From positions 25,626 through 89,625 of the IMG/VR virus record IMGVR_UViG_3300035661_000029: a stretch of DNA of 64,000 nt. One strand, 5' to 3'. The stretch comes from a virus. A program made the translations under genes and the position numbers. This document shows, piece after piece, positions 1 to 64,000 of this stretch (position 1 is its first letter; every line of letters starts with the position of its first letter). Below the pieces are notes generated by a model. It made no database searches, was not told the DNA's origin, and was given only the letters and a program-made list of their open reading frames with translations.

Positions 1-551
1 GTAAGCTCTTGACGCGCATGGTCAAAACGAATCGTAAGATCAATTGTTAATGCTTCGCTTGAACCGTAGTCAAGGCCACTATAGCTAGCCTTCTGCAAGA
101 AGCAACCTTCAAGCTTCCACGTTTCAACAACACCTTCGTTACCATCCAACTGTTGAAGGATAGTACCAAACTTGTAGTCAGAACCAGTAGCTGCTGAATT
201 CAACCATGTGCCTGCAAGGTCGGCGCCAATCAAGCGTTGTTGAGTTTCAAGTTGTCCTTGGACAGCGTAAGCTGCAAGACCAGTAATATCGTCTTCAACC
301 GTAATGTTAATAGCTTCCCATGAGTGCTTGCCAGCAACGTAAGCCGTGCTGTTATAGCGCTCAATTTTTATTTCTTCAAATGACAAGTTAGGTCTGTCCA
401 TCTTGACAGCTTGACGAGTAATTTCGCGAGATGAAGCACCTGAAACTAAGCGTGCAAGATTCACGAAGGTGACCTGCCATCTATATTGTTGCTTAGGATG
501 CAACACGCCAAAGCCGGCACCCGGAATCCCCATTTGACTTAATGTTGCCAT
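1..551 (-). CDS. 19: tail tube protein gp19-like (partial, runs off left edge)
   Basis: Reads from ATG at 551 towards the left edge without a stop, about 183 residues visible, so the C-terminus is missing. Established family: T4 gp19 polymerises into the inner tail tube under the sheath. What is seen: start MATLSQMGIPGAGFG, then the two-layer beta pattern of tube proteins with an ARLVSGASSRE segment and a HSWEAINITVEDD strand. It is the last visible gene of the minus-strand sheath group (gp18 - two small genes - gp19), the same sheath-then-tube order as T4. A shine-dalgarno (AAGGAGATAC on the mRNA) precedes the start and a late-type promoter lies 50 nt upstream. Identification is from order and sequence character; no alignment was run. 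Confidence 0.8.
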   Translation of the reverse strand, partial: MATLSQMGIPGAGFGVLHPKQQYRWQVTFVNLARLVSGASSREITRQAVKMDRPNLSFEEIKIERYNSTAYVAGKHSWEAINITVEDDITGLAAYAVQGQLETQQRLIGADLAGTWLNSAATGSDYKFGTILQQLDGNEGVVETWKLEGCFLQKASYSGLDYGSSEALTIDLTIRFDHARQEL

Positions 552-599
552 AGTATCTCCTTGTTTGATAAGTCGTAAGAGTTAATCTCATTCATAGGT

Positions 600-607
600 T
601 ATTTATC
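600..607 (-). promoter_or_regulatory. T4-type late promoter (GATAAATA)
   Basis: Reverse strand reads GATAAATA, one mismatch to TATAAATA, 49 nt upstream of the gp19 start. It would give the tube gene its own late transcript. Confidence 0.6.
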
Positions 608-642
608 ACTTAATCGTGATTTCTCGGTAAAATTGACGGGGG

Positions 643-1518
643 CTAAGCGTTCTTTATAAGCCGAAGAAGGTACTCGTAGAGCCCCTTAGCATCACCTTTT
701 AATTCAGCGGGTGTATCAAATGAATGATAGTATCTGGTTCCATAGTCCGTTTGATCCTGCTTAAGGATTTCATACACTTTAGACATCGGAATAGCCCAGT
801 ATCCAGGAAAGTCAAAGAAACCGATCTCGTGCTTTAAATTGATAGCGTGTTCAAGGTCTCTTGATTCAATATAGTTATGCTTAAAGAGTGACTTGGTAGC
901 CATAACTATTTCTGCTCTAAAGGTTTTCAGATCAATCTTTTCCATTTTCTCATCTGAAACACTGTGTTCTAAAACATCGGTGATATATTCTTGAACTTCG
1001 GGACTGCCCTTGATGAACTCGTCAACTGTAAATTTCTTAGCAAAATCTTCAAACATTGACTGAACGAGGTACACGTCAACGGATCCACCTAGCTCTTTAG
1101 CTATTTCACTGAACATGGAAGAGGATTCCTCGTATGAGTCAGCGTACTCTGGAGAGTAGGTGAAGCTAAAATCACCAGCAGGGAAGATAAAGTGGGTGGG
1201 TCCGTAAGCCTTCGCCATCGCCTGTGAACCAGTCGCGTAAAGACAGTTTGCGCGAATAGACTTATAGCCAAAAGCAAGTTGATAGCCCATGTTGAACATG
1301 AAGTTGAATCCTGGACCAGAATCCTTGGGGGCTCTATTCTTTGAGGCTGGTGAGAAGGTGGCTTGATCTTCGCTTATACCGCGAATTCCTCTTAAAAGTG
1401 GGGAATCCCCAGACTCGTTAAGAAAGTACTTGCACTCGTTCTTAATACGGGGCAGACTCACGAATAGAGGAACCACAGCCGCGCTCTCGTTAAGGAATTC
1501 TTTAAAGCTTGGTCTCAT
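643..1518 (-). CDS. hypothetical virion-associated protein with FLNE N-terminus
   Basis: 291 residues, not recognised. The N-terminus is MRPSFKEFLNES, and a second FLNES occurs at about residues 32-36. FxxFLNE resembles the capsid-targeting/processing peptides of T4 internal proteins, which the gp21 protease cuts after (L/I)-x-E. The body is mixed alpha/beta with no membrane segment or catalytic motif that I can name. The start ATG overlaps the stop of the upstream 118-aa gene (ATGA), so the two are translationally coupled. It lies between sheath and tube genes, so a late-expressed structural or head-internal role is likely, but this is inference. Confidence 0.6.
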   Translation of the reverse strand: MRPSFKEFLNESAAVVPLFVSLPRIKNECKYFLNESGDSPLLRGIRGISEDQATFSPASKNRAPKDSGPGFNFMFNMGYQLAFGYKSIRANCLYATGSQAMAKAYGPTHFIFPAGDFSFTYSPEYADSYEESSSMFSEIAKELGGSVDVYLVQSMFEDFAKKFTVDEFIKGSPEVQEYITDVLEHSVSDEKMEKIDLKTFRAEIVMATKSLFKHNYIESRDLEHAINLKHEIGFFDFPGYWAIPMSKVYEILKQDQTDYGTRYYHSFDTPAELKGDAKGLYEYLLRLIKNA

Positions 1519-1871
1519 GTCAAGTTTTCTAATTTATATTTTGCACGGTAGATAATAGAAAGAACATTATCCCATTCATTTAAGAGATTAGTGTCTGCTG
1601 GATTAAATACTGAGCGTGAAGATTCTGCCCATATAGCTAGTTCACGAATAAATGTCTGTGCATCTTGTGTTTGAAACACGAGTGCAGTCGTCGCTGGGAT
1701 ATTTAGAATACCATACTTGCCTTGGTAAAGTTCAGCAACAGTGTCAGCACCCTCAAGCAAGCCTTCATACAAATCATTTAGAGCTAAATGCTGTGCAAAA
1801 GAACGCGTGCGAAGATGAAGCATATGTGCTAGATCACGAGCTGCAAATAGTTGTGCTATAAGATTTTCCAT
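1515..1871 (-). CDS. small alpha-helical protein, DUF5856-like, possible ferritin/Dps-like fold
   Basis: 118 residues from the MENLIAQLFAARD start at 1871. The same frame is open to 1991, inside the sheath gene, but the extension would run through a GC-rich palindrome and is rejected. The pattern AHMLHLRTRSFAQHLAL - DLYEGLLEGADTVAE resembles phage DUF5856 proteins and the first helices of Dps/ferritin-like proteins, with His, Asp and Glu residues spaced as in a four-helix bundle. A metal-binding role is inference only. No shine-dalgarno stands at the usual distance: the seven bases before ATG follow directly on a strong hairpin. The stop overlaps the start of the next gene. Confidence 0.65.
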   Translation of the reverse strand: MENLIAQLFAARDLAHMLHLRTRSFAQHLALNDLYEGLLEGADTVAELYQGKYGILNIPATTALVFQTQDAQTFIRELAIWAESSRSVFNPADTNLLNEWDNVLSIIYRAKYKLENLT

Positions 1872-1878
1872 AGGATTT

Positions 1879-1906
1879 GGGGGGAGGACCTTAAGGTCCT
1901 CCCCCC
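1879..1906 (-). promoter_or_regulatory. 28-bp perfect palindrome (mRNA hairpin between gp18 and the 118-aa gene)
   Basis: A perfect inverted repeat, G6-AGGACC / GGTCCT-C6 around a TTAA centre, in the 40-nt gap after the sheath stop. It has no U-tract on the minus strand, so it is not a classical intrinsic terminator. It ends seven nt before the next start codon. Likely an RNA stabiliser, processing site or attenuator that separates sheath from downstream expression. Confidence 0.6.
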
Positions 1907-1911
1907 CTCTA

Positions 1912-3753
1912 TTAAGGCATTGAAGCGCCAGTAGAAAGAACGCGGATTGGAATGTAGATAAATTCAGCTGCATCCATTGGCTTAAGAGCAACGTCCATAA
2001 TCAGCTGGTTATTGTCGATCACTGTTGGAGTGTTGTTTGATTCGTCGCAAAGAGTTACGAAGTCATACAAGCCATGCTTAGCCATGATGTCATTCAAGAA
2101 TCCATCAGCGACTGACTTAAGGTTGTCGCGAGTGATCTTGTCGTTAGGTTCGAAGACGAATGGGAAAGCACCCTTGCGAAGAGCTCTCTTGATGTACATA
2201 AGCAAGCGCATTACATTAACACGATCAAGAGCGGAAGCTGCACCATAGGAAGTCTTCTGGCCCCAAACAATCAAACCGTTTCCTGGGAAGAATACAATTG
2301 GGTTGATGTTCTTGAAGTACTCGTACAAGTTATCACGCTGACCTTGGTTAAGGTTGGTCTCAATGAATGTTGTAGCTGTTCCAAGAGTTCCTGAAACGTA
2401 TCCAACAGAAGTAACACCAGTAACTGAACCACGGCGGACACCAGCTGGAGCAAACCAAACATATGCCTGATTGTCGCTGTATGCGTAGGTGCGAACTGCA
2501 ATCCCGGATGGAGCAACAACAATATTTGTACCATCAAGATTAGATGCCATGCCCCATAGGTAGTAGTAAGCTGCATTAGATGATGTAACGCGTTCTGTAG
2601 TAAGTGCCCATGTAGCAGCTTGTTCAGGAGTCTTATTGAGAGGAACATCAGCAATAACAAACGCTTCATCATTGATGGAGTTTGAAAGAGCTACAAGTTC
2701 ATTAACAACTTCTGGGTAACCTGGGGCAAGGATCAAGTTATACTCATAAATTTCAGAACGTACTTCTTGGTTGCTGTTAATTTCAGCAGCCAGCGCTGTA
2801 GCGATAGCAACTCTCTTAGCAGCATCATTAGCACCAAGAGGAGCCGTAAGGTTAACCATCACAAGTGAAACGGTGAAATCATCTCCGGCAACAAATGGAA
2901 CTGTTCCAGCACTAATCAAGAAGTTAATGAAGTTGTTGTCATAAGGAACACCAACTTGACCCATGATAGATGGACCAGATACTGTACCTGTTACTGAGAA
3001 GGTTGTTGCACTGGTAAAAGTGATAACCCATGTTTCAACTGTAGCGTTAACGTCAGCTACTAAGCCAGTCATCGTACCATTGCCAGTTCCGGTGAAGCTG
3101 TTTGGCGTATAAACGATGTCGAAGGTAAAGTAGTCATCTGCTGTAAAGGCAACTGAACCAGAAGTAATTGTGAACGTAACCTTTGAAGACGTGAATAAGG
3201 TGTTAACAGTACCAGTACCAATGATGCCAGTGTCAGAACCAGTTACGGTGTAACCAGTTGGGCTTGTGAACACCACGTTGATTGTTTCAGGCTTAACTTG
3301 GCTGGATGATACATCAGCGCCAGTCATGATACCATTGCCAGCACCCACACGAGTAGTTGGACCAGCGTGCGGGATACCAACTGCAATAAACGTTTCTGCA
3401 GCATCTGTCAAGTCGACGTTTGCGCGAACAACGTAAGCGCGATTTGCCAAACCAAGGAACTGGTTAAGAGCAAAAAGCCCGTACTCATTACGAGCATCGC
3501 CATGGAATTGGTTACCGGCAGAATCAGCTCTGAACGATGGAATACCATAAAGCTGCGTGCTCTGACCAATAGAGGTTACTGTACGAACAACCGAGTGCTC
3601 TGTAGTACCCGATGCAATAGTAAGACCATTTGGTTGAACTTTATTCTTTTCAGTTGCAACGAAGAACAATGGAACTGTTGATGCCGCTGCTGGGATGAAG
3701 AATGATTCATCGATAACTGTAACTGACACGCCTGGGGAAACAAGGGTTGCCAT
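1912..3753 (-). CDS. 18: tail sheath protein gp18
   Basis: 613 residues (T4 gp18 is 659). Sheath subunits assemble around the tube and contract at infection. The N-terminus MATLVSPGVSVTVIDES and the C-terminal domain (VVAPSGIAVRTYAY, IVVWGQKTSYG, NVMRLLMYIKRALR) are typical of contractile sheaths. Unusual: residues about 137-215 and 221-300 are two tandem copies of a beta-rich module starting GAGNGIM and GTGNGTM, each ending with a GDDF- or DDYF-type strand. The same module occurs in neck and baseplate proteins of this window. The copies occupy the position of the variable surface domains of sheath proteins and probably decorate the tail exterior. Own late promoter at 3827. Confidence 0.93.
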   Translation of the reverse strand: MATLVSPGVSVTVIDESFFIPAAASTVPLFFVATEKNKVQPNGLTIASGTTEHSVVRTVTSIGQSTQLYGIPSFRADSAGNQFHGDARNEYGLFALNQFLGLANRAYVVRANVDLTDAAETFIAVGIPHAGPTTRVGAGNGIMTGADVSSSQVKPETINVVFTSPTGYTVTGSDTGIIGTGTVNTLFTSSKVTFTITSGSVAFTADDYFTFDIVYTPNSFTGTGNGTMTGLVADVNATVETWVITFTSATTFSVTGTVSGPSIMGQVGVPYDNNFINFLISAGTVPFVAGDDFTVSLVMVNLTAPLGANDAAKRVAIATALAAEINSNQEVRSEIYEYNLILAPGYPEVVNELVALSNSINDEAFVIADVPLNKTPEQAATWALTTERVTSSNAAYYYLWGMASNLDGTNIVVAPSGIAVRTYAYSDNQAYVWFAPAGVRRGSVTGVTSVGYVSGTLGTATTFIETNLNQGQRDNLYEYFKNINPIVFFPGNGLIVWGQKTSYGAASALDRVNVMRLLMYIKRALRKGAFPFVFEPNDKITRDNLKSVADGFLNDIMAKHGLYDFVTLCDESNNTPTVIDNNQLIMDVALKPMDAAEFIYIPIRVLSTGASMP

Positions 3754-3826
3754 ATTTAATATCTCCTTAATATATCTCTTTTAATGCATCTTGGGTTGTT
3801 GAGCTGCATTTGCGTTTGTGACTATG

Positions 3827-3834
3827 TATTTATG
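3827..3834 (-). promoter_or_regulatory. T4-type late promoter (CATAAATA)
   Basis: Reverse strand reads CATAAATA, 74 nt upstream of the sheath start in the gap after gp15. One mismatch to the T4 late consensus. Confidence 0.6.
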
Positions 3835-3871
3835 TTCTTTCCAGGTTTCGGGGCCAGAACAACAGCTTCTT

Positions 3872-4618
3872 TTAACCTGTTATATCGATTGTTCCATACT
3901 CTGGACCGTTGGTGAAGGGAACAAGGTTACCCTCGTCATCGTACTCGTTGATCTGGAAGCTTGACAGGTCACCGATTCTAAGCGTAATTTTTCGAACCAC
4001 ATCATCCTTCATATCAACTGGGGCTGAAAGCCAGATGTTTGTCGCAAAGGTAAGTGTCCACATGAGAAGACGGCGTTCACCACCAGGAGGATAGTTTTCC
4101 TCATTGTTGATTCCAGTGAGCTCAACTGAGGCTATCTTCGTCCAGTCAAGAGCAGCGTCAGAGGTTTGGATCTGAAGAATGGGATCAAACAGAACAAGAA
4201 GCTGCTCCAAAATTTGGTGCATTTGCTGCGTGTTAGATGCAATTATAGCAAGCTCTGTTGTCATGATGTATGGGATAGGCATAACACGAGTAACAGTCTT
4301 CAGGTCAGCAGGATAGACACCACCAGCAGGTAGAAATGTTCTACGATCGACTACGCCGATACCCTTGCGCTGCGATGAGATTTCAAGACCAGCCATATTA
4401 GCAACCATTGACGGCACCGTGAATGGTTTGTTCTGCGTGTTACCAGCCTGAATAGCCGCAACTACCCTATCCCTGCTTCCAATGGCAATAGGAACGGAAA
4501 TGAACTCTTCTTCAGCACACTCGCCCTTACCTGTCTTTACAGTAAGACCTGCGAAGATGTTGCAGAACTGAAGGAGGTAGGAACGAAGTTGACCTTCGTA
4601 AAAGTAGCTGGTGATCAT
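3872..4618 (-). CDS. 15: tail sheath stabiliser / tail terminator gp15
   Basis: 248 residues (T4 gp15: 272). In T4, gp15 forms a hexameric ring that ends the tube and sheath and binds the neck. Matching features: N-terminal SYFYEGQLRSYL (T4 has YFYNSSFRRY), a VPI strand, the PIPYIMTTELAI - MHQILEQLLVLFDP stretch that mirrors T4 PSPIKMIYELSI - FQIVEQILPYFQP, and a final MWTLTFATNIWL strand. The start overlaps the stop of the 136-aa gene by four bases. It sits between neck genes and the sheath gene as expected. Confidence 0.85.
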   Translation of the reverse strand: MITSYFYEGQLRSYLLQFCNIFAGLTVKTGKGECAEEEFISVPIAIGSRDRVVAAIQAGNTQNKPFTVPSMVANMAGLEISSQRKGIGVVDRRTFLPAGGVYPADLKTVTRVMPIPYIMTTELAIIASNTQQMHQILEQLLVLFDPILQIQTSDAALDWTKIASVELTGINNEENYPPGGERRLLMWTLTFATNIWLSAPVDMKDDVVRKITLRIGDLSSFQINEYDDEGNLVPFTNGPEYGTIDITG

Positions 4619-5025
4619 ATTCCGTATGCTCGTTTAAAGTTTGTTTTATCTTGTTCCGTAAGGTTTGTAGTATCACAAGTGTACGTTCCATCCTTCAGTT
4701 TGATGGCTGTAGAGGTCCAGAATGCGTGAGCTGGTTTGCTATCACCTGGTGGAGTTTCTCTGAAGCTCGTTGAAACTGGAATAGAAGCTTCTTTAAGCTC
4801 ATCAGGAATCTCGAGCTTTATATCTCGCCACAGTGTGCCATCAGCTCTTTTCTTCATCAGCTTTGGATCACGGTGCTTTGGCACGAAGAGCTGTTGCATA
4901 ATGTTCTTTTCAGACAGGCATCGCTGAATGTCCCTTAGATGAGCATAACCTAACGCATAGTCATCTACCCACGAAGGTTCAACTACCTTCGTGGCTTCGT
5001 TTAGGAAATTTTTAAAGATTATCAT
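4615..5025 (-). CDS. small neck-region protein with FLNE N-terminus
   Basis: 136 residues, function not recognised. It begins MIIFKNFLNEATKVV, the same FxxFLNE signature as the 291-aa protein near the tube gene, so an (L/I)-x-E prohead protease site is plausible. The rest is soluble and lysine-rich with no recognised motif. Four-base overlaps on both sides (gp14-like upstream, gp15 downstream) place it in a tightly coupled neck operon. It could be a head-completion or neck protein. Confidence 0.6.
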   Translation of the reverse strand: MIIFKNFLNEATKVVEPSWVDDYALGYAHLRDIQRCLSEKNIMQQLFVPKHRDPKLMKKRADGTLWRDIKLEIPDELKEASIPVSTSFRETPPGDSKPAHAFWTSTAIKLKDGTYTCDTTNLTEQDKTNFKRAYGI

Positions 5026-6926
5026 ACTTTAGTGCTAAGAGCTTGGTTAGTAGGTGACTGAAGAATGTTTCGTACAGATGGCTTATGCGAGCTGTAGTCA
5101 CCACGACGATCAGTCTCAAGGTACAACCAGCGGTTCTTTACCATTGAGAAGCGGTAAAGGCGTGGTGGTAGCTTAAGATGCGCTGGATAGTTAAGACGGT
5201 AGTACTCACCATCGGTTGCCGTTGTAACGTCTGGCAGCTTGTATCCCTCGGTGAATGGTTGACCATCTTTTGGAAGGCCATCTTCGATGTAGAGATTAGG
5301 CTTAGCGCTTGAACCAGCAGCAGGTGGCTGACCTTTTGCATTTGATGGTGGCATGATAGGGTGAAGCTTGACAGCATCAAGCTCTCTACCATCTGCGGAA
5401 CCAGTTTCTGGAACCTTGTTAGCAGCGGCAGTAATAATCTCTTCTGTTTGTGTGAGCGGTGTGTCATCTATCTGCTCACCAATTCCATCTGAAAGAATGG
5501 AATCAGCAACAAGGTACTTCTGAGTATCAATTGTTCCAAAGATGTCGCGTGTCTCTTGAGATGGGAGAGCTTGAGCAGCAGAAAAGCGATAGACAGTTGG
5601 TCTCCACGACGTGCTGAATCCTTCTGATGCCCAACCAGTGTCTGTAACTTCAAGGAACTTTCTAACTGGACGAAGATTTTGGTCGTACTGAAGCTCAGGA
5701 ATAACCTCAACAATGTCACCGACAACGATAGGTCTACCTATCAATGAGACCATTGTAGCAAAGGAGACCGTGAATGAGTATGAGTCAAGGATGGACAAAC
5801 CAAAGCGGCTCAAGTCAGACATTGAGTCAGCAGGAGAGTACATCGCCTTCATGAAGGTTGGTTCGAGAGCGTAGTCACGATCGCGGTTCTCATTGAAGAA
5901 CAGGTCTTGAATGTTGTTGATGTCCGTCGGAACAGTGTCGGTAATGTCAAAGGAAATAACTTCCCAGCTACCGCTACCAGTAAACATTGTAGGCGTAACT
6001 CTAACAGCTCTTGTCGTCACTACGTGCTTGAAGTTCAACGTCTGTGGAAGCGGTGATTGAATAAGGTTGTACATACCAAGGCGCTTCCAAACGTAGTTGA
6101 TCTGGAAGCTAAACATATCGCCAGAAGCGAAGCTAGTAACGCCTTGATTGATTGTAAATGATGCATAGGTTGTTTGGAAAGGTGAACCTATGGTAGCTAC
6201 TCCAAGGTTCAAGATAGAACCATTTGCAAGAGTGGTAGATACAGAAAATGAAGTAGGAGAGGTTGCGATAGCTCTGACCATTCCCTGACTTACGTTAGGA
6301 CCAAGGACGGTAATAGCTATCGTGCCATCACCAGTTCCAGTAAAGATAGGAGAAGTTGCCTCACATGAACCATCTGAAATTTCAACCTTTACTTGGCGAG
6401 CATACTCATTAGGAGTATTTGCCTGTGTGATGCTAATTGAACCAATGCTGGTCCACTTTGACTTTTGTGGGTCATATTCTGACTCACCACTGTAAACTGT
6501 CTTTACGCCAAAGTCAATACCAATGTAGGCAAAGCCGGCGATAGCACTTCCCACCTGAGATGATTTCCAAGATGAGGAACCCGAATTAATACCTGACAGA
6601 GGATAGCCAGGGTAGGACGTTGACGAGAACAAGCTTCCTTGACTGAGAACTGAACCATTACCCTGCTCGTGGACACCAAGCATCTTGAAGAGATTGATTG
6701 GAGCTCCAGAGATGTTGAGCTGTTCAGCTACGTATGTCTCCTGGCGTGTCTGATCATTAGCAGCACAGACGTCTTGGGTTAAACCAGAAATCTGCCAGGT
6801 GCCAGAGTCTAAAGTAGGAGCTGCGTATGTTGCTAGCGCGGAGGTGTTTAATCCCGTCTGTGCGCGAGAACCATCTGGATTGTTAATACTTCCAGCGCCA
6901 TTTTCGCAAGGTAATGTCTGGGGCAT
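5022..6926 (-). CDS. 14: neck protein, gp14-like, enlarged
   Basis: 634 residues, much larger than T4 gp14 (256). The position between gp13-like and gp15 matches T4 order 13-14-15. A segment at about residues 395-430 (GRPIVVGDIVEVIPELQYD - FLEVTDTGWAS) resembles the GDLIYFP - FEINWVEP portion of T4 gp14, followed by a similar charged C-terminal tail. Residues about 195-279 hold a copy of the GTGDGTI ... FASGDMFSF beta-module also found in the sheath. The N-terminal 190 residues are Ser/Gly-rich and beta-like. The gp14 assignment rests mostly on order and a short similarity; the extra domains suggest surface decoration of the neck. Confidence 0.5.
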   Translation of the reverse strand: MPQTLPCENGAGSINNPDGSRAQTGLNTSALATYAAPTLDSGTWQISGLTQDVCAANDQTRQETYVAEQLNISGAPINLFKMLGVHEQGNGSVLSQGSLFSSTSYPGYPLSGINSGSSSWKSSQVGSAIAGFAYIGIDFGVKTVYSGESEYDPQKSKWTSIGSISITQANTPNEYARQVKVEISDGSCEATSPIFTGTGDGTIAITVLGPNVSQGMVRAIATSPTSFSVSTTLANGSILNLGVATIGSPFQTTYASFTINQGVTSFASGDMFSFQINYVWKRLGMYNLIQSPLPQTLNFKHVVTTRAVRVTPTMFTGSGSWEVISFDITDTVPTDINNIQDLFFNENRDRDYALEPTFMKAMYSPADSMSDLSRFGLSILDSYSFTVSFATMVSLIGRPIVVGDIVEVIPELQYDQNLRPVRKFLEVTDTGWASEGFSTSWRPTVYRFSAAQALPSQETRDIFGTIDTQKYLVADSILSDGIGEQIDDTPLTQTEEIITAAANKVPETGSADGRELDAVKLHPIMPPSNAKGQPPAAGSSAKPNLYIEDGLPKDGQPFTEGYKLPDVTTATDGEYYRLNYPAHLKLPPRLYRFSMVKNRWLYLETDRRGDYSSHKPSVRNILQSPTNQALSTKV

Positions 6927-6927
6927 A

Positions 6928-7628
6928 TTATGCGGCCTTTCTGTTTAGAGCAGCTTGACGCATACGTTCACAGGAATCCTGTGAACGTATCATTCCAATT
7001 TTTGCTTTATTTGAAAGAGCTATTTGTGCTCTAGTTTCCAAACTCATAGGTGCCTTTTTCTTTGCTGCTGACAGCTTCTTACGATGATTTTCTTTTTCTT
7101 CATCTGATCTATTATTTAGACTATTACTGGTGATCTTGGAAAGTTTTGTTTTGTACTCTTCATCATTAGCTAATCTAGCTTTAACTTCTTTCTGAGCAGT
7201 CCGCATCTTCTGTCTCACTTCTTTGCTACGTTTCTGTCCAGTATTCTTAGCAACTCTGTTTGTGATCTGTTCTGGAGATTGTTTGGGAGCTATATAGCCA
7301 TCTGCCAATCTTTGTGCCCACGTTTTTTCAATCCTTCAGAAACTTTTATCTTTGTCTCTTCTTTTAGAGAAGAGCCGTGCTGATTTCCCGTCCCACCGCT
7401 TCTAATATTCATACACATAAGGTCTGATCTAAGTTCAGGATTTATTAGAATTTCAATAAAATGTTTCTCTCTACCGTGTTTCTTTATTGAACGTGATAGA
7501 ATTGAACCACTTCCTAAATACCCACCATCTAAATTATCTGTCGAGTGCATGCCCAAATAAAACTTCTTGGCGACAATGCACGTCGTTTTATAAATTGCAT
7601 GATATTTTCTCTGTTCAGCTCTATTCAT
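6928..7628 (-). pseudogene. GIY-YIG homing endonuclease, split by frameshift
   Basis: Starts at ATG 7628 with a good shine-dalgarno (AAGGAG). The N-terminal half carries a Seg-type GIY-YIG domain (KYHAIYKTTC - FYLGMHSTD, then YLGSGSILSRSIKKHG). The C-terminal half is a run of NUMOD3-like DNA-binding repeats. The halves are in different frames: reading one base back at the A6 run (plus-strand T6 at 7323-7328) restores a continuous ...ETW-like NUMOD3 segment (TWAQRLADGYIAPK). Without that the first frame stops just after it, and the second could only start at a TTG (7308). It is inserted between gp13 and gp14. Either a decayed gene, a slippage-expressed one, or a base-calling error. Confidence 0.75.
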
Positions 7629-7673
7629 AATTTCTCCTTGTGAAATTTTTATAGAACATTGCAAAAATGTGCC

Positions 7674-9545
7674 CTAGCCAAAGAAAAGTGCCGCGTTACC
7701 AAAATTAAGACCACCATTACCAACTTCATAGTCGGTGATCTGTCGAAGAAGCTCTGTCTGTTGTTCGGTGGAGCGCTGAAGCAGGCTTTCACCATTCAAG
7801 GTGATGCCACCATTTGCACCTGGAAGAGAGCTCGTGTACTTGGAACGAATCTCGCCAAGCATTTCCCAAAGTTCAGACTGTGCCCATCCTTGGAGCCACT
7901 GCTTAGCCCAACGATCAAGAAGAAGTTCCTGCTCTGTACGTTCCATTACGACTTCAAGTACAACGCGTTCCTGTTCCTGGTTAAGGTTGCGAAGGATAAG
8001 AAGCTGACGAGTAGCTTCATCCCACGTAAAGACAATGTTACCAGCGAAAATCTTCTCATAGGATTCAGCTAGCTGAGCCATCAAGTGAATTGAAAGGATG
8101 TCAACGTTCGAACCCTGGTAAAGCTGGTTGAAGAATGCTTGAGCATACAAACCATTTTCAGCTGAGATGGAGCTAATGCCAAGCTGGCCAATCCGGTGAA
8201 CCTTCAACACGTTCACGATCTTGTCAGTCTTGTCACGCGGATCATTTAGATAGTACAGTGTCTGACCGCGCTTAAGCGTGTAAGACACGTGACGGTGACT
8301 GTATGCATTGTCGGCCCTACGGCGGAATTCATCAAGCGCGTTGTCAATAGCAACGTTAAAGTGATCTTCATTTAGCTCGTTACAGACAGCTGGCCATCCA
8401 AGCTGGTTCTTCAAAATCTTGATTAGGCGAAGACGCTCGGCATATGAGCCGTCTGTACCTACTCCGACCTTATCAGAGATCGGGGTGCCAGCGCTAGATG
8501 TGTCTGCGCGAGACCATCCCGTTCCAACCCAAACCATTAAGGATGAAGTGGAGGTATTGTAGAAGAAGTCACCGATCTGCGGTATGTATGGGTCAAACGT
8601 ACCACCAATCAGGTTAGACTGGGCAATGCTTACAAAGCTACCACCAGCGAAAACGTGAACCAAGTCAGGTGAAGGATCAAACCACTGCCCAAGACTGTAG
8701 AACTTAAGCGAGTAGGTGGCGGGTGCTGCTATGACTGCCTGGATGGATAAATAGGCAAAGTCGCCAGTGACAGCTGAAGTAGGAAGAGATGAAACGCTCG
8801 CAATGCTGTTGAATGGAGCCCATGCAGCTCCAAGCTTTACAAGGGTGTTGGTTGGGTCACAGATGACCCACTGCGTACCATCAAAGTATTTAAGGTGTTG
8901 ATCGATGCTGTTGAAGAACAGCATGCTCTTCTCAATTGGAAGGGAATCACCGATTGGAACTGTAGCTTGATTACTCTTAATCCAAGCTGACATCTGATCA
9001 TTCCATACCAGCACACTGTTAGCTGTTGGGTCAAAATAGATTTGACCGTTGACTGGATTGTCTGGAGGGAGGATGGCAGAAGGGATCGAACCCGCGTAGG
9101 AGTTAGAAGACTTCTCAATAACGCTGTTTGAGTCAAGTGGGTATGATTGCTGACCAAGCGTGTAGTATTGAAGAATGTTTGAGGCAGCATGGATCGAAGC
9201 GAAGTAGATCTTATTTGGGTCTACATTAGTAACATCAACGTACGTCTGTTGAATATTGTCACCGAAGAAACCGTAGAAGGCGGCAACGACTTGAGCTGTG
9301 TCGATCTTATCAGCAGGGGCTGCCCAGTTTGATGATGCAATGTAGCGGGTACCATCTGTTGGAAAGTTGACAGCAGAAAAACGCTCTTCTGACAGAAGAA
9401 CTACCGCGCCAGCATAGGTTGCTGAATTAACAGGTAGGTCCCAGGAAATTCTAAGCGTGGTTGGGTTTGTCTTAATGACGGTTAGAGTCATAGCTCTACC
9501 ATCATTCCAAAGCTCGTGCGTTGAGAGTTGAAGCTGATCTGACAT
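7674..9545 (-). CDS. 13: neck protein gp13 with N-terminal adhesin-like extension
   Basis: 623 residues from ATG 9545 (MSDQLQLSTHELWND); an in-frame ATG at 9575 lies against the promoter and is rejected, while AGGA precedes 9545. The C-terminal ~260 residues look like the T4 head-completion/neck protein gp13: DHFNVAIDNALDEFRRR, an AKQWLQGWAQSELWEMLG helix and KYTSSLPGANGGITLNG. T4 gp13 is 309 residues. The extra N-terminus holds a fibronectin-III-like domain (about 12-110) and three short repeats of the form GxxYF...L.VWxGxxW (near 165-200, 205-230, 325-350) typical of phage fibres. This fuses a connector subunit to surface modules, perhaps replacing separate collar fibres. Confidence 0.75.
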   Translation of the reverse strand: MSDQLQLSTHELWNDGRAMTLTVIKTNPTTLRISWDLPVNSATYAGAVVLLSEERFSAVNFPTDGTRYIASSNWAAPADKIDTAQVVAAFYGFFGDNIQQTYVDVTNVDPNKIYFASIHAASNILQYYTLGQQSYPLDSNSVIEKSSNSYAGSIPSAILPPDNPVNGQIYFDPTANSVLVWNDQMSAWIKSNQATVPIGDSLPIEKSMLFFNSIDQHLKYFDGTQWVICDPTNTLVKLGAAWAPFNSIASVSSLPTSAVTGDFAYLSIQAVIAAPATYSLKFYSLGQWFDPSPDLVHVFAGGSFVSIAQSNLIGGTFDPYIPQIGDFFYNTSTSSLMVWVGTGWSRADTSSAGTPISDKVGVGTDGSYAERLRLIKILKNQLGWPAVCNELNEDHFNVAIDNALDEFRRRADNAYSHRHVSYTLKRGQTLYYLNDPRDKTDKIVNVLKVHRIGQLGISSISAENGLYAQAFFNQLYQGSNVDILSIHLMAQLAESYEKIFAGNIVFTWDEATRQLLILRNLNQEQERVVLEVVMERTEQELLLDRWAKQWLQGWAQSELWEMLGEIRSKYTSSLPGANGGITLNGESLLQRSTEQQTELLRQITDYEVGNGGLNFGNAALFFG

Positions 9546-9576
9546 TGATATCCTGACAATGTGAATTGTTATCACA

Positions 9577-9584
9577 TATTTATG
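9577..9584 (-). promoter_or_regulatory. T4-type late promoter (CATAAATA)
   Basis: Reverse strand CATAAATA, 32 nt upstream of the gp13 start, within the divergent gap to the LysM-like gene. Confidence 0.6.
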
Positions 9585-9660
9585 CTATCTAACAGGATTA
9601 CGGTGTCTTTCAGATTTAAAGGATCACTTCAAGTAAATAAAGAAACAGTGGAGAACATTC

Positions 9661-9885
9661 ATGAGCATCAACGATCGTACAAAAGCAAAGAGGCACCTTT
9701 ACATGCCAGGAGATACCGTATCAGGCGTGATCAAGAAGTACAACCTCTTTGACATCTCAAAGCAAGAGATGGACGCTATGATTGAAGAGTACAAGCAGAT
9801 AAATGCACCTGGTGTTATTAAGCCAGGAATGAGTGCCCTGATACCAATTCTAGTGCGTCATCACGATGCTGTCTTTAACCGTTAA
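9661..9885 (+). CDS. small LysM-like protein
   Basis: 74 residues, starting at ATG 9661 behind a GTGGAG shine-dalgarno; an out-of-frame longer ORF from 9561 is ignored. It is essentially one LysM-like unit: PGDTVSGVIKKYN near the start, an INAPGVIKPGMSALIPIL ending. LysM domains bind peptidoglycan or act as docking modules; T4-like baseplate proteins such as gp53 also contain one. This is the only plus-strand gene between 0 and 21 kb, divergent from gp13 and convergent with the next gene, with which it overlaps by 11 bp. A structural or peptidoglycan-targeting role is inference. Confidence 0.6.
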   Translation: MSINDRTKAKRHLYMPGDTVSGVIKKYNLFDISKQEMDAMIEEYKQINAPGVIKPGMSALIPILVRHHDAVFNR

Positions 9886-10087
9886 GATGTTCGTTTAGAG
9901 TATCGATGTAGGCTTCAAGTTCAATCTTGCGGGTTGCCATTGCAGCCAATGTGTTGTCAACCCTCATAACCCCGTGACTGCGGGTCTGACGGCTGTAATC
10001 AACTCCTTGAAGGCGGCCAATGCTGGCGGAAACAAGCTTATGTTCCGCGATTAGCTTGTCAAGGTATTCTTGTGAGAAGTGCTGCAT
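9875..10087 (-). CDS. small hypothetical helical protein
   Basis: 70 residues from MQHFSQEYLDKL; this start has AAGGAT at the right distance, better than the upstream in-frame ATGs at 10144/10141. Mostly charged alpha-helix (LDKLIAEHKLVSASIGRL, then KIELEAYIDTLNEHL), likely a short coiled coil. No family recognised. Confidence 0.5.
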   Translation of the reverse strand: MQHFSQEYLDKLIAEHKLVSASIGRLQGVDYSRQTRSHGVMRVDNTLAAMATRKIELEAYIDTLNEHLNG

Positions 10088-10187
10088 ATAGTTATCCTTT
10101 ATGGTTATTTTTCTGGCGAGCAAGCGCCTTAGGAAGTTCATCATGTTGATTGATTATAAACCAGTGACAAGCTGATAAAAACTTCAA

Positions 10188-10583
10188 TCAGAACATTTCT
10201 GAAAGCTGGTCATCATTGCGGTCTGCTACTATCTTTTCTATCCTACGACGCTCACGGTAAAGTGAAAGCAGGAAGTAGCTGCTTAGGAACATGAACACCC
10301 CAGTGAAGAGATTAGGAAGCAACCAGTCCATTGCTGCAAAGTCATGTCCATTTGTATAAATGAAGTAGATACGGTAGAAGAAATTTAAGCCTGATACAAT
10401 AGCCACGCAGGCGGTAATGTAACCATGCGCGAGAACACCACTGTCAATCTCATGGTTATACTTTATCCAGATGTACTCTTGGTAGTAGGAGATGAACGGT
10501 ATTAGAACCCATCCGCCAAGTAGCGCTGACATACCCGAGACAAACGATACGAGGATTGTTAGGGGCACGTAAAAGTCTTCCAT
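10188..10583 (-). CDS. three-helix membrane protein of unknown function
   Basis: 131 residues with three clear hydrophobic segments: about 6-34, 50-76 and 87-110, then a strongly charged C-terminal tail (RERRRIEKIVADRNDD). This layout would fit a class I holin, but the lysis genes are at 61-64 kb and nothing else supports that role. It starts one base after the stop of the 465-aa gene and so is in the same transcript. Confidence 0.6.
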   Translation of the reverse strand: MEDFYVPLTILVSFVSGMSALLGGWVLIPFISYYQEYIWIKYNHEIDSGVLAHGYITACVAIVSGLNFFYRIYFIYTNGHDFAAMDWLLPNLFTGVFMFLSSYFLLSLYRERRRIEKIVADRNDDQLSEMF

Positions 10584-10584
10584 G

Positions 10585-11982
10585 TTACAGGCTCGCTAAG
10601 TGTTCTTTATCTTTCTTGCCCAAGCACTTTTCCGCAGCTGCGATAATTTGTGCCTTATACTTATGCACTTGCTTGTTACCAAGTGCATCGAATGTTACGA
10701 GATCAGGCTTAGTTCCCGGCTTACCAAAAACAACATTGATGCCATAATAGTAATCATCTTGCGCATCAGCATCTGGTCCCATAACAAGTACCATCACCCC
10801 ATCTGGCTCATGGGAGACATTAGTACCTTTAAACTGTTCTGCCTCATCAAGGCGCCCGCACAGCAGCTTCTTAACTGCCAGCTGAAGGAAACTTTCCTTC
10901 AGGCCTTCATTCTTTTTGATAGCACACTTTTGCTCGCTAACAGTATGGAGCTTGTGCTTAAGACAGTCGTCAAGCTCCTTTTGAGCTTGCTCGTTGGCGG
11001 CAAAATCACCAGCAAGTACAGAATACTTTTCATTCTTAGCTTCCAAGACCTTGCTCATCACTCTGCGACCATAGGATTCCTGCTTCTGTGTTCCGAGAGC
11101 TCCAAGTGGGTGAACTGCCATATATGCGTCGATAAGGTCCTTAGTGAAGTTCTCATCGTAATCAAAATAGTAGTTAGCTGAGTTGCGGCCTATGTCCTTC
11201 TCAGCCATCTTCTTTCCGGCTTCTAGGATATCCTTTTCTGTTTTAAGATCAGCTGGTAGGCGCTTTGCGATGTCATCAGCGTAGCGCTCTTCCTTTTCCT
11301 CTGACGATGAATTTTCCTTTGAAACTTCTTCAGACTCCTTGATCATAAGGTGGTCTGATGCTCCAATGCCGCGAAGGCTCTTAGCATTAAACTTCATTGT
11401 TTCTTTTGTCTTGTGATCATAGACTATGATGGTTGTTGGGGTAATTTTCTCGATGTTGAACTTACCGTACAGCCCATCGTCAGCGCCCTTGACTGACTGG
11501 CAAACCTTCACAATGTCACCAACAGCATACTCTTCCTTAACGTCACGTCGCTTCTTTAGCTCTTCCGCGCGTTCAAAGTCCTTATCCTCGCTACCATGTC
11601 CCTTCTTGCGGTCAGCTATCTTGTAGCCGATTAGCTTCATGAGCTGCTCGTCAGCTTCGTACTTAGTAGGATAAACCCATTCCTTCTGCTCTTTCCAATC
11701 CCTGGCATCAGAGATGATAGCCCATTCATGATTGCGCTCCTCAACCTTGTAGAACGTCTTCACAGTTTCCCACCAATCTTCACCTGCATACTTAGCATCC
11801 AGGTTCTTCATCTTAGCTTTCATTTCAAAATCCATCTGATCATTAGCTAGCTTAAGAACGTTAGCTAGCATTTTTGGATCAGCATTAGACTTCTTAAGCT
11901 TTTCATAGCGCGCGAACGCCTGAGCAGCGGTTTCATGCTTAAGCTTTGCTTCTTGGATTGTAGTTAGTTGATGGATGAGCAT
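10585..11982 (-). CDS. large basic/acidic mosaic protein, candidate internal head protein
   Basis: 465 residues, not recognised. The N-terminus MLIHQLTTIQEAKL closely parallels that of the 87-aa prohead-locus protein (MLIKQLLCINEAYQ): both end in I-x-E-A, the cleavage signature of the T4 prohead protease. The first 130 residues are charged helix. An SH3/KOW-like strand set follows (YAVGDIVKVCQSVKG - IEKITPTTIIVYDHKTKE, about 150-200), then a Glu/Lys-rich linker and a C-terminal alpha/beta part. Transcribed from a late promoter just upstream. I infer a protein packaged in the head and possibly ejected with DNA. Confidence 0.6.
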   Translation of the reverse strand: MLIHQLTTIQEAKLKHETAAQAFARYEKLKKSNADPKMLANVLKLANDQMDFEMKAKMKNLDAKYAGEDWWETVKTFYKVEERNHEWAIISDARDWKEQKEWVYPTKYEADEQLMKLIGYKIADRKKGHGSEDKDFERAEELKKRRDVKEEYAVGDIVKVCQSVKGADDGLYGKFNIEKITPTTIIVYDHKTKETMKFNAKSLRGIGASDHLMIKESEEVSKENSSSEEKEERYADDIAKRLPADLKTEKDILEAGKKMAEKDIGRNSANYYFDYDENFTKDLIDAYMAVHPLGALGTQKQESYGRRVMSKVLEAKNEKYSVLAGDFAANEQAQKELDDCLKHKLHTVSEQKCAIKKNEGLKESFLQLAVKKLLCGRLDEAEQFKGTNVSHEPDGVMVLVMGPDADAQDDYYYGINVVFGKPGTKPDLVTFDALGNKQVHKYKAQIIAAAEKCLGKKDKEHLASL

Positions 11983-12008
11983 GTTTGAACCCCTAAAAGA
12001 TATTACTT

Positions 12009-12016
12009 TATTTATT
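12009..12016 (-). promoter_or_regulatory. T4-type late promoter (AATAAATA)
   Basis: Reverse strand AATAAATA, 27 nt upstream of the 465-aa gene start. Confidence 0.6.
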
Positions 12017-12050
12017 GGTTAAAGGCTCTGTAGAGATGCTTCGGTGACTC

Positions 12051-12227
12051 TCAGCTGAAGTACTTAATCACCTGTGGGTTGCGACGCTTAAAATGAAGGC
12101 CATGACTCCCTTTAGGACTGCCTAGCTTCATCTGCTTTCTTCTGCCAAAGGTTGCTTGAGAGTATCCCCTGAAGTAAGGTCTTTCTCTAGGATGCTTCTT
12201 GTGGTAGGCATCAGGCTTGTAGCGGGT
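12051..12227 (-). pseudogene. coding-like small basic frame without a start codon
   Basis: The 362-nt interval between the 465-aa gene and gp23 has no intact gene. On the minus strand a 58-codon frame is open from 12227 to a TGA at 12051, rich in Arg/Lys/Tyr/Gly (for example RERPYFRGYSQATFGRRKQ) and protein-like to its end (PQVIKYFS), but it begins after a TAA with no ATG/GTG/TTG near its head. The first internal ATG would leave 26 residues. Upstream, the same frame before the TAA (PDFGFRAK) and a neighbouring frame (SAGKPA) can be joined to it with two compensating indels. It follows its own late-type promoter. Most likely a decayed small late gene. Confidence 0.35.
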
Positions 12228-12265
12228 TTACCAGCAGATTTTTGCCCTGAATCCAAAGTCTGGAT

Positions 12266-12273
12266 TATTTATC
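12266..12273 (-). promoter_or_regulatory. T4-type late promoter (GATAAATA)
   Basis: Reverse strand GATAAATA, just downstream of the gp23 terminator and about 40 nt ahead of the broken basic frame. Confidence 0.5.
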
Positions 12274-12287
12274 TGTTCCGGGGCATG

Positions 12288-12316
12288 AAAAAGGAGATCC
12301 GAAGACCTCCTTTTTT
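12288..12316 (-). terminator. intrinsic terminator after gp23 (bidirectional shape)
   Basis: Seven-bp stem GGAGGTC/GATCTCC with a TTCG tetraloop on the minus strand, A6 before and T5 after. It lies 29 nt past the capsid gene stop. Confidence 0.85.
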
Positions 12317-12344
12317 ACTTTAGCTTACTAGCTTCTTTATTCGA

Positions 12345-13583
12345 TTAAATGAATGAAAGGTTAGCTACGCTGATCCGGCCATAATAGTCGGCAGAGTTGC
12401 CAAGAGACGTTGCGCTTGAGGTAAAGGTAGCTTTACCATAACGTGTCATCAAGGAAACGTGTGGGTTGAACGTATTAGGATCAACAACAACACCAGAAGA
12501 CATAAGAGGAATGTATGGGCAGTAGAAGTAACCAGCGTCCATTTCACCAGAGCCACCCTTGAAGCCCACTAAGATTGGTTCTGTACCTTGATCGTGATAG
12601 ATGTAGGTGTAAACCTTGATGGAACCGTTAAGAGTACCAACAAGCTTCGTGTTGTTTGGACCATCGAAGGAACCGGAAACAGCTGGTGCGAAGACAGACT
12701 TAGCAGCAGACTGAAGAACGGAAACTACAAGTGGAGAAACAACGATCCAGTTAGCTGGTCCACGACGTGTCTTACGAGCGATTTCGTTAGCGACCTTGTT
12801 GATAAGAACACCAATAACTGCGTGACGGTCGCCAATGTAGTTAGGCACACCAGTGAATGAACCAGCCATATCGAAGGAAGCAGTTGTACCTGCAAGAGCG
12901 ATAAGGTCATTAATCAATTCATTGTCAACGTCAGAAACAACTGCTGCAGAAAGAGATGCAGTGATTTCAGCTTCAAGGTCAAGACCATGAGATGCCTTCA
13001 AATCCTGCATAGCTTCTGGGGTCCAACGTGCTTGCAACTTACGTGAGCCAGCTGTAACAGTTTGCTTCAATACTTCAAGAGTAAGAGCACGACCACCGAA
13101 TGCTTCGAAGTCGGAAGTAGCAGCAGCAACACCAGTAGAGGTACCAGCGGCTGGGCCACCTGCAGGAGCAGCAACGTCAGAAGTAGAGTAGAAACGCTTT
13201 GTCTTGCTGTTGTTACCGAAGATTTCATCGCCAGAGGAGATGTCATCAGCTGTACCACCGTCAAGAGTGCCTGCAAGAGCTGTAGTAGCTACAGTTTCTG
13301 CAAACAAGAAACGCATAGAGTATACAAGACCAACTGGACCGCTCATTGGCTGTACACCAACAAGTTCAGTAGCAATTGTGCCAGGGATAATACGGCGAAT
13401 CATAGGGATAACGATCTTTTGGAAGTTACCGATTGCGCCAGCGGTGTTTGTACCAGCAGCTGCAGTTTCTTGCAAGTGCTGAAGTTGGTTGTCAAGAACC
13501 GGAGCTAAGATTCTCTTCTTGCTTTCTGATAGACCTTCAAGAAGGGTATCTTTGGTTTCTTGCCAGTTTTCATATAGTTCCAT
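12345..13583 (-). CDS. 23: major capsid protein gp23
   Basis: 412 residues (T4 gp23: 521 before processing). Forms the hexamers of the head. The key match is ATELVGVQPMSGPVGLVYSMRFLF (T4: FDICGVQPMNSPTGQVFALRAVY), preceded by IPMIRRIIPG as in T4 MVRRAIPN. A prohead-protease site HLQE at residues 36-39 precedes TAAAGTNTAGAIG, so maturation should leave about 373 residues beginning at Thr40. It lies 21 nt downstream of the scaffold gene and ends before a strong terminator, as expected for a highly expressed last gene of the head operon. Confidence 0.95.
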   Translation of the reverse strand: MELYENWQETKDTLLEGLSESKKRILAPVLDNQLQHLQETAAAGTNTAGAIGNFQKIVIPMIRRIIPGTIATELVGVQPMSGPVGLVYSMRFLFAETVATTALAGTLDGGTADDISSGDEIFGNNSKTKRFYSTSDVAAPAGGPAAGTSTGVAAATSDFEAFGGRALTLEVLKQTVTAGSRKLQARWTPEAMQDLKASHGLDLEAEITASLSAAVVSDVDNELINDLIALAGTTASFDMAGSFTGVPNYIGDRHAVIGVLINKVANEIARKTRRGPANWIVVSPLVVSVLQSAAKSVFAPAVSGSFDGPNNTKLVGTLNGSIKVYTYIYHDQGTEPILVGFKGGSGEMDAGYFYCPYIPLMSSGVVVDPNTFNPHVSLMTRYGKATFTSSATSLGNSADYYGRISVANLSFI

Positions 13584-13604
13584 TGAAATTCTCCTTAGGA
13601 CTAA

Positions 13605-14483
13605 TTAAGAGTTCATGCCAGCAAGTCTTCTTAATTCAGAATGCTTATCGCTAGCTACAGTTTTGGTTGGAGCAGAAAGCTCATCACCAGTTACAACAAC
13701 AGACTCGGTGAGAGCCTTAGCATCTGCTTCTTGGCGTACTGCAGGAGATTGCTCTTCCTTTAGAACACGGCCAATGAAGTGATTGAATGCTTCTTCAAGA
13801 CGCGCAGTCTCTACGTTCTGAAGAACGAAGGACATTTGCTCGCGTTTCTTTCCTTGAAGAGGAGCAAGTATTTTTTCTAATTTAGATTCGCGAATCAACT
13901 TAGCTGAAGATTCTTCAAGCTTAGCGATTGTGGATTCTGCGTCGCTTAGTTTAGCTACGGCCGCTTGTAACTTAGATTGAGTTGAATCTTCGTCGATATG
14001 TGCAGTGTTGAATTCAGTAGCGAATGCTTCGAAGATTTTGCGACCAAATTCGTTTTGCTTAACGATTTCAAGATCTTCGCGAAGTTCCTTGAACTCTTCG
14101 GTCAAACGAAGGTCAAAGAATGCGTCCATCTTATCTACTAATTGGTCGAGTTCTTCTGAAAGGGTCTCAGCCATAGCATGCTTTTCTTCAACGATCTTTT
14201 CAGCATATTCTGCTTCAAGGTCGCGGAAGCGTTCGATGTCATGACGAAGCTCTTCGATTTCTTCTTCAAGTTTCTTAGCAACGAAAGTTTCGACGTTCTC
14301 AATCAAGCTGTCGCGTTCGTTAGCCCACTGTTCAGCAATTTCACCTCTTACTGCAAGGGTAACTTCTTCACGAACAGTAGTTTTATACTGTTCGACGGAA
14401 GCTGTCCATTGGGTAGAGATTTCTGCTCTTGCCTCTTCGCTTAATAGCTCAGAGTTTAGCAATTTCTGAAGGATTAAATCCAT
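13605..14483 (-). CDS. 22: prohead scaffold protein gp22
   Basis: 292 residues, almost entirely charged alpha-helix (LEEEIEELRHDIERFRDLEAEYAE and similar), the usual composition of the T4 core protein that is degraded by gp21 during maturation. Immediately upstream of gp23, as in T4 (21-22-23). The C-terminus ends ELRRLAGMNS, a motif repeated twice in the 200-aa core protein upstream, which may mark an assembly contact. Transcribed from an exact TATAAATA late promoter, with a hairpin in the leader. Confidence 0.85.
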   Translation of the reverse strand: MDLILQKLLNSELLSEEARAEISTQWTASVEQYKTTVREEVTLAVRGEIAEQWANERDSLIENVETFVAKKLEEEIEELRHDIERFRDLEAEYAEKIVEEKHAMAETLSEELDQLVDKMDAFFDLRLTEEFKELREDLEIVKQNEFGRKIFEAFATEFNTAHIDEDSTQSKLQAAVAKLSDAESTIAKLEESSAKLIRESKLEKILAPLQGKKREQMSFVLQNVETARLEEAFNHFIGRVLKEEQSPAVRQEADAKALTESVVVTGDELSAPTKTVASDKHSELRRLAGMNS

Positions 14484-14509
14484 GCAGTTCTCCTTTATTG
14501 TTGGGGGAA

Positions 14510-14534
14510 TTAAAGACTGAATAGCCGTCTTTAA
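14510..14534 (-). promoter_or_regulatory. leader hairpin upstream of gp22
   Basis: Eight-bp inverted repeat TTAAAGAC / GTCTTTAA with a nine-nt loop, between the late promoter and the gp22 start; no U-tract. Could stabilise the gp22-gp23 mRNA or weakly terminate the upstream transcript. Confidence 0.4.
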
Positions 14535-14595
14535 TGGCTTAGAACTTTAACGCGTTCAATATTTAAAAATAAACATCGCGTGAAACGTACAATTT

Positions 14596-14603
14596 TATTT
14601 ATA
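14596..14603 (-). promoter_or_regulatory. T4-type late promoter (exact TATAAATA)
   Basis: Reverse strand is the exact consensus, 113 nt upstream of the scaffold start; drives gp22-gp23. Confidence 0.75.
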
Positions 14604-14661
14604 CAAACGCGTAAAATTCCATAAAAATCAAGCATACTTTATATGCTATCAAACTTCAAAC

Positions 14662-14853
14662 TTACTCTGTTTCACTTTCATTACCAACAGTAATTTGCTC
14701 TTCATCTGTTGGAGCGGATGTGGCTAATTTGCCAATTCCTGAAATTTCTTGCATCTTTACTGTCATGTAACCATGAAGATCAAGAGCTGCCTCTTCTGGC
14801 TTATCATTGATCAAATTGTTGAGCATGCTTTTTAGGGCCTCGCGCTTATCCAT
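14662..14853 (-). CDS. small prohead-locus protein
   Basis: 63 residues starting MDKREALKSMLNNLINDK behind AAGGAG, with a helix (EEAALDLHGYMTVKMQEI) and an acidic tail (SETE). Located between the core-protein gene and the scaffold gene, where T4-like phages encode small core proteins (gp67/gp68 in T4). I recognise the general type in T4-like genomes but cannot assign a T4 gene. Confidence 0.6.
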   Translation of the reverse strand: MDKREALKSMLNNLINDKPEEAALDLHGYMTVKMQEISGIGKLATSAPTDEEQITVGNESETE

Positions 14854-14922
14854 ATTGTTATCTCCTTAGGCTATGAGCCAATGGGTTTTAGAGGTTTAGC
14901 CGACCTCTTTAAACGGCGTTGA

Positions 14923-15094
14923 TTATTTTTGATCGAGAGCTTTCTCGGTCTTGTCTTCGACATTCTGCACGCCCTTTAGAGTGGCAGGTGTCTTGAGCGC
15001 ACGGTATTTATTGGTTGAAGAGCTAAGCTTCTCGTGTAAGACCTTTTAGCTCTTCAACGGACTTAATACCTTCTTTGACTTGATGAAGCTTCAT
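14923..15094 (-). pseudogene. small ORF with single-base frameshift, core-protein locus
   Basis: An ATG at 15094 overlaps the stop of the 200-aa gene (TGATGA). It reads MKLHQVKEGIKSVEELKGLTREA and stops after 23 codons at 15023. In the next frame the reading continues smoothly (VLHEKLSSSTNKYRALK ... EDKTEKALDQK) to a TAA at 14923. Removing one A from the AAAA run at the join gives one ~56-residue lysine-rich helix. Either a true 23-aa peptide, a frameshifted gene or a sequencing slip. Confidence 0.4.
15005..15012 (-). promoter_or_regulatory. possible late promoter (AATAAATA)
   Basis: Reverse strand AATAAATA, 152 nt upstream of the 63-aa gene, inside the broken small frame; may be coincidental codons (Asn-Lys-Tyr). 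Confidence 0.35.
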
Positions 15095-15696
15095 CACTCT
15101 TTAGCTGGCTTATCTTCGGCATCGGCGACCGAATCACTCTTGCTTGCAGCTTCTTCAGCTTGCTTCTTACCGTCCTTCTGGCCAGCTTCATAGACCTTCA
15201 TAAGAAGTTCTTCAAGCTCTTCGCCTTCCTTACCTTCGGCGGCCTTGGCAATCTTCCTGATAACGGCTGGAAGTTCTTCTTCGCCCTCATCACCCTCGCC
15301 CTCATCACCCTCGCCATCTGCTGTGTCTTCAACTTCATCAGATTCAATGATAGGTGAAAGACCAGCAATCTTGCGAAGGAATTCTGAACTTTCCTTAACA
15401 GCAAATGCTTTTTCAAGTGCTTCCTTGCAAGAGTCAAGCACTGCCTTACGGTCTTCATCAAGGTTCTTACCAGCACGGTTAATGTAGAAGTTAAGAGCAG
15501 ACATTGCGCTCTTAAGGTCCTTGTGGTTGGACTTCAACCACTTAACGATCTTTGCCTTTGAACCAGTGGCGAACAAACCTTCTGGTGGTTCTTCCTTGGT
15601 TTCTGCCGTGTCAATAAACTTAGCCTTCTTTGCTTCGACCAAGGCTGCGCGGTCTGTTGAAAGACCTGCTAGTTGTCTAATTCTTAAGTTGTTCAT
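15094..15696 (-). CDS. acidic prohead core protein candidate
   Basis: 200 residues. Begins MNNLRIRQLAGLST, then RAALVEAKK (an L-V-E processing-type site). The middle is helical; residues about 120-140 are a Glu/Asp/Gly acidic run (GEGDEGEGDEGEEE), and the C-terminus is Lys/Glu/Ala-rich. An acidic small core protein next to the protease recalls T4 gp67, though it is larger and not clearly homologous. The motif LR(R/Q/K)(L/I)AG(L/M) appears here twice (residues 4-12 and 106-113) and once at the end of gp22. Overlaps the 87-aa gene by four bases. Confidence 0.6.
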   Translation of the reverse strand: MNNLRIRQLAGLSTDRAALVEAKKAKFIDTAETKEEPPEGLFATGSKAKIVKWLKSNHKDLKSAMSALNFYINRAGKNLDEDRKAVLDSCKEALEKAFAVKESSEFLRKIAGLSPIIESDEVEDTADGEGDEGEGDEGEEELPAVIRKIAKAAEGKEGEELEELLMKVYEAGQKDGKKQAEEAASKSDSVADAEDKPAKE

Positions 15697-15956
15697 TGTG
15701 CTACCTTTTCAATGTGGTTATAGAATTCTTCAAATGCAGCAATAGCTTCATTCAATGATTTAAGTGCATCCTGAGAATATTGAATACTTGATGTACCAAA
15801 ATTGCTATCAGCATCTTGCATATGCTTTCTCCAATTAGCAGACTGGACAATAGCTTTAGCATCTTTAAGATGCTTTTGAATTGCAGTATAAGCTGCATCA
15901 AAGTCTGAAGACTCTTGGTACGCTTCGTTGATGCAAAGTAATTGTTTAATTAGCAC
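15693..15956 (-). CDS. small prohead-locus protein with processing-type N-terminus
   Basis: 87 residues, all helical (YTAIQKHLKDAKAIVQSANW; ALKSLNEAIAAFEEFYNHIEKV). The N-terminus MLIKQLLCINEAYQ carries I-N-E-A, matching the prohead protease consensus and resembling the 465-aa protein N-terminus. It sits directly after gp21; T4 gp68 occupies a similar neighbourhood before gp21. Probable core or internal protein. Confidence 0.55.
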   Translation of the reverse strand: MLIKQLLCINEAYQESSDFDAAYTAIQKHLKDAKAIVQSANWRKHMQDADSNFGTSSIQYSQDALKSLNEAIAAFEEFYNHIEKVAQ

Positions 15957-15958
15957 GA

Positions 15959-16573
15959 TTATTTTCTCGTAAGTGAAGAGATGAACTTTTGAATTTCAGA
16001 AGTCAAATACTTCTGAGCTTTCTTGTCGTACTGAACTGCTTCTGCAAGAGTAAGAATTTTTGTGTTTTCAACAGATTCACGGACAACATCTGGGTAACAG
16101 CCTGGGCCTGAAGGTTGAGCTACGATGTCAAGAGTAACGAAAGCGAAATCTTCAACTACACCCTCTGTTGTTACATTGCCAGTACCCCGAGATGATACGC
16201 CAAGCTTAACACCACCGGAGATAAGATTCTGAACGATGAGACCAGATGGTGTATTCAAAATCTTGCACTTACCGATAGCGTTGGCGCCATCCATCCAAGC
16301 TTCTGTGATAATATGAGAGACATTTTTAAGGTCAACTGAAAGGTTGTCTGGGTGGTTAAGTTCACCCATAATGAAAGCACCTTCCTTTGCTTTTTCAGCA
16401 ATGAGACTTACGGCGCGGGCGATCTCAGCTTTAGGGTACACGCGCTGGTTAAGATTCTTTTGCTCAGCAGCCATAATACGGCCCGCCAAGTAAAGATTCT
16501 TCTCCATATCGCGTGATTCTACAAGAGCCGCTGCGGCTGGTGTAAGGTGTTCAATTAGAAGTTGTTGTTTCAC
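15959..16573 (-). CDS. 21: prohead maturation protease gp21
   Basis: 204 residues (T4 gp21: 212), a serine peptidase of the S77 type. It cuts scaffold, core and capsid proteins after (L/I)-x-E. Catalytic-looking motifs: MGELNHPDN (His74) and GVSSRGTGN (Ser127/128), spaced as in herpesvirus-like prohead proteases; AAEQKNLNQRVYPK precedes them. A self-cleavage site AALVES lies at residues 15-20. Exact TATAAATA promoter upstream, with the portal gene before it. Confidence 0.9.
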   Translation of the reverse strand: MKQQLLIEHLTPAAAALVESRDMEKNLYLAGRIMAAEQKNLNQRVYPKAEIARAVSLIAEKAKEGAFIMGELNHPDNLSVDLKNVSHIITEAWMDGANAIGKCKILNTPSGLIVQNLISGGVKLGVSSRGTGNVTTEGVVEDFAFVTLDIVAQPSGPGCYPDVVRESVENTKILTLAEAVQYDKKAQKYLTSEIQKFISSLTRK

Positions 16574-16603
16574 TGGGAAATCTCCTGTGCATTTCTGATG
16601 AAT

Positions 16604-16611
16604 TATTTATA
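16604..16611 (-). promoter_or_regulatory. T4-type late promoter (exact TATAAATA)
   Basis: Exact consensus on the reverse strand in the portal-protease gap, 31 nt upstream of gp21. Confidence 0.75.
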
Positions 16612-16636
16612 AGGGAACCTTGTGCTCCCTTATAAA

Positions 16637-18253
16637 TTATGTTGCTGGAGCTTCATCTTCACCACCGGATACTTCTGTATTGATTTCTGGAGCTTCCTCC
16701 TCTCCAGCCCCACCACCTTCCTCCTCTGGAGGAGCTTCTACGCTGATCTTCTCACGATTGTCATAGACTGCTGGGTCATAAATTTGTTGTAGTTCACCGA
16801 CAGTAGCGTCCTTAATGTTCGTTTCTTGCTTAAGAAGCGTTTCATTCATCTGGATGTCATCTTCAGTGAGACCTAGGTAACGCTTCAAGATGAATCTACG
16901 GCTCAGGTACTTCGTATCTTCAATTGCCTTGAACGAGGTAATCAAGTCGGTGTCAAGAGCTGCTTGACGGTAAAGGTCGAAGTTCTGTGGTTCTGGAAGC
17001 TTGATCTTGAACATGTCGGTATCGATGTTGATACCCGTAACCTGAAGATAAATCTTGAACTGTTCATCAAGTACTTCTTCTAAACACGTTTGAAGACGCT
17101 GGATGAAGTTACCAAAGATACGTTCTTCCATGTAAGCAACACCGGTCTTACCATCGGTGTAGGCTGCACCAGCTGTAGCTGCATCTGCGCCCTTCATGTA
17201 GGAAGTAGGTACTCGAAGAGCACGGAAGACCTTGTTCTGGAAGTAATCAAGCTCAGGAATTTCCCACGTAGTACCACCAGGAAGAGTTTCAACTCGTGAA
17301 CCACGTCCAGCTGCTGTCGTTGGGAAGAAGATGTCTTCCTGAATTGACTCTGGGTTGTAGGTTGAATCAGTTTGATTAGCATTGTTCTGGCTTGGCATTC
17401 TCTTTTGGCGAATGTCATTACGAATCTGTTCAAGGTACTGCTTGACACGTTGAGGTGGCATGTTACCAACGTCAATGTAGAACACTCTGCGCTCTGGTGC
17501 TCTTACAATGCGGTAAATAATCGATGAGTCTTCCAGCATGGATAACTTTTGATAGTCCTTGAATGCTGGTTGAAGTACTGAAAGACCGAATGGAGCCGAA
17601 TCGCCAGTGTCATCTGACAAGGTGAAGTGAATCATTGCTGCCGCAGGAGTAATTTCAACTGACTCTTGCTTGCCAGTATTTCCCGAGACGGTATTTCTGA
17701 AGCTTGATGGACGGATATGATAAGCTACCTTCTCACCTTCAGTGTCAATTTCAATGCCGATCACTCGTGTTGGATCAACGTATTCCCATTTCTTGGTATC
17801 AGATGTCTTGCGAAAGAAGCAGTCACCATACTTAACCATGACACGAGCTGTGTTAAAGATGCGCTTGTTAAGGTTGTGAAACTTTGCCCAGTGACGGAGG
17901 GCAGCTCTAAGAGTTGTTACTGTCGTGCCGGGAATTTCTTGATTCTCTTCAGTCTGATAGTCAATGATGAATGGCAAACCGGTCTTTTTGTCTGGGTTTG
18001 ACATTTCTTCAGCGATGATGTCGAGCGCTCTGGAGATATCCCCAAGGTCCATCGCTTCATACTGCTTATAGCGTTGAAGACGAGCTGTTGCTCCCTTCAT
18101 GAGGTTCGTAAACCAGGATACCGTTGAGAAGGCCGCGTAACCTGCAGAATTCAAATTCATACCATCATCCATTGTCACAGTAGCTGGCTGTGAATAGGAA
18201 GTTTTTCTTGATGGCGGAGTTACAATTCTCCAGTAATTAGTCCAAGATGCCAT
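16637..18253 (-). CDS. 20: portal protein gp20
   Basis: 538 residues (T4 gp20: 524). Forms the dodecameric DNA gate and starts head assembly. Family-typical stretches: DLGDISRALDIIAEEMSNPD near residue 70, RAPERRVFYIDVGNMPPQRVKQYLEQI near 255, RALRVPTSYMKG and a SRRFILKRYLGLTEDDI near the end. The final ~30 residues are a Glu/Gly-rich acidic tail. Lies between the tape-measure candidate and gp21, sixteen nt after the former. Confidence 0.93.
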   Translation of the reverse strand: MASWTNYWRIVTPPSRKTSYSQPATVTMDDGMNLNSAGYAAFSTVSWFTNLMKGATARLQRYKQYEAMDLGDISRALDIIAEEMSNPDKKTGLPFIIDYQTEENQEIPGTTVTTLRAALRHWAKFHNLNKRIFNTARVMVKYGDCFFRKTSDTKKWEYVDPTRVIGIEIDTEGEKVAYHIRPSSFRNTVSGNTGKQESVEITPAAAMIHFTLSDDTGDSAPFGLSVLQPAFKDYQKLSMLEDSSIIYRIVRAPERRVFYIDVGNMPPQRVKQYLEQIRNDIRQKRMPSQNNANQTDSTYNPESIQEDIFFPTTAAGRGSRVETLPGGTTWEIPELDYFQNKVFRALRVPTSYMKGADAATAGAAYTDGKTGVAYMEERIFGNFIQRLQTCLEEVLDEQFKIYLQVTGINIDTDMFKIKLPEPQNFDLYRQAALDTDLITSFKAIEDTKYLSRRFILKRYLGLTEDDIQMNETLLKQETNIKDATVGELQQIYDPAVYDNREKISVEAPPEEEGGGAGEEEAPEINTEVSGGEDEAPAT

Positions 18254-18269
18254 TTAGTTGTTCTCTTTA

Positions 18270-21194
18270 TTAACGTCGCCCAGTTTGATAATCATAAGCA
18301 GTAGTACGTTGACCTGCCGCCATAGGTGAGAGCTGGGTGCCTCTTGTTCCGCTGTCCATTATCTGCTGAAGAATCTTGGCTGAGAGAGCTGTATTTTCAG
18401 CAATCATCGTCAGCTGTTGAATTGCCGCAGGATCAGATACATTATTGATTCCAGAAGCTGATGCTTGAGCTGGTTGTTCAGACTGGTTATTTACTGTTCC
18501 TGCTTGTGACCCATTGTCAGGCTGACCTGCGATTAAGGGAGAGTTAGGAGATGGTATGTTTGAGTTTCCAAACTCACCTATATGGCTGTAAAGGCCGTAA
18601 CCAGCTCCAGCAAGACCACCAATGACTGCACCAATTGGGCCAAGAAGACCGCCAAGAGCTGCACCTGAAAGAGCGTCAGCTCCAATTCCTGCAACGGCAC
18701 CAACATTGTTATATCCTGCTCCAGTAGCAAGATCACCACCAAGTCCAAGCAATGCGCCACCAAGTCCCATCTTAAGAGCACCGGGACCACGATTAGCTAC
18801 TCCAGCAGCAGCACTACCCACACCGCCCTTTAGAGTAGCAAGAAGCCCACCACCTGCAGCAAGACCACCTGCCGCAGACCCAGCAACAGTTGTTCCGGTG
18901 GTAGCTGCTGCACCACCCATACCAAGAAGTGATTTGACATTGCTAAGAAGTCCGCTACCAGCCATACTACCAAGAGATCGTGCTGCGAAGATAGACTGAA
19001 TGCCCAGTGCAGTAATAGCAAGGCCGGTCCCAGTGATAATTTTTACAAAGCCATTGTTAAAGAATGCCCCAATTGAATTTATAAAGGATGATGTTTCAGC
19101 GCCAATCTTGCTTCCTTGGGCTGCCTTAGCTGCAGCTGCAGCTTGCTCTTGACTTAGAAGAGCGTTGGACTGTCCAAGACGCGCAACTTCTTCATTACCC
19201 TTCAACAACTTGCCAAATGCACCATCAGGTTCAAATGCCTTGTGAAGAAGTTCTGTGCTAATCTGTCCAGAAATATTTCCAGTACCGGCGTATTGGTTAG
19301 CATTTTCAGCATTGCGCTTTGACATTTCAGGAAGAATTTTTCTCATCCATTCCTGATCTTGCTGCGAGGCTGCATTACCAGCAAGGATAGTTTGGTAAAG
19401 TCTATTTGCGTCTTCACTACCATAACCCAGTTGTTGAGCAAGTTGAGATAGTTGAGCTGCTTCTGTTACACGAGAGTCAATGTCCTCACGCTTTGCACTT
19501 TCCTGTTCTTGAACTAGCTGTTGAGCAAGTGCCAATGAACCAGTTCTAACCGCAATTTCCTGGGTGGCCAGTGTAATGCTCTTAGCATATTGAGCTGCTT
19601 GAGACTTACCTAGACCAAGAAGTGTTCTTGATACACCTTCTGAATTTAGAAGCGCGGTATGTACCTTGAAGAATTCATCTGCCGTAGCACCTGTTGCAGC
19701 TGATACTCTACTGAATGACTCTAATGTTGTATCAACAAAACCCCGTACAGCATTTTTATCTTGGAGGTCAACGCCACCAGAAGCAATCGCCATCTGAAGA
19801 GCTGGACCAATTAGGGTTGAAGACTGCTCAAGGTTGTAGCCAAATTTTTGGAATGATTCGCCGAGAGAAGCGCGCAGAACTGAAAACTGTTGCGGGCCAA
19901 GAAGTGCTAGGGCGTGCTGGTTGTCTTGAAGAAACTTTGTAGCTTGTTCGAAGCTTAGTCCCATTCTAACAGCTATTTCTGCAACTTGGCCAAAGCTAGC
20001 TGGCACCTGTGCCATATTGAATGATGTCAACTCATTATAGGTCTGCGTTAAACCATCCTTTAATCTTGCAGCGCCTTTTGCTGCTGCTGCATCGGATCCT
20101 AGATGCCGTAAAAATGTTCCAGTGATATCCTTTGAAAAGCCTTGCAATTTCATGGCAAGCCTTCCAGTAACCGTCGCCGCATCTTTCGCTGCAGTGTCAA
20201 GACGTAAAGTATCTACTTCAGCAGTTTTTGCAAAGTCAGAAAGTGCTGCGGCTGCTGTAGCTGTATCAGCAACAAAGTGTCTAATATCCGTATCAGAAAT
20301 TTCAATGCCATTAGAAGCCTTGAGACCGTTAATTGAATAACCCTTAACGGTAAGCTCCTTAACCGTTGCGAGAAGAACTTTACCGAGTTCATCCTCATGC
20401 CCAGCTGCAGCTGATCCTCTGAACGTCGCGCCTTGAGTGCTACCTAGTGAAGCTAGGTCATGAATGTTCTTGATACCAAGTCCGCTAAGTCCTTCAAAAT
20501 TCTTGGTGAGAGTTGTTCCAGCTTCGCCAAGTCTAGTGCGAAGTCTAGCAAAGTCTTCTGGTCCAAGGTTATCCCTGATACCACCTGCCAAGTCATCCCA
20601 CATCTGTTCTTGCTTAAGGAACTGCTCACTCATTCCATTAGCAGCATTGGATAATCTTTCAATAAAGACACCATATTCACCAGTGCCCTCTTCTAATCCC
20701 TTGTGATTGCTAATAAGAGATGCGCTTAGAAGAGACGCTGCCTGCTGTGACTTAGCAAGCTTAGATGAAAATGATGAGGAAGAGTCGACTAGCCGCTTGA
20801 TAGCCCATGCTTGCGCTGGTAGATCAAGACTTGCCATCTTAGCTACCCTGGTAGTGTATGCATCAAGGTAGTTAGTTGAATCCTTTATTGCCTCGGTGAA
20901 CTTTTTCTCGGCATTCTGATATTCTTGTGAAAGAACGTCTGCTTTGTAGTACGTCTCGGCTAGTTTGGTCAAACTGGCCGTAGATTGCTTTAGCGCCTTA
21001 AATGATTTCCTGAGTCCATCTGTTACATTGTCCTGAGCACTATCATTTTCCCTGTTGGATCGACGAGCCTTATCGCCAATGTATGGCTTCGAAGGAGCAC
21101 CAAAGCCAGACTTGCCCAATGCCCCCGCAGAGTGAAGAGCATCAGAGAAGGCCTTACTTAGTAGTTTTAAATCTGATTGATCTAGTGTCGCCAT
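18270..21194 (-). CDS. tail tape-measure protein candidate (gp29-like role)
   Basis: 974 residues. Long helical, Ala/Ser/Gln-rich N-terminal two thirds (heptad-like), followed by a hydrophobic Gly/Ala-rich region at about 725-880 (GLAITALGIQSIFAARSLG; GGALLGLGGDLATG; LLGPIGAVIGGLAGAGYGLY) and a disordered tail. That architecture is typical of tape-measure proteins, which set tail length and enter the cell envelope. At the usual ~0.15 nm per residue it predicts a tail of about 145 nm, longer than T4 with its 590-residue gp29. It is divergent from the gp26-like pair, the candidate tail assembly chaperones, which usually adjoin the tape measure gene. No direct similarity to gp29 was verified. 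Confidence 0.6.
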   Translation of the reverse strand: MATLDQSDLKLLSKAFSDALHSAGALGKSGFGAPSKPYIGDKARRSNRENDSAQDNVTDGLRKSFKALKQSTASLTKLAETYYKADVLSQEYQNAEKKFTEAIKDSTNYLDAYTTRVAKMASLDLPAQAWAIKRLVDSSSSFSSKLAKSQQAASLLSASLISNHKGLEEGTGEYGVFIERLSNAANGMSEQFLKQEQMWDDLAGGIRDNLGPEDFARLRTRLGEAGTTLTKNFEGLSGLGIKNIHDLASLGSTQGATFRGSAAAGHEDELGKVLLATVKELTVKGYSINGLKASNGIEISDTDIRHFVADTATAAAALSDFAKTAEVDTLRLDTAAKDAATVTGRLAMKLQGFSKDITGTFLRHLGSDAAAAKGAARLKDGLTQTYNELTSFNMAQVPASFGQVAEIAVRMGLSFEQATKFLQDNQHALALLGPQQFSVLRASLGESFQKFGYNLEQSSTLIGPALQMAIASGGVDLQDKNAVRGFVDTTLESFSRVSAATGATADEFFKVHTALLNSEGVSRTLLGLGKSQAAQYAKSITLATQEIAVRTGSLALAQQLVQEQESAKREDIDSRVTEAAQLSQLAQQLGYGSEDANRLYQTILAGNAASQQDQEWMRKILPEMSKRNAENANQYAGTGNISGQISTELLHKAFEPDGAFGKLLKGNEEVARLGQSNALLSQEQAAAAAKAAQGSKIGAETSSFINSIGAFFNNGFVKIITGTGLAITALGIQSIFAARSLGSMAGSGLLSNVKSLLGMGGAAATTGTTVAGSAAGGLAAGGGLLATLKGGVGSAAAGVANRGPGALKMGLGGALLGLGGDLATGAGYNNVGAVAGIGADALSGAALGGLLGPIGAVIGGLAGAGYGLYSHIGEFGNSNIPSPNSPLIAGQPDNGSQAGTVNNQSEQPAQASASGINNVSDPAAIQQLTMIAENTALSAKILQQIMDSGTRGTQLSPMAAGQRTTAYDYQTGRR

Positions 21195-21219
21195 GTGATT
21201 CTGAAAGAGTCCAGTTTGA

Positions 21220-21227
21220 TGTAAATA
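21220..21227 (+). promoter_or_regulatory. late promoter candidate (TGTAAATA)
   Basis: One mismatch to TATAAATA, 54 nt upstream of gp26 on the plus strand. Confidence 0.45.
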
Positions 21228-21240
21228 TAGAATAACAAAT

Positions 21241-21248
21241 TATTTATT
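21241..21248 (-). promoter_or_regulatory. T4-type late promoter (AATAAATA)
   Basis: Reverse strand AATAAATA, 46 nt upstream of the tape-measure candidate; forms a divergent pair with the plus-strand motif at 21220. Confidence 0.55.
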
Positions 21249-21281
21249 ACATAATCAGATAACAAAAAATAGGAGAACAGG

Positions 21282-22064
21282 ATGTCAGAAAATCCACTTT
21301 TAGCCAATCTACGCCTACCAGGCAGAATCTTTCAGCTTCCATCAAAAGGAATGTTTTACAAGAATGGTGAACTATCCCCAGGTGTAAAGGATGGTGAAAT
21401 TCACGTTCACCCTATGAGTGCGCTGGACGAAATCAACATGAAGAACCCTGATCAGCTTTTCTCAGGTGAAGCTGTTAAGACAGTCTTTAAGCAGTGTATT
21501 ACAGGGATCGATAAACCTGAAGACTTACTGTCAAAGGATGTAGATGCTATCATGCTTTTCCTTCGAGTCGTTACATATGGTCCAAGCTATGAATTTTCAG
21601 CTAAGCACTTCTGTACTGACGGAAAGAACCACAATTACCTCGCTGACATTGACACGCTCATAAACAACATGACGTCAGTTGATCCAACCATGATTCAGTC
21701 GATGTACACCATTACGCTACCAAACAAACAAGTTGTCACACTGCGTCCAAATCGCTATGATGAAGTTCTCAACTTGATCAAGGCAAATACAAACAAAACC
21801 GCAATTACACCTAAAGACCAACAAACCAACCTTATCATGATGTTGCTTGGTGTCATAGAGTCAGTTGATGGTGTTACGGACAGAGCGCACATTGAAGAAT
21901 GGGCTAGACACATCTCATCACCGCTTGTGGCTAGAATTGCTGAGAAGGTTGAGAAGATAAACAGCTGGGGCCCAGACCTTAAGTGGAAGTGCACTTGCAA
22001 GGATTGTGGAAAGGATTTTGAGGTTGAAATTCCAATCAACCCAGTGTCTTTTTTCACCGAATGA
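21282..22064 (+). CDS. 26: baseplate hub/tail chaperone protein gp26-like
   Basis: 260 residues, T4_baseplate family type. N-terminus: LANLRLPGRIFQLPSKGMFY; then MSALDEINMKNPDQLFSG and DVDAIMLFLRVVTYGPSYEF. A zinc-ribbon-like WKCTCKDCGKDF is found near residue 240. In T4, gp26 is required for the baseplate hub but is not abundant in virions. The last codons form a T TTT TTC heptamer (22049-22055). A -1 shift there continues directly into the overlapping 74-residue ORF, which would extend the protein to about 337 residues. Own late promoter and an AGGAG shine-dalgarno. Confidence 0.8.
   Translation: MSENPLLANLRLPGRIFQLPSKGMFYKNGELSPGVKDGEIHVHPMSALDEINMKNPDQLFSGEAVKTVFKQCITGIDKPEDLLSKDVDAIMLFLRVVTYGPSYEFSAKHFCTDGKNHNYLADIDTLINNMTSVDPTMIQSMYTITLPNKQVVTLRPNRYDEVLNLIKANTNKTAITPKDQQTNLIMMLLGVIESVDGVTDRAHIEEWARHISSPLVARIAEKVEKINSWGPDLKWKCTCKDCGKDFEVEIPINPVSFFTE
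22049..22055 (+). other. predicted -1 ribosomal frameshift site T TTT TTC
   Basis: The heptamer is phased X-XXY-YYZ with the gp26 frame (codons TTT 22050-52, TTC 22053-55), nine bases before the gp26 stop. After a -1 slip the reading is CAC CGA ATG ATT, i.e. straight into the downstream ORF with no stop between. This is the layout of lambda G/GT and P2 E/E' tail chaperones. No strong downstream stem was noted. Confidence 0.6.
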
Positions 22065-22285
22065 TTAGACTGGGGGACATTGGAGCCGTGCAAAACCTGA
22101 TCGTAAAGCTCGGCGCCGAGATCAAGATGCTCGTTAAGTCAGCTCTTGAAATTTCATACTACTCAAGAGGTGCTTGGTCTTATCACCAAGTGCTCCTAAT
22201 GTCCCAAGGAGAACGTGAAATGGCCGTTGAGTTTATCAATGAACGATTGAAGATAGCTTCAAAGACAATGTTCCCAGTATTCTGA
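22061..22285 (+). CDS. small gp26-linked ORF (frameshift extension or separate chaperone)
   Basis: 74 residues in the -1 frame relative to gp26, overlapping its stop by four bases (ATGA). Sequence features: DIGAVQNLIVKLGAEIKML, then EISYYSRGAWSYHQVLLMSQGEREMAVEFINERL. The short serine/tryptophan stretch followed by a helix ending in FI-ER resembles the C-terminal T domains of tail assembly chaperones. In T4 order the gene after 26 is 51, a hub assembly factor, but similarity to gp51 was not evident. It may be made by reinitiation, by the -1 frameshift fusion, or both. Confidence 0.65.
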   Translation: MIRLGDIGAVQNLIVKLGAEIKMLVKSALEISYYSRGAWSYHQVLLMSQGEREMAVEFINERLKIASKTMFPVF

Positions 22286-22322
22286 TCGCGCCTCGAATTC
22301 AGACACTTGTAGAGGCAAAAGA

Positions 22323-22351
22323 AAAGGGCTCCCTTAAATAAGGAGCCCTTT
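22323..22351 (+). terminator. intrinsic terminator after gp26 pair (bidirectional)
   Basis: Ten-bp perfect stem AAAGGGCTCC / GGAGCCCTTT with a nine-nt loop; lies 38 nt past the plus-strand stop and can also end the minus-strand transcript from the polymerase-like operon. Confidence 0.85.
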
Positions 22352-22367
22352 GTTCGTCATACTAATA

Positions 22368-22493
22368 CTAATCAATTGTTGCATAGTAAATGTTCTTATA
22401 GAATTTATAAATTCTATATTTGGTGTTTTCAACATGCAGCTTAGCGGGATCACAATGCCACGTCAATTCACCGTGGCAGGCAATATCTGCCTG
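22368..22493 (-). CDS. coding-like short ORF, no clear start
   Basis: 41 open codons ending at TAG 22368. The only plausible start is TTG at 22466 (32 residues, LTWHCDPAKLHVEN... IYKFYKNIYYATID). Aromatic and lysine-rich, protein-like composition. The 22-bp palindrome at 22397-22418 falls inside codons for YRIYKFY and is probably a coincidence. In the same frame as the endonuclease VII remnant upstream, separated by a TAA, so it may be part of the same decayed stretch. Confidence 0.3.
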   Translation of the reverse strand, partial: QADIACHGELTWHCDPAKLHVENTKYRIYKFYKNIYYATID

Positions 22494-22773
22494 TTAGCAT
22501 TGCTCTTGTAAGTCTAGATGAAATGATTTTTGACGGTGTCCGGCAATAACCAATAAACTATTCATTGACTTGGCCCATGTCAGTGACTGCTGAACACCCT
22601 TCTAGGAAAGAATGATAGCCCATTCTGTAAATCCTAATGCTCTATTGCACCGATCATGGAGTACGGCTCGAATATTACCACTATCATGGCAGTGGTCTAA
22701 TACTGCGTCTTCAGTGTCTAAATTATTCCCGCACAACGGCCAAATATTATTTTGTGAATCTAATAGTAATCAT
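22494..22773 (-). pseudogene. degenerate recombination endonuclease VII (gp49-like) remnant
   Basis: In the otherwise gene-free 22.35-22.81 kb stretch, one minus frame encodes PLCGNNLDTEDAVLDHCHDSG then NIRAVLHDRCNRALG. This is the endonuclease VII pattern (CxxC ... LDHxHxxGxIRxxLCxxCN). The two outer cysteines are changed (Trp and His in their places), the frame has no start codon (an ATG at 22773 is one base out of frame), and an in-frame TAG (22602) interrupts it after EWAIILS. The frame then continues protein-like to TAA 22494. T4 gp49 resolves branched DNA before packaging. This copy looks dead; a functional one may be elsewhere in the genome. Confidence 0.6.
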
Positions 22774-22809
22774 TTATGTCAAAAGATTCTTCCTCCCTTA
22801 ATACTTCAG

Positions 22810-24066
22810 TCACGCTTCAACACTCACGCGTAATTGGTGTAGCTCGTATATTTCATCTACGATTTTTTCAGGGTTGACCATAATCGCGCCATCTATTCCA
22901 TCGTGTAAATGCAATCCAGATTGGCCAACCATGTTCCATATTTTATATCTGCACTCACGCTCCCAGCCAAAATACATCTTGAAGATTTTCTTTTGGTTTT
23001 CACGTGAAGGTTTAATTTTCAACACATGCAAGCATAAATCTTTCTTAATGCTTTTAAACTGCTTTGCGATAGAGGATAGTTTATTCCCTATTACGATTAG
23101 ATCAGAAGGTAGTAAATCAGGATTCATTTCATGAACAATCCGTACTGCTTCAGATCTACCAGACCCGTTCATCATGAGTGCTGGGGTTGCGTTAGATCCA
23201 TTTGCTAAGGACATGATCAATCTTTTAACAAGAGAAATGTTGTCATCAGTAGGTTCTAACTTTAGGTCTCTACAAAGTTCAACGCGATAGTTTGTTTTAT
23301 CTTTATCCAAACGAACTAAGTCTGGGTACTTCATCGTCATCTTTGCTGGATTGTCTTTATACTTTGGTGCAATCGTTTTGATAATGAACTGGCAATAAGC
23401 ATTTTCGATGTCAATCACTCTGCCAAATAGCATCGTGCGCAACCAACCAGGCCACATCTCAATTGCCTTGATAGGCCAAACAGACTTATCGCGTGCAAGC
23501 AGAGTGCCAGCTCGTTCATAGTAGAACTTGTGGGTCTCTTGCTTTAGAAGCCATCTTACAGCTGGGATAAGGTCCTCACGTTCTTCATCCTCTAAGCGTC
23601 GAATGACAGCTACTGAAATTCCTGGCTGTATCTTGACTGTTGATACAGTTAGGTTCTCATCTGTCGGTGGAAGTCCTGGCGCAAATTGAACTTCATCAAT
23701 GATGTTGATGATTGCTGCCATCATCTTACCACTCAATCTCTTCGGGCTTATTTGAGTTGCTTGCTTGTTGCCATTACCGAAATTGTAACCGATCTGGTTT
23801 ATCGTGAAGAATTTCTCAAGGATAACTTTCGCATCCTTGACTTGTTTAGTCAAAGAGGTAATTAGCACTTCTTCGCCGATAAAACCAGGAGCGGCAGAAT
23901 TCCGTTTAGTTAATCGATACCAAGCTACAGCCATTGATAAGATTAGACCTTGCCGCTGCTTTCGTTTTCTCCACCACATGCCATCAAGATTAAAGAAATT
24001 GCCGACGAACAGAGGATTATCACGATTCAAATCTTGTTCTACTTCTACAGGGTGGAATACTAACAT
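22810..24066 (-). CDS. palm-domain nucleic-acid polymerase-like protein (unassigned family)
   Basis: 418 residues, not a known T4 protein. Three motifs stand in polymerase order: motif A-like RVIDIENAYCQFI (Asp219), motif B-like LVKRLIMSLANGS (Lys281, Gly290), and motif C-like LHLHDGIDGAIMV (Asp389), with a WERECRYKIW helix before it. The arrangement, including YPDLVRLDKDKTNYR between A and B, recalls family-A-derived viral polymerases of the TV-Pol kind, where motif C is also HDG or DG. The N-terminal 200 residues have no recognised domain, and no 3'-5' exonuclease motif was seen. It ends a three-gene operon after a 73-aa protein and a nucleoside deoxyribosyltransferase-like enzyme (junction TGATG). 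Function as DNA polymerase, primase or transcriptase is inference. Confidence 0.5.
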   Translation of the reverse strand: MLVFHPVEVEQDLNRDNPLFVGNFFNLDGMWWRKRKQRQGLILSMAVAWYRLTKRNSAAPGFIGEEVLITSLTKQVKDAKVILEKFFTINQIGYNFGNGNKQATQISPKRLSGKMMAAIINIIDEVQFAPGLPPTDENLTVSTVKIQPGISVAVIRRLEDEEREDLIPAVRWLLKQETHKFYYERAGTLLARDKSVWPIKAIEMWPGWLRTMLFGRVIDIENAYCQFIIKTIAPKYKDNPAKMTMKYPDLVRLDKDKTNYRVELCRDLKLEPTDDNISLVKRLIMSLANGSNATPALMMNGSGRSEAVRIVHEMNPDLLPSDLIVIGNKLSSIAKQFKSIKKDLCLHVLKIKPSRENQKKIFKMYFGWERECRYKIWNMVGQSGLHLHDGIDGAIMVNPEKIVDEIYELHQLRVSVEA

Positions 24067-24557
24067 CAGAGTTCAGTGTAATGTTTCTTGATAGCTTTTA
24101 CAAGCTTTGAATATTCATCTACTAATTGTATACCATATCGCTTGCATACAATATCTACGTTGCCTTTACGAAAATAACCTTCAGGGCAACATACGATTAC
24201 AGTTTTATCTGGTTGGAACTGCTGCTGCTCTGCTTGCATGCCAAGTTCCATTAGAGTAATGGGTGACGTAGTTTTAGGATCAAAATAAAATATAACCAGA
24301 TCAGCACGGTCAAGTGCATCTAATTCCCAGATAACTTGAGCTCTAAAATTATCATTCACAATAGTTTGTGCCCACTTCGGGTCCCAGTCATCTCGTCTAG
24401 GATTAAATGCTACTGCAACTAACTGATGAAGATCATAAATAAGCTTTTTCTGCCAATCTTCAGCAGTTCCCATCTCAATAGAACCAGCTAAGAATATTGT
24501 CAAGACATTTGGATTAACCGCCTCAACTGCTGCAGGTGGTTGAAGAACTTTGATCAC
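24066..24557 (-). CDS. nucleoside 2-deoxyribosyltransferase-like protein
   Basis: 163 residues. Features of the family: IFLAGSIEMG near the start, AFNPRRDDWDP, then WELDALDRADLVIFYFDP and SPITLMELGMQ, where the Glu of MELG is the expected nucleophile. Such enzymes swap bases on deoxynucleosides or hydrolyse them and could supply modified bases or salvage nucleotides; a cytosolic role is expected. It overlaps the 73-aa gene (4 bp) and the polymerase-like gene, so all three are co-expressed. Confidence 0.8.
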   Translation of the reverse strand: MIKVLQPPAAVEAVNPNVLTIFLAGSIEMGTAEDWQKKLIYDLHQLVAVAFNPRRDDWDPKWAQTIVNDNFRAQVIWELDALDRADLVIFYFDPKTTSPITLMELGMQAEQQQFQPDKTVIVCCPEGYFRKGNVDIVCKRYGIQLVDEYSKLVKAIKKHYTEL

Positions 24558-24775
24558 GGCATTGCCCTCTTTTTCATTGCTTTATAAACTGCCTGACCAC
24601 ATTCTGGTTTGAGCACACTTTGCTTTACTGAAGTCATTGTGCCCATCACCACATCATCCATGGTAGAACGATCATGCGAGATGCTTCCTCCCACCTTCCA
24701 TTCCTTATCTACTACACCCTTGTCTTGCATGACTCTAGTGAGCTGACGAAGTTTCTTTGCTTTCTTACTGTTCAT
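24554..24775 (-). CDS. small basic hypothetical protein
   Basis: 73 residues, first gene of the polymerase-like operon. Starts MNSKKAKKLRQLTRVMQDK; lysine/arginine-rich helix, then a less ordered part (HDRSTMDDVVMGTM) and a basic end. No family recognised; nucleic-acid contact is plausible from charge only. Confidence 0.55.
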   Translation of the reverse strand: MNSKKAKKLRQLTRVMQDKGVVDKEWKVGGSISHDRSTMDDVVMGTMTSVKQSVLKPECGQAVYKAMKKRAMP

Positions 24776-24784
24776 TATTTTTCC

Positions 24785-24792
24785 TATAAATA
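24785..24792 (+). promoter_or_regulatory. T4-type late promoter (exact TATAAATA)
   Basis: Exact consensus on the plus strand, 31 nt upstream of the HNH remnant start; divergent from the 73-aa gene. Confidence 0.7.
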
Positions 24793-24823
24793 AGTTAACT
24801 CTAACTTTAATCCGTTGTTTATC

Positions 24824-25276
24824 ATGCTTAATAAATCAAAATATTCTACCTGGTACACTTCGATAATAGAACGTGCTAAGCACCGTGAAATTCAAAAGCC
24901 TTTTGAAAAACATCACATCATACCTAAATCATGTGGTGGCAAGGGAAAACTCATACTGAAGATGCAAAAATCAAAATGTCTGAATCTGCTAAACTAAGAA
25001 AAAGGCCGGCCACGTCTGACGAAACTAAGGCCCGCATATCTAAAGCAAATAAAGGCAGAAGAATGTCTGAAGAAAACATACTTAAACGCACAGGCGAAAA
25101 GAGATCAGAAGAAGCACGGTTCAATATGTCTCAAGCACAACTAGGCAAAAAACTTTCAGAAGAAACAAAAAAACAAACAGTCCTTAGCTCTAAAGGGGCG
25201 AAAATTTTCTCCAGAACATTTAGCAAAACTCAAAATATCAGCTCAAAATAGATCTAAAAAATGCCAGAAAACTTAG
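24824..25276 (+). pseudogene. HNH homing endonuclease remnant
   Basis: Starts at ATG 24824. The N-terminus YSTWYTSIIERAKHRE - FEKHHIIPKSCGG is the first half of a phage HNH domain. The rest of the HNH core is missing; after a frame change the reading goes straight to GKTHTEDAKIKMSESAK and NUMOD3 repeats (for example DETKARISKANKGRRMSEEN). A second frame change near 25190 leads to KGRKFSPEHLAKLKISAQN and a TAG at 25276, overlapping the convergent minus gene. Deletion of the catalytic core plus two frameshifts means it is inactive. Confidence 0.75.
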
Positions 25277-25913
25277 GGTTAAGATGGGAGTCAACATGCT
25301 CCACAATATACCCGTGATGGCGCTTATACAATAATACTTCCCATCTATTAGCACTTGCTGTTCCTAACTTACCAAGCTTGGGCCGCAAGATGATAAAACT
25401 GATTTGATCTGGAGGGATAACCAAATTCTCTACATAGACTGGTTCTTGCGCGTTAGCAAACTCAATCTTATGAAGCGTTCTAACTTCCTTCCTAATCATC
25501 TTATCATCTCTAAGTCTAGGATGAGCATCCTTTACTTCACTAATCTCAAATGTTCCAGACGGGAACTGTGCAGAGTGGTGAGAGCTTGGGCTAGGAGTGA
25601 TCAAAGTTTTCTTTCCTTTATTCTTAGAAAGATAACTAATGAGCGCATCAATAAATGCTGTCCTAGCTCTAAAGCTAATTGCCGGTCTCTGTGTTCCCAA
25701 AGCTGTTTCCATTTGCTCCTTCGTAGGTGAGAAGAACATCGTGCTGCCGAACTGCTTAGCTATCCATGGTCCTAAGAATGTTACTGCACGAGAATACTGT
25801 TCATAGTAACATGCGACAATCTTAAGCAAATCTGAAAACTCTGTTGTTGGACGATAGACATCAAGTTTAGCATTCCAACGGTTAATATCCTCTACTGTCT
25901 TTGCATTATCCAT
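25254..25913 (-). CDS. hypothetical protein
   Basis: 219 residues, no recognised family. Mixed alpha/beta; includes TRWEVLLYKR-type C-terminal strands (ANRWEVLLYKRHHGY) and a KIEFANAQEPVYVEN strand. The start ATG overlaps the stop of the nuclease gene by one base, so the pair is probably co-translated and may cooperate in DNA metabolism. Its 3' end overlaps the HNH remnant on the other strand. Confidence 0.6.
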   Translation of the reverse strand: MDNAKTVEDINRWNAKLDVYRPTTEFSDLLKIVACYYEQYSRAVTFLGPWIAKQFGSTMFFSPTKEQMETALGTQRPAISFRARTAFIDALISYLSKNKGKKTLITPSPSSHHSAQFPSGTFEISEVKDAHPRLRDDKMIRKEVRTLHKIEFANAQEPVYVENLVIPPDQISFIILRPKLGKLGTASANRWEVLLYKRHHGYIVEHVDSHLNPKFSGIF

Positions 25914-26464
25914 TATACACTGCTCCCATACCAGAAGCTTGGGACCTGCAAAAGATCATCAAGATAAAATATGTCTAATGACCGAGCACCTTGTGATATT
26001 GTCATACGTTCTCTTTCGGGCCTGCTGTCTTCACCACTAACAGCAACATAGACAGGTGTATGGTTCCATTTAAACACCAGGATAGGTTTCTTGTTAGTCT
26101 TAGCAGCATCGATAACTGATTCTTCAAACCATTTGAAGATGTTTGAGTTGCCTGCAACCATTGTTTCAAAGCTATCTGACTTAGCATAAGATTTGCATTC
26201 AATAGACCAATGGAATACTGTTTGAGTATCTTTTTCATTTGTAGGAACAACATCACCCACGAAAAGCTTCATAGCATCTTCACCGAACATCTTACCAAAG
26301 ATTTCGAAGTTCTTACCACCTACGCGCGCCCCGCTCTGGGGCGCGCGTATAAAGGTAAGAGGCGCAAGCGCAGTTGATAATTTCTTTGCTACTGTTAATT
26401 CAAATCCATTGCCTTTCCCCTTGGAATTAAATCTCTTTTTCTTATCCGTCTTTTCGACTGTCAT
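25913..26464 (-). CDS. PD-(D/E)xK nuclease, resolvase-like
   Basis: 183 residues. GNGFELTVAKKLS near residue 18 (conserved Glu), IRAPQSGARVGG, GDVVP (Asp) and WSIECKSYAK (E-x-K) give the full E...GD...ExK pattern of small restriction-like nucleases such as archaeal Holliday-junction resolvases. Likely acts on phage or host DNA; the substrate is unknown. Its presence next to a decayed endonuclease VII suggests a possible alternative resolvase. Its start overlaps the end of the upstream GIY-YIG gene by 23 bp. Confidence 0.7.
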   Translation of the reverse strand: MTVEKTDKKKRFNSKGKGNGFELTVAKKLSTALAPLTFIRAPQSGARVGGKNFEIFGKMFGEDAMKLFVGDVVPTNEKDTQTVFHWSIECKSYAKSDSFETMVAGNSNIFKWFEESVIDAAKTNKKPILVFKWNHTPVYVAVSGEDSRPERERMTISQGARSLDIFYLDDLLQVPSFWYGSSV

Positions 26465-27164
26465 TTTGAGCCTTTCTCATTTTAGTTACCTGCCTATAAG
26501 GAATTCCCAAAACGATAGATGCTAGTTGACAGGATTTGTATTCAACCCCATCTATAATTATTGGTATTGCATTAATGGGAGTTCTTCCGATATTTTGTTT
26601 TCCTATGTGAGCCATGTTTTCTGCTCTCATAGGATTTGTATTTTGCTGAGCTAAGGACATCCGTTTTTTAGTTTCTTCGGATTTCTTTATTCCCCTTAGA
26701 CCTTCAGATGTTTTTCTTTTGTGCTCTTCACTAAGTGCAATACCCTTTTTCCCTTTACCATAAAGAGCATTTCGCTCTTCTTGAGTAAGGGATTTGGCAT
26801 GCTCCTTAAGTGAAGTAGAAATCTTGGCCCCTATTTCATTCTTTCTTAAGAATGTTTCAGGGCCCCATCCACCTTCAGCTCTAGCAATGTTAAAAATCGG
26901 TATTTTACTTTCTCTATACAAATCAATCCAATAATTCTCTCTAAGAAAGAAATATTTCTTGTCATACTCGCCCAGCTCTTCTTTAATAGAATATTCAAAT
27001 TGTTCCGCACCGTATTTGTTCCATGCACTTTGCAAATTTCTGTTAAAGTGAGTTTGCTTAATAAGCATTCCTCTATGCTCATCCCACCGAGTATGAAGGT
27101 TCTTTGCTGAACCAATATAAGTCTTGTTGTTTGTTTTGCAAAAAATAAAATATATTCCACCCAT
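26442..27164 (-). CDS. GIY-YIG homing endonuclease (intact)
   Basis: 240 residues, the only intact mobile endonuclease in the window. MGGIYFIFCKTNNKTYIGSAKN gives both GIY and YIG elements, with Arg (LHTRWDEH) and Glu-containing helix (LRENYWIDLY). NUMOD3-type repeats follow (SEEHKRKTSEGLRGIKKSEETKKRMS), then a NUMOD1/HTH-like end (EYKSCQLASIVLGIPYRQVTKM). It lies between gp46 and the nuclease gene. Oddity: an exact late promoter lies only five bases before the start codon, so its mRNA would be almost leaderless. Confidence 0.88.
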   Translation of the reverse strand: MGGIYFIFCKTNNKTYIGSAKNLHTRWDEHRGMLIKQTHFNRNLQSAWNKYGAEQFEYSIKEELGEYDKKYFFLRENYWIDLYRESKIPIFNIARAEGGWGPETFLRKNEIGAKISTSLKEHAKSLTQEERNALYGKGKKGIALSEEHKRKTSEGLRGIKKSEETKKRMSLAQQNTNPMRAENMAHIGKQNIGRTPINAIPIIIDGVEYKSCQLASIVLGIPYRQVTKMRKAQNDSRKDG

Positions 27165-27168
27165 CCTG

Positions 27169-27176
27169 TATTTATA
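27169..27176 (-). promoter_or_regulatory. T4-type late promoter (exact TATAAATA) abutting a start codon
   Basis: Exact consensus on the reverse strand; transcription should begin close to the GIY-YIG start codon at 27164. Confidence 0.6.
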
Positions 27177-27206
27177 GGCATAGGGAAATAAAAGGGCACA
27201 GGATGA

Positions 27207-27327
27207 CTACGTTAGTCTGTAGCCAAACCACCACATATCAAGTCTTACAGTCCATTTACTGTCATGTTGGCAGAAACCAAATCGCGTCATTCAGCTGTCC
27301 TGGTGTCATTGGAACTCTACTTATCAT
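27207..27327 (-). CDS. one or two very short ORFs after gp46
   Basis: ORF 1: ATG at 27327 overlaps the gp46 stop (ATGA), 21 residues (MISRVPMTPGQLNDAIWFLPT). ORF 2: ATG at 27290 with AGGA eight bases before it, 27 residues (MTRFGFCQHDSKWTVRL... RLT) ending at TAG 27207. Deleting one T at the TTT near 27275 would fuse them into one 39-residue protein. Both parts look coding; whether two microproteins or one broken gene is open. Confidence 0.35.
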
Positions 27328-29084
27328 GTTACTCCTAACTCAGAACCACTCTCATCTAGAATTCTAGAGAAGCCATTCTCTTTACGAACAATAACCGTTC
27401 TATCAAATCTTCCTACTGCTTCTGGGCGGTGAGAGATAATCCAAAGCCCGAGATGTTCATCTCTAGCTTTAGTCTTTAGTAGTTTAAAAATACTTTCAAC
27501 ACCAGACCCGTCTAATGAAGCATCAATCTCGTCTATGAATAAACAATTTACCCATGAGTGAAGGTGATGAAGCACATCTCTGAATGCTAATGATAGGGAA
27601 AGGTTGACTCGCTTCTTTTCACCACCAGATAGATTACCGAAATCTAGTTCACGCCCATATTCAGAAACTGTGCAGCTCATGTCATCATCAAACTTTACAA
27701 CGTGAGGAAGACCTGTCTCTTTTGTATAGAGCATAAGCTGCTTGTTCAAGAAAGGAATTGTCTTGCTGATAATCTTACGACGAATGAACGAGTTCTTATC
27801 TGTAAGAAGCTTCAGCAAGAATTGCTGGTGCTCTAATTCCTTTCGAATGTTATCCAAGTCAGAGTACGAAACAGTCTTGACTGCTTGCGACTTCAGCTGT
27901 TCATGAGCTTCAATGTGAGGGTTTGCAGACGCAACGAGATCATCGATCTTAGACTGCGCGGTGAGAGCAGAATTTTCTGCTTTGATTGCTGCTTCTAAGC
28001 TAGAAAACTGCATAACCTCTTTAGCTGCAGCCTGCTGATCTTCTAGCTCGATAGATTCTGTAGTCTTGTTATCAATCTTAGCAGTAAGATCAGCAAGCTG
28101 GCTCTTCTTACGCTCGAATAACTTCTGCTTTTCTACCAGCTTATCTGCAGCACCTGCATACGCTTGCAAACAGTAAGGACACTTAGCTTCTGTCAGATGC
28201 TTTAATTCGCCATCAAGCTTCTTCGCATCATTTGACATTGCAAGTTTTTCAGTTCTAAGAACTTGAAGCTGAGCATTTATCTCACGTTCTTGCTTTGCTA
28301 AGTCAGCTACCAGAGCGTGGAGTTCCTTTTCCTCAGCCATATTAACTTGCTGCACCCGATGAAGTTCACTGCGCAGAATGTTAACTTGCTTTTCACGATC
28401 TTCATCCCACCGAAATACACGAGCAGCCGCATCTTTTAGCTGTCGATTGTAGAGAGCTACTTGGCCTTCTTGTTCCTTGATGATAGCTTCTTGAATTGCA
28501 ATGCTACCTTCAGTTGTCTTGATGATTTCCTTTAGCTTAATCGCCTTCTCCGTAAGCATGGTGATGTTGAAGAGCTCTTCAATTTGCGCACGCTGTTGTG
28601 AGACAGGCATTTGCAGGAATGGAGTCGAACTTCCAGAGAAGATAACAACCTTAGTGAATAGTTCGTAGCTCATACCAACTATCTCGCATATGAACCTATC
28701 ATTCTCTGTAACACTATCAAGTGTTACATCTTCACCATTCATTGATATATTGATGTTGAAAGTTTCACCACGTTGCCGGAGGATTTCAAACACATCTTTG
28801 CCCTTTTCAAAGGTCAATCTAACTTCCATCAAAGTGTTCTTTGAACTGTTGGTAGTGTTAATCAGCTTTTGCAGAGAGATGTTATCGAATGGTTTGTTAT
28901 AGAGAGCATAACAGATTGCATTTAGAATAGTTGTTTTTCCGCATCCATTCGCTCCACCAGTATCTGCATTATCTCCCTGAACAAGGGTGCTCGTGGTATC
29001 AGAAAGATCAATTTCAATAGCCACGTTGCCAAACGATAAAAAATTTCGCAAAGACAAAGATTTAAATTTAAAAGGTGTGCTCAT
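27324..29084 (-). CDS. 46: recombination endonuclease subunit gp46 (Rad50/SbcC-like ATPase)
   Basis: 586 residues (T4 gp46: 560). With gp47 it resects DNA ends for recombination-dependent replication and degrades host DNA. Walker A GGANGCGKTT at 43-52, long coiled coil with zinc hook CPYC near the middle, ABC signature NLSGGEKKRVNLSLSL, Walker B CLFIDEIDASLDG and the switch His in WIISHRPE. Start FKFKSLSLRNFLSFG is typical. Overlaps the small terminase-like gene by four bases. Confidence 0.95.
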   Translation of the reverse strand: MSTPFKFKSLSLRNFLSFGNVAIEIDLSDTTSTLVQGDNADTGGANGCGKTTILNAICYALYNKPFDNISLQKLINTTNSSKNTLMEVRLTFEKGKDVFEILRQRGETFNINISMNGEDVTLDSVTENDRFICEIVGMSYELFTKVVIFSGSSTPFLQMPVSQQRAQIEELFNITMLTEKAIKLKEIIKTTEGSIAIQEAIIKEQEGQVALYNRQLKDAAARVFRWDEDREKQVNILRSELHRVQQVNMAEEKELHALVADLAKQEREINAQLQVLRTEKLAMSNDAKKLDGELKHLTEAKCPYCLQAYAGAADKLVEKQKLFERKKSQLADLTAKIDNKTTESIELEDQQAAAKEVMQFSSLEAAIKAENSALTAQSKIDDLVASANPHIEAHEQLKSQAVKTVSYSDLDNIRKELEHQQFLLKLLTDKNSFIRRKIISKTIPFLNKQLMLYTKETGLPHVVKFDDDMSCTVSEYGRELDFGNLSGGEKKRVNLSLSLAFRDVLHHLHSWVNCLFIDEIDASLDGSGVESIFKLLKTKARDEHLGLWIISHRPEAVGRFDRTVIVRKENGFSRILDESGSELGVT

Positions 29085-29482
29085 TTAAAATATTCTATAG
29101 AACGTGTCTTATTGTGATAAATTGACGGGAGTAAAGCGCCTACCATATCCTCATTCATCTCTACTAAACGATGTATGAACACATAGCTAAGTGCTCTACC
29201 CTTTAGATGGTTAGAAGTATAAATGAATTGTATCCTACTTCCATTATCAAACTCTGTGATCATGCGAGTTTTTCTAATTAATTTTGCAAATGCCATCCAC
29301 ACCGGAACAGTAGCATGCGCTGCCCAAATATTGTTTGATATTTGGGCAGCAAAAGAAAATTTAGGAACTATAAAAGCAACATTCTGGTGTGGATAGAAGC
29401 AACACACTCGTAGTGCTTGATGAATCGCTTCTATGTCCGAGCATGTAATATCGGAATCAAATTGTTCTTTAAAGCTGGCCAT
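29081..29482 (-). CDS. terminase-large-subunit-like fragment, catalytically degenerate
   Basis: 133 residues from ATG 29482 (MASFKEQFDSDI), inside the end of gp47; a longer frame to 29560 is rejected. The central part resembles the second half of a gp17-type packaging ATPase: NVAFIVPKFSFAAQISNN, then ITEFDNGSRIQFIYTSNHLKGRALSYVFIHRLVEM (compare T4 ELDNGSSIGAY - RGNSFAMIYIEDCAF). Walker A is absent and the Walker B acidic pair is replaced by His-Arg. It lies between the gp46 and gp47 genes with overlaps on both sides, so it is co-expressed with the nuclease complex. Role unknown. Confidence 0.6.
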   Translation of the reverse strand: MASFKEQFDSDITCSDIEAIHQALRVCCFYPHQNVAFIVPKFSFAAQISNNIWAAHATVPVWMAFAKLIRKTRMITEFDNGSRIQFIYTSNHLKGRALSYVFIHRLVEMNEDMVGALLPSIYHNKTRSIEYFK

Positions 29483-30491
29483 AAATTTCAATAAGTTTGC
29501 TAGCATTAATCGTAGTAGTGCCGGAGATACCTGTTTGAAGCATTCTGATAACAGCATCATTCAATGATCCCATATCAAAGTCTTCCATCTCTTCACCAGC
29601 AATTGCTTCCTTACGTTCAGCAGAGTTTTCTTCTAAAGAGAATTCACGAAGTCCTAATGTCTTAATCATTTCTTCTCGTAGTGTTTGCGCTTCTGAATAA
29701 CCAACGTCGATGTCAATCAAACAACGAACACGACACTTAGCAGGAAAATCTAGCTGACCATTCAACACATCAGACAATTTAACCTTTCGATACTTGGGGC
29801 AATCACCCCAATCAATAAATGAAACGTCGTCATCTTGTGCATCCAGAATACACATGCCTCGCGCATCATCCCACACATCACCATAATTAGTAGGAAACGT
29901 ATTGCCGATGTAAATGACATTATCTTGCATTTGGCGTTTGTGATAATGCCCAGAAAAAAGATATTTAGGTATTTTAAAGAGCGAATGGTCTGGTCCATGG
30001 TCCATTCTCCTATCAGTTCCAGTCACCACAAAATTTCTAAATTCAAAATGTCCAAATACATAATCTGGCTTTTCTTTCTCTATCAAACTAGCAGCGTTAG
30101 CATATTCGTCCTTGAACAAATATGGGAAAAACATCATCTTACCAACTTGCATAGGTTCATTAACCAAGATGATATTTTTAAACTTAGAATAATGATACGT
30201 AGAAAACTGATTTCTATTTTCGCGGTGAAACAAATCGTGGTTGCCAACACAAAAATATATTGGAATATTCAGTTCATCTAATTTTGCTAATGAATCAAAG
30301 GATTTATTAAGTGTTTGGATATTAACACTATTCCGATTTTCGAACCAATCCCCAAGAAAACAAATAGCCTTACAATTATTTTCAATTAAATTTTTAATAA
30401 ACCAATCTATATATTCAGCACAATCAAGATTGTGCTGAATAGAATTATTTTTAGCACCCCAATGAATATCAGTCATTAATGCTATTTTCAT
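29469..30491 (-). CDS. 47: recombination endonuclease gp47 (Mre11/SbcD-like)
   Basis: 340 residues (T4 gp47: 339). Metallophosphoesterase motifs in order: MTDIHWGAKN, FLGDWFENR, CVGNHDLFHRE, FGHFEFRN and FSGHYHKRQ. Partner of gp46. First gene of the three-gene gp47 - small ORF - gp46 series, 58 nt after gp55. Confidence 0.95.
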   Translation of the reverse strand: MKIALMTDIHWGAKNNSIQHNLDCAEYIDWFIKNLIENNCKAICFLGDWFENRNSVNIQTLNKSFDSLAKLDELNIPIYFCVGNHDLFHRENRNQFSTYHYSKFKNIILVNEPMQVGKMMFFPYLFKDEYANAASLIEKEKPDYVFGHFEFRNFVVTGTDRRMDHGPDHSLFKIPKYLFSGHYHKRQMQDNVIYIGNTFPTNYGDVWDDARGMCILDAQDDDVSFIDWGDCPKYRKVKLSDVLNGQLDFPAKCRVRCLIDIDVGYSEAQTLREEMIKTLGLREFSLEENSAERKEAIAGEEMEDFDMGSLNDAVIRMLQTGISGTTTINASKLIEIYGQL

Positions 30492-30549
30492 TTGACCTCC
30501 TTTTGCAGGGCTCTATCAACTAATGAATTATATATTTTCGTATAATTCA

Positions 30550-31344
30550 TTATTTACCCTTAGCAACTTTGGCAGTCCTTTTAGCAGCCTTTACTGGTGC
30601 TACATCTTCTTTCTGTGCTCGTGGTTTTCTTGGCTTTGGTTCAGGTTTGGGTTTGATTGTAATGTTTCCATCTGCATCAATTTCAATGTCTTTCGGACCG
30701 TAACGTGTAACAGGTCCAGGAATTCTGTGCTGATAGCGGTACTTCGCTTCTTTCAGTGTCTTCGGAATGAATTCAACGTCCGCTTCACCGATAGATTCAA
30801 CTGCTGGCACGACAAGTTCAGCTGCAGTTTCTGAATCAAGCGTGGCAAGCCCATCTTCATCCAGCTCTGGAAGAAAGTACTCATCGGATTCCTTGACTTC
30901 AAAGAACGATTCATCCTTCTCATCGTCCATAAAGTTGAAGCTTGGGTTCGAACCTGCATCAATCAACAAGGCATCGCGTAGATTTCGGTGCTTCTTCTCA
31001 TCAGCTAGGTACTGGAGGAAGGAGTTGTGAATGGCAGTGGTGTAGTAAGAGAAAGGATTGTTGTACTTTTCGGGATTGAACTTAAGTGCATTATTGCACA
31101 GGTTCATTACAGCCGCAGACACCATATCTTCTCTGAATGAGTACCCGATAAAGTTTGCCTTACGGGAATACCGCTCGGCAATCATTTGAATCATACGGAT
31201 TAGCTTGTTCGTTACCAGATTTTGCGCTTTGGCTTCGATAACGGCTGGGAGTAGTACAGCATTGGTGACATAATGTCCCTTCGTAGAAGTAGATTTTTCT
31301 CTCTTCTGCTTAGACTTCTTCTCTTTTATTGTTTTTGTAATCAA
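30550..31344 (-). CDS. 55: late transcription sigma factor gp55, C-terminally extended
   Basis: 264 residues (T4 gp55: 185). It directs host RNA polymerase to TATAAATA promoters. Matching region: YSFREDMVSAAVMNLCNNALKF, NNPFSYYTTAIHNSFLQYLADEKKHRNLRDALL and PSFNFMDDE. The extra C-terminal ~110 residues hold an acidic part and a conserved-looking FIPKTLKEAKYRYQHRIPG, then a Lys/Pro-rich basic tail (KPKPEPKPRKPRAQK). T4 gp55 binds the sliding clamp through its C-terminus, so the changed tail may alter activation. Preceded by a sigma70-like promoter, consistent with pre-late expression. Confidence 0.88.
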   Translation of the reverse strand: MITKTIKEKKSKQKREKSTSTKGHYVTNAVLLPAVIEAKAQNLVTNKLIRMIQMIAERYSRKANFIGYSFREDMVSAAVMNLCNNALKFNPEKYNNPFSYYTTAIHNSFLQYLADEKKHRNLRDALLIDAGSNPSFNFMDDEKDESFFEVKESDEYFLPELDEDGLATLDSETAAELVVPAVESIGEADVEFIPKTLKEAKYRYQHRIPGPVTRYGPKDIEIDADGNITIKPKPEPKPRKPRAQKEDVAPVKAAKRTAKVAKGK

Positions 31345-31383
31345 ACTTAATTCTCCATATGTTGAACAATAGAGATTAAAGAT

Positions 31384-31413
31384 ATTATACTCTAATCTTA
31401 GTAATTTAGTAAA
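31384..31413 (-). promoter_or_regulatory. sigma70-like promoter for gp55
   Basis: Reverse strand: -35 TTTACT (31408-31413), 18-nt spacer, perfect -10 TATAAT (31384-31389), about 40 nt upstream of the gp55 start. Expected for an early/middle gene. Confidence 0.6.
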
Positions 31414-31443
31414 CTGATGACCAGAATTGGATTGACCCCATCC

Positions 31444-31451
31444 AATAAATA
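31444..31451 (+). promoter_or_regulatory. T4-type late promoter (AATAAATA)
   Basis: Plus strand, 26 nt upstream of the nucleotidyltransferase that opens the baseplate gene series. Confidence 0.6.
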
Positions 31452-31477
31452 TCCATACACTGCATCAGGATAATCCA

Positions 31478-32185
31478 ATGGACATTAACGAACAACTTGA
31501 AATTCAAACGCTTTTTGAAGATTTGGCACCAATGGGCACCAACAAGGTTGCAGTCATCATTGGTCGATTTAACCCTCCCACGAAAGGCCACTACGCTGTT
31601 ATAAACCTTGTAAAAAAGTTCATCAAGGCTAATCCACAGATTGGGCTTAATGTATCACCTGTGGTTGTTGTGATTGGCGGAAGCAAGTCAGATCTTGATA
31701 AGAAGAGAAACCCTCTCTCAGTTGATGAGAGAATTTCATTCATGAAGGGTTCAGGAAAAGCAAATGGTGTTACATTTATGACAGCTGTAAATGCTTTTGC
31801 CGCCCTTGCAGAATGTCGTGAGAAAGGAATGGAACCTATCGCAGTTGCAGCGGGAACAGATCGCATTGAGGACTACATTAAGATTCTCGATAAGAACTTT
31901 AAGACACCTGACAATCAGCAAATCAAGCACTACAAGATTCACCTTGAGAGAGATGAGGACGCTACTCTTACGAAACAGGATGACAAAGCTGCCGCCCTGG
32001 ATTCAGCTCTTTCTCAGATCAAGAGCAATGGATACGCTGGCACTGACATCGTCTCAGGATCACTAGCTCGTAGAGCTGTTGAACTTGGATACGAGAAGGA
32101 GTTCGCGGAGATCGTGGATCTTACTGACAAGCCAGTCCTAGCTAAGAAGCTCTTTGCTAAGATCGAAGCAGCGATAAAGGAATAA
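31478..32185 (+). CDS. nucleotidyltransferase (HIGH-type, NMN adenylyltransferase/cytidylyltransferase-like)
   Basis: 235 residues. The signature VIIGRFNPPTKGHYAV (residues about 26-41) holds the GRFxPxxxGH phosphate-binding motif. VVVVIGGSKSD and VSGSLARRAVELG (a degenerate ISxTxxR motif) complete the fold. These enzymes couple a nucleotide to NMN, glycerol phosphate or similar; the substrate is not predictable. It is separated by two bases from gp48 and driven by a late promoter, so it is made with virion proteins rather than with early metabolism genes. The N-terminal LEIQTLFEDLAP could be an addition. Confidence 0.8.
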   Translation: MDINEQLEIQTLFEDLAPMGTNKVAVIIGRFNPPTKGHYAVINLVKKFIKANPQIGLNVSPVVVVIGGSKSDLDKKRNPLSVDERISFMKGSGKANGVTFMTAVNAFAALAECREKGMEPIAVAAGTDRIEDYIKILDKNFKTPDNQQIKHYKIHLERDEDATLTKQDDKAAALDSALSQIKSNGYAGTDIVSGSLARRAVELGYEKEFAEIVDLTDKPVLAKKLFAKIEAAIKE

Positions 32186-32187
32186 AA

Positions 32188-33327
32188 ATGGCATTTAGCG
32201 GACTTAACCTACCAACAATTGACGGCTTATCATCAACTGCTGGTTCAGAGCTGAACGCGATTCAAGATTTTTCTACCGCTTCATTTTCTAAGTTGAAGGC
32301 TGAGGCTGTCCAGTGCTTGAAGGATACAGGACAACTAGTTTCATTCAAGACGATTACCCCCGACGTGAAAGTTGTTCAGGTAGGTGACAACCTAGGCATC
32401 ACCACGTCAACTACTTCAGCGCTCGTTTCACAGGCTAACTTCGTTCCAGTTCTTTCCAATCCACAGGGCGGCGTTCCCGCAACATATGAGAATTGGAAAG
32501 ATAGAACAGAGGAATTTAAGGTTACGATCACGCAATCGATACCAGTTGGTGGTGTTCAACCACGCGTTGTCTTCACTGTAATGCCCACGATAGATGAATC
32601 CCACACAGCCCAATACGATTCATTTTCACCACTTCACCACCCAGGTCAAATCCTAAAGTACAGAAGCACTGACAGCAGAACGTGGAGCATTAGCGCTAAG
32701 CTTATCTCAAGAACGCCAGAAGAAGCTTCTGAGAATTTGGACGCCATTAACCTGATTAGATCATGGGTAATGCCATACTACGGCATAGGTACAGAATCAA
32801 CCAACCCAGACTTACTTGGTGCTCCTCCACCAATTCTAACTCTTAGCGCTTATGGCGATCAAATGATTGGACCAGTGAAGTGCGTGCTTAAGTCGTACAG
32901 CTTGGGTTTTCCAAATGATGTTGACTATATTCAAACGCTTTCAACACCTGACATACCAGCAGTACCATTTCCAGTTATTCAATCAGTGTCTATTCAGCTC
33001 GAAGAGTCATGGTCACCAGCAGAGTACAGTGGCTTTAGCATCACCGCATATCGCAGTGGTGATATGCAGAATGCATTTATGGCGGTGCAAGCTCAACAAC
33101 CTGCTACTCAAACACCTGATGCTGTTGGTGTAAATACTAATGAACCTACCATAGTTGGTAGACGCGCCGCAGCCTCCATTGCTGAGTATCAACAGTACGC
33201 TTCTAATGCTACGATGACAGCTCAGAAAACAGTTTCAGCTGTTGGCACTAATGGACTACATGGTGTAAAAGCCAACCTAGGAATGTCTCCTGGTGGTGGA
33301 CATAAGTCTGGCGCTGGAGGAATCTAA
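32188..33327 (+). CDS. 48: baseplate tail-tube cap/initiator gp48-like
   Basis: 379 residues (T4 gp48: 364; gp54: 320). These proteins cap the hub and nucleate tube growth and share the tube fold. Seen: STDSRTWSISAKLISRTPEEASENLDAINLIRSWVMPYYG, PPILTLSAYGDQMIGPVKCVLKSY and VIQSVSIQLEESWSPAEYS. The C-terminal 60 residues are Gln/Gly-rich and probably flexible. It could be gp54 instead; only one such gene is present here. Confidence 0.7.
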   Translation: MAFSGLNLPTIDGLSSTAGSELNAIQDFSTASFSKLKAEAVQCLKDTGQLVSFKTITPDVKVVQVGDNLGITTSTTSALVSQANFVPVLSNPQGGVPATYENWKDRTEEFKVTITQSIPVGGVQPRVVFTVMPTIDESHTAQYDSFSPLHHPGQILKYRSTDSRTWSISAKLISRTPEEASENLDAINLIRSWVMPYYGIGTESTNPDLLGAPPPILTLSAYGDQMIGPVKCVLKSYSLGFPNDVDYIQTLSTPDIPAVPFPVIQSVSIQLEESWSPAEYSGFSITAYRSGDMQNAFMAVQAQQPATQTPDAVGVNTNEPTIVGRRAAASIAEYQQYASNATMTAQKTVSAVGTNGLHGVKANLGMSPGGGHKSGAGGI

Positions 33328-33329
33328 TA

Positions 33330-33704
33330 ATGGCAAATTCAGATAGTCTTCAAAACAAGTACTCTCGCTACGTAGCTGGTGGTGTTACAGAGGTAGCAAA
33401 TAGTCGCCTTGAGTGGTGGGAAAGAACAGTGTTTGACTCTAGCAGTACTGACCAAGCCTACACCGTTGAGAACTTTTATGAAGGTAGAATGGATCTTATC
33501 GCCAGTGCGTTCTACAATGAACCTCGTTACTGGTGGGTAATAGCTCAGTACAACAATATCTTGAACCCATTCACCGAAACAACTGCGGGCAGAGTGTTGA
33601 TCATTCCATCAAAGGATAGATTGTCACTTATGCTTTCAACTAAGCTTGGCGGTATTCCATCTGCTAAGCAAGACGTTAATACAATTTCGCCCATCGTCGT
33701 ATGA
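33330..33704 (+). CDS. 53: baseplate wedge gp53-like
   Basis: 124 residues (T4 gp53: 196). Contains the conserved YTVENFYEGRMDLIASAFYNEPRYWWVIAQYNNI stretch and the LysM-like ending AGRVLIIPSKDRL. gp53 joins neighbouring wedges around the hub. Starts three bases after the gp48-like stop and overlaps the next gene by four bases. Confidence 0.8.
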   Translation: MANSDSLQNKYSRYVAGGVTEVANSRLEWWERTVFDSSSTDQAYTVENFYEGRMDLIASAFYNEPRYWWVIAQYNNILNPFTETTAGRVLIIPSKDRLSLMLSTKLGGIPSAKQDVNTISPIVV

Positions 33705-35752
33705 CAGTTACTGCTGATCCAAATGCTGCAGGTTATCCAAATCCACTGGATAACTTTAGAACATACTCATATCACTTCATCATCACAGCTGGTTCAAGCA
33801 CTGAATCCCTGCGCTCTCTTATTGGTAAGGATGACAACAATGTTTCTCCACTCTTAGCTAGAGTGCATGACGTTGAGCTTGGGCAGCGCTTGAACATTGA
33901 TGGATCAGATGCCTACTTGGTCCTTGACACTAGACGGTATTCCCAGTACTCTGTAACTGACTTAACGTTCAACCACTTTCCTGGTGTTGGAGAACCAAAG
34001 AACCCAATGCTGCTGTGTAAGCAGGGATCGATGAAGATTCACGATTCAACCGGGTTAACGTTTTACAACTACCTTATGGACTTGTTCTCCGACAAGCTTC
34101 ATGCATCGGCATCTTCAACGTTCTTCTTGCTTACTGTAATGTTCTCCGGGCATCACTACAATGGTAACGTAGAGCACGTAGTTACCTGCAATATACCATT
34201 TTTGATTTCAAACCTGTCATTTGAGTTCACGAGCTCCGGTTCTGTGTTTGACATTGCGTTCATTAATCATGAGGGTGTTGCAGCTGGTAATGGTCTTAGC
34301 TCAGATCAGCAGCTCAATATGGGTGACATCCGTTCAGCCACTACTAAGGGTCGTGATAAGACAGTTGGTGGTCTAATTGACTCTCTTGAAGCTCAGCTAA
34401 ATGAACAATCGCTTACCTACTTCCTTAAGTACAATGGCGTTTCTGATAGTGCAGTGTCAAATATAAAGCCAGGCAAGCTGGTGCAGTACATGATCACCGT
34501 ACCACCAAAATGGAGAGCACTGCTTCCTAACCTTGCTTCAGTTGCTAGAAATACGGAGAAGAAATTTCCTAAACGTGGCTTCTACAAGCCAGTCAATAAG
34601 ATAGTTGATGACTATGAGATAGCATTCTCAGCTAGCACTACAATTGACAAGGCTATCTCAAGCATCCTTGAGCTTTCATCAGAGTTCCTAAAGGAGTCAA
34701 GCTCCGCTAAAAGAATAGCTGGTGAGGGCGTACAGTTCAGAATTAGTCCCGTCATTACATCCGATAACAGTACGTATACTATTCACTTTGATGTCTATCC
34801 TCATGTGATGCCGTCTCCAAAAAACATCATTGAGAACAAGGTAAACTTTATCACGTATGACTACCTATTCACTGGCAAGAACACTCACATCAAGGACCTA
34901 AGAGTTGAATTTGATGGAAGAGTTGCGGCAGTATCACTTGACAAAAAACTGCACATTGGTAGAAATAGATTTGCTGAGATAGCAGCGAGTGGTCAGAAGG
35001 TCTCTACTATTAAGGGTGATTCACAAGCTACAGATGAAAAACCAAGCTCAACTGAAACTGATAGAACGGATATTCAAGCTAATGATCCTATCTTCATGGG
35101 CATGAAGACAAAGGTCCAGCGCATCAACAACTCTGATCATCGAGATGAAAATATTGATTCAAGAGCATCACAGGAAGCTCTTGGCGCAAAGCAAGAATAC
35201 AACCAAACCGTGGCCTACCTTAACTACATGAGCACGCTAAAGCTGTCAATGACAGTTAGAGGTAACCCAAATATCATCATGAAGCTAGCTGATGCGAATA
35301 CGACCGGTGGAATGCCTCCTCACACAACCATCATCTCCTCGACTGAGCTTACCTCGTTGATGAAGAATGTTGATGTTAACAACACTGGTGCAACCCAGAC
35401 AGCTATTAAGAATGGTGTTGCTTCGGCAAAGCAGCGCTATATTGATACCTTTGTTAACAAGAGAATTCAGAATTTAGATGCTGTGATGAAGCCGCACTAC
35501 AATGGGACAAAATACGACCCACTTCTAAATGGCATTGACTCAACTGTTCTTGGGCTCTACGCTAAGATAAACATCAGAGCTCCCAATGTTGATTACGTCG
35601 GTAACTTTAAGGATGGTGCTAGCATGTTTGCTGATGAGTTCTTCTACAAGGGCATCTACAGAATTACAGACATTGACACTCACTTTGCAAATGGGGAGTT
35701 CTATCATGTCATGCACATGATAACCTACGGACAAGGAATGAAACAACCATGA
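33701..35752 (+). CDS. baseplate hub candidate (gp27-like position)
   Basis: 683 residues. The N-terminus NPLDNFRTYSYHFIITAG is found in many phage hub/structural proteins. FLISNLSFEFTSSGSVFDIAFINHEG and a C-terminal NVDYVGNFKDGASMFADEFFYKGIYRITDIDTHF - GEFYHVMHMITYGQG look like tube-domain strands. It directly precedes the gp5 spike gene (4-bp overlap), the place expected for a hub that holds the spike. T4 gp27 has 391 residues; the excess is an inserted middle part (about 240-480). Homology to gp27 is inference from order. Confidence 0.5.
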   Translation: MTVTADPNAAGYPNPLDNFRTYSYHFIITAGSSTESLRSLIGKDDNNVSPLLARVHDVELGQRLNIDGSDAYLVLDTRRYSQYSVTDLTFNHFPGVGEPKNPMLLCKQGSMKIHDSTGLTFYNYLMDLFSDKLHASASSTFFLLTVMFSGHHYNGNVEHVVTCNIPFLISNLSFEFTSSGSVFDIAFINHEGVAAGNGLSSDQQLNMGDIRSATTKGRDKTVGGLIDSLEAQLNEQSLTYFLKYNGVSDSAVSNIKPGKLVQYMITVPPKWRALLPNLASVARNTEKKFPKRGFYKPVNKIVDDYEIAFSASTTIDKAISSILELSSEFLKESSSAKRIAGEGVQFRISPVITSDNSTYTIHFDVYPHVMPSPKNIIENKVNFITYDYLFTGKNTHIKDLRVEFDGRVAAVSLDKKLHIGRNRFAEIAASGQKVSTIKGDSQATDEKPSSTETDRTDIQANDPIFMGMKTKVQRINNSDHRDENIDSRASQEALGAKQEYNQTVAYLNYMSTLKLSMTVRGNPNIIMKLADANTTGGMPPHTTIISSTELTSLMKNVDVNNTGATQTAIKNGVASAKQRYIDTFVNKRIQNLDAVMKPHYNGTKYDPLLNGIDSTVLGLYAKINIRAPNVDYVGNFKDGASMFADEFFYKGIYRITDIDTHFANGEFYHVMHMITYGQGMKQP

Positions 35753-37008
35753 GCGGCCCACTAGACTTCATTGATGATGGCATTCCTTTCATTATGGAAG
35801 GACAGGTCGTAGCAACAGATGACCCTGATCAAATGGGGCGGTGTAAGCTGTGGGTACCTACTCTTGATGGAGAAAATTTTGACATTGATTCTCTCCCTTG
35901 GGCAGAGTATGCTTCGCCATTCGCGGGATTTACAGTTGAGTATCCTACGAGTGGAGTAGCAAATCAATCTCAAGTTGCATATGGCATGTGGGCTATACCA
36001 AAGATCGGTGCTACTGTCCTTGTGTTCTGCTTAAACGCGAATCCATCAGTACGCTTTTACTTCGCGTCAACTCTTCGCCTTCACCGCAATAGATCACTAC
36101 CGGCTGGTAGAAATGCAGACGATGCTGGTAATCCTGGACCATTTGGTGATTCAGAAGATGATGCTGGACAAGCCATCCCAATTCAGCCAGAGTACAACAA
36201 CCTTCGCGAACAGTTTGACGGTAAGATGACCACTTCTCAAGCTAAGACACGTGGTGGGGTTGAACGTCAGGCAGCGCAGAACAAAACGAACAAGGATGGC
36301 ACTGATGGCTACGCAAACAGCCCAGTTGACAGCTATCTTGATCCACAGACATACTGCATTGTAACCCCAGGCAGACACGCCATCATCATGCAGGATGATC
36401 CTAAAGGTTCTAGAATGCGCTTTAAGACAGGTAGAGGTCATCAGGTTATCTTTGACGACACGAATGAACGCATCTACGTTTCTACAGCTAGGGGCAAAGC
36501 ATGGATGGAACTTGACGAGGATGGTCACTTTCACGTATTCGGAGCTGAGTCCATCAGTCTTAGATCTGGAAAGGACATCAACCTTACAGCTGATGGAAGC
36601 ATCAACCTGGAAGCAGGTAAGAACATTAATGTAAAGGCTCTGACTGGTAACATGAAGGTTGGCATAAGCGGTTCATTCCACTTAAAGGCTAACAAGGACA
36701 TCAAGCAGTCAGCTTGTGGGGTGTTTGATATTGACAGTGAGTCAAGCATCAAGGTTACAGCGGCTTCAAACATGGAACTAAAGGCAAAAGCTACGATGAT
36801 TATCTCTAGCTCAAGCGATACAAACATCAGCGCAGGCGGGGATATCAAGCAATCAGGTGCAAGCATTCAGCTTAACGGACCTCCAGCTGCAGTAGCTTCA
36901 GATGCTTCATGCCCAGACCTTCCAGACTCACCTTCTGTAATCCCAGGTCATGAGCCATGGACGCGGCCAGTAACTTCTGGTACCCGCGGAGCTAACTGGA
37001 AGGAGTGA
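35749..37008 (+). CDS. 5: central spike gp5/VgrG-like, without lysozyme domain
   Basis: 419 residues. An OB-fold (IMEGQVVATDDPDQMGRCKLWVPTLDG, residues about 15-110) is followed directly by a linker and a repeated beta-helix (GKDINLTADGSINLEAGKNINVKA ... GGDIKQSGASIQLNG), as in the trimeric gp5 needle. T4 gp5 carries a lysozyme domain between these parts; here none is present. A Pro/Gly-rich tail follows (PSVIPGHEPWTRP). Confidence 0.85.
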   Translation: MSGPLDFIDDGIPFIMEGQVVATDDPDQMGRCKLWVPTLDGENFDIDSLPWAEYASPFAGFTVEYPTSGVANQSQVAYGMWAIPKIGATVLVFCLNANPSVRFYFASTLRLHRNRSLPAGRNADDAGNPGPFGDSEDDAGQAIPIQPEYNNLREQFDGKMTTSQAKTRGGVERQAAQNKTNKDGTDGYANSPVDSYLDPQTYCIVTPGRHAIIMQDDPKGSRMRFKTGRGHQVIFDDTNERIYVSTARGKAWMELDEDGHFHVFGAESISLRSGKDINLTADGSINLEAGKNINVKALTGNMKVGISGSFHLKANKDIKQSACGVFDIDSESSIKVTAASNMELKAKATMIISSSSDTNISAGGDIKQSGASIQLNGPPAAVASDASCPDLPDSPSVIPGHEPWTRPVTSGTRGANWKE

Positions 37009-37029
37009 TTTACGGTAGTCGATTTTTCT

Positions 37030-37037
37030 GATAAATA
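37030..37037 (+). promoter_or_regulatory. T4-type late promoter (GATAAATA)
   Basis: Plus strand, 21 nt upstream of gp25 in the 50-nt gap after gp5. Confidence 0.6.
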
Positions 37038-37058
37038 ATTCATTACTCCGATCATACC

Positions 37059-37430
37059 ATGGCAACATCACTCTACAATGGCTTTTCTACTGCAAACTGG
37101 ATGGCGAACAGAACGTTCGGCTTGAAGGATATAGAGCTTGTGAAGCAAGACTTGTTGAACCATATCTACACGATTAAGGGTCAGCGCCTCATGATGCCTA
37201 ACTATGGCACAAGAATTCCAATGATGGTGTTTGAGCCAAATGACGATAATACGCGCCAGATTATTGAAACAGATCTGACAGAAGTGTTTAACTACGATCC
37301 ACGTGTTAGCGTTATTTCACTTCAAGTGCTCTCCCTTCCAAACAACAATGCCATTCTAGCGATGGCCGATCTTTTGTATGTTGAGTTCAACGTACGTGAT
37401 GTCCTCAATATTGAAGTACCTACAAAATGA
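37059..37430 (+). CDS. 25: baseplate wedge gp25
   Basis: 123 residues (T4: 132). GPW/gp25 family: DIELVKQDLLNHIYTIKGQRLMMPNYGTRI, FEPNDDNTRQIIETDL and LYVEFNVRD near the end. Serves as the sheath-attachment point in the inner baseplate. Overlaps gp6 by four bases, the same gene pair order as in T4-like wedges. Confidence 0.9.
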   Translation: MATSLYNGFSTANWMANRTFGLKDIELVKQDLLNHIYTIKGQRLMMPNYGTRIPMMVFEPNDDNTRQIIETDLTEVFNYDPRVSVISLQVLSLPNNNAILAMADLLYVEFNVRDVLNIEVPTK

Positions 37431-40400
37431 CCATTAGAACCACATACGCAGCTGAAGCATGGGATAAGGTTTATGATGCTTTTTCTCAGATTAATTTCAC
37501 GTCATATGATTACGATACTGTTAAGGAATCTCTTCTTCAGTACCTGAAAATTTATCACGCTGAACACTTCAATGACTTCATTGAAAGCTCTGAACTTATC
37601 GCTGTTCTTGAAATGTTCGCGTACGTTGCTGAACTTTTGGCATACCGCGTTGATACGATGGTACATGAAAATTTCATCACTACAGCTCAGCGCAAGCAGT
37701 CTGTCCTTAAGCTCGCAAGACTTATTTCCTACACAGCAGCGCGTAACATTCCTGGTAGAGGTTTGGTAAAGATTAACACTGTAGTTACTTCAGAAGCAGT
37801 TTATGACTCTCTTGGTAACAACCTTGCTAACACCACTATCACGTGGAATGATCCAAACAACAGTAACTGGAAGGAACAGTTCTTCCTTGTTATGAACAAG
37901 GCCCTGACATCTAAGTTTGGTAATCCATCAAAGGCGTTCCAGATTGGCGACGTGTCGATGCAGCTCTACACGCTGAACAATGACCTTAACGCTTTCAGAA
38001 ACGGTGTGCTCGCCTTCAGCGTTGCAGGTAATTCTTCTCAAGTTCAAATGGAACTTGTTCCAGCTGACATTGATTCAAATGGTCCGTTCGAGCGGGCTCC
38101 TGATGCTAACGCTCAGTTCAATATCATCTACGCTTCTGATGGCAAGGGTGATGGCTCTGACTTTACTGGCTTCTTGGGGTTCGTAAAGCAGGGGTCAATG
38201 GTCCTTACTAACTACTTAATCGCATCTCCCACTGCAAACCGTAGAATTGAGCTTGACCCAATTAATGTAAATGACACCGACGTCTGGGTATATCGTGTTG
38301 ATGACAATGGAACCATCCTCGAGAATTGGCTTCGTGTTGAAGCTCTTAATGAGCAGAACCTTTACTTCAATGATGTTACATCAACCCGCAAAAAGTATGA
38401 AATTTCAACTCTTGAAAATGATGCAATTGCTTTGTTGTTTGGGGATGGTAACTTTAGCGACATGCCCGTTGGAACGTTTCAATTTTGGACTCGTGTCTCA
38501 CTTAACCAAGACGTTAATATTCCAAAGAACACAATCGTTGGCCAGCCAGTCAGCTTCTCTTATGTCAACCAAGTAAATGTTGGACAGACATTCGGATTTA
38601 CATTCTCACTAACTGCGGCAATTCAAAACAATGCCGCGTCTGAGAACATCGAACACATTCGTCAGTCAGCTCCTTCGACTTACTATTCACAGAACAGAAT
38701 GGTAAATGGACAAGACTATAACACCTACCCACTTAAGGACTCTACGATCCTTAAGCTTAAGACAATTAACAGAACCTTTGCCGGTCAGCCAAAGTACATT
38801 GAGTGGAATGACTCTTCTCTTACGTATGAAAATGTAAAGTTGTTCGGCGATGACCTCAACATGTCCTACAGCATTACCGCCGACATGGTTGAAACTCGTC
38901 TAGCAGCTAAAACTCTTATTGACACGTTTCTTGAGCCGCTTCTTCAGTCAAATGCGCTTCTCAACTGTCTTGTTCACATCATGGCAACCAGTGCCGGTTC
39001 CTACGGTATCATCAGCTACCCACGTCGAAAATTCATTGAAGACAACCGCCAAATATACAAGAACATTGATGGAACGTTTGTTAACCCGTATGGTTCTCTT
39101 TCAACTGGTAATGGTAGTTTGAATGAAAAGACAGCTATCCAGGCAGCCATTGATGGTCACTGGTATGGTGACCCTCTTGGATATGCTACGATCAATGGTA
39201 TCCAGCACGGCATCATCGCTGACCCTATTCTTAACCCAATGGATGATGGTAAGCTTTACCTACCAAGCCTGCCAAGAACTATTGACGGTCTTAACACCTA
39301 CCCACCAGGAGATACTGGTTCGAACCTTCAAGCTTTGAACGCGCAGGAATCGTTTGGACTTCGCTTCAACCGGTTCCTTGCTGCCTTTGGTGGTGGAACG
39401 ATTGCGCTTGTTGACCAAGCTGGTGTTACTGCCGTTAGCAATGCAACGCCATCCTCAGCTGTTGGCGTTGATTACTACAAGCACAAGGTAGAAGTTATCA
39501 CCATCGAAATGACTTCTGATGCTACTACATTCACCGTAATTAGTAGCATTCGTGGTAAACTTCATGACTACAGCTTGTCAGCAGTTAATACGCGCTGGTC
39601 TGTACAGGCTGGTTTAACGAGCTATCCATTTGACTTCATCATCACAAATGATCTAGCAAATCAATTCTCGGCTGGTGATGCATTTGTGATTGACATTAGC
39701 TACACTGGTACCGCGTGGCAAGCCCTAGTAAGAAACTTTAATCCGGCAGGAACTGCTGTTTACAAGGCAAACCTTAATGGCTGGTGGGAACTTATTTCCC
39801 ACAGTGAGCTTCTTGCAGGTGGAATTACATCAGCTACTGAACTTTCAACTGTACAACAAGCTAACTTTGACCCTAATGACAGCGTAAATGCTTGGGTGTT
39901 CATGGTCTCTAGAAACATAAACTCAACAACGGGTGAAGTTGATAGCTGGTCAATCTACAATCGTAACATGAAGATTATCGCGGCGAGCACAGCGACAAAA
40001 TTTTGGTATAACCAAGATGTGCAGATCATTGACTCATCTACCAAGAAGCCACTTTATGACAAGATCAGAGTTCTGCGTTCTAATCTTGATGAGTTTGGTA
40101 AGCCACTTAAAAAGGCTGACATCTATGATACTGTTGGTTTCGTTTATGATGAGAATGGCGTGGTGAATTACAATCAAATCGAAGTTCTTCCTACTGATAC
40201 AATTACATTTGCACAAGCTGGTGATAAGACACCTGACAACATTCTTCAATTTAGCGCATTCTCAACTGACCAATTTTCGTTCTACCTTGTAAATGTGTCA
40301 ACGGCTGGCATGCAGTCACTTGGAAGTCAACTTACTGCTTCGGAGTATACGTACACTTCAGCGTACGACATTACTGATTATGCTAACAACTACAGCTATG

Positions 40401-41140
40401 ATGCTGGTACAATAGTCGTGCCATCGCTTGGATACACATTTACCTTTACAGCTGGCGCCATGCTTTCTGATTCTCAGCCTACCTCAGGTCCGCTATATCA
40501 AATAATGAGATTGAGAACTATATCAACTCTTGATTTTATGTGGCAGCACTTTAGCCCAGTGACTCACTTGGTTGATCCATCCGTTACTAATATCCATGAT
40601 GCATTCTTGATGACTCGTGGATACTACAACAACGTTATGGACTACGTACATGGTCTTTCAAGCGTGGTTCCACAACCACCAACACCACTAGAACTTCGCA
40701 CCTCATATGGTTACCTTCTTGCTAATAAGATGCTTTCAGACACAGTTGTTCTTCACTCGGGCAAGATTAAGCTGCTGTTCGGTGCTTTAGCTGATCAAAC
40801 TCTTCGCGCTAAGTTCAAGGTTGTTAAGTCAGCAACTGCCACCTTCTCAGATGAACGCATCAAGGCTGAGATTGTAACTGTTATTGATACACTGTTTGAC
40901 ATCCAAAACTGGGATTTTGGTGATTCCTTCTACGCTACAGAGCTTATCTCTCTTATTCACCAGAAGCTGTCAACTCAAATAGCTTCTGTTGTTTTGGTTC
41001 CACTGTACTCAGTGAATTCATTTGGCTCGTTGTTTACAATTAACTCCGGTTTTGATGAGATTCTTCAGTCCGCAGCTACGGTAAATGATATTGAGATCGT
41101 TACTGCATTAACTCCTACTGTTCTTAGACAAAACAGGTAA
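37427..41140 (+). CDS. 6: baseplate wedge gp6, enlarged
   Basis: 1237 residues, nearly twice T4 gp6 (660). The N-terminal part matches the Mu gpJ/gp6 type: SLLQYLKIYHAEHFNDFIESSELIAVLEMFAYVAELLAYRVDTMVHENFI, TAQRKQSVLKLARLISYTA, and later QNRMVNGQDYNTYPL. gp6 dimers form the ring that controls sheath contraction. Nucleotides about 39478-39710 encode a copy of the dispersed FxxGDxFxxxI beta-module. The C-terminal KIKLLFGALADQTLRAKFKVVKS - INSLIHQ part is conserved-looking. Confidence 0.85.
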   Translation: MTIRTTYAAEAWDKVYDAFSQINFTSYDYDTVKESLLQYLKIYHAEHFNDFIESSELIAVLEMFAYVAELLAYRVDTMVHENFITTAQRKQSVLKLARLISYTAARNIPGRGLVKINTVVTSEAVYDSLGNNLANTTITWNDPNNSNWKEQFFLVMNKALTSKFGNPSKAFQIGDVSMQLYTLNNDLNAFRNGVLAFSVAGNSSQVQMELVPADIDSNGPFERAPDANAQFNIIYASDGKGDGSDFTGFLGFVKQGSMVLTNYLIASPTANRRIELDPINVNDTDVWVYRVDDNGTILENWLRVEALNEQNLYFNDVTSTRKKYEISTLENDAIALLFGDGNFSDMPVGTFQFWTRVSLNQDVNIPKNTIVGQPVSFSYVNQVNVGQTFGFTFSLTAAIQNNAASENIEHIRQSAPSTYYSQNRMVNGQDYNTYPLKDSTILKLKTINRTFAGQPKYIEWNDSSLTYENVKLFGDDLNMSYSITADMVETRLAAKTLIDTFLEPLLQSNALLNCLVHIMATSAGSYGIISYPRRKFIEDNRQIYKNIDGTFVNPYGSLSTGNGSLNEKTAIQAAIDGHWYGDPLGYATINGIQHGIIADPILNPMDDGKLYLPSLPRTIDGLNTYPPGDTGSNLQALNAQESFGLRFNRFLAAFGGGTIALVDQAGVTAVSNATPSSAVGVDYYKHKVEVITIEMTSDATTFTVISSIRGKLHDYSLSAVNTRWSVQAGLTSYPFDFIITNDLANQFSAGDAFVIDISYTGTAWQALVRNFNPAGTAVYKANLNGWWELISHSELLAGGITSATELSTVQQANFDPNDSVNAWVFMVSRNINSTTGEVDSWSIYNRNMKIIAASTATKFWYNQDVQIIDSSTKKPLYDKIRVLRSNLDEFGKPLKKADIYDTVGFVYDENGVVNYNQIEVLPTDTITFAQAGDKTPDNILQFSAFSTDQFSFYLVNVSTAGMQSLGSQLTASEYTYTSAYDITDYANNYSYDAGTIVVPSLGYTFTFTAGAMLSDSQPTSGPLYQIMRLRTISTLDFMWQHFSPVTHLVDPSVTNIHDAFLMTRGYYNNVMDYVHGLSSVVPQPPTPLELRTSYGYLLANKMLSDTVVLHSGKIKLLFGALADQTLRAKFKVVKSATATFSDERIKAEIVTVIDTLFDIQNWDFGDSFYATELISLIHQKLSTQIASVVLVPLYSVNSFGSLFTINSGFDEILQSAATVNDIEIVTALTPTVLRQNR

Positions 41141-41159
41141 TCACATTTTTGGGGCTTTG

Positions 41160-41189
41160 AGAAGTTGGATAAATATCATATCAACTTCT
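41160..41189 (+). promoter_or_regulatory. late promoter (GATAAATA at 41168-41175) inside an inverted repeat
   Basis: GATAAATA 38 nt upstream of the giant wedge gene, flanked by an 8-bp perfect inverted repeat AGAAGTTG (41160-41167) / CAACTTCT (41182-41189). Confidence 0.55.
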
Positions 41190-41213
41190 TAGACTATTTG
41201 AGTACGCCCACAT

Positions 41214-44200
41214 ATGGCAACCAGTCAATCTCTAGACCTTAAAAAACTAATTCCTCCAGCAATTCGAAATGAGCTTCTTGACGGACTTATTTCGAATACG
41301 TTCAATCGTTTCGTTTCTGAGGAAAATAGCGTTCTTGTAAACGGACGAATAGGAACTTCCGTGGTGGGCGACACGGATATTGTTCCTCCATCTTTCGACA
41401 GACAGGTTAATGCACTTGTTCCTGCACTTTACTCTAAGTCAGGTACAGAGGTAAGCATCAATACATTTGAGGACTTCATCAATAAGATGGTATCCCTTGA
41501 TGTTGACATAGCTCATATGCGTGAGTGGATGGCTGAAGAGTACTTTAACTACTCTCTTCCAATCAACATTGATAAGTTCATCAATTACGTTAACTACCTT
41601 TGGGTGAAGCCACTCACTACTGGCCCAGAGTGGAACATGACAAATGATCCAGAGTTCTACGTCATCGCTAGACCTAGTCCAACCGACATCATAAAGAATC
41701 CTGTTCGTCTTGCCACAACTTCCAGCATTCAACTTTGGGCAAATGGTCGCCCAACTGAAACATTCACTGTAACGTTTACGTCCAACTCGCACTTTACTAT
41801 CACGAGCGATTTTGGCAACGTTACAGCCAACGTTACAGCTCTTACCTCCAATTCTTCAGGTGACACTACTCAGGTAATCGTCTATGACAACCTTGGTGGC
41901 CAGCTAATGTCATTTGTAATTACTGTTGGTACGTTACCATTTGGTAGCGGGGATTCATTCACAGTGAAGATCACCTACTTCACCAGCAACATTCTGATTA
42001 ACTTCAGCTCTATCTCAACCGTTGGAAAGGGAGCGATTAGTTCTGTCCAAACATTATCCCCACTAATGACTATTGACGGAAGCGTGATTGCTGTTGGTGA
42101 CAGAATTCTCGTAAAGGATCAAACTGACAAGTCAAAGAATGGTATCTACATTGTTACCCTTGATAGTGAGTGGAAGAGAACAACTGATACTGACACAGCA
42201 GCTAAATTCGGGGTTGGTTCAGTCGTCTATGTCAATACTGGTACAGCGAATGGTGGCAAGACATATGAATCAGCTGGTACGTTTGCTACTAGCTCATTTG
42301 ACTTTGCGCAAACTGCACAACCAATCGGCTTAAGTACGCTAAACGACTGGCAGACAGGAAACTACTGGGTTCACCGCGATGACATCACGTCCATTCCAAA
42401 CTACGCTGCCTACACGATGGTTTCGGCTACTCGCCCAATCATTGAATACAACAACAGCGTTGAGCTAAACTCCTACGTTGACAGCAGCGGAACTCCAGGG
42501 CACTCCAGCACAGTCATCAATGCTCGTCAGTTCAAGTACAAGCTTAATCAGATTCCACAATTCAACCTGTACCGCTATGATGGTACTCACCAAGGTGCAA
42601 CGAGTGGTATATTCTTCTATGTTGAAGATCCAGATTACACAACTGATGCAGTCCTAAAGCGCCGCGTGAAGACAACGGCTGATGCTGATTTTATCTTTGG
42701 TTGTGGTCTAGCCGACATTGATGGTCGTCTTCTTTACTACAAGAGCTCTGGAATTCTTAAGTCAGTATGGCAGGGTAGCGTTACTACTGCCATAGCAACA
42801 ACTCCAGTGTTTGCTGGAAACCCTAACAAGGGAACAATGACGATAACAAGCGTAGCTCAATATGCTGACAACCAAAAATGGGAAGCAATCGCTATATCTC
42901 CAACTCAATTCTCCATCAAGGGAATTAGAAGTGGGGTTGTTTACACAGCAACTGTTGGTACTCCTTTCACTGTTGAAGACTTCTCTGGCCTTATTACAGC
43001 TGGAATAAATCCTTTTGAAAATGCAGAGCAGTTCTCTTTCAACATCATCGCTCCTCTTTCGCCACGTTACGTAAAGAAGCTTAGCGATGGTTCACTTGTG
43101 AACTACCCCGGTGGCTATACTGCTGATGCTCTTGACGGTGTTATTGACGGTGCCTGGATGACACCTGCACGTATGTTCGAGAACTTGGATAGACAGACAG
43201 TTCTTGAGATTACGTTTGGCGACTTTCTTAATCACGCTCGCAACGTTGTCAAGCACCAAGATGGATTCACCGGATCATCTTTCGGTATCAATAACGTTCG
43301 TAACTTGAACTTTGATGAAACCCTTGGTGGTACAATCAGAGAATTCAGCAGCAACTTTCCTCTTCTAGCTTCAAGCCTTATTCAACCTGAGATGTCAACC
43401 ATCTCTATCCTTGAATTTGTCCAACAGCAGTACATGGTTGCTCTTGCCAGCATTGACCGATTTATCTCTGAAGCTCTTCCATCCTACATCGCAGGCAGTG
43501 GAAGTATCCTTACTTCCATGGTAAATCCAGACGCACCTGATATTCAACGCCTGCTCGCTCACTTTGAAAGCATTAGAGCTGAGGATGTAACCCTCAAAAC
43601 GGTTTTTGGTGATACCACGGCAAAGGTAACTTATTGGCCAGCAACCCTTCCTATTCTCGGTCTGCTTCCAAAGGTAACACCATCAATTTCATTTGACTTT
43701 GAACTTGGAATTGACGTCATGGTTCACCATGATGGGCATGTGTCACCCGTTACAAGCAGCAACGTAGAGCTAGATAGGCTTCTGGTTCAAACCGTTGTTC
43801 CTCGTTCAGATGGGACATCTTCAGCCGGCATCTTTTCAGAAGCAGTACCACTTACACCATATGCTGGTCAACTTTGGGTTAAGCCATCTACATTCGCAAT
43901 CTCGATCTTTGATGTTGTTAGTGATACGGATACTGTCCCAACTGGCTATGCGGGCGCTTTCTGGTATAAGAAGTCAGCTAATGAACTTTACGAGTGGAAC
44001 CCGGTAAACCTTAGCTGGCAGCCAGCATCACTTGGACTTATTCCTTCTCTGTGGAAGCCATTTAATTCATCAGCTATTAGAAATAGCTTGGTTCTAGCCG
44101 TAGAAAATAAGCTCTACGACAGCGTTCATGCTAAGCAAGACGTTCACGTCACTCTGTCAGACGTAGCTCTTTCAAGCTATTCTGAGGTTGAGCTTGCTCG

Positions 44201-47200
44201 TTACGCTGCAAAATATGGTTATGACACCTATGCTCCAGACTATGTAGCATCAGATGCTTTCACATGGAACTATTCACAAGCAGTTCTTCCATTCACAACA
44301 GCGGCTCGCTGGTTTGACGTACTTACTGACTACTTTACAAGCAATGGTCTTCCTGGAACATGCCGTCCTAATCTTGAACCATGGAAGCTTATGGGCTTTA
44401 CAACTAAGCCAGCCAACTGGGACGCTCAGTACCTTTCAACCATAACCGGAAACGTAGCCACGCTAGCTGTAGCTTACGCTGCAGATGTCAACATCATTCC
44501 TCCATTCATTGGTTTGCCAACTGTGGACGGTATTACTCTTTCAGAAGGAGACTCTCTTCTACTAACTGGACAGTTCGACGCGCGTCAAAATGGTATTTGG
44601 CTAGTATCATCTGGGGGATGGTCACGTGCTGCTAATCCTCTTTCAGCTGGTCTCACCATCAATGTTCTTAGTGGAAGCTTTGCTACTACCAATTGGACTG
44701 TCCTAACAACCGGAACAATTCAGCCGTCAGTTACTCCTGTTAGCTTTGGTCAAATTAGGACCTGGCTGAAGTCAATGTGGCAAGCAATCAAGGCAGCAAA
44801 CCCTGCACTTAAGCTAAGTGTCAACATTAACACTGACGCCCTGCTCCCGCCGTATGTTTCTGCTGCTGCATTTGAATCAGCTGAAGCTCTTACAACTGTC
44901 ATGCCAACTGGTATCTCATTAAGCTACACGTTTGGACAACACGGCCCTATTGAAACCATTTGGATGAAGTCGCTTGAGTATGGATATGGCCTTGCTCGTA
45001 GCTACTTTAGATCTTCACCACTTCAATTCTTAGACAAGACATGGGGTGAAACCTACTTTAAGACAAACAATAACGTTCGCGTTGAGCGTAACTTGATGTC
45101 ACCACTACCTCCAGCATTCTTCTTGCTGCATGGTGAAAAGCTAAACATCATTAACACTTATACTGCAGCTGAAATAGCAAAGCACGTCATCGTAGGTTCA
45201 ACTCCTATTACATGGACTGGTGCAGGAACTATCTCATTTGTTGTTACACATACTGCTGACAATGTTACTTGGTTCAGCGCTTACGCTAATGGAACGTTCA
45301 TCGACTACGTTGCTGAAGGCCAAACATTCTCAATTAGTTCTGGTGGAATAGTTCTAACTGATGTTAAGATTGATGATCTTGGAATCCCATTTGACATGGG
45401 TGACACGATCACCCTTAAGTTCTTTGATAACATTCCCGACCCTGCTTACATTCCTCCAGCAGTCGAAGTTCTTCCACTTGGGTGTGAGGACTGCATTGCT
45501 AATGGTGCCATCATAGCATCTCAGAATGCAACTGTTCCAATGGTTCAAGTTCCATTTACCTACGCATTCACTTCCAGCAACATGAAGATATTCAAGGGTC
45601 TTGGACAGTGGTTCACAAATCTTCTAAGATTCAATTCAGTTGACACATCACTGTCACCAGCTGCAGTTGCTTACCGTGGATGGTCAATCAAGCTAGCTCA
45701 CCAGCTCGGTGTTCTTATCCGTCCAGAAACTCTTTCGATTGACACCTCACTTGGGGCTCTTCCTTCTACCGCCTATGATGTTGTTTTGAAGAAATCCTCC
45801 AACACTTCTAGCCTTTGGATTTCTGGTCTTCGAATCCAGCTTGTTCAACTTGGTACGAAGAAGCTAAACATTGATGGTGTCTACATTCCAACAGCTGACG
45901 CTTCTGATTGGATCTTCAGAGTTGAAGCATACAATCAACAGCACCCAGTTCTTGAGCGCTACATCTTGGACACTGCTAGCGAGTTTGAAACTTTCTATGC
46001 TCTTCAAAAGGAACATACTGACCTTGCGTGGAAGCACTGCCTTAACCACTCTAGCATTGTATCATCCACGGTTCCACTTTCAATCACTGGCCTTCAGAAC
46101 GTCGTTGATTTCATCTACGGTTATACCGATCGTCTTGCTGACCTTGGATGGAAGATAAGCTCTGACTCTCCAGTAACAGACGCTAAGACTGGTCGTAACC
46201 TTAACTGGCAGCTTGAGATTGAAAAGTTCATTGATCACGTTTATGAGGGCATGGCCGCCGGTGAGGGTTACATTCTTAACCCATTCATGTCCCGTCTTGA
46301 ACTTGACACTCCAGTAGGATTGATGGCTAAGTACTCTGACGCGAACTTTATCGATGAGTACTCTACTCAAGCAGCGTATGACGTGACCGGTACTGCAATT
46401 CCAATTGACAACATCTTTGTTGTTCGTACTGATGAGCGCTCCATTACCTACAGTCAAACACCGATATTCTCAGCTCACGTCTTTACCGATGAGTATGAGC
46501 ACGTCATCCTGATGAACCAACACTTCTCAGATGAAACAAATTCAACGGTAATCTTTGATACGTTCCTGGGACTTAGGCTCAGTACCGCATTCTTGTCCTA
46601 TATCAGACAAGCTGAAACATCTAGAAAACCAACCTTTAGCGGCTTCTACCTTAGTGGTAGTGACGTTAAGAGAAACATCTCGTCTTCAATCGACACGATT
46701 GGAAACTACTACGATGCTGATCAAACCTTCTATGACCCACTTACAGCTAAGCACGCACTATCCCTTCTTGGTTTCGTTAAGAAGGATTACTTTGCCGGTG
46801 TAAACGCGAATGACATTACTCAGTTTAACTTCTGGAGAGGTTTGATTCAAGCTAAGGGAACGAACATGGCTATCAACGCGTTCGTTAATTACAAGAAATT
46901 CATTGATGCTTCTACCGATGAGTTCTGGGCTTACAAGCTTGCAACATTCGGTGATGCTCGTGAGCGCACATTCCCAGAAATCAAGATCAACCCAAAGGAT
47001 GCTACTCAAAAGTTCTCTAGATTCCAGTTCTACTCGGTGGATGATATTCATGATCCACTTCCACTTTACACACAGATTGAAAACTCTGATGACACGTACT
47101 GGTTCTCAATTGATGACCTTGGTACTGGAATGAAGTTTGAGGCAACTCCTATTTCTGAAGTCATTACTGCACCTGCCGCAGGCTACTACAAGCTTACTAA

Positions 47201-49829
47201 CATCTACCATAACGGTGATGCTATGAGCCCATCAATTACGACAACAGCCGCAGCTACCTTTAGAGTTGTTAATGCTTCCATGATCTGGGTAAGTGGTCCT
47301 GGGCAATTCACCGTTAGTGGTTACACGTGGAACAATCCAACCAAGCACTCTCCTATTAAGCTGTTCGATTACATTGAGAACACCCTAGTAGATGAAATTG
47401 GTTTGTGGCACCCAGCTATTGGTATTCACGCCTACGCACCGCTTGAGGTTGTTAACATGATATCTGGAGAAGATCCAGCTAACTACAACTACACCACGAA
47501 AACAACTGACAACGTTCAGTACAAGCACCTTAAGCCGTGGGGAGCTAGAGAAGTAGGCCAAGTGTTCTGGGATACGAGTAACCTTGCTTACATTCCATAC
47601 TATGACGCGACAATTTTCCCAAGTCGTGATGTGCGCCATGCTCGCTGGGGTTCACTTGCTGAATGGGCATCCATCGATCTTTACGAGTGGACAGAAAGCC
47701 CTGTTCACCCATCTGCCTACAATGCACAAGCAGTAGCGCAAGAAGGTGATTCATCAATTGACGACTCAGTAAAGCTTTCAGGTAAGGTAGCTCTTTCTAA
47801 GTTTTACTCACGCGATCGCAAGATAACAGCAGTGCCAATTGCATGGTCATATGTTCCTACTGGGGCTGTTAATGGCCACCCATCATTTATCACCAACACG
47901 AACACAAACATCTGGAGAAGCGGTAACATCCTTATCGCTGATACAGGCCGCGTCGCGGATGCTGACTTGATTGCAGGACGTGGATTTAGTGGTTGGGATA
48001 TCGTCAACTCTAAACCTGTTGGTGAGCTTTCAATTGGTACAGTAACGTCTTATGTCATTGGATCTTCTACTGACCCGCTTGCTCCAGTTCTTAATGCTGA
48101 CCTCTCACTAAGCATCATCACCGGTGGAGTATTTGGTACCCGCATTGGTGCCGTGGCACTTACATCACACGACAGCTTCATTAGAATGACTGATTCGACT
48201 GGATTCTTCCAGGACGTAGAGGTAACCACACCTCTGGGTGTTGACACCCAGGCCACCTACAAGTTTGATTTATTCGGTCTTGCTCTTACAATTTCCTTCC
48301 CAACTAATTCAAGCATAACAGATATCATTGGAATCTTTGGGGCACTTCCAGCTAAGGACGTTGTTATCCGTGAGGCTATTGACTTCACAACAGTTGTTGA
48401 TTTTCCAAGTGATCCAGGTACGCTATTCAGCAACTCTGGAGATTACTTGAGCGTTCCTTCTGACTATGGTTGGAGAACGTGGGTAATTCCTACTCAAGCT
48501 CAGCTTACATCTGATCTTCTTTCACCGTACAATGCGTGGCTGCCGGTCATGGGTGACCCAGTTGTCGTAGCTCCATCACCAGTGGTAATTGCCGCGATGA
48601 AGGATTCGACATCCACACTTACCCTTAAGTCTGGTATCACCATAAGCCGCTACTCATCAACCTGGAATAACTGGGTTGACTTGTCAAATGAGAAGCTTGA
48701 TGCTATTTCAAATGGTACAACGAATGTTTCGTTCATGTTAAGCGACACCATTGACCCTAACCGCCTATCAATCTATTCAAATGGCATTCAGGTAAATCCT
48801 GATGGATACGTGATTACAGGAAAAGTTGTGGAACTTGTAAATACTCCGTTACCTGAAGGAACCATAGTTACTCTTCTTTATAGAGCGTATCAACCGACAG
48901 CTAAAGAATTAGCTTTTGATCCATCAGTTGCCGATGATGTAACTATTCAGGTTCAGTATAAGTCAGACTACCAGTACACCCAGCTTGAGGTAAGAGATGA
49001 GCAGGGGAATATTACTGGGACGAAGTACTATTTCTGGGTTCAAGACAAAACCATTCCGCAAGCAAACAAGTCAATGTCACTTTCACAAGCAGCAGCCCTT
49101 CTTAAATCTGGAGCACCACGCTATGCGGTGTTCTCTAGACTTCAGCCAGGTGCGGTTCTTCCATCTGCAGCATATGACTCTTTTGCGATCTCCGGATTGA
49201 ATACCTTGATCACTAAGAATGATTCCTATAAGCTTCGCATGCTTAGAGATTTTACACTTCGCGATGATCCTGAAGAATTGAACCTTAAGAACATTCACAC
49301 TGAATGGGCTCTTATCCGTAAAGGTCAATCATCCAAGATTCCTGCAGCTCTTTGGGAAATTCTTACTAATGCTGTTGCTGGCACTGATACTGCTGGCAAT
49401 CAACTTCCTTCAAAAGCAAGAATTGATTATGATGCTCGAAATAATACTCGTACACGTTATGGATTTAATCCTGGACAGATTTTTGCAGAAACATCTTTGG
49501 TCAGAGCTTCAGTCACAAACACAATTCTGAACACAAACCTTGTTTTGAATCTTGCTGGTAAGAAGATTCCTGACTACATCTCAGCTCTTAACTTTGATGA
49601 CAGTGAAAACTGGTTTAAGGATGCTGCAACTGCAAGAGCTACGATGTCATTGATCTGGAATACAGCTCGTCCGGCTCAGATCAATGAAATATTTTTCGAC
49701 ACGTTAGATGATGCCCTTTCTAACAACTATGAATTTAGCGACATGTTCAAGACCTCGTTTATAACGGTTAACTCAACCTCAGTAGTTGACGGCACTGTCC
49801 AAGTGGAGCAAGCAGATGAGCTCTACTAA
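41214..49829 (+). CDS. giant baseplate wedge protein (gp7-like by position)
   Basis: 2871 residues, the largest gene here. Following gp25-gp6 it takes the place of T4 gp7 (1032). N-terminal DLKKLIPPAIRNELLDGLISNTFNRFVSEE and repeated VNYLWVKP / YWVHRDD / GQLWVKP / FWYKKSA strands. It carries at least three copies of the sheath-type beta-module (nt about 41755-41982, 42822-43050, 45220-45425) and two copies of an NGIYxV adhesin-type module (nt about 42045-42285 and 44457-44760). The C-terminal region (48.9-49.8 kb) is helical, with KIPAALWEILTNAVAGTD and KKIPDYISALNFDDSENWF. No direct similarity to gp7 was established. Expected in the outer baseplate. Confidence 0.7.
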   Translation: MATSQSLDLKKLIPPAIRNELLDGLISNTFNRFVSEENSVLVNGRIGTSVVGDTDIVPPSFDRQVNALVPALYSKSGTEVSINTFEDFINKMVSLDVDIAHMREWMAEEYFNYSLPINIDKFINYVNYLWVKPLTTGPEWNMTNDPEFYVIARPSPTDIIKNPVRLATTSSIQLWANGRPTETFTVTFTSNSHFTITSDFGNVTANVTALTSNSSGDTTQVIVYDNLGGQLMSFVITVGTLPFGSGDSFTVKITYFTSNILINFSSISTVGKGAISSVQTLSPLMTIDGSVIAVGDRILVKDQTDKSKNGIYIVTLDSEWKRTTDTDTAAKFGVGSVVYVNTGTANGGKTYESAGTFATSSFDFAQTAQPIGLSTLNDWQTGNYWVHRDDITSIPNYAAYTMVSATRPIIEYNNSVELNSYVDSSGTPGHSSTVINARQFKYKLNQIPQFNLYRYDGTHQGATSGIFFYVEDPDYTTDAVLKRRVKTTADADFIFGCGLADIDGRLLYYKSSGILKSVWQGSVTTAIATTPVFAGNPNKGTMTITSVAQYADNQKWEAIAISPTQFSIKGIRSGVVYTATVGTPFTVEDFSGLITAGINPFENAEQFSFNIIAPLSPRYVKKLSDGSLVNYPGGYTADALDGVIDGAWMTPARMFENLDRQTVLEITFGDFLNHARNVVKHQDGFTGSSFGINNVRNLNFDETLGGTIREFSSNFPLLASSLIQPEMSTISILEFVQQQYMVALASIDRFISEALPSYIAGSGSILTSMVNPDAPDIQRLLAHFESIRAEDVTLKTVFGDTTAKVTYWPATLPILGLLPKVTPSISFDFELGIDVMVHHDGHVSPVTSSNVELDRLLVQTVVPRSDGTSSAGIFSEAVPLTPYAGQLWVKPSTFAISIFDVVSDTDTVPTGYAGAFWYKKSANELYEWNPVNLSWQPASLGLIPSLWKPFNSSAIRNSLVLAVENKLYDSVHAKQDVHVTLSDVALSSYSEVELARYAAKYGYDTYAPDYVASDAFTWNYSQAVLPFTTAARWFDVLTDYFTSNGLPGTCRPNLEPWKLMGFTTKPANWDAQYLSTITGNVATLAVAYAADVNIIPPFIGLPTVDGITLSEGDSLLLTGQFDARQNGIWLVSSGGWSRAANPLSAGLTINVLSGSFATTNWTVLTTGTIQPSVTPVSFGQIRTWLKSMWQAIKAANPALKLSVNINTDALLPPYVSAAAFESAEALTTVMPTGISLSYTFGQHGPIETIWMKSLEYGYGLARSYFRSSPLQFLDKTWGETYFKTNNNVRVERNLMSPLPPAFFLLHGEKLNIINTYTAAEIAKHVIVGSTPITWTGAGTISFVVTHTADNVTWFSAYANGTFIDYVAEGQTFSISSGGIVLTDVKIDDLGIPFDMGDTITLKFFDNIPDPAYIPPAVEVLPLGCEDCIANGAIIASQNATVPMVQVPFTYAFTSSNMKIFKGLGQWFTNLLRFNSVDTSLSPAAVAYRGWSIKLAHQLGVLIRPETLSIDTSLGALPSTAYDVVLKKSSNTSSLWISGLRIQLVQLGTKKLNIDGVYIPTADASDWIFRVEAYNQQHPVLERYILDTASEFETFYALQKEHTDLAWKHCLNHSSIVSSTVPLSITGLQNVVDFIYGYTDRLADLGWKISSDSPVTDAKTGRNLNWQLEIEKFIDHVYEGMAAGEGYILNPFMSRLELDTPVGLMAKYSDANFIDEYSTQAAYDVTGTAIPIDNIFVVRTDERSITYSQTPIFSAHVFTDEYEHVILMNQHFSDETNSTVIFDTFLGLRLSTAFLSYIRQAETSRKPTFSGFYLSGSDVKRNISSSIDTIGNYYDADQTFYDPLTAKHALSLLGFVKKDYFAGVNANDITQFNFWRGLIQAKGTNMAINAFVNYKKFIDASTDEFWAYKLATFGDARERTFPEIKINPKDATQKFSRFQFYSVDDIHDPLPLYTQIENSDDTYWFSIDDLGTGMKFEATPISEVITAPAAGYYKLTNIYHNGDAMSPSITTTAAATFRVVNASMIWVSGPGQFTVSGYTWNNPTKHSPIKLFDYIENTLVDEIGLWHPAIGIHAYAPLEVVNMISGEDPANYNYTTKTTDNVQYKHLKPWGAREVGQVFWDTSNLAYIPYYDATIFPSRDVRHARWGSLAEWASIDLYEWTESPVHPSAYNAQAVAQEGDSSIDDSVKLSGKVALSKFYSRDRKITAVPIAWSYVPTGAVNGHPSFITNTNTNIWRSGNILIADTGRVADADLIAGRGFSGWDIVNSKPVGELSIGTVTSYVIGSSTDPLAPVLNADLSLSIITGGVFGTRIGAVALTSHDSFIRMTDSTGFFQDVEVTTPLGVDTQATYKFDLFGLALTISFPTNSSITDIIGIFGALPAKDVVIREAIDFTTVVDFPSDPGTLFSNSGDYLSVPSDYGWRTWVIPTQAQLTSDLLSPYNAWLPVMGDPVVVAPSPVVIAAMKDSTSTLTLKSGITISRYSSTWNNWVDLSNEKLDAISNGTTNVSFMLSDTIDPNRLSIYSNGIQVNPDGYVITGKVVELVNTPLPEGTIVTLLYRAYQPTAKELAFDPSVADDVTIQVQYKSDYQYTQLEVRDEQGNITGTKYYFWVQDKTIPQANKSMSLSQAAALLKSGAPRYAVFSRLQPGAVLPSAAYDSFAISGLNTLITKNDSYKLRMLRDFTLRDDPEELNLKNIHTEWALIRKGQSSKIPAALWEILTNAVAGTDTAGNQLPSKARIDYDARNNTRTRYGFNPGQIFAETSLVRASVTNTILNTNLVLNLAGKKIPDYISALNFDDSENWFKDAATARATMSLIWNTARPAQINEIFFDTLDDALSNNYEFSDMFKTSFITVNSTSVVDGTVQVEQADELY

Positions 49830-52800
49830 CAATTACTTAACCGTCAGCAGTGGGCACATTGATAGTCTTATCAATTACGTACTTGACGTAAAGCCTTATC
49901 ACGTAAAGCTTTCCGCCATTGTTGAACAGTACATCTTTCATGATGACGTTAACGTAAAGATTGATGAGGATGACCAGCTTCTTGCCATCCTTGGGGCAGA
50001 TATATCTCCAAAGATAGGCACACCTAAGATTAGAGCTCGTCGTTCACAATCTTGGTACCATGACATCATGTCCGATGGTAGCAGAACGACGTGGCAGGTA
50101 CCACTTACATCGGTTAATAAGTTCGCTAGCCACTCATCCAGATCGGAGTTTTACGCTGGCATTGATAACATTCGCCGTCCTGGAAGAGTTGATGATGACA
50201 CGCAAATTCCTGGGATTGGTAACATCTCAACAAACAGGGTATTCAGCAACATTAGATGGGATGGGCCGGGCATCACTGACGTACGACAGTACAAGTACCG
50301 CATCGAGCGGGACCCACTTTACACTCCTAACCTACCAGCAGATTCTAACCCATATGATGCTACACTTCATTGCCAAGATACGGTTGACTACTTCTTGTCT
50401 CGTGGCGTTTATTCATTTGACGTTATTCAGGGCAGCGGCGCACCACTTCAGCGCTGGAAGGATAGAAATGTAAAGGACGCTACAGCATTCCCTGAGAATG
50501 AAGGTACTCTCCTCTATGCTGATGTAACTAAACCATTTGCTACAGTAACTGGAATTACTGGTGGCAACTATGAAGAGTGGACTCTTACGCGCGTTGACAA
50601 TTTTGGTAATTCAACTATTATAGTTGACCCAGTTACTCTCGCTTCAAATCCTGATGACCTCAACTACGTAAATGTAAAGGGATCAATCTCGGGTGATATT
50701 GGCGTCACAGTTTTGAATGGCAGCTTTGTAAATCCAATCATCTCATTTAAGATGGGACCAGCTCTTGACGGTATTACTGAGATGCTTGTTGGCAATACGA
50801 TCACGCTAACACCGCATTCTCGCATTGTTGTAGCTCCTACAGCTCCAGAAGAATCGTGGTCACTCATCAAGACAAATCCTATTGCTATGGTGGGTGTCCC
50901 TACCTTTGCTCCCGGTTCAGCTAGACCAGCTAACACAACATATCCAGCGATTGAGGTACATACTGACTCCCTTGGCTACACAAACGTTTCCACTCACTGG
51001 GCTATTAACTTTAATGGTGATGGTACATACACGCTTCAGGCTATCAATGCATCTGGGAAGCTTTACGGAACAAATGGCTTAACTATCAACCTAGCAGATG
51101 GCTGTGGCTATAAAGATGATTACATCCAATTCACCCTTATCCCATCACTCGATGGTTACTTCGCTGGTGATTCATTTAACTTTACTGTTGGTGATAAGGT
51201 TGAGCACTATCTTGTTTACGGTAGCATATCTGGTTGGCAGCCAAATGCTGTCATTGGTGAGTGGTATTGGAATGGAAAGATTGGCCTTAAGATTCCAAAG
51301 CTTGAGTACTTTGCGCACGCTTACAATTCAACCATCCTTACATCAGTAGATGCTAGCAACGGCGACTGGAAAATTTCAGTCGCCAATGGTCAGATAGTAA
51401 AGTCCGTAGAATTCAACAATGGAATTTTCTACATCACTGGGGCTGACTCTATAGTCGGTACGTCTACCGATGGTGTAACGTGGACATCTGATCTCACGAC
51501 AATATTCCCAACTCAGCTAAACTACCTAGTTACCATTGGTCCAAATGGAACAGCCGGAGTTGGTGTGCAAGATCCAGCTGTTTACGCGATAGACTCCACA
51601 ACTGGTTATCCAGCGAATCCAGCTGATTACATTCACGTCGCTGTTGATCCTAGCACGGGATATCCTTACCTTCCCCTTCGTCCAGCAATCATCTGGGAAA
51701 AGGCAGTCACCCACGTTAACGAAGATCTGAATGGCTTTGTTCAAGTAGCTAACGCTCTTACTGATCCGTCAAACCCATCCACACTGCTAAGCGTGACAGT
51801 TGTGGTAGGTAATAGTGGTACAATAATCTCAACCGTAAATGGTTCTGGTTGGGCTACTCAAAGCTCTGGAGTAACAACAAATCTAAATGACATCACCTTT
51901 GGCAATAGCATTCTTGTTGCTGTGGGTGAACATGGAACAATTCTAACATCAGTAAATCGTATTGACTGGGTCCAAGTTCCATCTAATACAGTCAATCATC
52001 TTTCAGCTGTTACCTATTCTGCAACACTTGGAATGTTCATCGCTGTCGGTGATCGGGGGACAATTCTTCGTTCACTTGACGGGTCAACATGGGCTAACCT
52101 TTCAGTCTTCAATGATGGTACGTTCTCCGACATCATTTTCGCTGCTGGGAAATTTGTTGGTGTTGATAATGTTGATGGATGGGTCTCATCTTCAATTGAT
52201 GGTTACTCTTGGACACGTTACCGTGGTCGTCGATTGAACAGCATCGCATACGGTAATGGAACGTTCGTTGGTGGAGGCGGTACACCATATGACCTCACCA
52301 ACTTTGTTCCGCTTCCACTTACAGCTGCCTACACTCCGCCAGCTGTTATTCCAGCAGGAATAAATGGTCCAGAGATCGATCCTGTTCCTCACTCTTCAGC
52401 AGAGCCATCTTTTTACACGATTACATTCGTGTCAAGTACTACAGCAACCGTTGTCAGCAACGTTTATGGTCAGCTGGCTGGATTAAAGATTGACACACCT
52501 TGGACCGATGGACGTGCAGCATTTAAGATTCCATCAATGGCGAATGGAATTCCATACCAAGTTGGTGATGTCATTCACATCTACCTTGCTCCAATGTACA
52601 GCTACACAACTGATGTTGGCTATGATGAGAGCGAGTACTGGGTTCATGGCTATGATGCTGAGGTTGGTGAATGTACTGTTCCACTCATCTTCAACCAGGA
52701 AATATTTCCACTCTACCACAGTCATGGTTCTGTTATCTTCAAGAACGTAACTGATAGAGATAAGTTCATAATTGACAAAGCAGCTAATGACACCTTTAAG

Positions 52801-53967
52801 TTCAGAATTGAAGGTGCTAACCTACTATTCCCCGAGCTTGCTCCAGACTCAAATGACTGGATCCCAATTACACTTAAGTACTACGATCGCATAGCTAACA
52901 ACGTCCCGGTGTCTGCAGCTGAGTTCTCTGATCTTGCTACCTACATTGAAGGTTACTTGGGTAGCAATCCAGATGTGAAGGTATTCCACATCCTCCAGCC
53001 TCGCTATGAAACATCAAACAGAAATGCATCAGCAACAATCGTTCTTGATTCTGCTTTTGTATCCCAGTACCTGAAATTTGGTACTAACTTTTCACTGATG
53101 TTCCTTCCAGACCAATCGTACGGTCAGAAGATTCGAGTAAAGATTACTGAAAATTTCAGAACTTATGCTCGTGTTAGACTAAACTTCCAAGACATCTCAA
53201 GCATTAACATAGCGGATGAACCTATTCAGTATCTGGACATTATTGAAGATATTTCACTTGTTGATATCGTTAATGCACATATTATCGAAGGTGGTGCAGC
53301 CTCTATTAGCACGGGAGGCTATGACGTCCTTCCTTATGGTGCAACTGCCTACGATGACTCTACAACTGGAATAGTTACTGGCATTGTTGAGTCTCCTGCG
53401 GGAAGTGGAAACTATGAGTATACTGGAAATGATAGCGATTGGGTAATCATCAACCCAACTCCTGGACCTTCTATCTCTATTACTCAAAGCACTGGAGATG
53501 TTCCCAACGTTGATGGTGATACGGCTGTTCAAGCTAGCACGGCAATCATTGAAGGTCTCACTATCATGGAACGTGAATGTCCAATCGATCCAGATCCAAC
53601 AACCGGTTATGATGCATACGCGTATGACTCATATCCATACGACACTGACCTGGACTTCGTAGCAGCTAAGTTTGTTCTATTCTTTGACATGAATGTTCAG
53701 ACAACAGGAATGGTTGTTACTCAAGCAGCAGACGAGTACATGGTTGTAGTTCAGAACAGAAGCTACAGCGGTTCGCCAACGATCTCCCTGGAGCAGCTCA
53801 TCGCTAACACCCTACCTTCTGGTGAGGTTGTTTACACTGGAACTGGTGTTTACGATGCACCAATTCCTAGCTCAATTGTATTCCCAGCTATGCCGCAACT
53901 TACAGATGCAAATTCGTTCACATTCAAAACGACACTTTCTGTACCGTTCAGGCTCACATTAAGTTAA
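49816..53967 (+). CDS. large baseplate/wedge protein with beta-propeller
   Basis: 1383 residues from ATG 49816 (MSSTNNYLTVSSGHID), preceded by GGAG; an in-frame ATG at 49786 lies deeper in the previous gene and is less likely. The N-terminus has IDSLINYVLDVKPYHVKL, a motif seen in phage wedge proteins. Nucleotides about 51350-52290 encode repeats of the form GxxGTIxxSxDGxxW (VGNSGTIISTVNGSGW, VGEHGTILTSVNRIDW, VGDRGTILRSLDGSTW), a BNR/Ycf48-like propeller; T4 gp7 also has a propeller. Copies of the GDxFxF beta-module lie near 50990-51195 and 52408-52605. It overlaps the giant gene by 14 bases. It may share the gp7/gp10 role. Confidence 0.65.
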   Translation: MSSTNNYLTVSSGHIDSLINYVLDVKPYHVKLSAIVEQYIFHDDVNVKIDEDDQLLAILGADISPKIGTPKIRARRSQSWYHDIMSDGSRTTWQVPLTSVNKFASHSSRSEFYAGIDNIRRPGRVDDDTQIPGIGNISTNRVFSNIRWDGPGITDVRQYKYRIERDPLYTPNLPADSNPYDATLHCQDTVDYFLSRGVYSFDVIQGSGAPLQRWKDRNVKDATAFPENEGTLLYADVTKPFATVTGITGGNYEEWTLTRVDNFGNSTIIVDPVTLASNPDDLNYVNVKGSISGDIGVTVLNGSFVNPIISFKMGPALDGITEMLVGNTITLTPHSRIVVAPTAPEESWSLIKTNPIAMVGVPTFAPGSARPANTTYPAIEVHTDSLGYTNVSTHWAINFNGDGTYTLQAINASGKLYGTNGLTINLADGCGYKDDYIQFTLIPSLDGYFAGDSFNFTVGDKVEHYLVYGSISGWQPNAVIGEWYWNGKIGLKIPKLEYFAHAYNSTILTSVDASNGDWKISVANGQIVKSVEFNNGIFYITGADSIVGTSTDGVTWTSDLTTIFPTQLNYLVTIGPNGTAGVGVQDPAVYAIDSTTGYPANPADYIHVAVDPSTGYPYLPLRPAIIWEKAVTHVNEDLNGFVQVANALTDPSNPSTLLSVTVVVGNSGTIISTVNGSGWATQSSGVTTNLNDITFGNSILVAVGEHGTILTSVNRIDWVQVPSNTVNHLSAVTYSATLGMFIAVGDRGTILRSLDGSTWANLSVFNDGTFSDIIFAAGKFVGVDNVDGWVSSSIDGYSWTRYRGRRLNSIAYGNGTFVGGGGTPYDLTNFVPLPLTAAYTPPAVIPAGINGPEIDPVPHSSAEPSFYTITFVSSTTATVVSNVYGQLAGLKIDTPWTDGRAAFKIPSMANGIPYQVGDVIHIYLAPMYSYTTDVGYDESEYWVHGYDAEVGECTVPLIFNQEIFPLYHSHGSVIFKNVTDRDKFIIDKAANDTFKFRIEGANLLFPELAPDSNDWIPITLKYYDRIANNVPVSAAEFSDLATYIEGYLGSNPDVKVFHILQPRYETSNRNASATIVLDSAFVSQYLKFGTNFSLMFLPDQSYGQKIRVKITENFRTYARVRLNFQDISSINIADEPIQYLDIIEDISLVDIVNAHIIEGGAASISTGGYDVLPYGATAYDDSTTGIVTGIVESPAGSGNYEYTGNDSDWVIINPTPGPSISITQSTGDVPNVDGDTAVQASTAIIEGLTIMERECPIDPDPTTGYDAYAYDSYPYDTDLDFVAAKFVLFFDMNVQTTGMVVTQAADEYMVVVQNRSYSGSPTISLEQLIANTLPSGEVVYTGTGVYDAPIPSSIVFPAMPQLTDANSFTFKTTLSVPFRLTLS

Positions 53968-53978
53968 TTCATACAAAC

Positions 53979-53986
53979 CATAAATA
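53979..53986 (+). promoter_or_regulatory. T4-type late promoter (CATAAATA)
   Basis: Plus strand, 46 nt upstream of the 199-aa structural gene. Confidence 0.6.
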
Positions 53987-54032
53987 TTCTATTGGTTGAA
54001 ACCTTCAGAACACAGAGGATAACGGAGATAAA

Positions 54033-54632
54033 ATGACTTCAGCGACTTTAAAAACAAAGATCAAGGGACACGTTCACATTGAGGATAAGACTACCGGCGA
54101 GGTTCTCCTTGACAAGGACAACGCTATCCACAACAAGAATATGGCCATCGCGATTGCTCGTGGTCTTTCAAACATGTCTCGAGATTCAGCAACTGGAATC
54201 GGCTTCAATCAAATTTATAAGATGAAGTTTGGCAATGGTGGTTCAAACATCGACAGCCAAAATCAGATTACATATCAGCCGCCAAACGTTACTCTCCCAA
54301 CGGCTGATCTTTACAATACTACCTACTTCGAAGTTATCGACGAACAAGTTTCTGGCACACCTTCAGAAAACTACGTCAACTTCCAAGAAAGCCCTTCAGA
54401 TACTTCCACGATTGTAATCTGCACGTGCACCATCGCAGCAGGTGAACCTTCCGGGCAGGACTTGACTGACTCTCCAGGTGATCCAAATCCAAATTCAACC
54501 TATGCTTTTGATGAGCTTGGTTTGTTTACCTTTGATGATAAGCTTCTTTCGCACATCATCTTCTCTCCTATCCTTAAGACGGCTAACAGAGAGTTGGTTA
54601 TTACTTACACCTTGACAATCACCGTTTCCTAA
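54033..54632 (+). CDS. virion structural protein of unknown role
   Basis: 199 residues. IKGHVHIEDKTTGEVLLDKDNAIHNKNMAIAIARGL followed by IYKMKFGNGG is a pattern common to proteins at baseplate-fibre junctions in several large myoviruses; the C-terminus FDELGLFTFDDKLLSHIIF fits a beta-sandwich. First gene of the fibre group. I cannot match it to a numbered T4 gene. Confidence 0.6.
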   Translation: MTSATLKTKIKGHVHIEDKTTGEVLLDKDNAIHNKNMAIAIARGLSNMSRDSATGIGFNQIYKMKFGNGGSNIDSQNQITYQPPNVTLPTADLYNTTYFEVIDEQVSGTPSENYVNFQESPSDTSTIVICTCTIAAGEPSGQDLTDSPGDPNPNSTYAFDELGLFTFDDKLLSHIIFSPILKTANRELVITYTLTITVS

Positions 54633-54644
54633 TAGGGGCAGTTC

Positions 54645-55643
54645 GTGCAGATTCCATTTAGACAAGGCATCGTCAGACGCCCAACAGTTCTTACTGGTCC
54701 AGACTGGTTGCAAAAGACCAGTTTGTCCGGTACTTCAATCGACTTGAACATTGGAACTGAATCAACGATCATCTCGTTCGCCCACTACGGGGCGAACTAT
54801 TCTTTTGATGAAGATAGAACGATCGTTGGCGCTTGGGGTGGAGGTGGTGTTGGTTCAATGAATGGACCTCTTGCAGCAGCTGGACAGACGCAATACCTTT
54901 TCTGGGATGTTGACCTTGGTACTGGGTCTCTTACGAGAGGATGGACATTGGTTCCTCCAATCAACTCCTTCAATGAGCCGCTAAACCCAGTTGATGATAT
55001 GCATTGGTTTGATTTGAGTCAAAATGTAATGCGTGTTTACAAGTTTAATGGTGTTACTGGATATTGGATCGACAAGGTAAGACTATTCGCTGCGGCGTAT
55101 GATTCTTCTGGGTCAATTCTTCCATACGCTCTTGGTTCTCAAGTTGGCATCAATACCGGTGTTTACACAACTGGTAACATTATCCTTGGTACAAACAACA
55201 AGCCGCTCAAGCAGTCAGATGGCACCTTTGTTACAACTGAAACTGACTTGATCATCTACCAGACGAGTGGGCAGAACGTTCGCTTTGACATGGCACTGAT
55301 GTTCGCGATGGCAGCTGAAGAACTTCCTAAATACTACCTGGTGAAATTCCTCCCACAGAACAGAATCGCTCTTGCATCGAGCCTTGACACTCAGAATTTT
55401 GCTCGGGGTATGGTTATTGCCGATCATCACCAAGAAGAAATGGCTCAAGTCATCTCAAGCGGTTACGTTCGCAATGAACAGTGGAGCTGGCAAGATAGTT
55501 CAATTAACAAGCCGATTTTCTGCGGCATGACTGGCGAAATTTCACTTACATGTCCAACTGTCGGTGTAGCTCATATCGTGGGACACATCGCTGATGCTAC
55601 GTCGATTTACCTGAACTTCCAATCTCCTATTAGACTAAGATGA
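54645..55643 (+). CDS. structural/fibre-connector protein (GTG start)
   Basis: 332 residues from GTG 54645, with AGGGG upstream. N-terminus IPFRQGIVRRPTVLTGPDWLQ; a FDEDRTIVGAWGGGGVG loop; later LPKYYLVKFLPQNRIALASSLD and WQDSSINKPIFCGMTGEIS. All-beta appearance, no enzymatic motif. Overlaps the next gene by four bases. Its place between baseplate and fibre genes suggests a receptor-binding or connector protein. Confidence 0.55.
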   Translation: MQIPFRQGIVRRPTVLTGPDWLQKTSLSGTSIDLNIGTESTIISFAHYGANYSFDEDRTIVGAWGGGGVGSMNGPLAAAGQTQYLFWDVDLGTGSLTRGWTLVPPINSFNEPLNPVDDMHWFDLSQNVMRVYKFNGVTGYWIDKVRLFAAAYDSSGSILPYALGSQVGINTGVYTTGNIILGTNNKPLKQSDGTFVTTETDLIIYQTSGQNVRFDMALMFAMAAEELPKYYLVKFLPQNRIALASSLDTQNFARGMVIADHHQEEMAQVISSGYVRNEQWSWQDSSINKPIFCGMTGEISLTCPTVGVAHIVGHIADATSIYLNFQSPIRLR

Positions 55644-56593
55644 GCGACACTAATAAGCCCCTAATCCTGGATACCGACGGTATCTATAGTCAGCTTCCAG
55701 ATGGCGCGATCATCAATACTGGTGGTACGAGCAATCTCACATTCACTGTAGGTGGTAGAGGGTTGCTTTTTGATGACGGGTCGTCATCTGCGGGCGGCGG
55801 TTCTACGCTTACGCTCCAGGCAATTTACAACAACACACCTCCAAGCAATGGTACAGCTGGGATCTTTCTTACTTTAGGTAAGGACTTCGTTATCTCAGAC
55901 ATTGCAAACGATGGGCACTTTCTAAGAATTGATGCTCTAACTGGGAAGGTAACTATCACTGGTGATCTGGAAGTTCAAGGCACGTCATCCACCATTGATA
56001 CTGTTATTCAAGACAGTGATCACTGGCAAATTTCGCCAAAGCTTGGTACAACTACTGCGCTAAAAATTGAGCCAGACTTCGGTGTCATCCCGGTTGTTGA
56101 TCTTGTTTCAGTTCGTAGAACATATGGCACTGCACCAGTCTTCAGAATAGATTCAAGTGGTAATCTTTTCGCTACTCAAAATTTAACCGTTGGGGGTCTC
56201 ATCAACGGAGTTGACATTGCCGAGCTAAGATCTGAGATGACCGCCCACGAAAATGGTACGGCATTCAGACATCCAGCTAGTGATATCGACATTACCCCAA
56301 TTACAACCCTTCCTGGGGCTGTAAACGTCCAACAAGCCCTTGAGGCAATCAATGTTAAGGCAGACATGGGTGGCGCAGGTGGAACCGTTAGAGGTTACGC
56401 TTACACTCAACTTGTTGTCGATACGATCTGGACGGTCGTTCATCACCTTAATTCTGTGAATATTAACACTACCATCTACGATACTAATCAAGAAGTCATC
56501 ATTCCAGAAAAAATCAAGATCATAGATAGCAATACTATCCTCATATCGTTCCTGATGCCCATATCCGGTAAAGCGATGATTCTTGCCTTCTAA
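55640..56593 (+). CDS. tail fibre/adhesin protein with WTV-H-LN C-terminal module
   Basis: 317 residues. Ser/Gly/Thr-rich beta repeats in the N-terminal half (GNLFATQNLTVGGLINGVDIAELRSEM is a short coiled-coil trimerising element near 200). The last ~65 residues (nt about 56392-56590) form a module with IWTVVHHLNS, TTIYDTNQEVIIPEKI and NTILISF. The same module recurs five more times in the following genes. Likely a trimeric short fibre. Confidence 0.65.
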   Translation: MSDTNKPLILDTDGIYSQLPDGAIINTGGTSNLTFTVGGRGLLFDDGSSSAGGGSTLTLQAIYNNTPPSNGTAGIFLTLGKDFVISDIANDGHFLRIDALTGKVTITGDLEVQGTSSTIDTVIQDSDHWQISPKLGTTTALKIEPDFGVIPVVDLVSVRRTYGTAPVFRIDSSGNLFATQNLTVGGLINGVDIAELRSEMTAHENGTAFRHPASDIDITPITTLPGAVNVQQALEAINVKADMGGAGGTVRGYAYTQLVVDTIWTVVHHLNSVNINTTIYDTNQEVIIPEKIKIIDSNTILISFLMPISGKAMILAF

Positions 56594-56606
56594 ATCAGTT
56601 GTTGCC

Positions 56607-56614
56607 ATAAATAA
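56607..56614 (+). promoter_or_regulatory. T4-type late promoter (CATAAATA)
   Basis: Plus strand, 43 nt upstream of the DUF5659-like gene. Confidence 0.6.
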
Positions 56615-56657
56615 TCTGTACGTCTATCAAAAACTTAGACCCATAGGATAAAACAAA

Positions 56658-56888
56658 ATGGCAAACAAAACAATTGAAACGCAAGACATTGTGCTTGCAG
56701 CTACCCTGAAGGTGCTTGGATATCGTCTTGACACAATCGAAAAGATTGGAAATAAGGGAATCTTCTTCTTCAATGAAGTGGATGAAGCTATTGTCAATGA
56801 TTATGATCTGGGTAATCTCAAAGTTGAACCGGTTTCTTTCAATTCGGCAATTAAGGCTTTAACAACCGCAAGTCGTCGCATTGTATAA
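56658..56888 (+). CDS. small DUF5659-like protein
   Basis: 76 residues. TIETQDIVLAATLKVLGYRLDTIEK - GIFFFNEVDEAIVNDYDLGNLKVEPVSFNSAIKAL follows the pattern of DUF5659, small proteins of unknown function in phages and bacteria. It has its own late promoter, and its last bases overlap the promoter of the next gene. Function unknown. Confidence 0.65.
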   Translation: MANKTIETQDIVLAATLKVLGYRLDTIEKIGNKGIFFFNEVDEAIVNDYDLGNLKVEPVSFNSAIKALTTASRRIV

Positions 56889-56892
56889 ATAA
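56885..56892 (+). promoter_or_regulatory. T4-type late promoter (exact TATAAATA)
   Basis: Plus strand, exact consensus, 43 nt upstream of the main fibre gene; overlaps the stop codon of the preceding gene. Confidence 0.75.
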
Positions 56893-56935
56893 TAGCTGAC
56901 TGGTAGATATATTCTAATTCTCAAGGAGATTTAAC

Positions 56936-59509
56936 ATGAAATTAAATGGCAATCTTGTTCTCAATACAGATGCTACAGGCGAGTTGCAGAACGTTTATAT
57001 CGAACGTCTTTCAGCAGTTCCAACATTTAACTCTGCTCAAAAGGGCCGAGTTGTCTTCAACACAACCACTGCAACGTTCTACTTCAACGATGGTACAGCA
57101 TGGACTGCATTTGCTACTGGCGGTAATGCTTCAGCACTTCAAGCTGAAGTTGACGCTGTCGAAGCATCTCTTGGAACAGCTGTTAATGCCAACGGTACCT
57201 TCAATGGTTCCGCTGCGTTCACAAACTCCATCATAGCTGGTTCTGCTTCTATTACTGACGCAATCAACGCTCTTGCAACATACGCTATCGGTAAGGACAC
57301 CCTTGCTGAACTTGGCGACGTTTCAATGGGTACATATTCTCAAGGTCAATACTTGAAGTTGAACACAACTACTGGTAAGTGGTACAATGAAACTTTCGTA
57401 GCTTCTGACATTACTGACGTTACAGCAACTGCTGCTGAGTTGAACACTCTTCACGGCATCACAGCTACAACAGCAGAATTGAACTACTCTTCTGGCGTAA
57501 CTTCTGGTATCCAAGGACAGCTTGACAACAAGCAGCCTCTTAACACTGGTTTGACCAACTTTGCAGCATCCGCAAATGGTTCTGGTACCGGTATCATCGT
57601 TCAAACTGCTCCAAACACATTCGTAGATCGTACCATCGTTGGTCCTTCTTCAGGTGTTACAGTTACAAACGGCAATGGCGTTGCTGGTGCTCCAACAATC
57701 AACCTTACTCACAACCTTGCTGCACTTGAAGCTCTTGCTGATGGTTCAACTGGTTTCATAGTTAAGACTGGTGCTGGTACATTCACATCAGGTATCTCTC
57801 TTATCTCTGGTTCTGCTTCTCGCATCGTTGTTACAAACGGTGACGGCGTTGCAGCTTCCCCAACTGTTGACCTTGCTACAGTTGCTAATGCAGGTGGTGG
57901 TTCATTCTTGAAGTTCTCTTCAGATGCATATGGACGTATCACTGGTACTTCTCCTGTTGTAACTGGTGACATCACAGCTCTTGTAGACTCCACCTACGTT
58001 AACGTAGCTGGTGATTCAATGACTGGTAACCTTACCATGACAAGCGGTGCTACAGTAACTGGCCTTCCAACACCAACTGCTGGTACTGATGCAGCTAACA
58101 AGAACTACGTTGATGGTCTTGTATCTGGTCTTACATGGAAGACTGCTGTTAAGGCATCTTCTGTTGGTAACTTGACTCTTAGTGGTGAACAAACAGTTGA
58201 CGGCATCGCTCTTGTAGCTGGTGACCGTATCCTTGTTAAGAACCAAACTACTACGTCCCAAAACGGTATCTACATTGTTTCAGCTACTGGCTGGGCACGT
58301 GCAGCTGACATGGATGCAGCAACTGAGTTCGAAGGTTCTGCAGTATTCGTGCAAGAAGGTAATACACAGGCTGATACTGGTTGGGTTCAAACCCTTGCAG
58401 TAACTACCGTTGGTACTGACCCTGTTCACTTCAACCAATTCACTGGTTCTTCTGTTCTTACAGCTGGTGTAGGTCTTTCGCAAGTTGCTAACACTCTTAA
58501 TGTTAACCTTGGTGCAGCTATTGCTCAACTTCCAACTGGTGACGTAGGTCTCGACCTTGCAAACGTAGCTACCTCAGCTCTTATCTTGCAATTGGCAGGT
58601 GCTCCAGGTGTTCGTTCTACTGACACTGACTCTCAGCTTGCACTTCTTTTGAAGTCTGCTGGTGGTCTTACTCAAGATGCTGCTGGTCTTTACATCCCTG
58701 CTGGTGGTGTTGCTAATGTAATGCTTGCTAACTCAACGATCACTCTTGACGTTGATGGTGGTAATACTGGTTCTATTGCACTTGGTGGTACTCTTTCAAT
58801 TCTTGGTGATTCCGTTAAGGGTCTTTCATCATCAATCTCTGGTTCAACCGTTAGCTTGACAATTGCTGATGCTACAACTGCTTCTAAGGGTGTTTCTAGC
58901 TTCGACTCTGGTGACTTCACAGTTACTGCCGGTGTAGTTTCTATTAAGGCTAATGGTGTTGACAATGGTCAGCTTGCTAACAGCACAATCGGTTACTCAG
59001 GTACTACCGGTGGTGTTCAAGTTGCTGCTCTTGGCACATCAATCTCCTTCGTAGGTGGTTCAGCTCCAGTTACTACCGTATCTGCTGCTGGTTCCGTAAC
59101 GATCAACGTTGCTGATGCCACCGCATCTTCTAAGGGTCTTGCAAGCTTCTCTGCTACTGATTTCAACGTTACCTCTGGTGCTGTATCTCTTGTAGCTAAG
59201 GGTCTTAATAGCCTTACAGACGTTGCAACCTCTGGTGATGCTGCTGGTCAAACTCTTGTTTACAGCGCAGCTTCTAGCAAGTTCATTAACCGTCCTACAT
59301 ACTACTTGTACACATCAGGTGGTCCAGCAACTTCCCACGTTGTTACCCACAGCTTGGGTCAGAAGTACTGCAACGTAACAGTTGTAGACTCAACTGATGA
59401 AGTTGTTATTCCACAGTCTATCACCTTCAACAGTGATACACAGCTGACTGTTACATTTACTTCTGCTATCGACTGCTTCGTAATCGTAATGGGTGTAAAT
59501 GCTGCTTAA
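56936..59509 (+). CDS. main tail fibre protein candidate
   Basis: 857 residues, low-complexity Ala/Gly/Thr/Ser beta repeats throughout (for example TATAAELNTLHGITATTAELN; VTNGDGVAASPTVDLA; LANSTITLD), typical of fibrous phage adhesins. The N-terminus (FNSAQKGRVVFNTTTATFYFNDGTAWTAF) resembles baseplate-binding heads. A TVDGIALVAGDRILVKNQT - NGIYIVSATGWARAAD module is encoded near nt 58137-58440. The C-terminal ~70 residues (nt about 59299-59505) are a WT-H-LG-type module in which the Trp is replaced (HVVTHSLGQKY). Strong late promoter before and terminator after: an abundant single-gene transcript. Confidence 0.75.
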   Translation: MKLNGNLVLNTDATGELQNVYIERLSAVPTFNSAQKGRVVFNTTTATFYFNDGTAWTAFATGGNASALQAEVDAVEASLGTAVNANGTFNGSAAFTNSIIAGSASITDAINALATYAIGKDTLAELGDVSMGTYSQGQYLKLNTTTGKWYNETFVASDITDVTATAAELNTLHGITATTAELNYSSGVTSGIQGQLDNKQPLNTGLTNFAASANGSGTGIIVQTAPNTFVDRTIVGPSSGVTVTNGNGVAGAPTINLTHNLAALEALADGSTGFIVKTGAGTFTSGISLISGSASRIVVTNGDGVAASPTVDLATVANAGGGSFLKFSSDAYGRITGTSPVVTGDITALVDSTYVNVAGDSMTGNLTMTSGATVTGLPTPTAGTDAANKNYVDGLVSGLTWKTAVKASSVGNLTLSGEQTVDGIALVAGDRILVKNQTTTSQNGIYIVSATGWARAADMDAATEFEGSAVFVQEGNTQADTGWVQTLAVTTVGTDPVHFNQFTGSSVLTAGVGLSQVANTLNVNLGAAIAQLPTGDVGLDLANVATSALILQLAGAPGVRSTDTDSQLALLLKSAGGLTQDAAGLYIPAGGVANVMLANSTITLDVDGGNTGSIALGGTLSILGDSVKGLSSSISGSTVSLTIADATTASKGVSSFDSGDFTVTAGVVSIKANGVDNGQLANSTIGYSGTTGGVQVAALGTSISFVGGSAPVTTVSAAGSVTINVADATASSKGLASFSATDFNVTSGAVSLVAKGLNSLTDVATSGDAAGQTLVYSAASSKFINRPTYYLYTSGGPATSHVVTHSLGQKYCNVTVVDSTDEVVIPQSITFNSDTQLTVTFTSAIDCFVIVMGVNAA

Positions 59510-59532
59510 GTTTAACCTCGGTTAAAATGATA

Positions 59533-59556
59533 GAAAGGAGTCTTCGGACTCCTTTC
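59533..59556 (+). terminator. intrinsic terminator after the fibre gene
   Basis: Ten-bp perfect stem GAAAGGAGTC / GACTCCTTTC closed by a TTCG tetraloop and followed by TTGTTTG. Confidence 0.88.
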
Positions 59557-59572
59557 TTGTTTGCGCTACTGC

Positions 59573-59580
59573 AATAAATA
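59573..59580 (+). promoter_or_regulatory. T4-type late promoter (AATAAATA)
   Basis: Plus strand, 40 nt upstream of the 200-aa adhesin gene, directly after the terminator. Confidence 0.6.
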
Positions 59581-59620
59581 ACACAGGTAAACTCTAACCT
59601 ATTTTGACAAGAGGTAAATT

Positions 59621-60223
59621 ATGAAATTCTTTGGTGATGCTCACCTTCAACAGAACTTTCTAAAGGAAGCTGTTATTCCTTTGGACACAACATTCCCTGT
59701 AGTCCCAGTTGTAGGGCAAATCGTATTCAAAGATCGTATTCTTTACATCTGCGTTGAAATTACAGGCGGACTCCCATACTGGGTTCCACTCACAAATGAA
59801 ATTACGGCCTACACGTACATTCAAGCAACTGACGCTTCTGTCTGGACTGTTGACCACCCACTTAACACTTCTCAAGTAAGCGTTACTGTGTACGATACCT
59901 CTAACAGAGTTATCATCCCCGGTGAAGTTACAGTTACAGATCCATCGCAGGTTGTTGTTAACTTTGGAACACCAGCTCAAGGTAAGGTTGTTGTTCTTAC
60001 AGGTACGTTTGATGGACAGACAAAGCCAACCTACGCTTTCGAGTTCTTCCAGACAAATCCTTCTACCACTTGGACTATTCCACATGGTCTTGGACGCTAT
60101 CCAATCGTTCGTGTCTTCGTTGGTAATCAAGAAGTTCAACCTCAGACAGTTACATTCGACTCTCTTGACGTTCTTACCCTTACGTTCGCTGATGCGCAAG
60201 TTGGTCAAGCGAAGCTTATATAA
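59621..60223 (+). CDS. adhesin with two tandem WT-H-L modules
   Basis: 200 residues: a short N-terminal head (residues 1-60, AVIPLDTTFPVVPVVGQIVFKDRILYICVEITGG), then two copies of the ~65-residue module. Copy 1 has VWTVDHPLN - TVYDTSNRVIIPGEV (nt about 59808-60003); copy 2 has TWTIPHGLGRYPIVRVFVGNQEVQPQTV (nt about 60032-60222). Probably attaches to the baseplate or fibre tip as a receptor-contact protein. Confidence 0.6.
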   Translation: MKFFGDAHLQQNFLKEAVIPLDTTFPVVPVVGQIVFKDRILYICVEITGGLPYWVPLTNEITAYTYIQATDASVWTVDHPLNTSQVSVTVYDTSNRVIIPGEVTVTDPSQVVVNFGTPAQGKVVVLTGTFDGQTKPTYAFEFFQTNPSTTWTIPHGLGRYPIVRVFVGNQEVQPQTVTFDSLDVLTLTFADAQVGQAKLI

Positions 60224-60244
60224 TGTCCTATTTTTGCTAATTTC

Positions 60245-60252
60245 TATAAATG
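60245..60252 (+). promoter_or_regulatory. late promoter candidate (TATAAATG)
   Basis: One mismatch at the last base, 28 nt upstream of the broken GIY-YIG gene. Confidence 0.5.
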
Positions 60253-60280
60253 CTCTCATCCAAACAATGAGAGCATTAAC

Positions 60281-60899
60281 ATGGAAAAGAAATATGTCAG
60301 AGCGTCAAATAGAAAGCATCACATAGTTTATAAAACTACTTGTATTGTTACTGGAAGATACTATATTGGACTTCATAGCACCGATGACTTAAGTGATAGA
60401 TATTTAGGCAGTGGAAAACGACTGAGAAGATCAGTAAATAAGCATGGTGATGCTAATCATGTTAGAGAAATATTATATGAATACGCTTCTAGAAAAGAAG
60501 CATCCGATGCTGAAAAGATCCTTATAACAAAGGAAATGATGCTTGACAATAATTGCTTAAATTGTGGACCAGGGGTTAGGAGCAACAGATAGATCTGTAA
60601 CTAAGGATGAAACCAGAGCAAAGATGTGCAAGGCTCGGACTGGTATGAAATTAACAGAAGAGTCAAAGCGAAAGATAAGTGCAGCTAATAAGGGGTTGAA
60701 AAGGACACAAGAGCAGATAGAAGCAATGAAGACACGATTAACTGGAATTAAACTTCCACCTAGAACACCAGAGTATATTGCTAATTTAAAAGCCGCTGCT
60801 AAAACAGCGAAGAAAAGGATACCCATGACTCAAGAAACTAAATTAAAAATATCAAACAGCATGAAACTTGCAAGAGCAAGATCAGCTGAAACAATCTAA
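60281..60899 (+). pseudogene. GIY-YIG homing endonuclease, split by frameshift
   Basis: The N-terminal 95 residues hold a GIY-YIG domain closely similar to the broken copy at 7 kb (KHHIVYKTTCIVTGRYYIGLHSTDD, YLGSGKRLRRSVNKHG, EKILITKEMM). The first frame ends at NR-stop 60592. Removing one G from GGGG at 60572-60575 gives the expected ...GPGLGATDRSVTKDETRAKM and NUMOD3 repeats to 60899. The mobile gene is inserted between two adhesin genes of the module family. Confidence 0.75.
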
Positions 60900-60908
60900 G
60901 GAGCCAGT

Positions 60909-61148
60909 ATGGCACAAGTTATTCCTTCAGTGTACCGACACACTCAGTCCGTAGCAGCAGCTACGTGGACTATTACTCATAACCTTGGCGGAGCTTCTAG
61001 TCAAGCTATTCCAATCGTGGATGCGTTCATTATGGACAATGGGGTTCTTTCAAAGATCATTCCTGGTTCCGTTACAATTGCTGACAAAAATACTGTCATC
61101 TTGCAGTTCTCGATGGCAAGAAGTGGCGAAGCAATCGTTATTGCCTAA
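60909..61148 (+). CDS. stand-alone WT-H-LG module protein
   Basis: 79 residues, entirely one module: YRHTQSVAAATWTITHNLGG, then DAFIMDNGVLSKIIPGSVTIADKNTVILQF. Same fold type as the C-terminal parts of the fibre genes upstream. A single-domain tip protein or an exchangeable cassette. Confidence 0.6.
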   Translation: MAQVIPSVYRHTQSVAAATWTITHNLGGASSQAIPIVDAFIMDNGVLSKIIPGSVTIADKNTVILQFSMARSGEAIVIA

Positions 61149-61159
61149 GGAGAAAAAAT

Positions 61160-61396
61160 ATGTCAACAGGTGGTATCAAATTCTTTACATACACCCAAGT
61201 TTCTGAAGCCAAGGTATGGAATATCTTCCACGGCTTCGGGCACTACCCAGCTGTCGACGCTAAGGTGTATGATGACAATGGAGATCTTCAAAAAGCATTC
61301 CCATTGTCAGTAACGCACATCGATGAAAACAATGTTCAAGTCACGTGGTCATCCAATAGAAAGGGATACGTAAGTCTTGCATCCACAGTTGTCTAA
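61160..61396 (+). CDS. stand-alone WN-H-FG module protein
   Basis: 78 residues, one divergent module: FTYTQVSEAKVWNIFHGFGHYPAVDAKVYDDNGDLQKAFPLSVTHIDENNVQVTW. Follows the 79-aa paralogue by 11 nt with an AAGGAG site. Confidence 0.6.
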   Translation: MSTGGIKFFTYTQVSEAKVWNIFHGFGHYPAVDAKVYDDNGDLQKAFPLSVTHIDENNVQVTWSSNRKGYVSLASTVV

Positions 61397-61430
61397 TTTC
61401 GGACAGCAATAAAACATAACGGAGAAAAAT

Positions 61431-61889
61431 ATGTCAATCATTAGCAGCCTTGCTGAAGGACCTTTAGGTCAAGCCAAACTTATAATTGGAGCTGTTGTCA
61501 TAGCCTTGGCTGCCGTGGCGATAAGTGGTACGTTGTACTACATTCACCACTTGAGAACACAAGTAGCAACGCTAGAGGAGCAGAAGAATACTCTAGAAGC
61601 AAACAACAAAATCCTTCAGGAGAATAATATAGTCTTGAAGGATAATGCTATGAAGTTCTCAGAAGCAAATCAAACAAACCTTGGGACGGTAAAATCCCTT
61701 CTTTCAGAAAGAGCTGCAGCTCAAAAGGTCATCAACGACCTTGCACTAGCTTCCCAGAATGACAAGAAGGTAATCGCCAGTCTTAATGGAAAGATTGATG
61801 ACATGTTGAAGGATCCAAAGAATGACGGCGCAGTAGCCCCAGTTCTTCGTGAAACTATCCGCGGTGTGCAGAATGAATGGAGACAATAA
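61431..61889 (+). CDS. inner-membrane spanin (Rz-like)
   Basis: 152 residues: one N-terminal membrane segment (about 17-40, LIIGAVVIALAAVAISGTLYYI), then a long periplasmic coiled coil (VATLEEQKNTLEANNKILQENN and on). This is the i-spanin architecture for outer-membrane disruption in Gram-negative lysis. Its stop overlaps the lipoprotein start (TAATG). Confidence 0.8.
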   Translation: MSIISSLAEGPLGQAKLIIGAVVIALAAVAISGTLYYIHHLRTQVATLEEQKNTLEANNKILQENNIVLKDNAMKFSEANQTNLGTVKSLLSERAAAQKVINDLALASQNDKKVIASLNGKIDDMLKDPKNDGAVAPVLRETIRGVQNEWRQ

Positions 61890-62281
61890 TGAAACGCATC
61901 CTAACCATTATCGCTCTAGCTGTTCTTATTCCAGCCTGCAGCTGGAATAACCCAGACATCGTAAAGCCAGAACAGCAAGTGGCTGAAAGCGTGAAGTATG
62001 TTGTAAAGATTCCTCCAAAGGAACTAATGACTCTTCCAGAAGTGCAGAAGAAGCTTGACGTTGATACCGCGAAGCAGTCAGACATTGCTCGCTGGATCAT
62101 ATCAACTGAGATTCGTACAAAGGCTCTTGAAAATCAAATCATTGGCATCGCTTCATTTTTCAATGATGAGCAATCCAAGTTAGATGAACAAGCTAAATCT
62201 GAAAACACCAAGGCGGCTAATGACGCGATTGACGCTCAAGCTGGTGAGGCTAAGGCTGCCATCAGCAAAGAAGTTAAATGA
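61889..62281 (+). CDS. outer-membrane spanin lipoprotein (Rz1-like)
   Basis: 130 residues from ATG 61889, chosen over an in-frame ATG at 61877 because it gives a standard lipoprotein signal MKRILTIIALAVLIPAC with lipobox IPAC and Cys17. Mature part: YVVKIPPKELMTLPEVQ, then helix. Partner of the i-spanin; longer than lambda Rz1. Confidence 0.8.
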   Translation: MKRILTIIALAVLIPACSWNNPDIVKPEQQVAESVKYVVKIPPKELMTLPEVQKKLDVDTAKQSDIARWIISTEIRTKALENQIIGIASFFNDEQSKLDEQAKSENTKAANDAIDAQAGEAKAAISKEVK

Positions 62282-63867
62282 GCTGTGGCTGCGTACAACC
62301 GGCAAAGGCCGCTTTATGGACTCCCATTCCAGAGTTTAGACAGCCTACCGACATCCAACTCCACGAGAATATAGATTGCTATATGAGGAGAGCTGGAAAC
62401 CCTACCGGCTTAATGGATGATGCTGATCCGGTTAAAGCACCCGATAGAATTGAGAATACCTCTCTTACTTCTGACCTCGCGCTTCACGTCAATGAAACGT
62501 TCAAGCTAACGGATGGGTCAACTCGTACGCCAACATGGTCAATTAGTGGAATCAGCATTCCAGGATTCTCGATTGATCCAGCTACTGGCGTAATCAACTG
62601 CACCATAGCTGAAGCTGACGCGAATAAGAATTACAGGGTGATGGTCACAGCTTCAGATGGAGCTGGGATTATTGATGCTCGTGAGTTCAACTTCTATCCT
62701 AAGTCTGCTGACAAGGATGGTATAGTTAAGTTCGTAATACCTCTTGATGGTGACACTCATGTTACGTGCAACTTTGGTCCTCGCAGACCGCCTGCAGCAG
62801 GCGCGACTTCCAATCACAAGGGAATGGACTTTGCCAGAAAGGATCACTCGCTTGGAAATATTCTAGCAGCTGGAGACGGTACTGTAGTGCGCTGTGGGCC
62901 TGGTACGGGTTGGGGTAATGTAATCTTCATTGAACACAACGACGCGCAAGGCCGTTTAGTTGCCACTACCGTTTATGGACACTGGTCAGAAGCTTATGTT
63001 GCCGTAGGACAACACGTTGCTGCAGGTCAGAAGATTGCGAAGGAAGGAAATGTCGGCATAGGTACAGGAGCCCATCTTCACTTTGAAATGCACAAGGGAA
63101 AGTTTGGCAATCCAGTTGATCCAGCCCCTTACCTGAATGGTTCAACAGAGCTAGCAACATCTGGCGGAAGCGGTGGAGGTTCAGGACCTTCTACTCCAGT
63201 AACGCGCACAAACGTTGGAATGACTTCGAATGAAGCTATTAACTCTAACGCTGACTGCCCTCAAACTCTTCCAGCCGATACTAATCTTCCACCGAAGACA
63301 CCATCAGACGAACAGACACCGGATCTTCCAGCTAACAACAAAAACAAGTACAGAGCAGCATGTGCTATTGGTGACCCCCCACCCGTGCAGACAGTAAAGG
63401 ACGTAATTCTCGCCGAGTGTTCCGCCGAGGGATTAACTCCTGAGGAAGCAAACTTCATCTTGACAGTTGCTACCATCGAAAGTGGTCTCGACCCAGCTGC
63501 TAAGAATCCTACATCTTCAGCTACTGGACTTTATCAGATGCTTGACGCTATCGCGGTGAAGTATTTTGGCCTGCTCAACCTTTCACCAACGTGTGAAAAT
63601 AGAATTGACCCTGCAAAGTCAACTCGGGCAATGATCAAGTTCTTTCAATTGGAATTTAAGCCGTACTACCAGAACTACGTTTCGTCTGGTAAGACTAAGA
63701 TCGCCAACAAGACGATCGCTCAGACATCATGGTCAGTCCAATACCCAAATTTCACCATGGGCGAGTTCATGTACGGGCTTATTCACCACGATGGAGTTGG
63801 AAACGCCGTCTCGGGTACTGATAAGGGTGGAGTATCATACTGGCGCTCTAAGGTTAAGAGCGCTTAA
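62278..63867 (+). CDS. two-domain peptidoglycan hydrolase: M23 endopeptidase plus SLT-type transglycosylase
   Basis: 529 residues. After an N-terminal region and an Ig-like domain (about 60-140) comes a LytM/M23 peptidase: NHKGMDFA (His180, Asp184) and GAHLHFEMH (His266, His268). A Ser/Gly/Pro linker (285-365) leads to a lysozyme-like domain with VATIESGLDPAAKN (Glu401) and SSATGLYQML. It overlaps the o-spanin by four bases, which favours an endolysin, although no signal peptide is seen. A virion-associated tail enzyme is the alternative, since the gp5 here lacks lysozyme. Confidence 0.82.
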   Translation: MSCGCVQPAKAALWTPIPEFRQPTDIQLHENIDCYMRRAGNPTGLMDDADPVKAPDRIENTSLTSDLALHVNETFKLTDGSTRTPTWSISGISIPGFSIDPATGVINCTIAEADANKNYRVMVTASDGAGIIDAREFNFYPKSADKDGIVKFVIPLDGDTHVTCNFGPRRPPAAGATSNHKGMDFARKDHSLGNILAAGDGTVVRCGPGTGWGNVIFIEHNDAQGRLVATTVYGHWSEAYVAVGQHVAAGQKIAKEGNVGIGTGAHLHFEMHKGKFGNPVDPAPYLNGSTELATSGGSGGGSGPSTPVTRTNVGMTSNEAINSNADCPQTLPADTNLPPKTPSDEQTPDLPANNKNKYRAACAIGDPPPVQTVKDVILAECSAEGLTPEEANFILTVATIESGLDPAAKNPTSSATGLYQMLDAIAVKYFGLLNLSPTCENRIDPAKSTRAMIKFFQLEFKPYYQNYVSSGKTKIANKTIAQTSWSVQYPNFTMGEFMYGLIHHDGVGNAVSGTDKGGVSYWRSKVKSA

Positions 63868-63886
63868 GCAGCTCGATTAGCGACGC

Positions 63887-63931
63887 GTGGTTTAGCGTAC
63901 TTAGTAGTTTAGTCAGGTGGTTTAGCGTACT
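63887..63931. repeat. 15-bp direct repeat, two copies 30 bp apart
   Basis: GTGGTTTAGCGTACT at 63887-63901 and 63917-63931, in the gap after the hydrolase gene. Confidence 0.6.
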
Positions 63932-63936
63932 CATTT

Positions 63937-63969
63937 GAAAATGGCACTTCTTCAATAAGTGCCATTTTC
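63937..63969 (+). terminator. intrinsic terminator after the lysis genes
   Basis: Thirteen-bp perfect stem GAAAATGGCACTT / AAGTGCCATTTTC with a seven-nt loop; the T4 run in the 3' arm is part of the stem, so it works in either direction. Confidence 0.8.
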
Positions 63970-63970
63970 A

Positions 63971-63994
63971 CTGGCTGTTCATTTAACCAGCCAG
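63971..63994. terminator. second hairpin, CTGGCTG/CAGCCAG
   Basis: Seven-bp perfect stem with a ten-nt loop immediately after the first terminator; no U-tract seen before the window ends. Confidence 0.4.
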
Positions 63995-64000
63995 AGCAGT

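Follow-up and report, generated by a model that had tools for sequence, protein, structure and literature searches.

POL, a protein of 418 residues encoded in a 64,000-nucleotide stretch of virus DNA (the window, which belongs to a virus record of 89,625 bp), is predicted to fold as a minimal family-A-type palm and fingers. It is a very divergent branch, since neither the sequence libraries nor the profile comparisons gave a convincing match. Its carriers are T4-type (PolB) jumbo phages, known here from environmental DNA alone, and POL is additional to their T4-type replisome. The most economical reading is that POL is a proofreading-less accessory DNA-directed DNA polymerase for recombination-linked synthesis and repair, which we judge to be evenly poised between right and wrong. 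A primase ranks second, and we give less weight to an RNA polymerase, an inactive protein, and a mobile passenger.

POL is a real gene under purifying selection. Its reading frame opens with ATG and contains zero internal stops, and the start overlaps the stop of the upstream gene by one base (TGATG). Codon comparison with two relatives gave dN 0.075 and dS 0.729 for L002 (dN/dS about 0.1), and dN 0.077 and dS 0.694 for L003. In addition, a 239-kb IMG/VR contig contains a 17,254-base stretch identical to the window. The preliminary description had recognized a 418-residue protein with three ordered motifs, and these lie as described: DIENAYC from residue 219, KRLIMSLANGS from 281, and LHLHDGIDG from 385. 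Successive profile scans found relatives encoded at 58 IMG/VR loci with identity down to 29%, and a further scan returned the same 58; the motifs are therefore more than chance.

An alignment of 46 sequences (the window and 45 of the 58 loci, with 13 identical, near-identical or partial copies excluded) revealed that Arg192, Asp219, Lys281, Met285, Asn289, Gly290, Ser291, His388, Asp389, and Gly393 are each invariant in 46/46, the putative catalytic residues among them. Gly390 and Asp392 are each conserved in 45/46. Residue 224 is aromatic in all 46 sequences (41 Tyr, 5 Phe), an acidic residue always stands two positions past Asp219 (Glu in 25, Asp in 21), and Asp256 is kept in 37/46.

The AlphaFold2 model computed from this alignment had a pLDDT of 92.1 and a pTM of 0.81. 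All structure results come from it; a model from 5 close sequences had a pLDDT of 49 and was discarded. DSSP assigned to the N-terminal part a helix (32–53), a strand (65–67), two helices (69–75 and 79–86), and two strands (87–91 and 104–108). This order of elements in residues 30–110 resembles a winged helix-turn-helix, suggesting that the predicted domain may bind DNA; a sequence search with the N-terminal part gave no convincing match. A thumb-like helix pair (151–160 and 164–174) comes next in the model. Motif A forms a strand (217–220) succeeded by a helix (223–236) and a helical fingers region that reaches to about residue 314. Beyond it are long helices (320–349 and 355–379), the His-Asp pair of motif C in the turn between strands 385–387 and 390–392, a helix (399–410), and a strand (414–417). 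This predicted succession of elements matches a palm (an RRM-like core) in which the fingers follow the first strand as an insertion.

Superposition by VIA-align placed residues 131–418 of the model on Pol theta (Z 12.0, 247 residues, 4.2 Å), while KlenTaq gave Z 11.8 and T7 DNA polymerase Z 10.6. The best 50 entries among the 687 aligned chains, which Foldseek had preselected, were all family A DNA polymerases. T7 RNA polymerase (RNAP) was outside the best 50 fold matches listed, which carries no weight as evidence. Foldseek alone gave zero PDB matches at E ≤ 0.001; its best two were both family A (7sxq_B with E 0.041, the next with E 0.30). Against viral models it gave four matches at E ≤ 0.001, including a replication protein of Pyramimonas orientalis virus. 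The topology, together with a fold alignment spanning both residues, suggests that Asp219 and Asp389 would be close together in the predicted structure. The predicted fold thus contains a family-A-type palm, and at this level the new phage branch of family-A-derived palm polymerases proposed earlier stands, with the libraries giving no convincing match.

Sequence searches were carried out with the window protein against Pfam, PHROGs, NCBIfam, and PADLOC, with 28 aligned members against Pfam and PHROGs, with two or three further members against NCBIfam/PADLOC, and as a sequence-profile search of the PDB, and none returned a convincing match. Weak single-member matches (best E 0.0034 in Pfam, 0.004 in PHROGs, 0.005 in NCBIfam) were judged to be chance. 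A significant match to PF00476 (DNA_pol_A) was absent from the window protein and the 28 members. Pfam and PHROGs likewise found no exonuclease, helicase or nuclease domain, which bears out the earlier statement that POL contains no recognized exonuclease or helicase. No relatives were found in GTDB genomes or plasmids, nor in named phages apart from one match with E = 9, and tblastn with three POL proteins matched no phage of the divPolA2 (AUR84708) group. A description of the family was not found in open-licence papers.

The HMM-HMM comparison proposed in the preliminary description made no connection either. Using hhalign, POL was compared with 8 phage PolA, 13 divPolA2, and 5 TV-Pol-like rows and with T7 RNAP; the probabilities were 0.1% for divPolA2 (small alignments), 0.3% for the TV-Pol-like set (5 rows of low diversity that presumably represent TV-Pol), and 1.2% for T7 RNAP. 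These negatives carry little weight because the control comparison of PolA with T7 RNAP failed too, although divPolA2 against PolA gave 56.7%.

Compared with family A (Pol I, Pol theta, T7 DNA polymerase; PF00476), POL shares the predicted palm and fingers topology, the motif A Asp, the hairpin-turn His-Asp of motif C, and the fingers-helix Lys. Unlike family A, it has no profile-level similarity and no exonuclease, and its predicted thumb is small. Five residues past the motif A Asp, POL has Tyr/Phe whereas family A has Glu (T7 gp5 IDASGLE); motif B of POL contains Asn-Gly, and motif C reads HDG rather than the HDE of family A. An aromatic ribose gate is typical of PolB and reverse transcriptases, and the Tyr/Phe at +5 from Asp219 recalls it. 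The RxxxK fingers feature of superfamily A/TV-Pol is missing: Lys281 is present in 46/46 sequences, but residue 277, four positions earlier, is Arg in only 8 (Ile 26, Arg 8, Leu 5, Lys 3, Met 2, and Ala 1 being the six commonest of 46).

The missing RxxxK and the reduced thumb would be expected if POL were a palm protein that had lost catalysis and been retained to bind DNA or act as a scaffold. Against this, the putative catalytic residues are invariant in sequences with identities down to 29%, and we consider such a protein quite improbable.

A scan with the motif B profile of POL singled out T7 RNAP, whose segment SVTKRSVMTLAYGSK at 628–642 scored 22.0, a value reached by 0/433 control ORFs. 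No other enzyme tested matched motif B as well, and family A DNA polymerases were not singled out. Specifically, Lys281 and the residues at +4, +8, and +9 (Met, Asn, Gly) have the spacing of T7 RNAP motif B (Lys631, Met, Tyr, Gly). Gp030 of Ma-LMM01 scored 16.4, and 14/433 control ORFs scored as high, an unreliable count given that two of the four listed are copies of gp030 itself (L104 and L105); the other two are ORFs of L049/L058 with a score of 18.8. The controls as a whole contain near-copies and unannotated ORFs. Summed A + B + C scores did not separate the known family A enzymes (control ORFs scoring >60 dropped), and scans of motif A, motif C or the hairpin singly gave no useful signal.

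The motif B match, together with a neighbourhood gene that has a sub-threshold sigma-70 match, would suit a single-subunit-type RNA polymerase or RNA-primer maker. However, the position five residues past the motif A Asp is Tyr/Phe in 46/46 sequences where T7 RNAP has Gly (FDGSCSG), the Tyr of T7 RNAP motif B is Asn in 46/46, and the 418 residues of POL amount to less than half of the 883 in T7 RNAP. With the low hhalign probability added, an RNA polymerase appears improbable, if slightly less so than a dead protein.

Among minimal palm enzymes, TV-Pol is close in architecture to POL as far as the excerpts of PMC2579912 describe it. POL is likewise a stand-alone palm enzyme of about 400 residues without a nuclease domain, and its model contains the same anatomy of a two-helix thumb-like unit, an Arg-bearing hairpin, palm, and fingers. 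It differs in that no RxxxK is conserved, the fingers Asp (Asp256) being found in 37/46. The genomic contexts also differ: a D5-like helicase, resolvase, integrase or transposase for TV-Pol in those excerpts, and SbcCD, PDDEXK, and structural or T4-type genes among the annotated conserved neighbours of POL. By eye, VK...NG and HDG are seen in gp030 of Ma-LMM01, and DIEN, VK...YG, and HDG in a Polaromonas plasmid protein. The transposase neighbours of gp030, its motifs, and the text of PMC2579912 suggest that it is the TV-Pol of Ma-LMM01. The earlier label "TV-Pol-like" is therefore retained for the anatomy and the motifs read by eye, but the profile comparison does not extend it.

Two divergent phage enzymes described in the excerpts of PMC11348598 invite a similar comparison. 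DivPolA2 (AUR84708) is an extra palm protein of about 430 residues whose N-terminal domain belongs to no known type and, like POL, occurs in phages that also carry PolB; profile similarity to POL was not detectable against its 13 members. Its listed carriers are phages of about 80–140 kb, chiefly of Vibrio, Rheinheimera, and Aeromonas, and the excerpts name 110 barbavirus genomes, with more by PSI-BLAST. We found divPolA2 relatives in 266 phage records (tblastn; L060:25469-26761, minus strand), including Vibrio cholerae ICP1 with 41.7% identity. DivPolA1, like POL, is a divergent PolA present besides a regular polymerase in a replication neighbourhood; by its description there, the basis of this comparison, it retains an apparently inactivated exonuclease domain, which POL does not have. 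The CcPol-MP and PolA-SSB primases, compared by the descriptions excerpted from PMC7581432 and PMC10061031, are a case of a family-A-type catalytic domain used by mobile DNA; the context of POL is a T4-type phage, unlike that of these primases with their SSB partner.

The window's genes for the head, portal, sheath, and baseplate have their matches in T4-type families, including a gp23-type head and a gp20-type portal protein. Replisome genes were sought in 21 long records: the one to which the window belongs and 20 from relatives selected for carrying POL. PolB was found in 18/21, a gp61-type primase in 19/21, and a gp41-type helicase in 20/21 (19 strong, 1 with E 6.7e-5). All 12 records >200 kb (235–368 kb; two of them, G017 and G020, are near-copies) carry PolB, a gp61-type primase, and a strong gp41-type helicase. 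PF00476 PolA was found in 0/21, while the same search matched in 10/14 control genomes, and each of the 20 relative records contains one copy of POL. The coexistence of PolB, gp61, and gp41 with POL identifies it as an additional polymerase. That POL would accompany the family B replicase of a T4-like phage, as first supposed, is thus seen in 18 of the long records but not in the window's own 89.6-kb record, a fragment in which PolB, gp61, and gp41 were not found.

Table 1. Position of POL, its parts, and flanking elements in the window. Counts are based on 57 loci (56 and the window), two partial loci being omitted.
Feature	Position	Strand	Occurrence or basis
Terminator-like 12-bp stem-loop, could end the POL operon	22323..22351	-	Stem-loop scan
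44-aa endonuclease VII piece just downstream of POL	22602..22736	-	PF02945, E 4.6e-8, profile 29-65 of 82
POL, polymerase-fold protein (predicted), 418 aa	22810..24066	-	ORF, alignment, model, fold search
Motif C, residues 384-393 (GLHLHDGIDG); His388-Asp389 in predicted beta-hairpin turn	22888..22917	-	Model, alignment
Motif B, residues 277-292; Lys281 in predicted helix 274-288, then Asn-Gly-Ser	23191..23238	-	Model, alignment, motif scan
Motif A, residues 217-227 (VIDIENAYCQF), with Asp219 and Tyr/Phe224	23386..23418	-	Model, alignment
Predicted beta-hairpin before motif A, residues 178-197, with invariant Arg192	23476..23535	-	Model, alignment
Predicted N-terminal domain, about residues 30-110	23737..23979	-	DSSP of model
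Nucleoside 2-deoxyribosyltransferase-like gene, directly upstream of POL	24066..24557	-	17/57 loci, strand of POL
73-aa conserved protein, function not assigned	24554..24775	-	35/57 loci, strand of POL
219-aa conserved protein, function not assigned	25254..25913	-	42/57 loci, strand of POL
PDDEXK / RusA-like resolvase	25913..26464	-	39/57 loci, strand of POL 39/39
SbcC/gp46-like ATPase	27324..29084	-	44/57 loci, strand of POL 44/44
SbcD/gp47-like phosphoesterase	29469..30491	-	38/57 loci, strand of POL 38/38

The genes flanking POL include several associated with recombination and repair (Table 1). Members of the endonuclease VII family, including a 176-aa protein in L020, occur in 9/57 loci and are on the strand of POL in 9/9. 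The baseplate gene (52/57 loci) and a 74-aa gene (47/57) are on the opposite strand in every case. Terminator-like stem-loops were found at two sites against a shuffled mean of 2.1, a count not above chance. In G019/L057 POL is followed by gp61 after 6 bases and gp61 by gp41 after 2, while in G007/L026 three listed ORFs, one of them on the other strand, separate POL from gp61-gp41.

For POL we infer catalysis, dNTP use, co-transcription, and a recombination or repair role. The enzyme would combine a minimal palm and fingers of the family A type with a small thumb-like helix pair and an N-terminal, possibly DNA-binding, domain, and would have no proofreading nuclease. Nucleotide addition would proceed by a two-metal mechanism with Asp219 and Asp389. 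The fingers helix would bind the incoming triphosphate through Lys281, and Tyr/Phe224, five residues past Asp219, would exclude ribose. Working beside the PolB replicase, POL would act in the recombination pathway encoded around it: gp46/gp47 would resect ends, strands would invade, POL would then extend the 3' ends or fill gaps, and the PDDEXK and endonuclease VII resolvases would cut the junctions.

Several observations weigh against this accessory polymerase. There is no sequence-profile link to any polymerase family, Foldseek alone gave no PDB match at its threshold, and RxxxK is missing. PolB, gp61, and gp41 are absent from the fragment to which the window belongs, and among ten POL-less records PolB and gp61 were both found in 1 (332 kb) and neither in the other 9, which are fragments of 54–164 kb. 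In addition, the joint action of the neighbours is deduced from context, and the adjacency to gp61-gp41 would equally suit primer handling.

The latter point leads to the main rival, in which POL is a primase or primase-polymerase that initiates new strands on a single-stranded template, perhaps aided by a small partner. In the excerpts of PMC7581432, PMC10061031, and PMC2579912, CcPol-MP of SCCmec is reported, and TV-Pols are proposed, to be primases. A minimal palm enzyme without an exonuclease, the resemblance by eye of its motifs to two TV-Pol-like proteins, its position directly before gp61-gp41 in L057, and the possible DNA-binding nature of the predicted N-terminal domain are all consistent with priming. 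However, a gp61-type primase is already encoded in 19/21 long records. CcPol requires its partner MP for priming, according to the excerpts of PMC7581432 and PMC10061031, but an OB-fold partner was not found near POL: the 73-aa neighbour has no Pfam match and the 219-aa neighbour no PDB match or convincing Pfam match, and neither resembles anything convincing by sequence. Moreover, TV-Pols are said in the excerpts of PMC2579912 never to have neighbourhood links with nucleases, which POL has. We therefore regard a primase as unlikely, albeit the strongest competitor of the accessory polymerase.

To examine the inheritance of POL, the baseplate protein was used in a scan, and the best 80 of 175 matching loci were retained. 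POL is located downstream within 3 kb in 49 of these 80. It is missing in 15 of the 64 informative loci, these 15 having at least 5 kb of downstream sequence, and 16 further loci were too short. SbcC is found further downstream in 13/15 POL-less loci, as in POL-bearing ones, the flank being unseen in L180 and L189. The 15 loci include three pairs with identical baseplate proteins and are all fragments, so that absence may mean a contig end. No POL was found elsewhere in the fragmentary sequence of 17 records (the 15 and two short ones), and the same query matched 20/20 POL records. POL is unlikely to be an essential replicase because relatives with the same flanks lack it.

On a baseplate tree of 63 loci (48 of the 49 POL-positive loci; L185 was left out), the presence of POL needs 3 changes compared with 13.6 when shuffled, a contrast inflated by near-copies and identical loci. 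Distances between POL proteins correlate with those between baseplate proteins (r 0.87, 0/999 permutations as high; 39 distinct proteins over 380 residues). POL thus seems to be an optional gene that for the most part is passed down along with the phage. If it belonged to an inserted mobile or satellite element, its patchy occurrence at one site and the homing-endonuclease-type genes nearby could also be expected; few changes on the tree, the correlated distances, and the single copy in 20/20 records make this explanation highly improbable. The suggestion that POL replicates a satellite element found no support, since POL is syntenic and has diverged in step with the baseplate gene.

In the excerpts of PMC7824862, a survey of 224 jumbo phages, five polymerase types are distinguished, and split Pol III is the second polymerase in PolB phages of jumbo subgroup 2.2; a 2024 survey adds divPolA1 and divPolA2 (excerpts of PMC11348598). 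The POL family appears to be another type of second polymerase in giants of the T4 paradigm, missed by the sequence libraries searched. Its predicted structure would widen the range of minimal family-A-fold enzymes. POL also makes it more pressing to ask why an extra, optional, proofreading-less polymerase is retained by some phages, and its position beside gp46/47 offers a testable answer.

A bolder proposal is a phage counterpart of polymerase-theta-type end joining, formed by POL, the Mre11-Rad50 pair (gp47-gp46), and junction nucleases. POL, minimal and proofreading-less, would then anneal and extend resected ends, and giant T4-type phages would have a route for rejoining breaks that is distinct from gp43. 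With Tyr/Phe as its ribose gate instead of the family A Glu, POL would be an intermediate in polymerase evolution. Among the fold matches listed for POL, Pol theta comes first but ties with KlenTaq, and we hold this idea to be a long shot.

Other genes of the window were also observed. Among the repair genes are a NUMOD3-bearing ORF (24931–25251, plus strand) and a GIY-YIG homing endonuclease (26442–27164, minus strand), the latter in 5/57 loci. A 159-aa ORF (29081–29560, minus strand) lies between SbcC and SbcD, overlaps SbcD, and matches the terminase phrog_5989 (E 2.5e-7); its family occurs in 4/57 loci and perhaps reflects a shared mobile-nuclease segment. Upstream of SbcD, a 264-aa gene (30550–31344, minus strand) has a sub-threshold match to sigma-70 region 2 (E 0.0023) and is possibly a gp55-like late sigma factor. 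Beside the portal gene, a 974-aa protein (18270–21194, minus strand) without a convincing Pfam or PHROGs match belongs to a family present in 48/57 loci. Three successive very long ORFs (37427–53967, plus strand; 1237, 2871, and 1393 aa) perhaps encode tail or fibre proteins.
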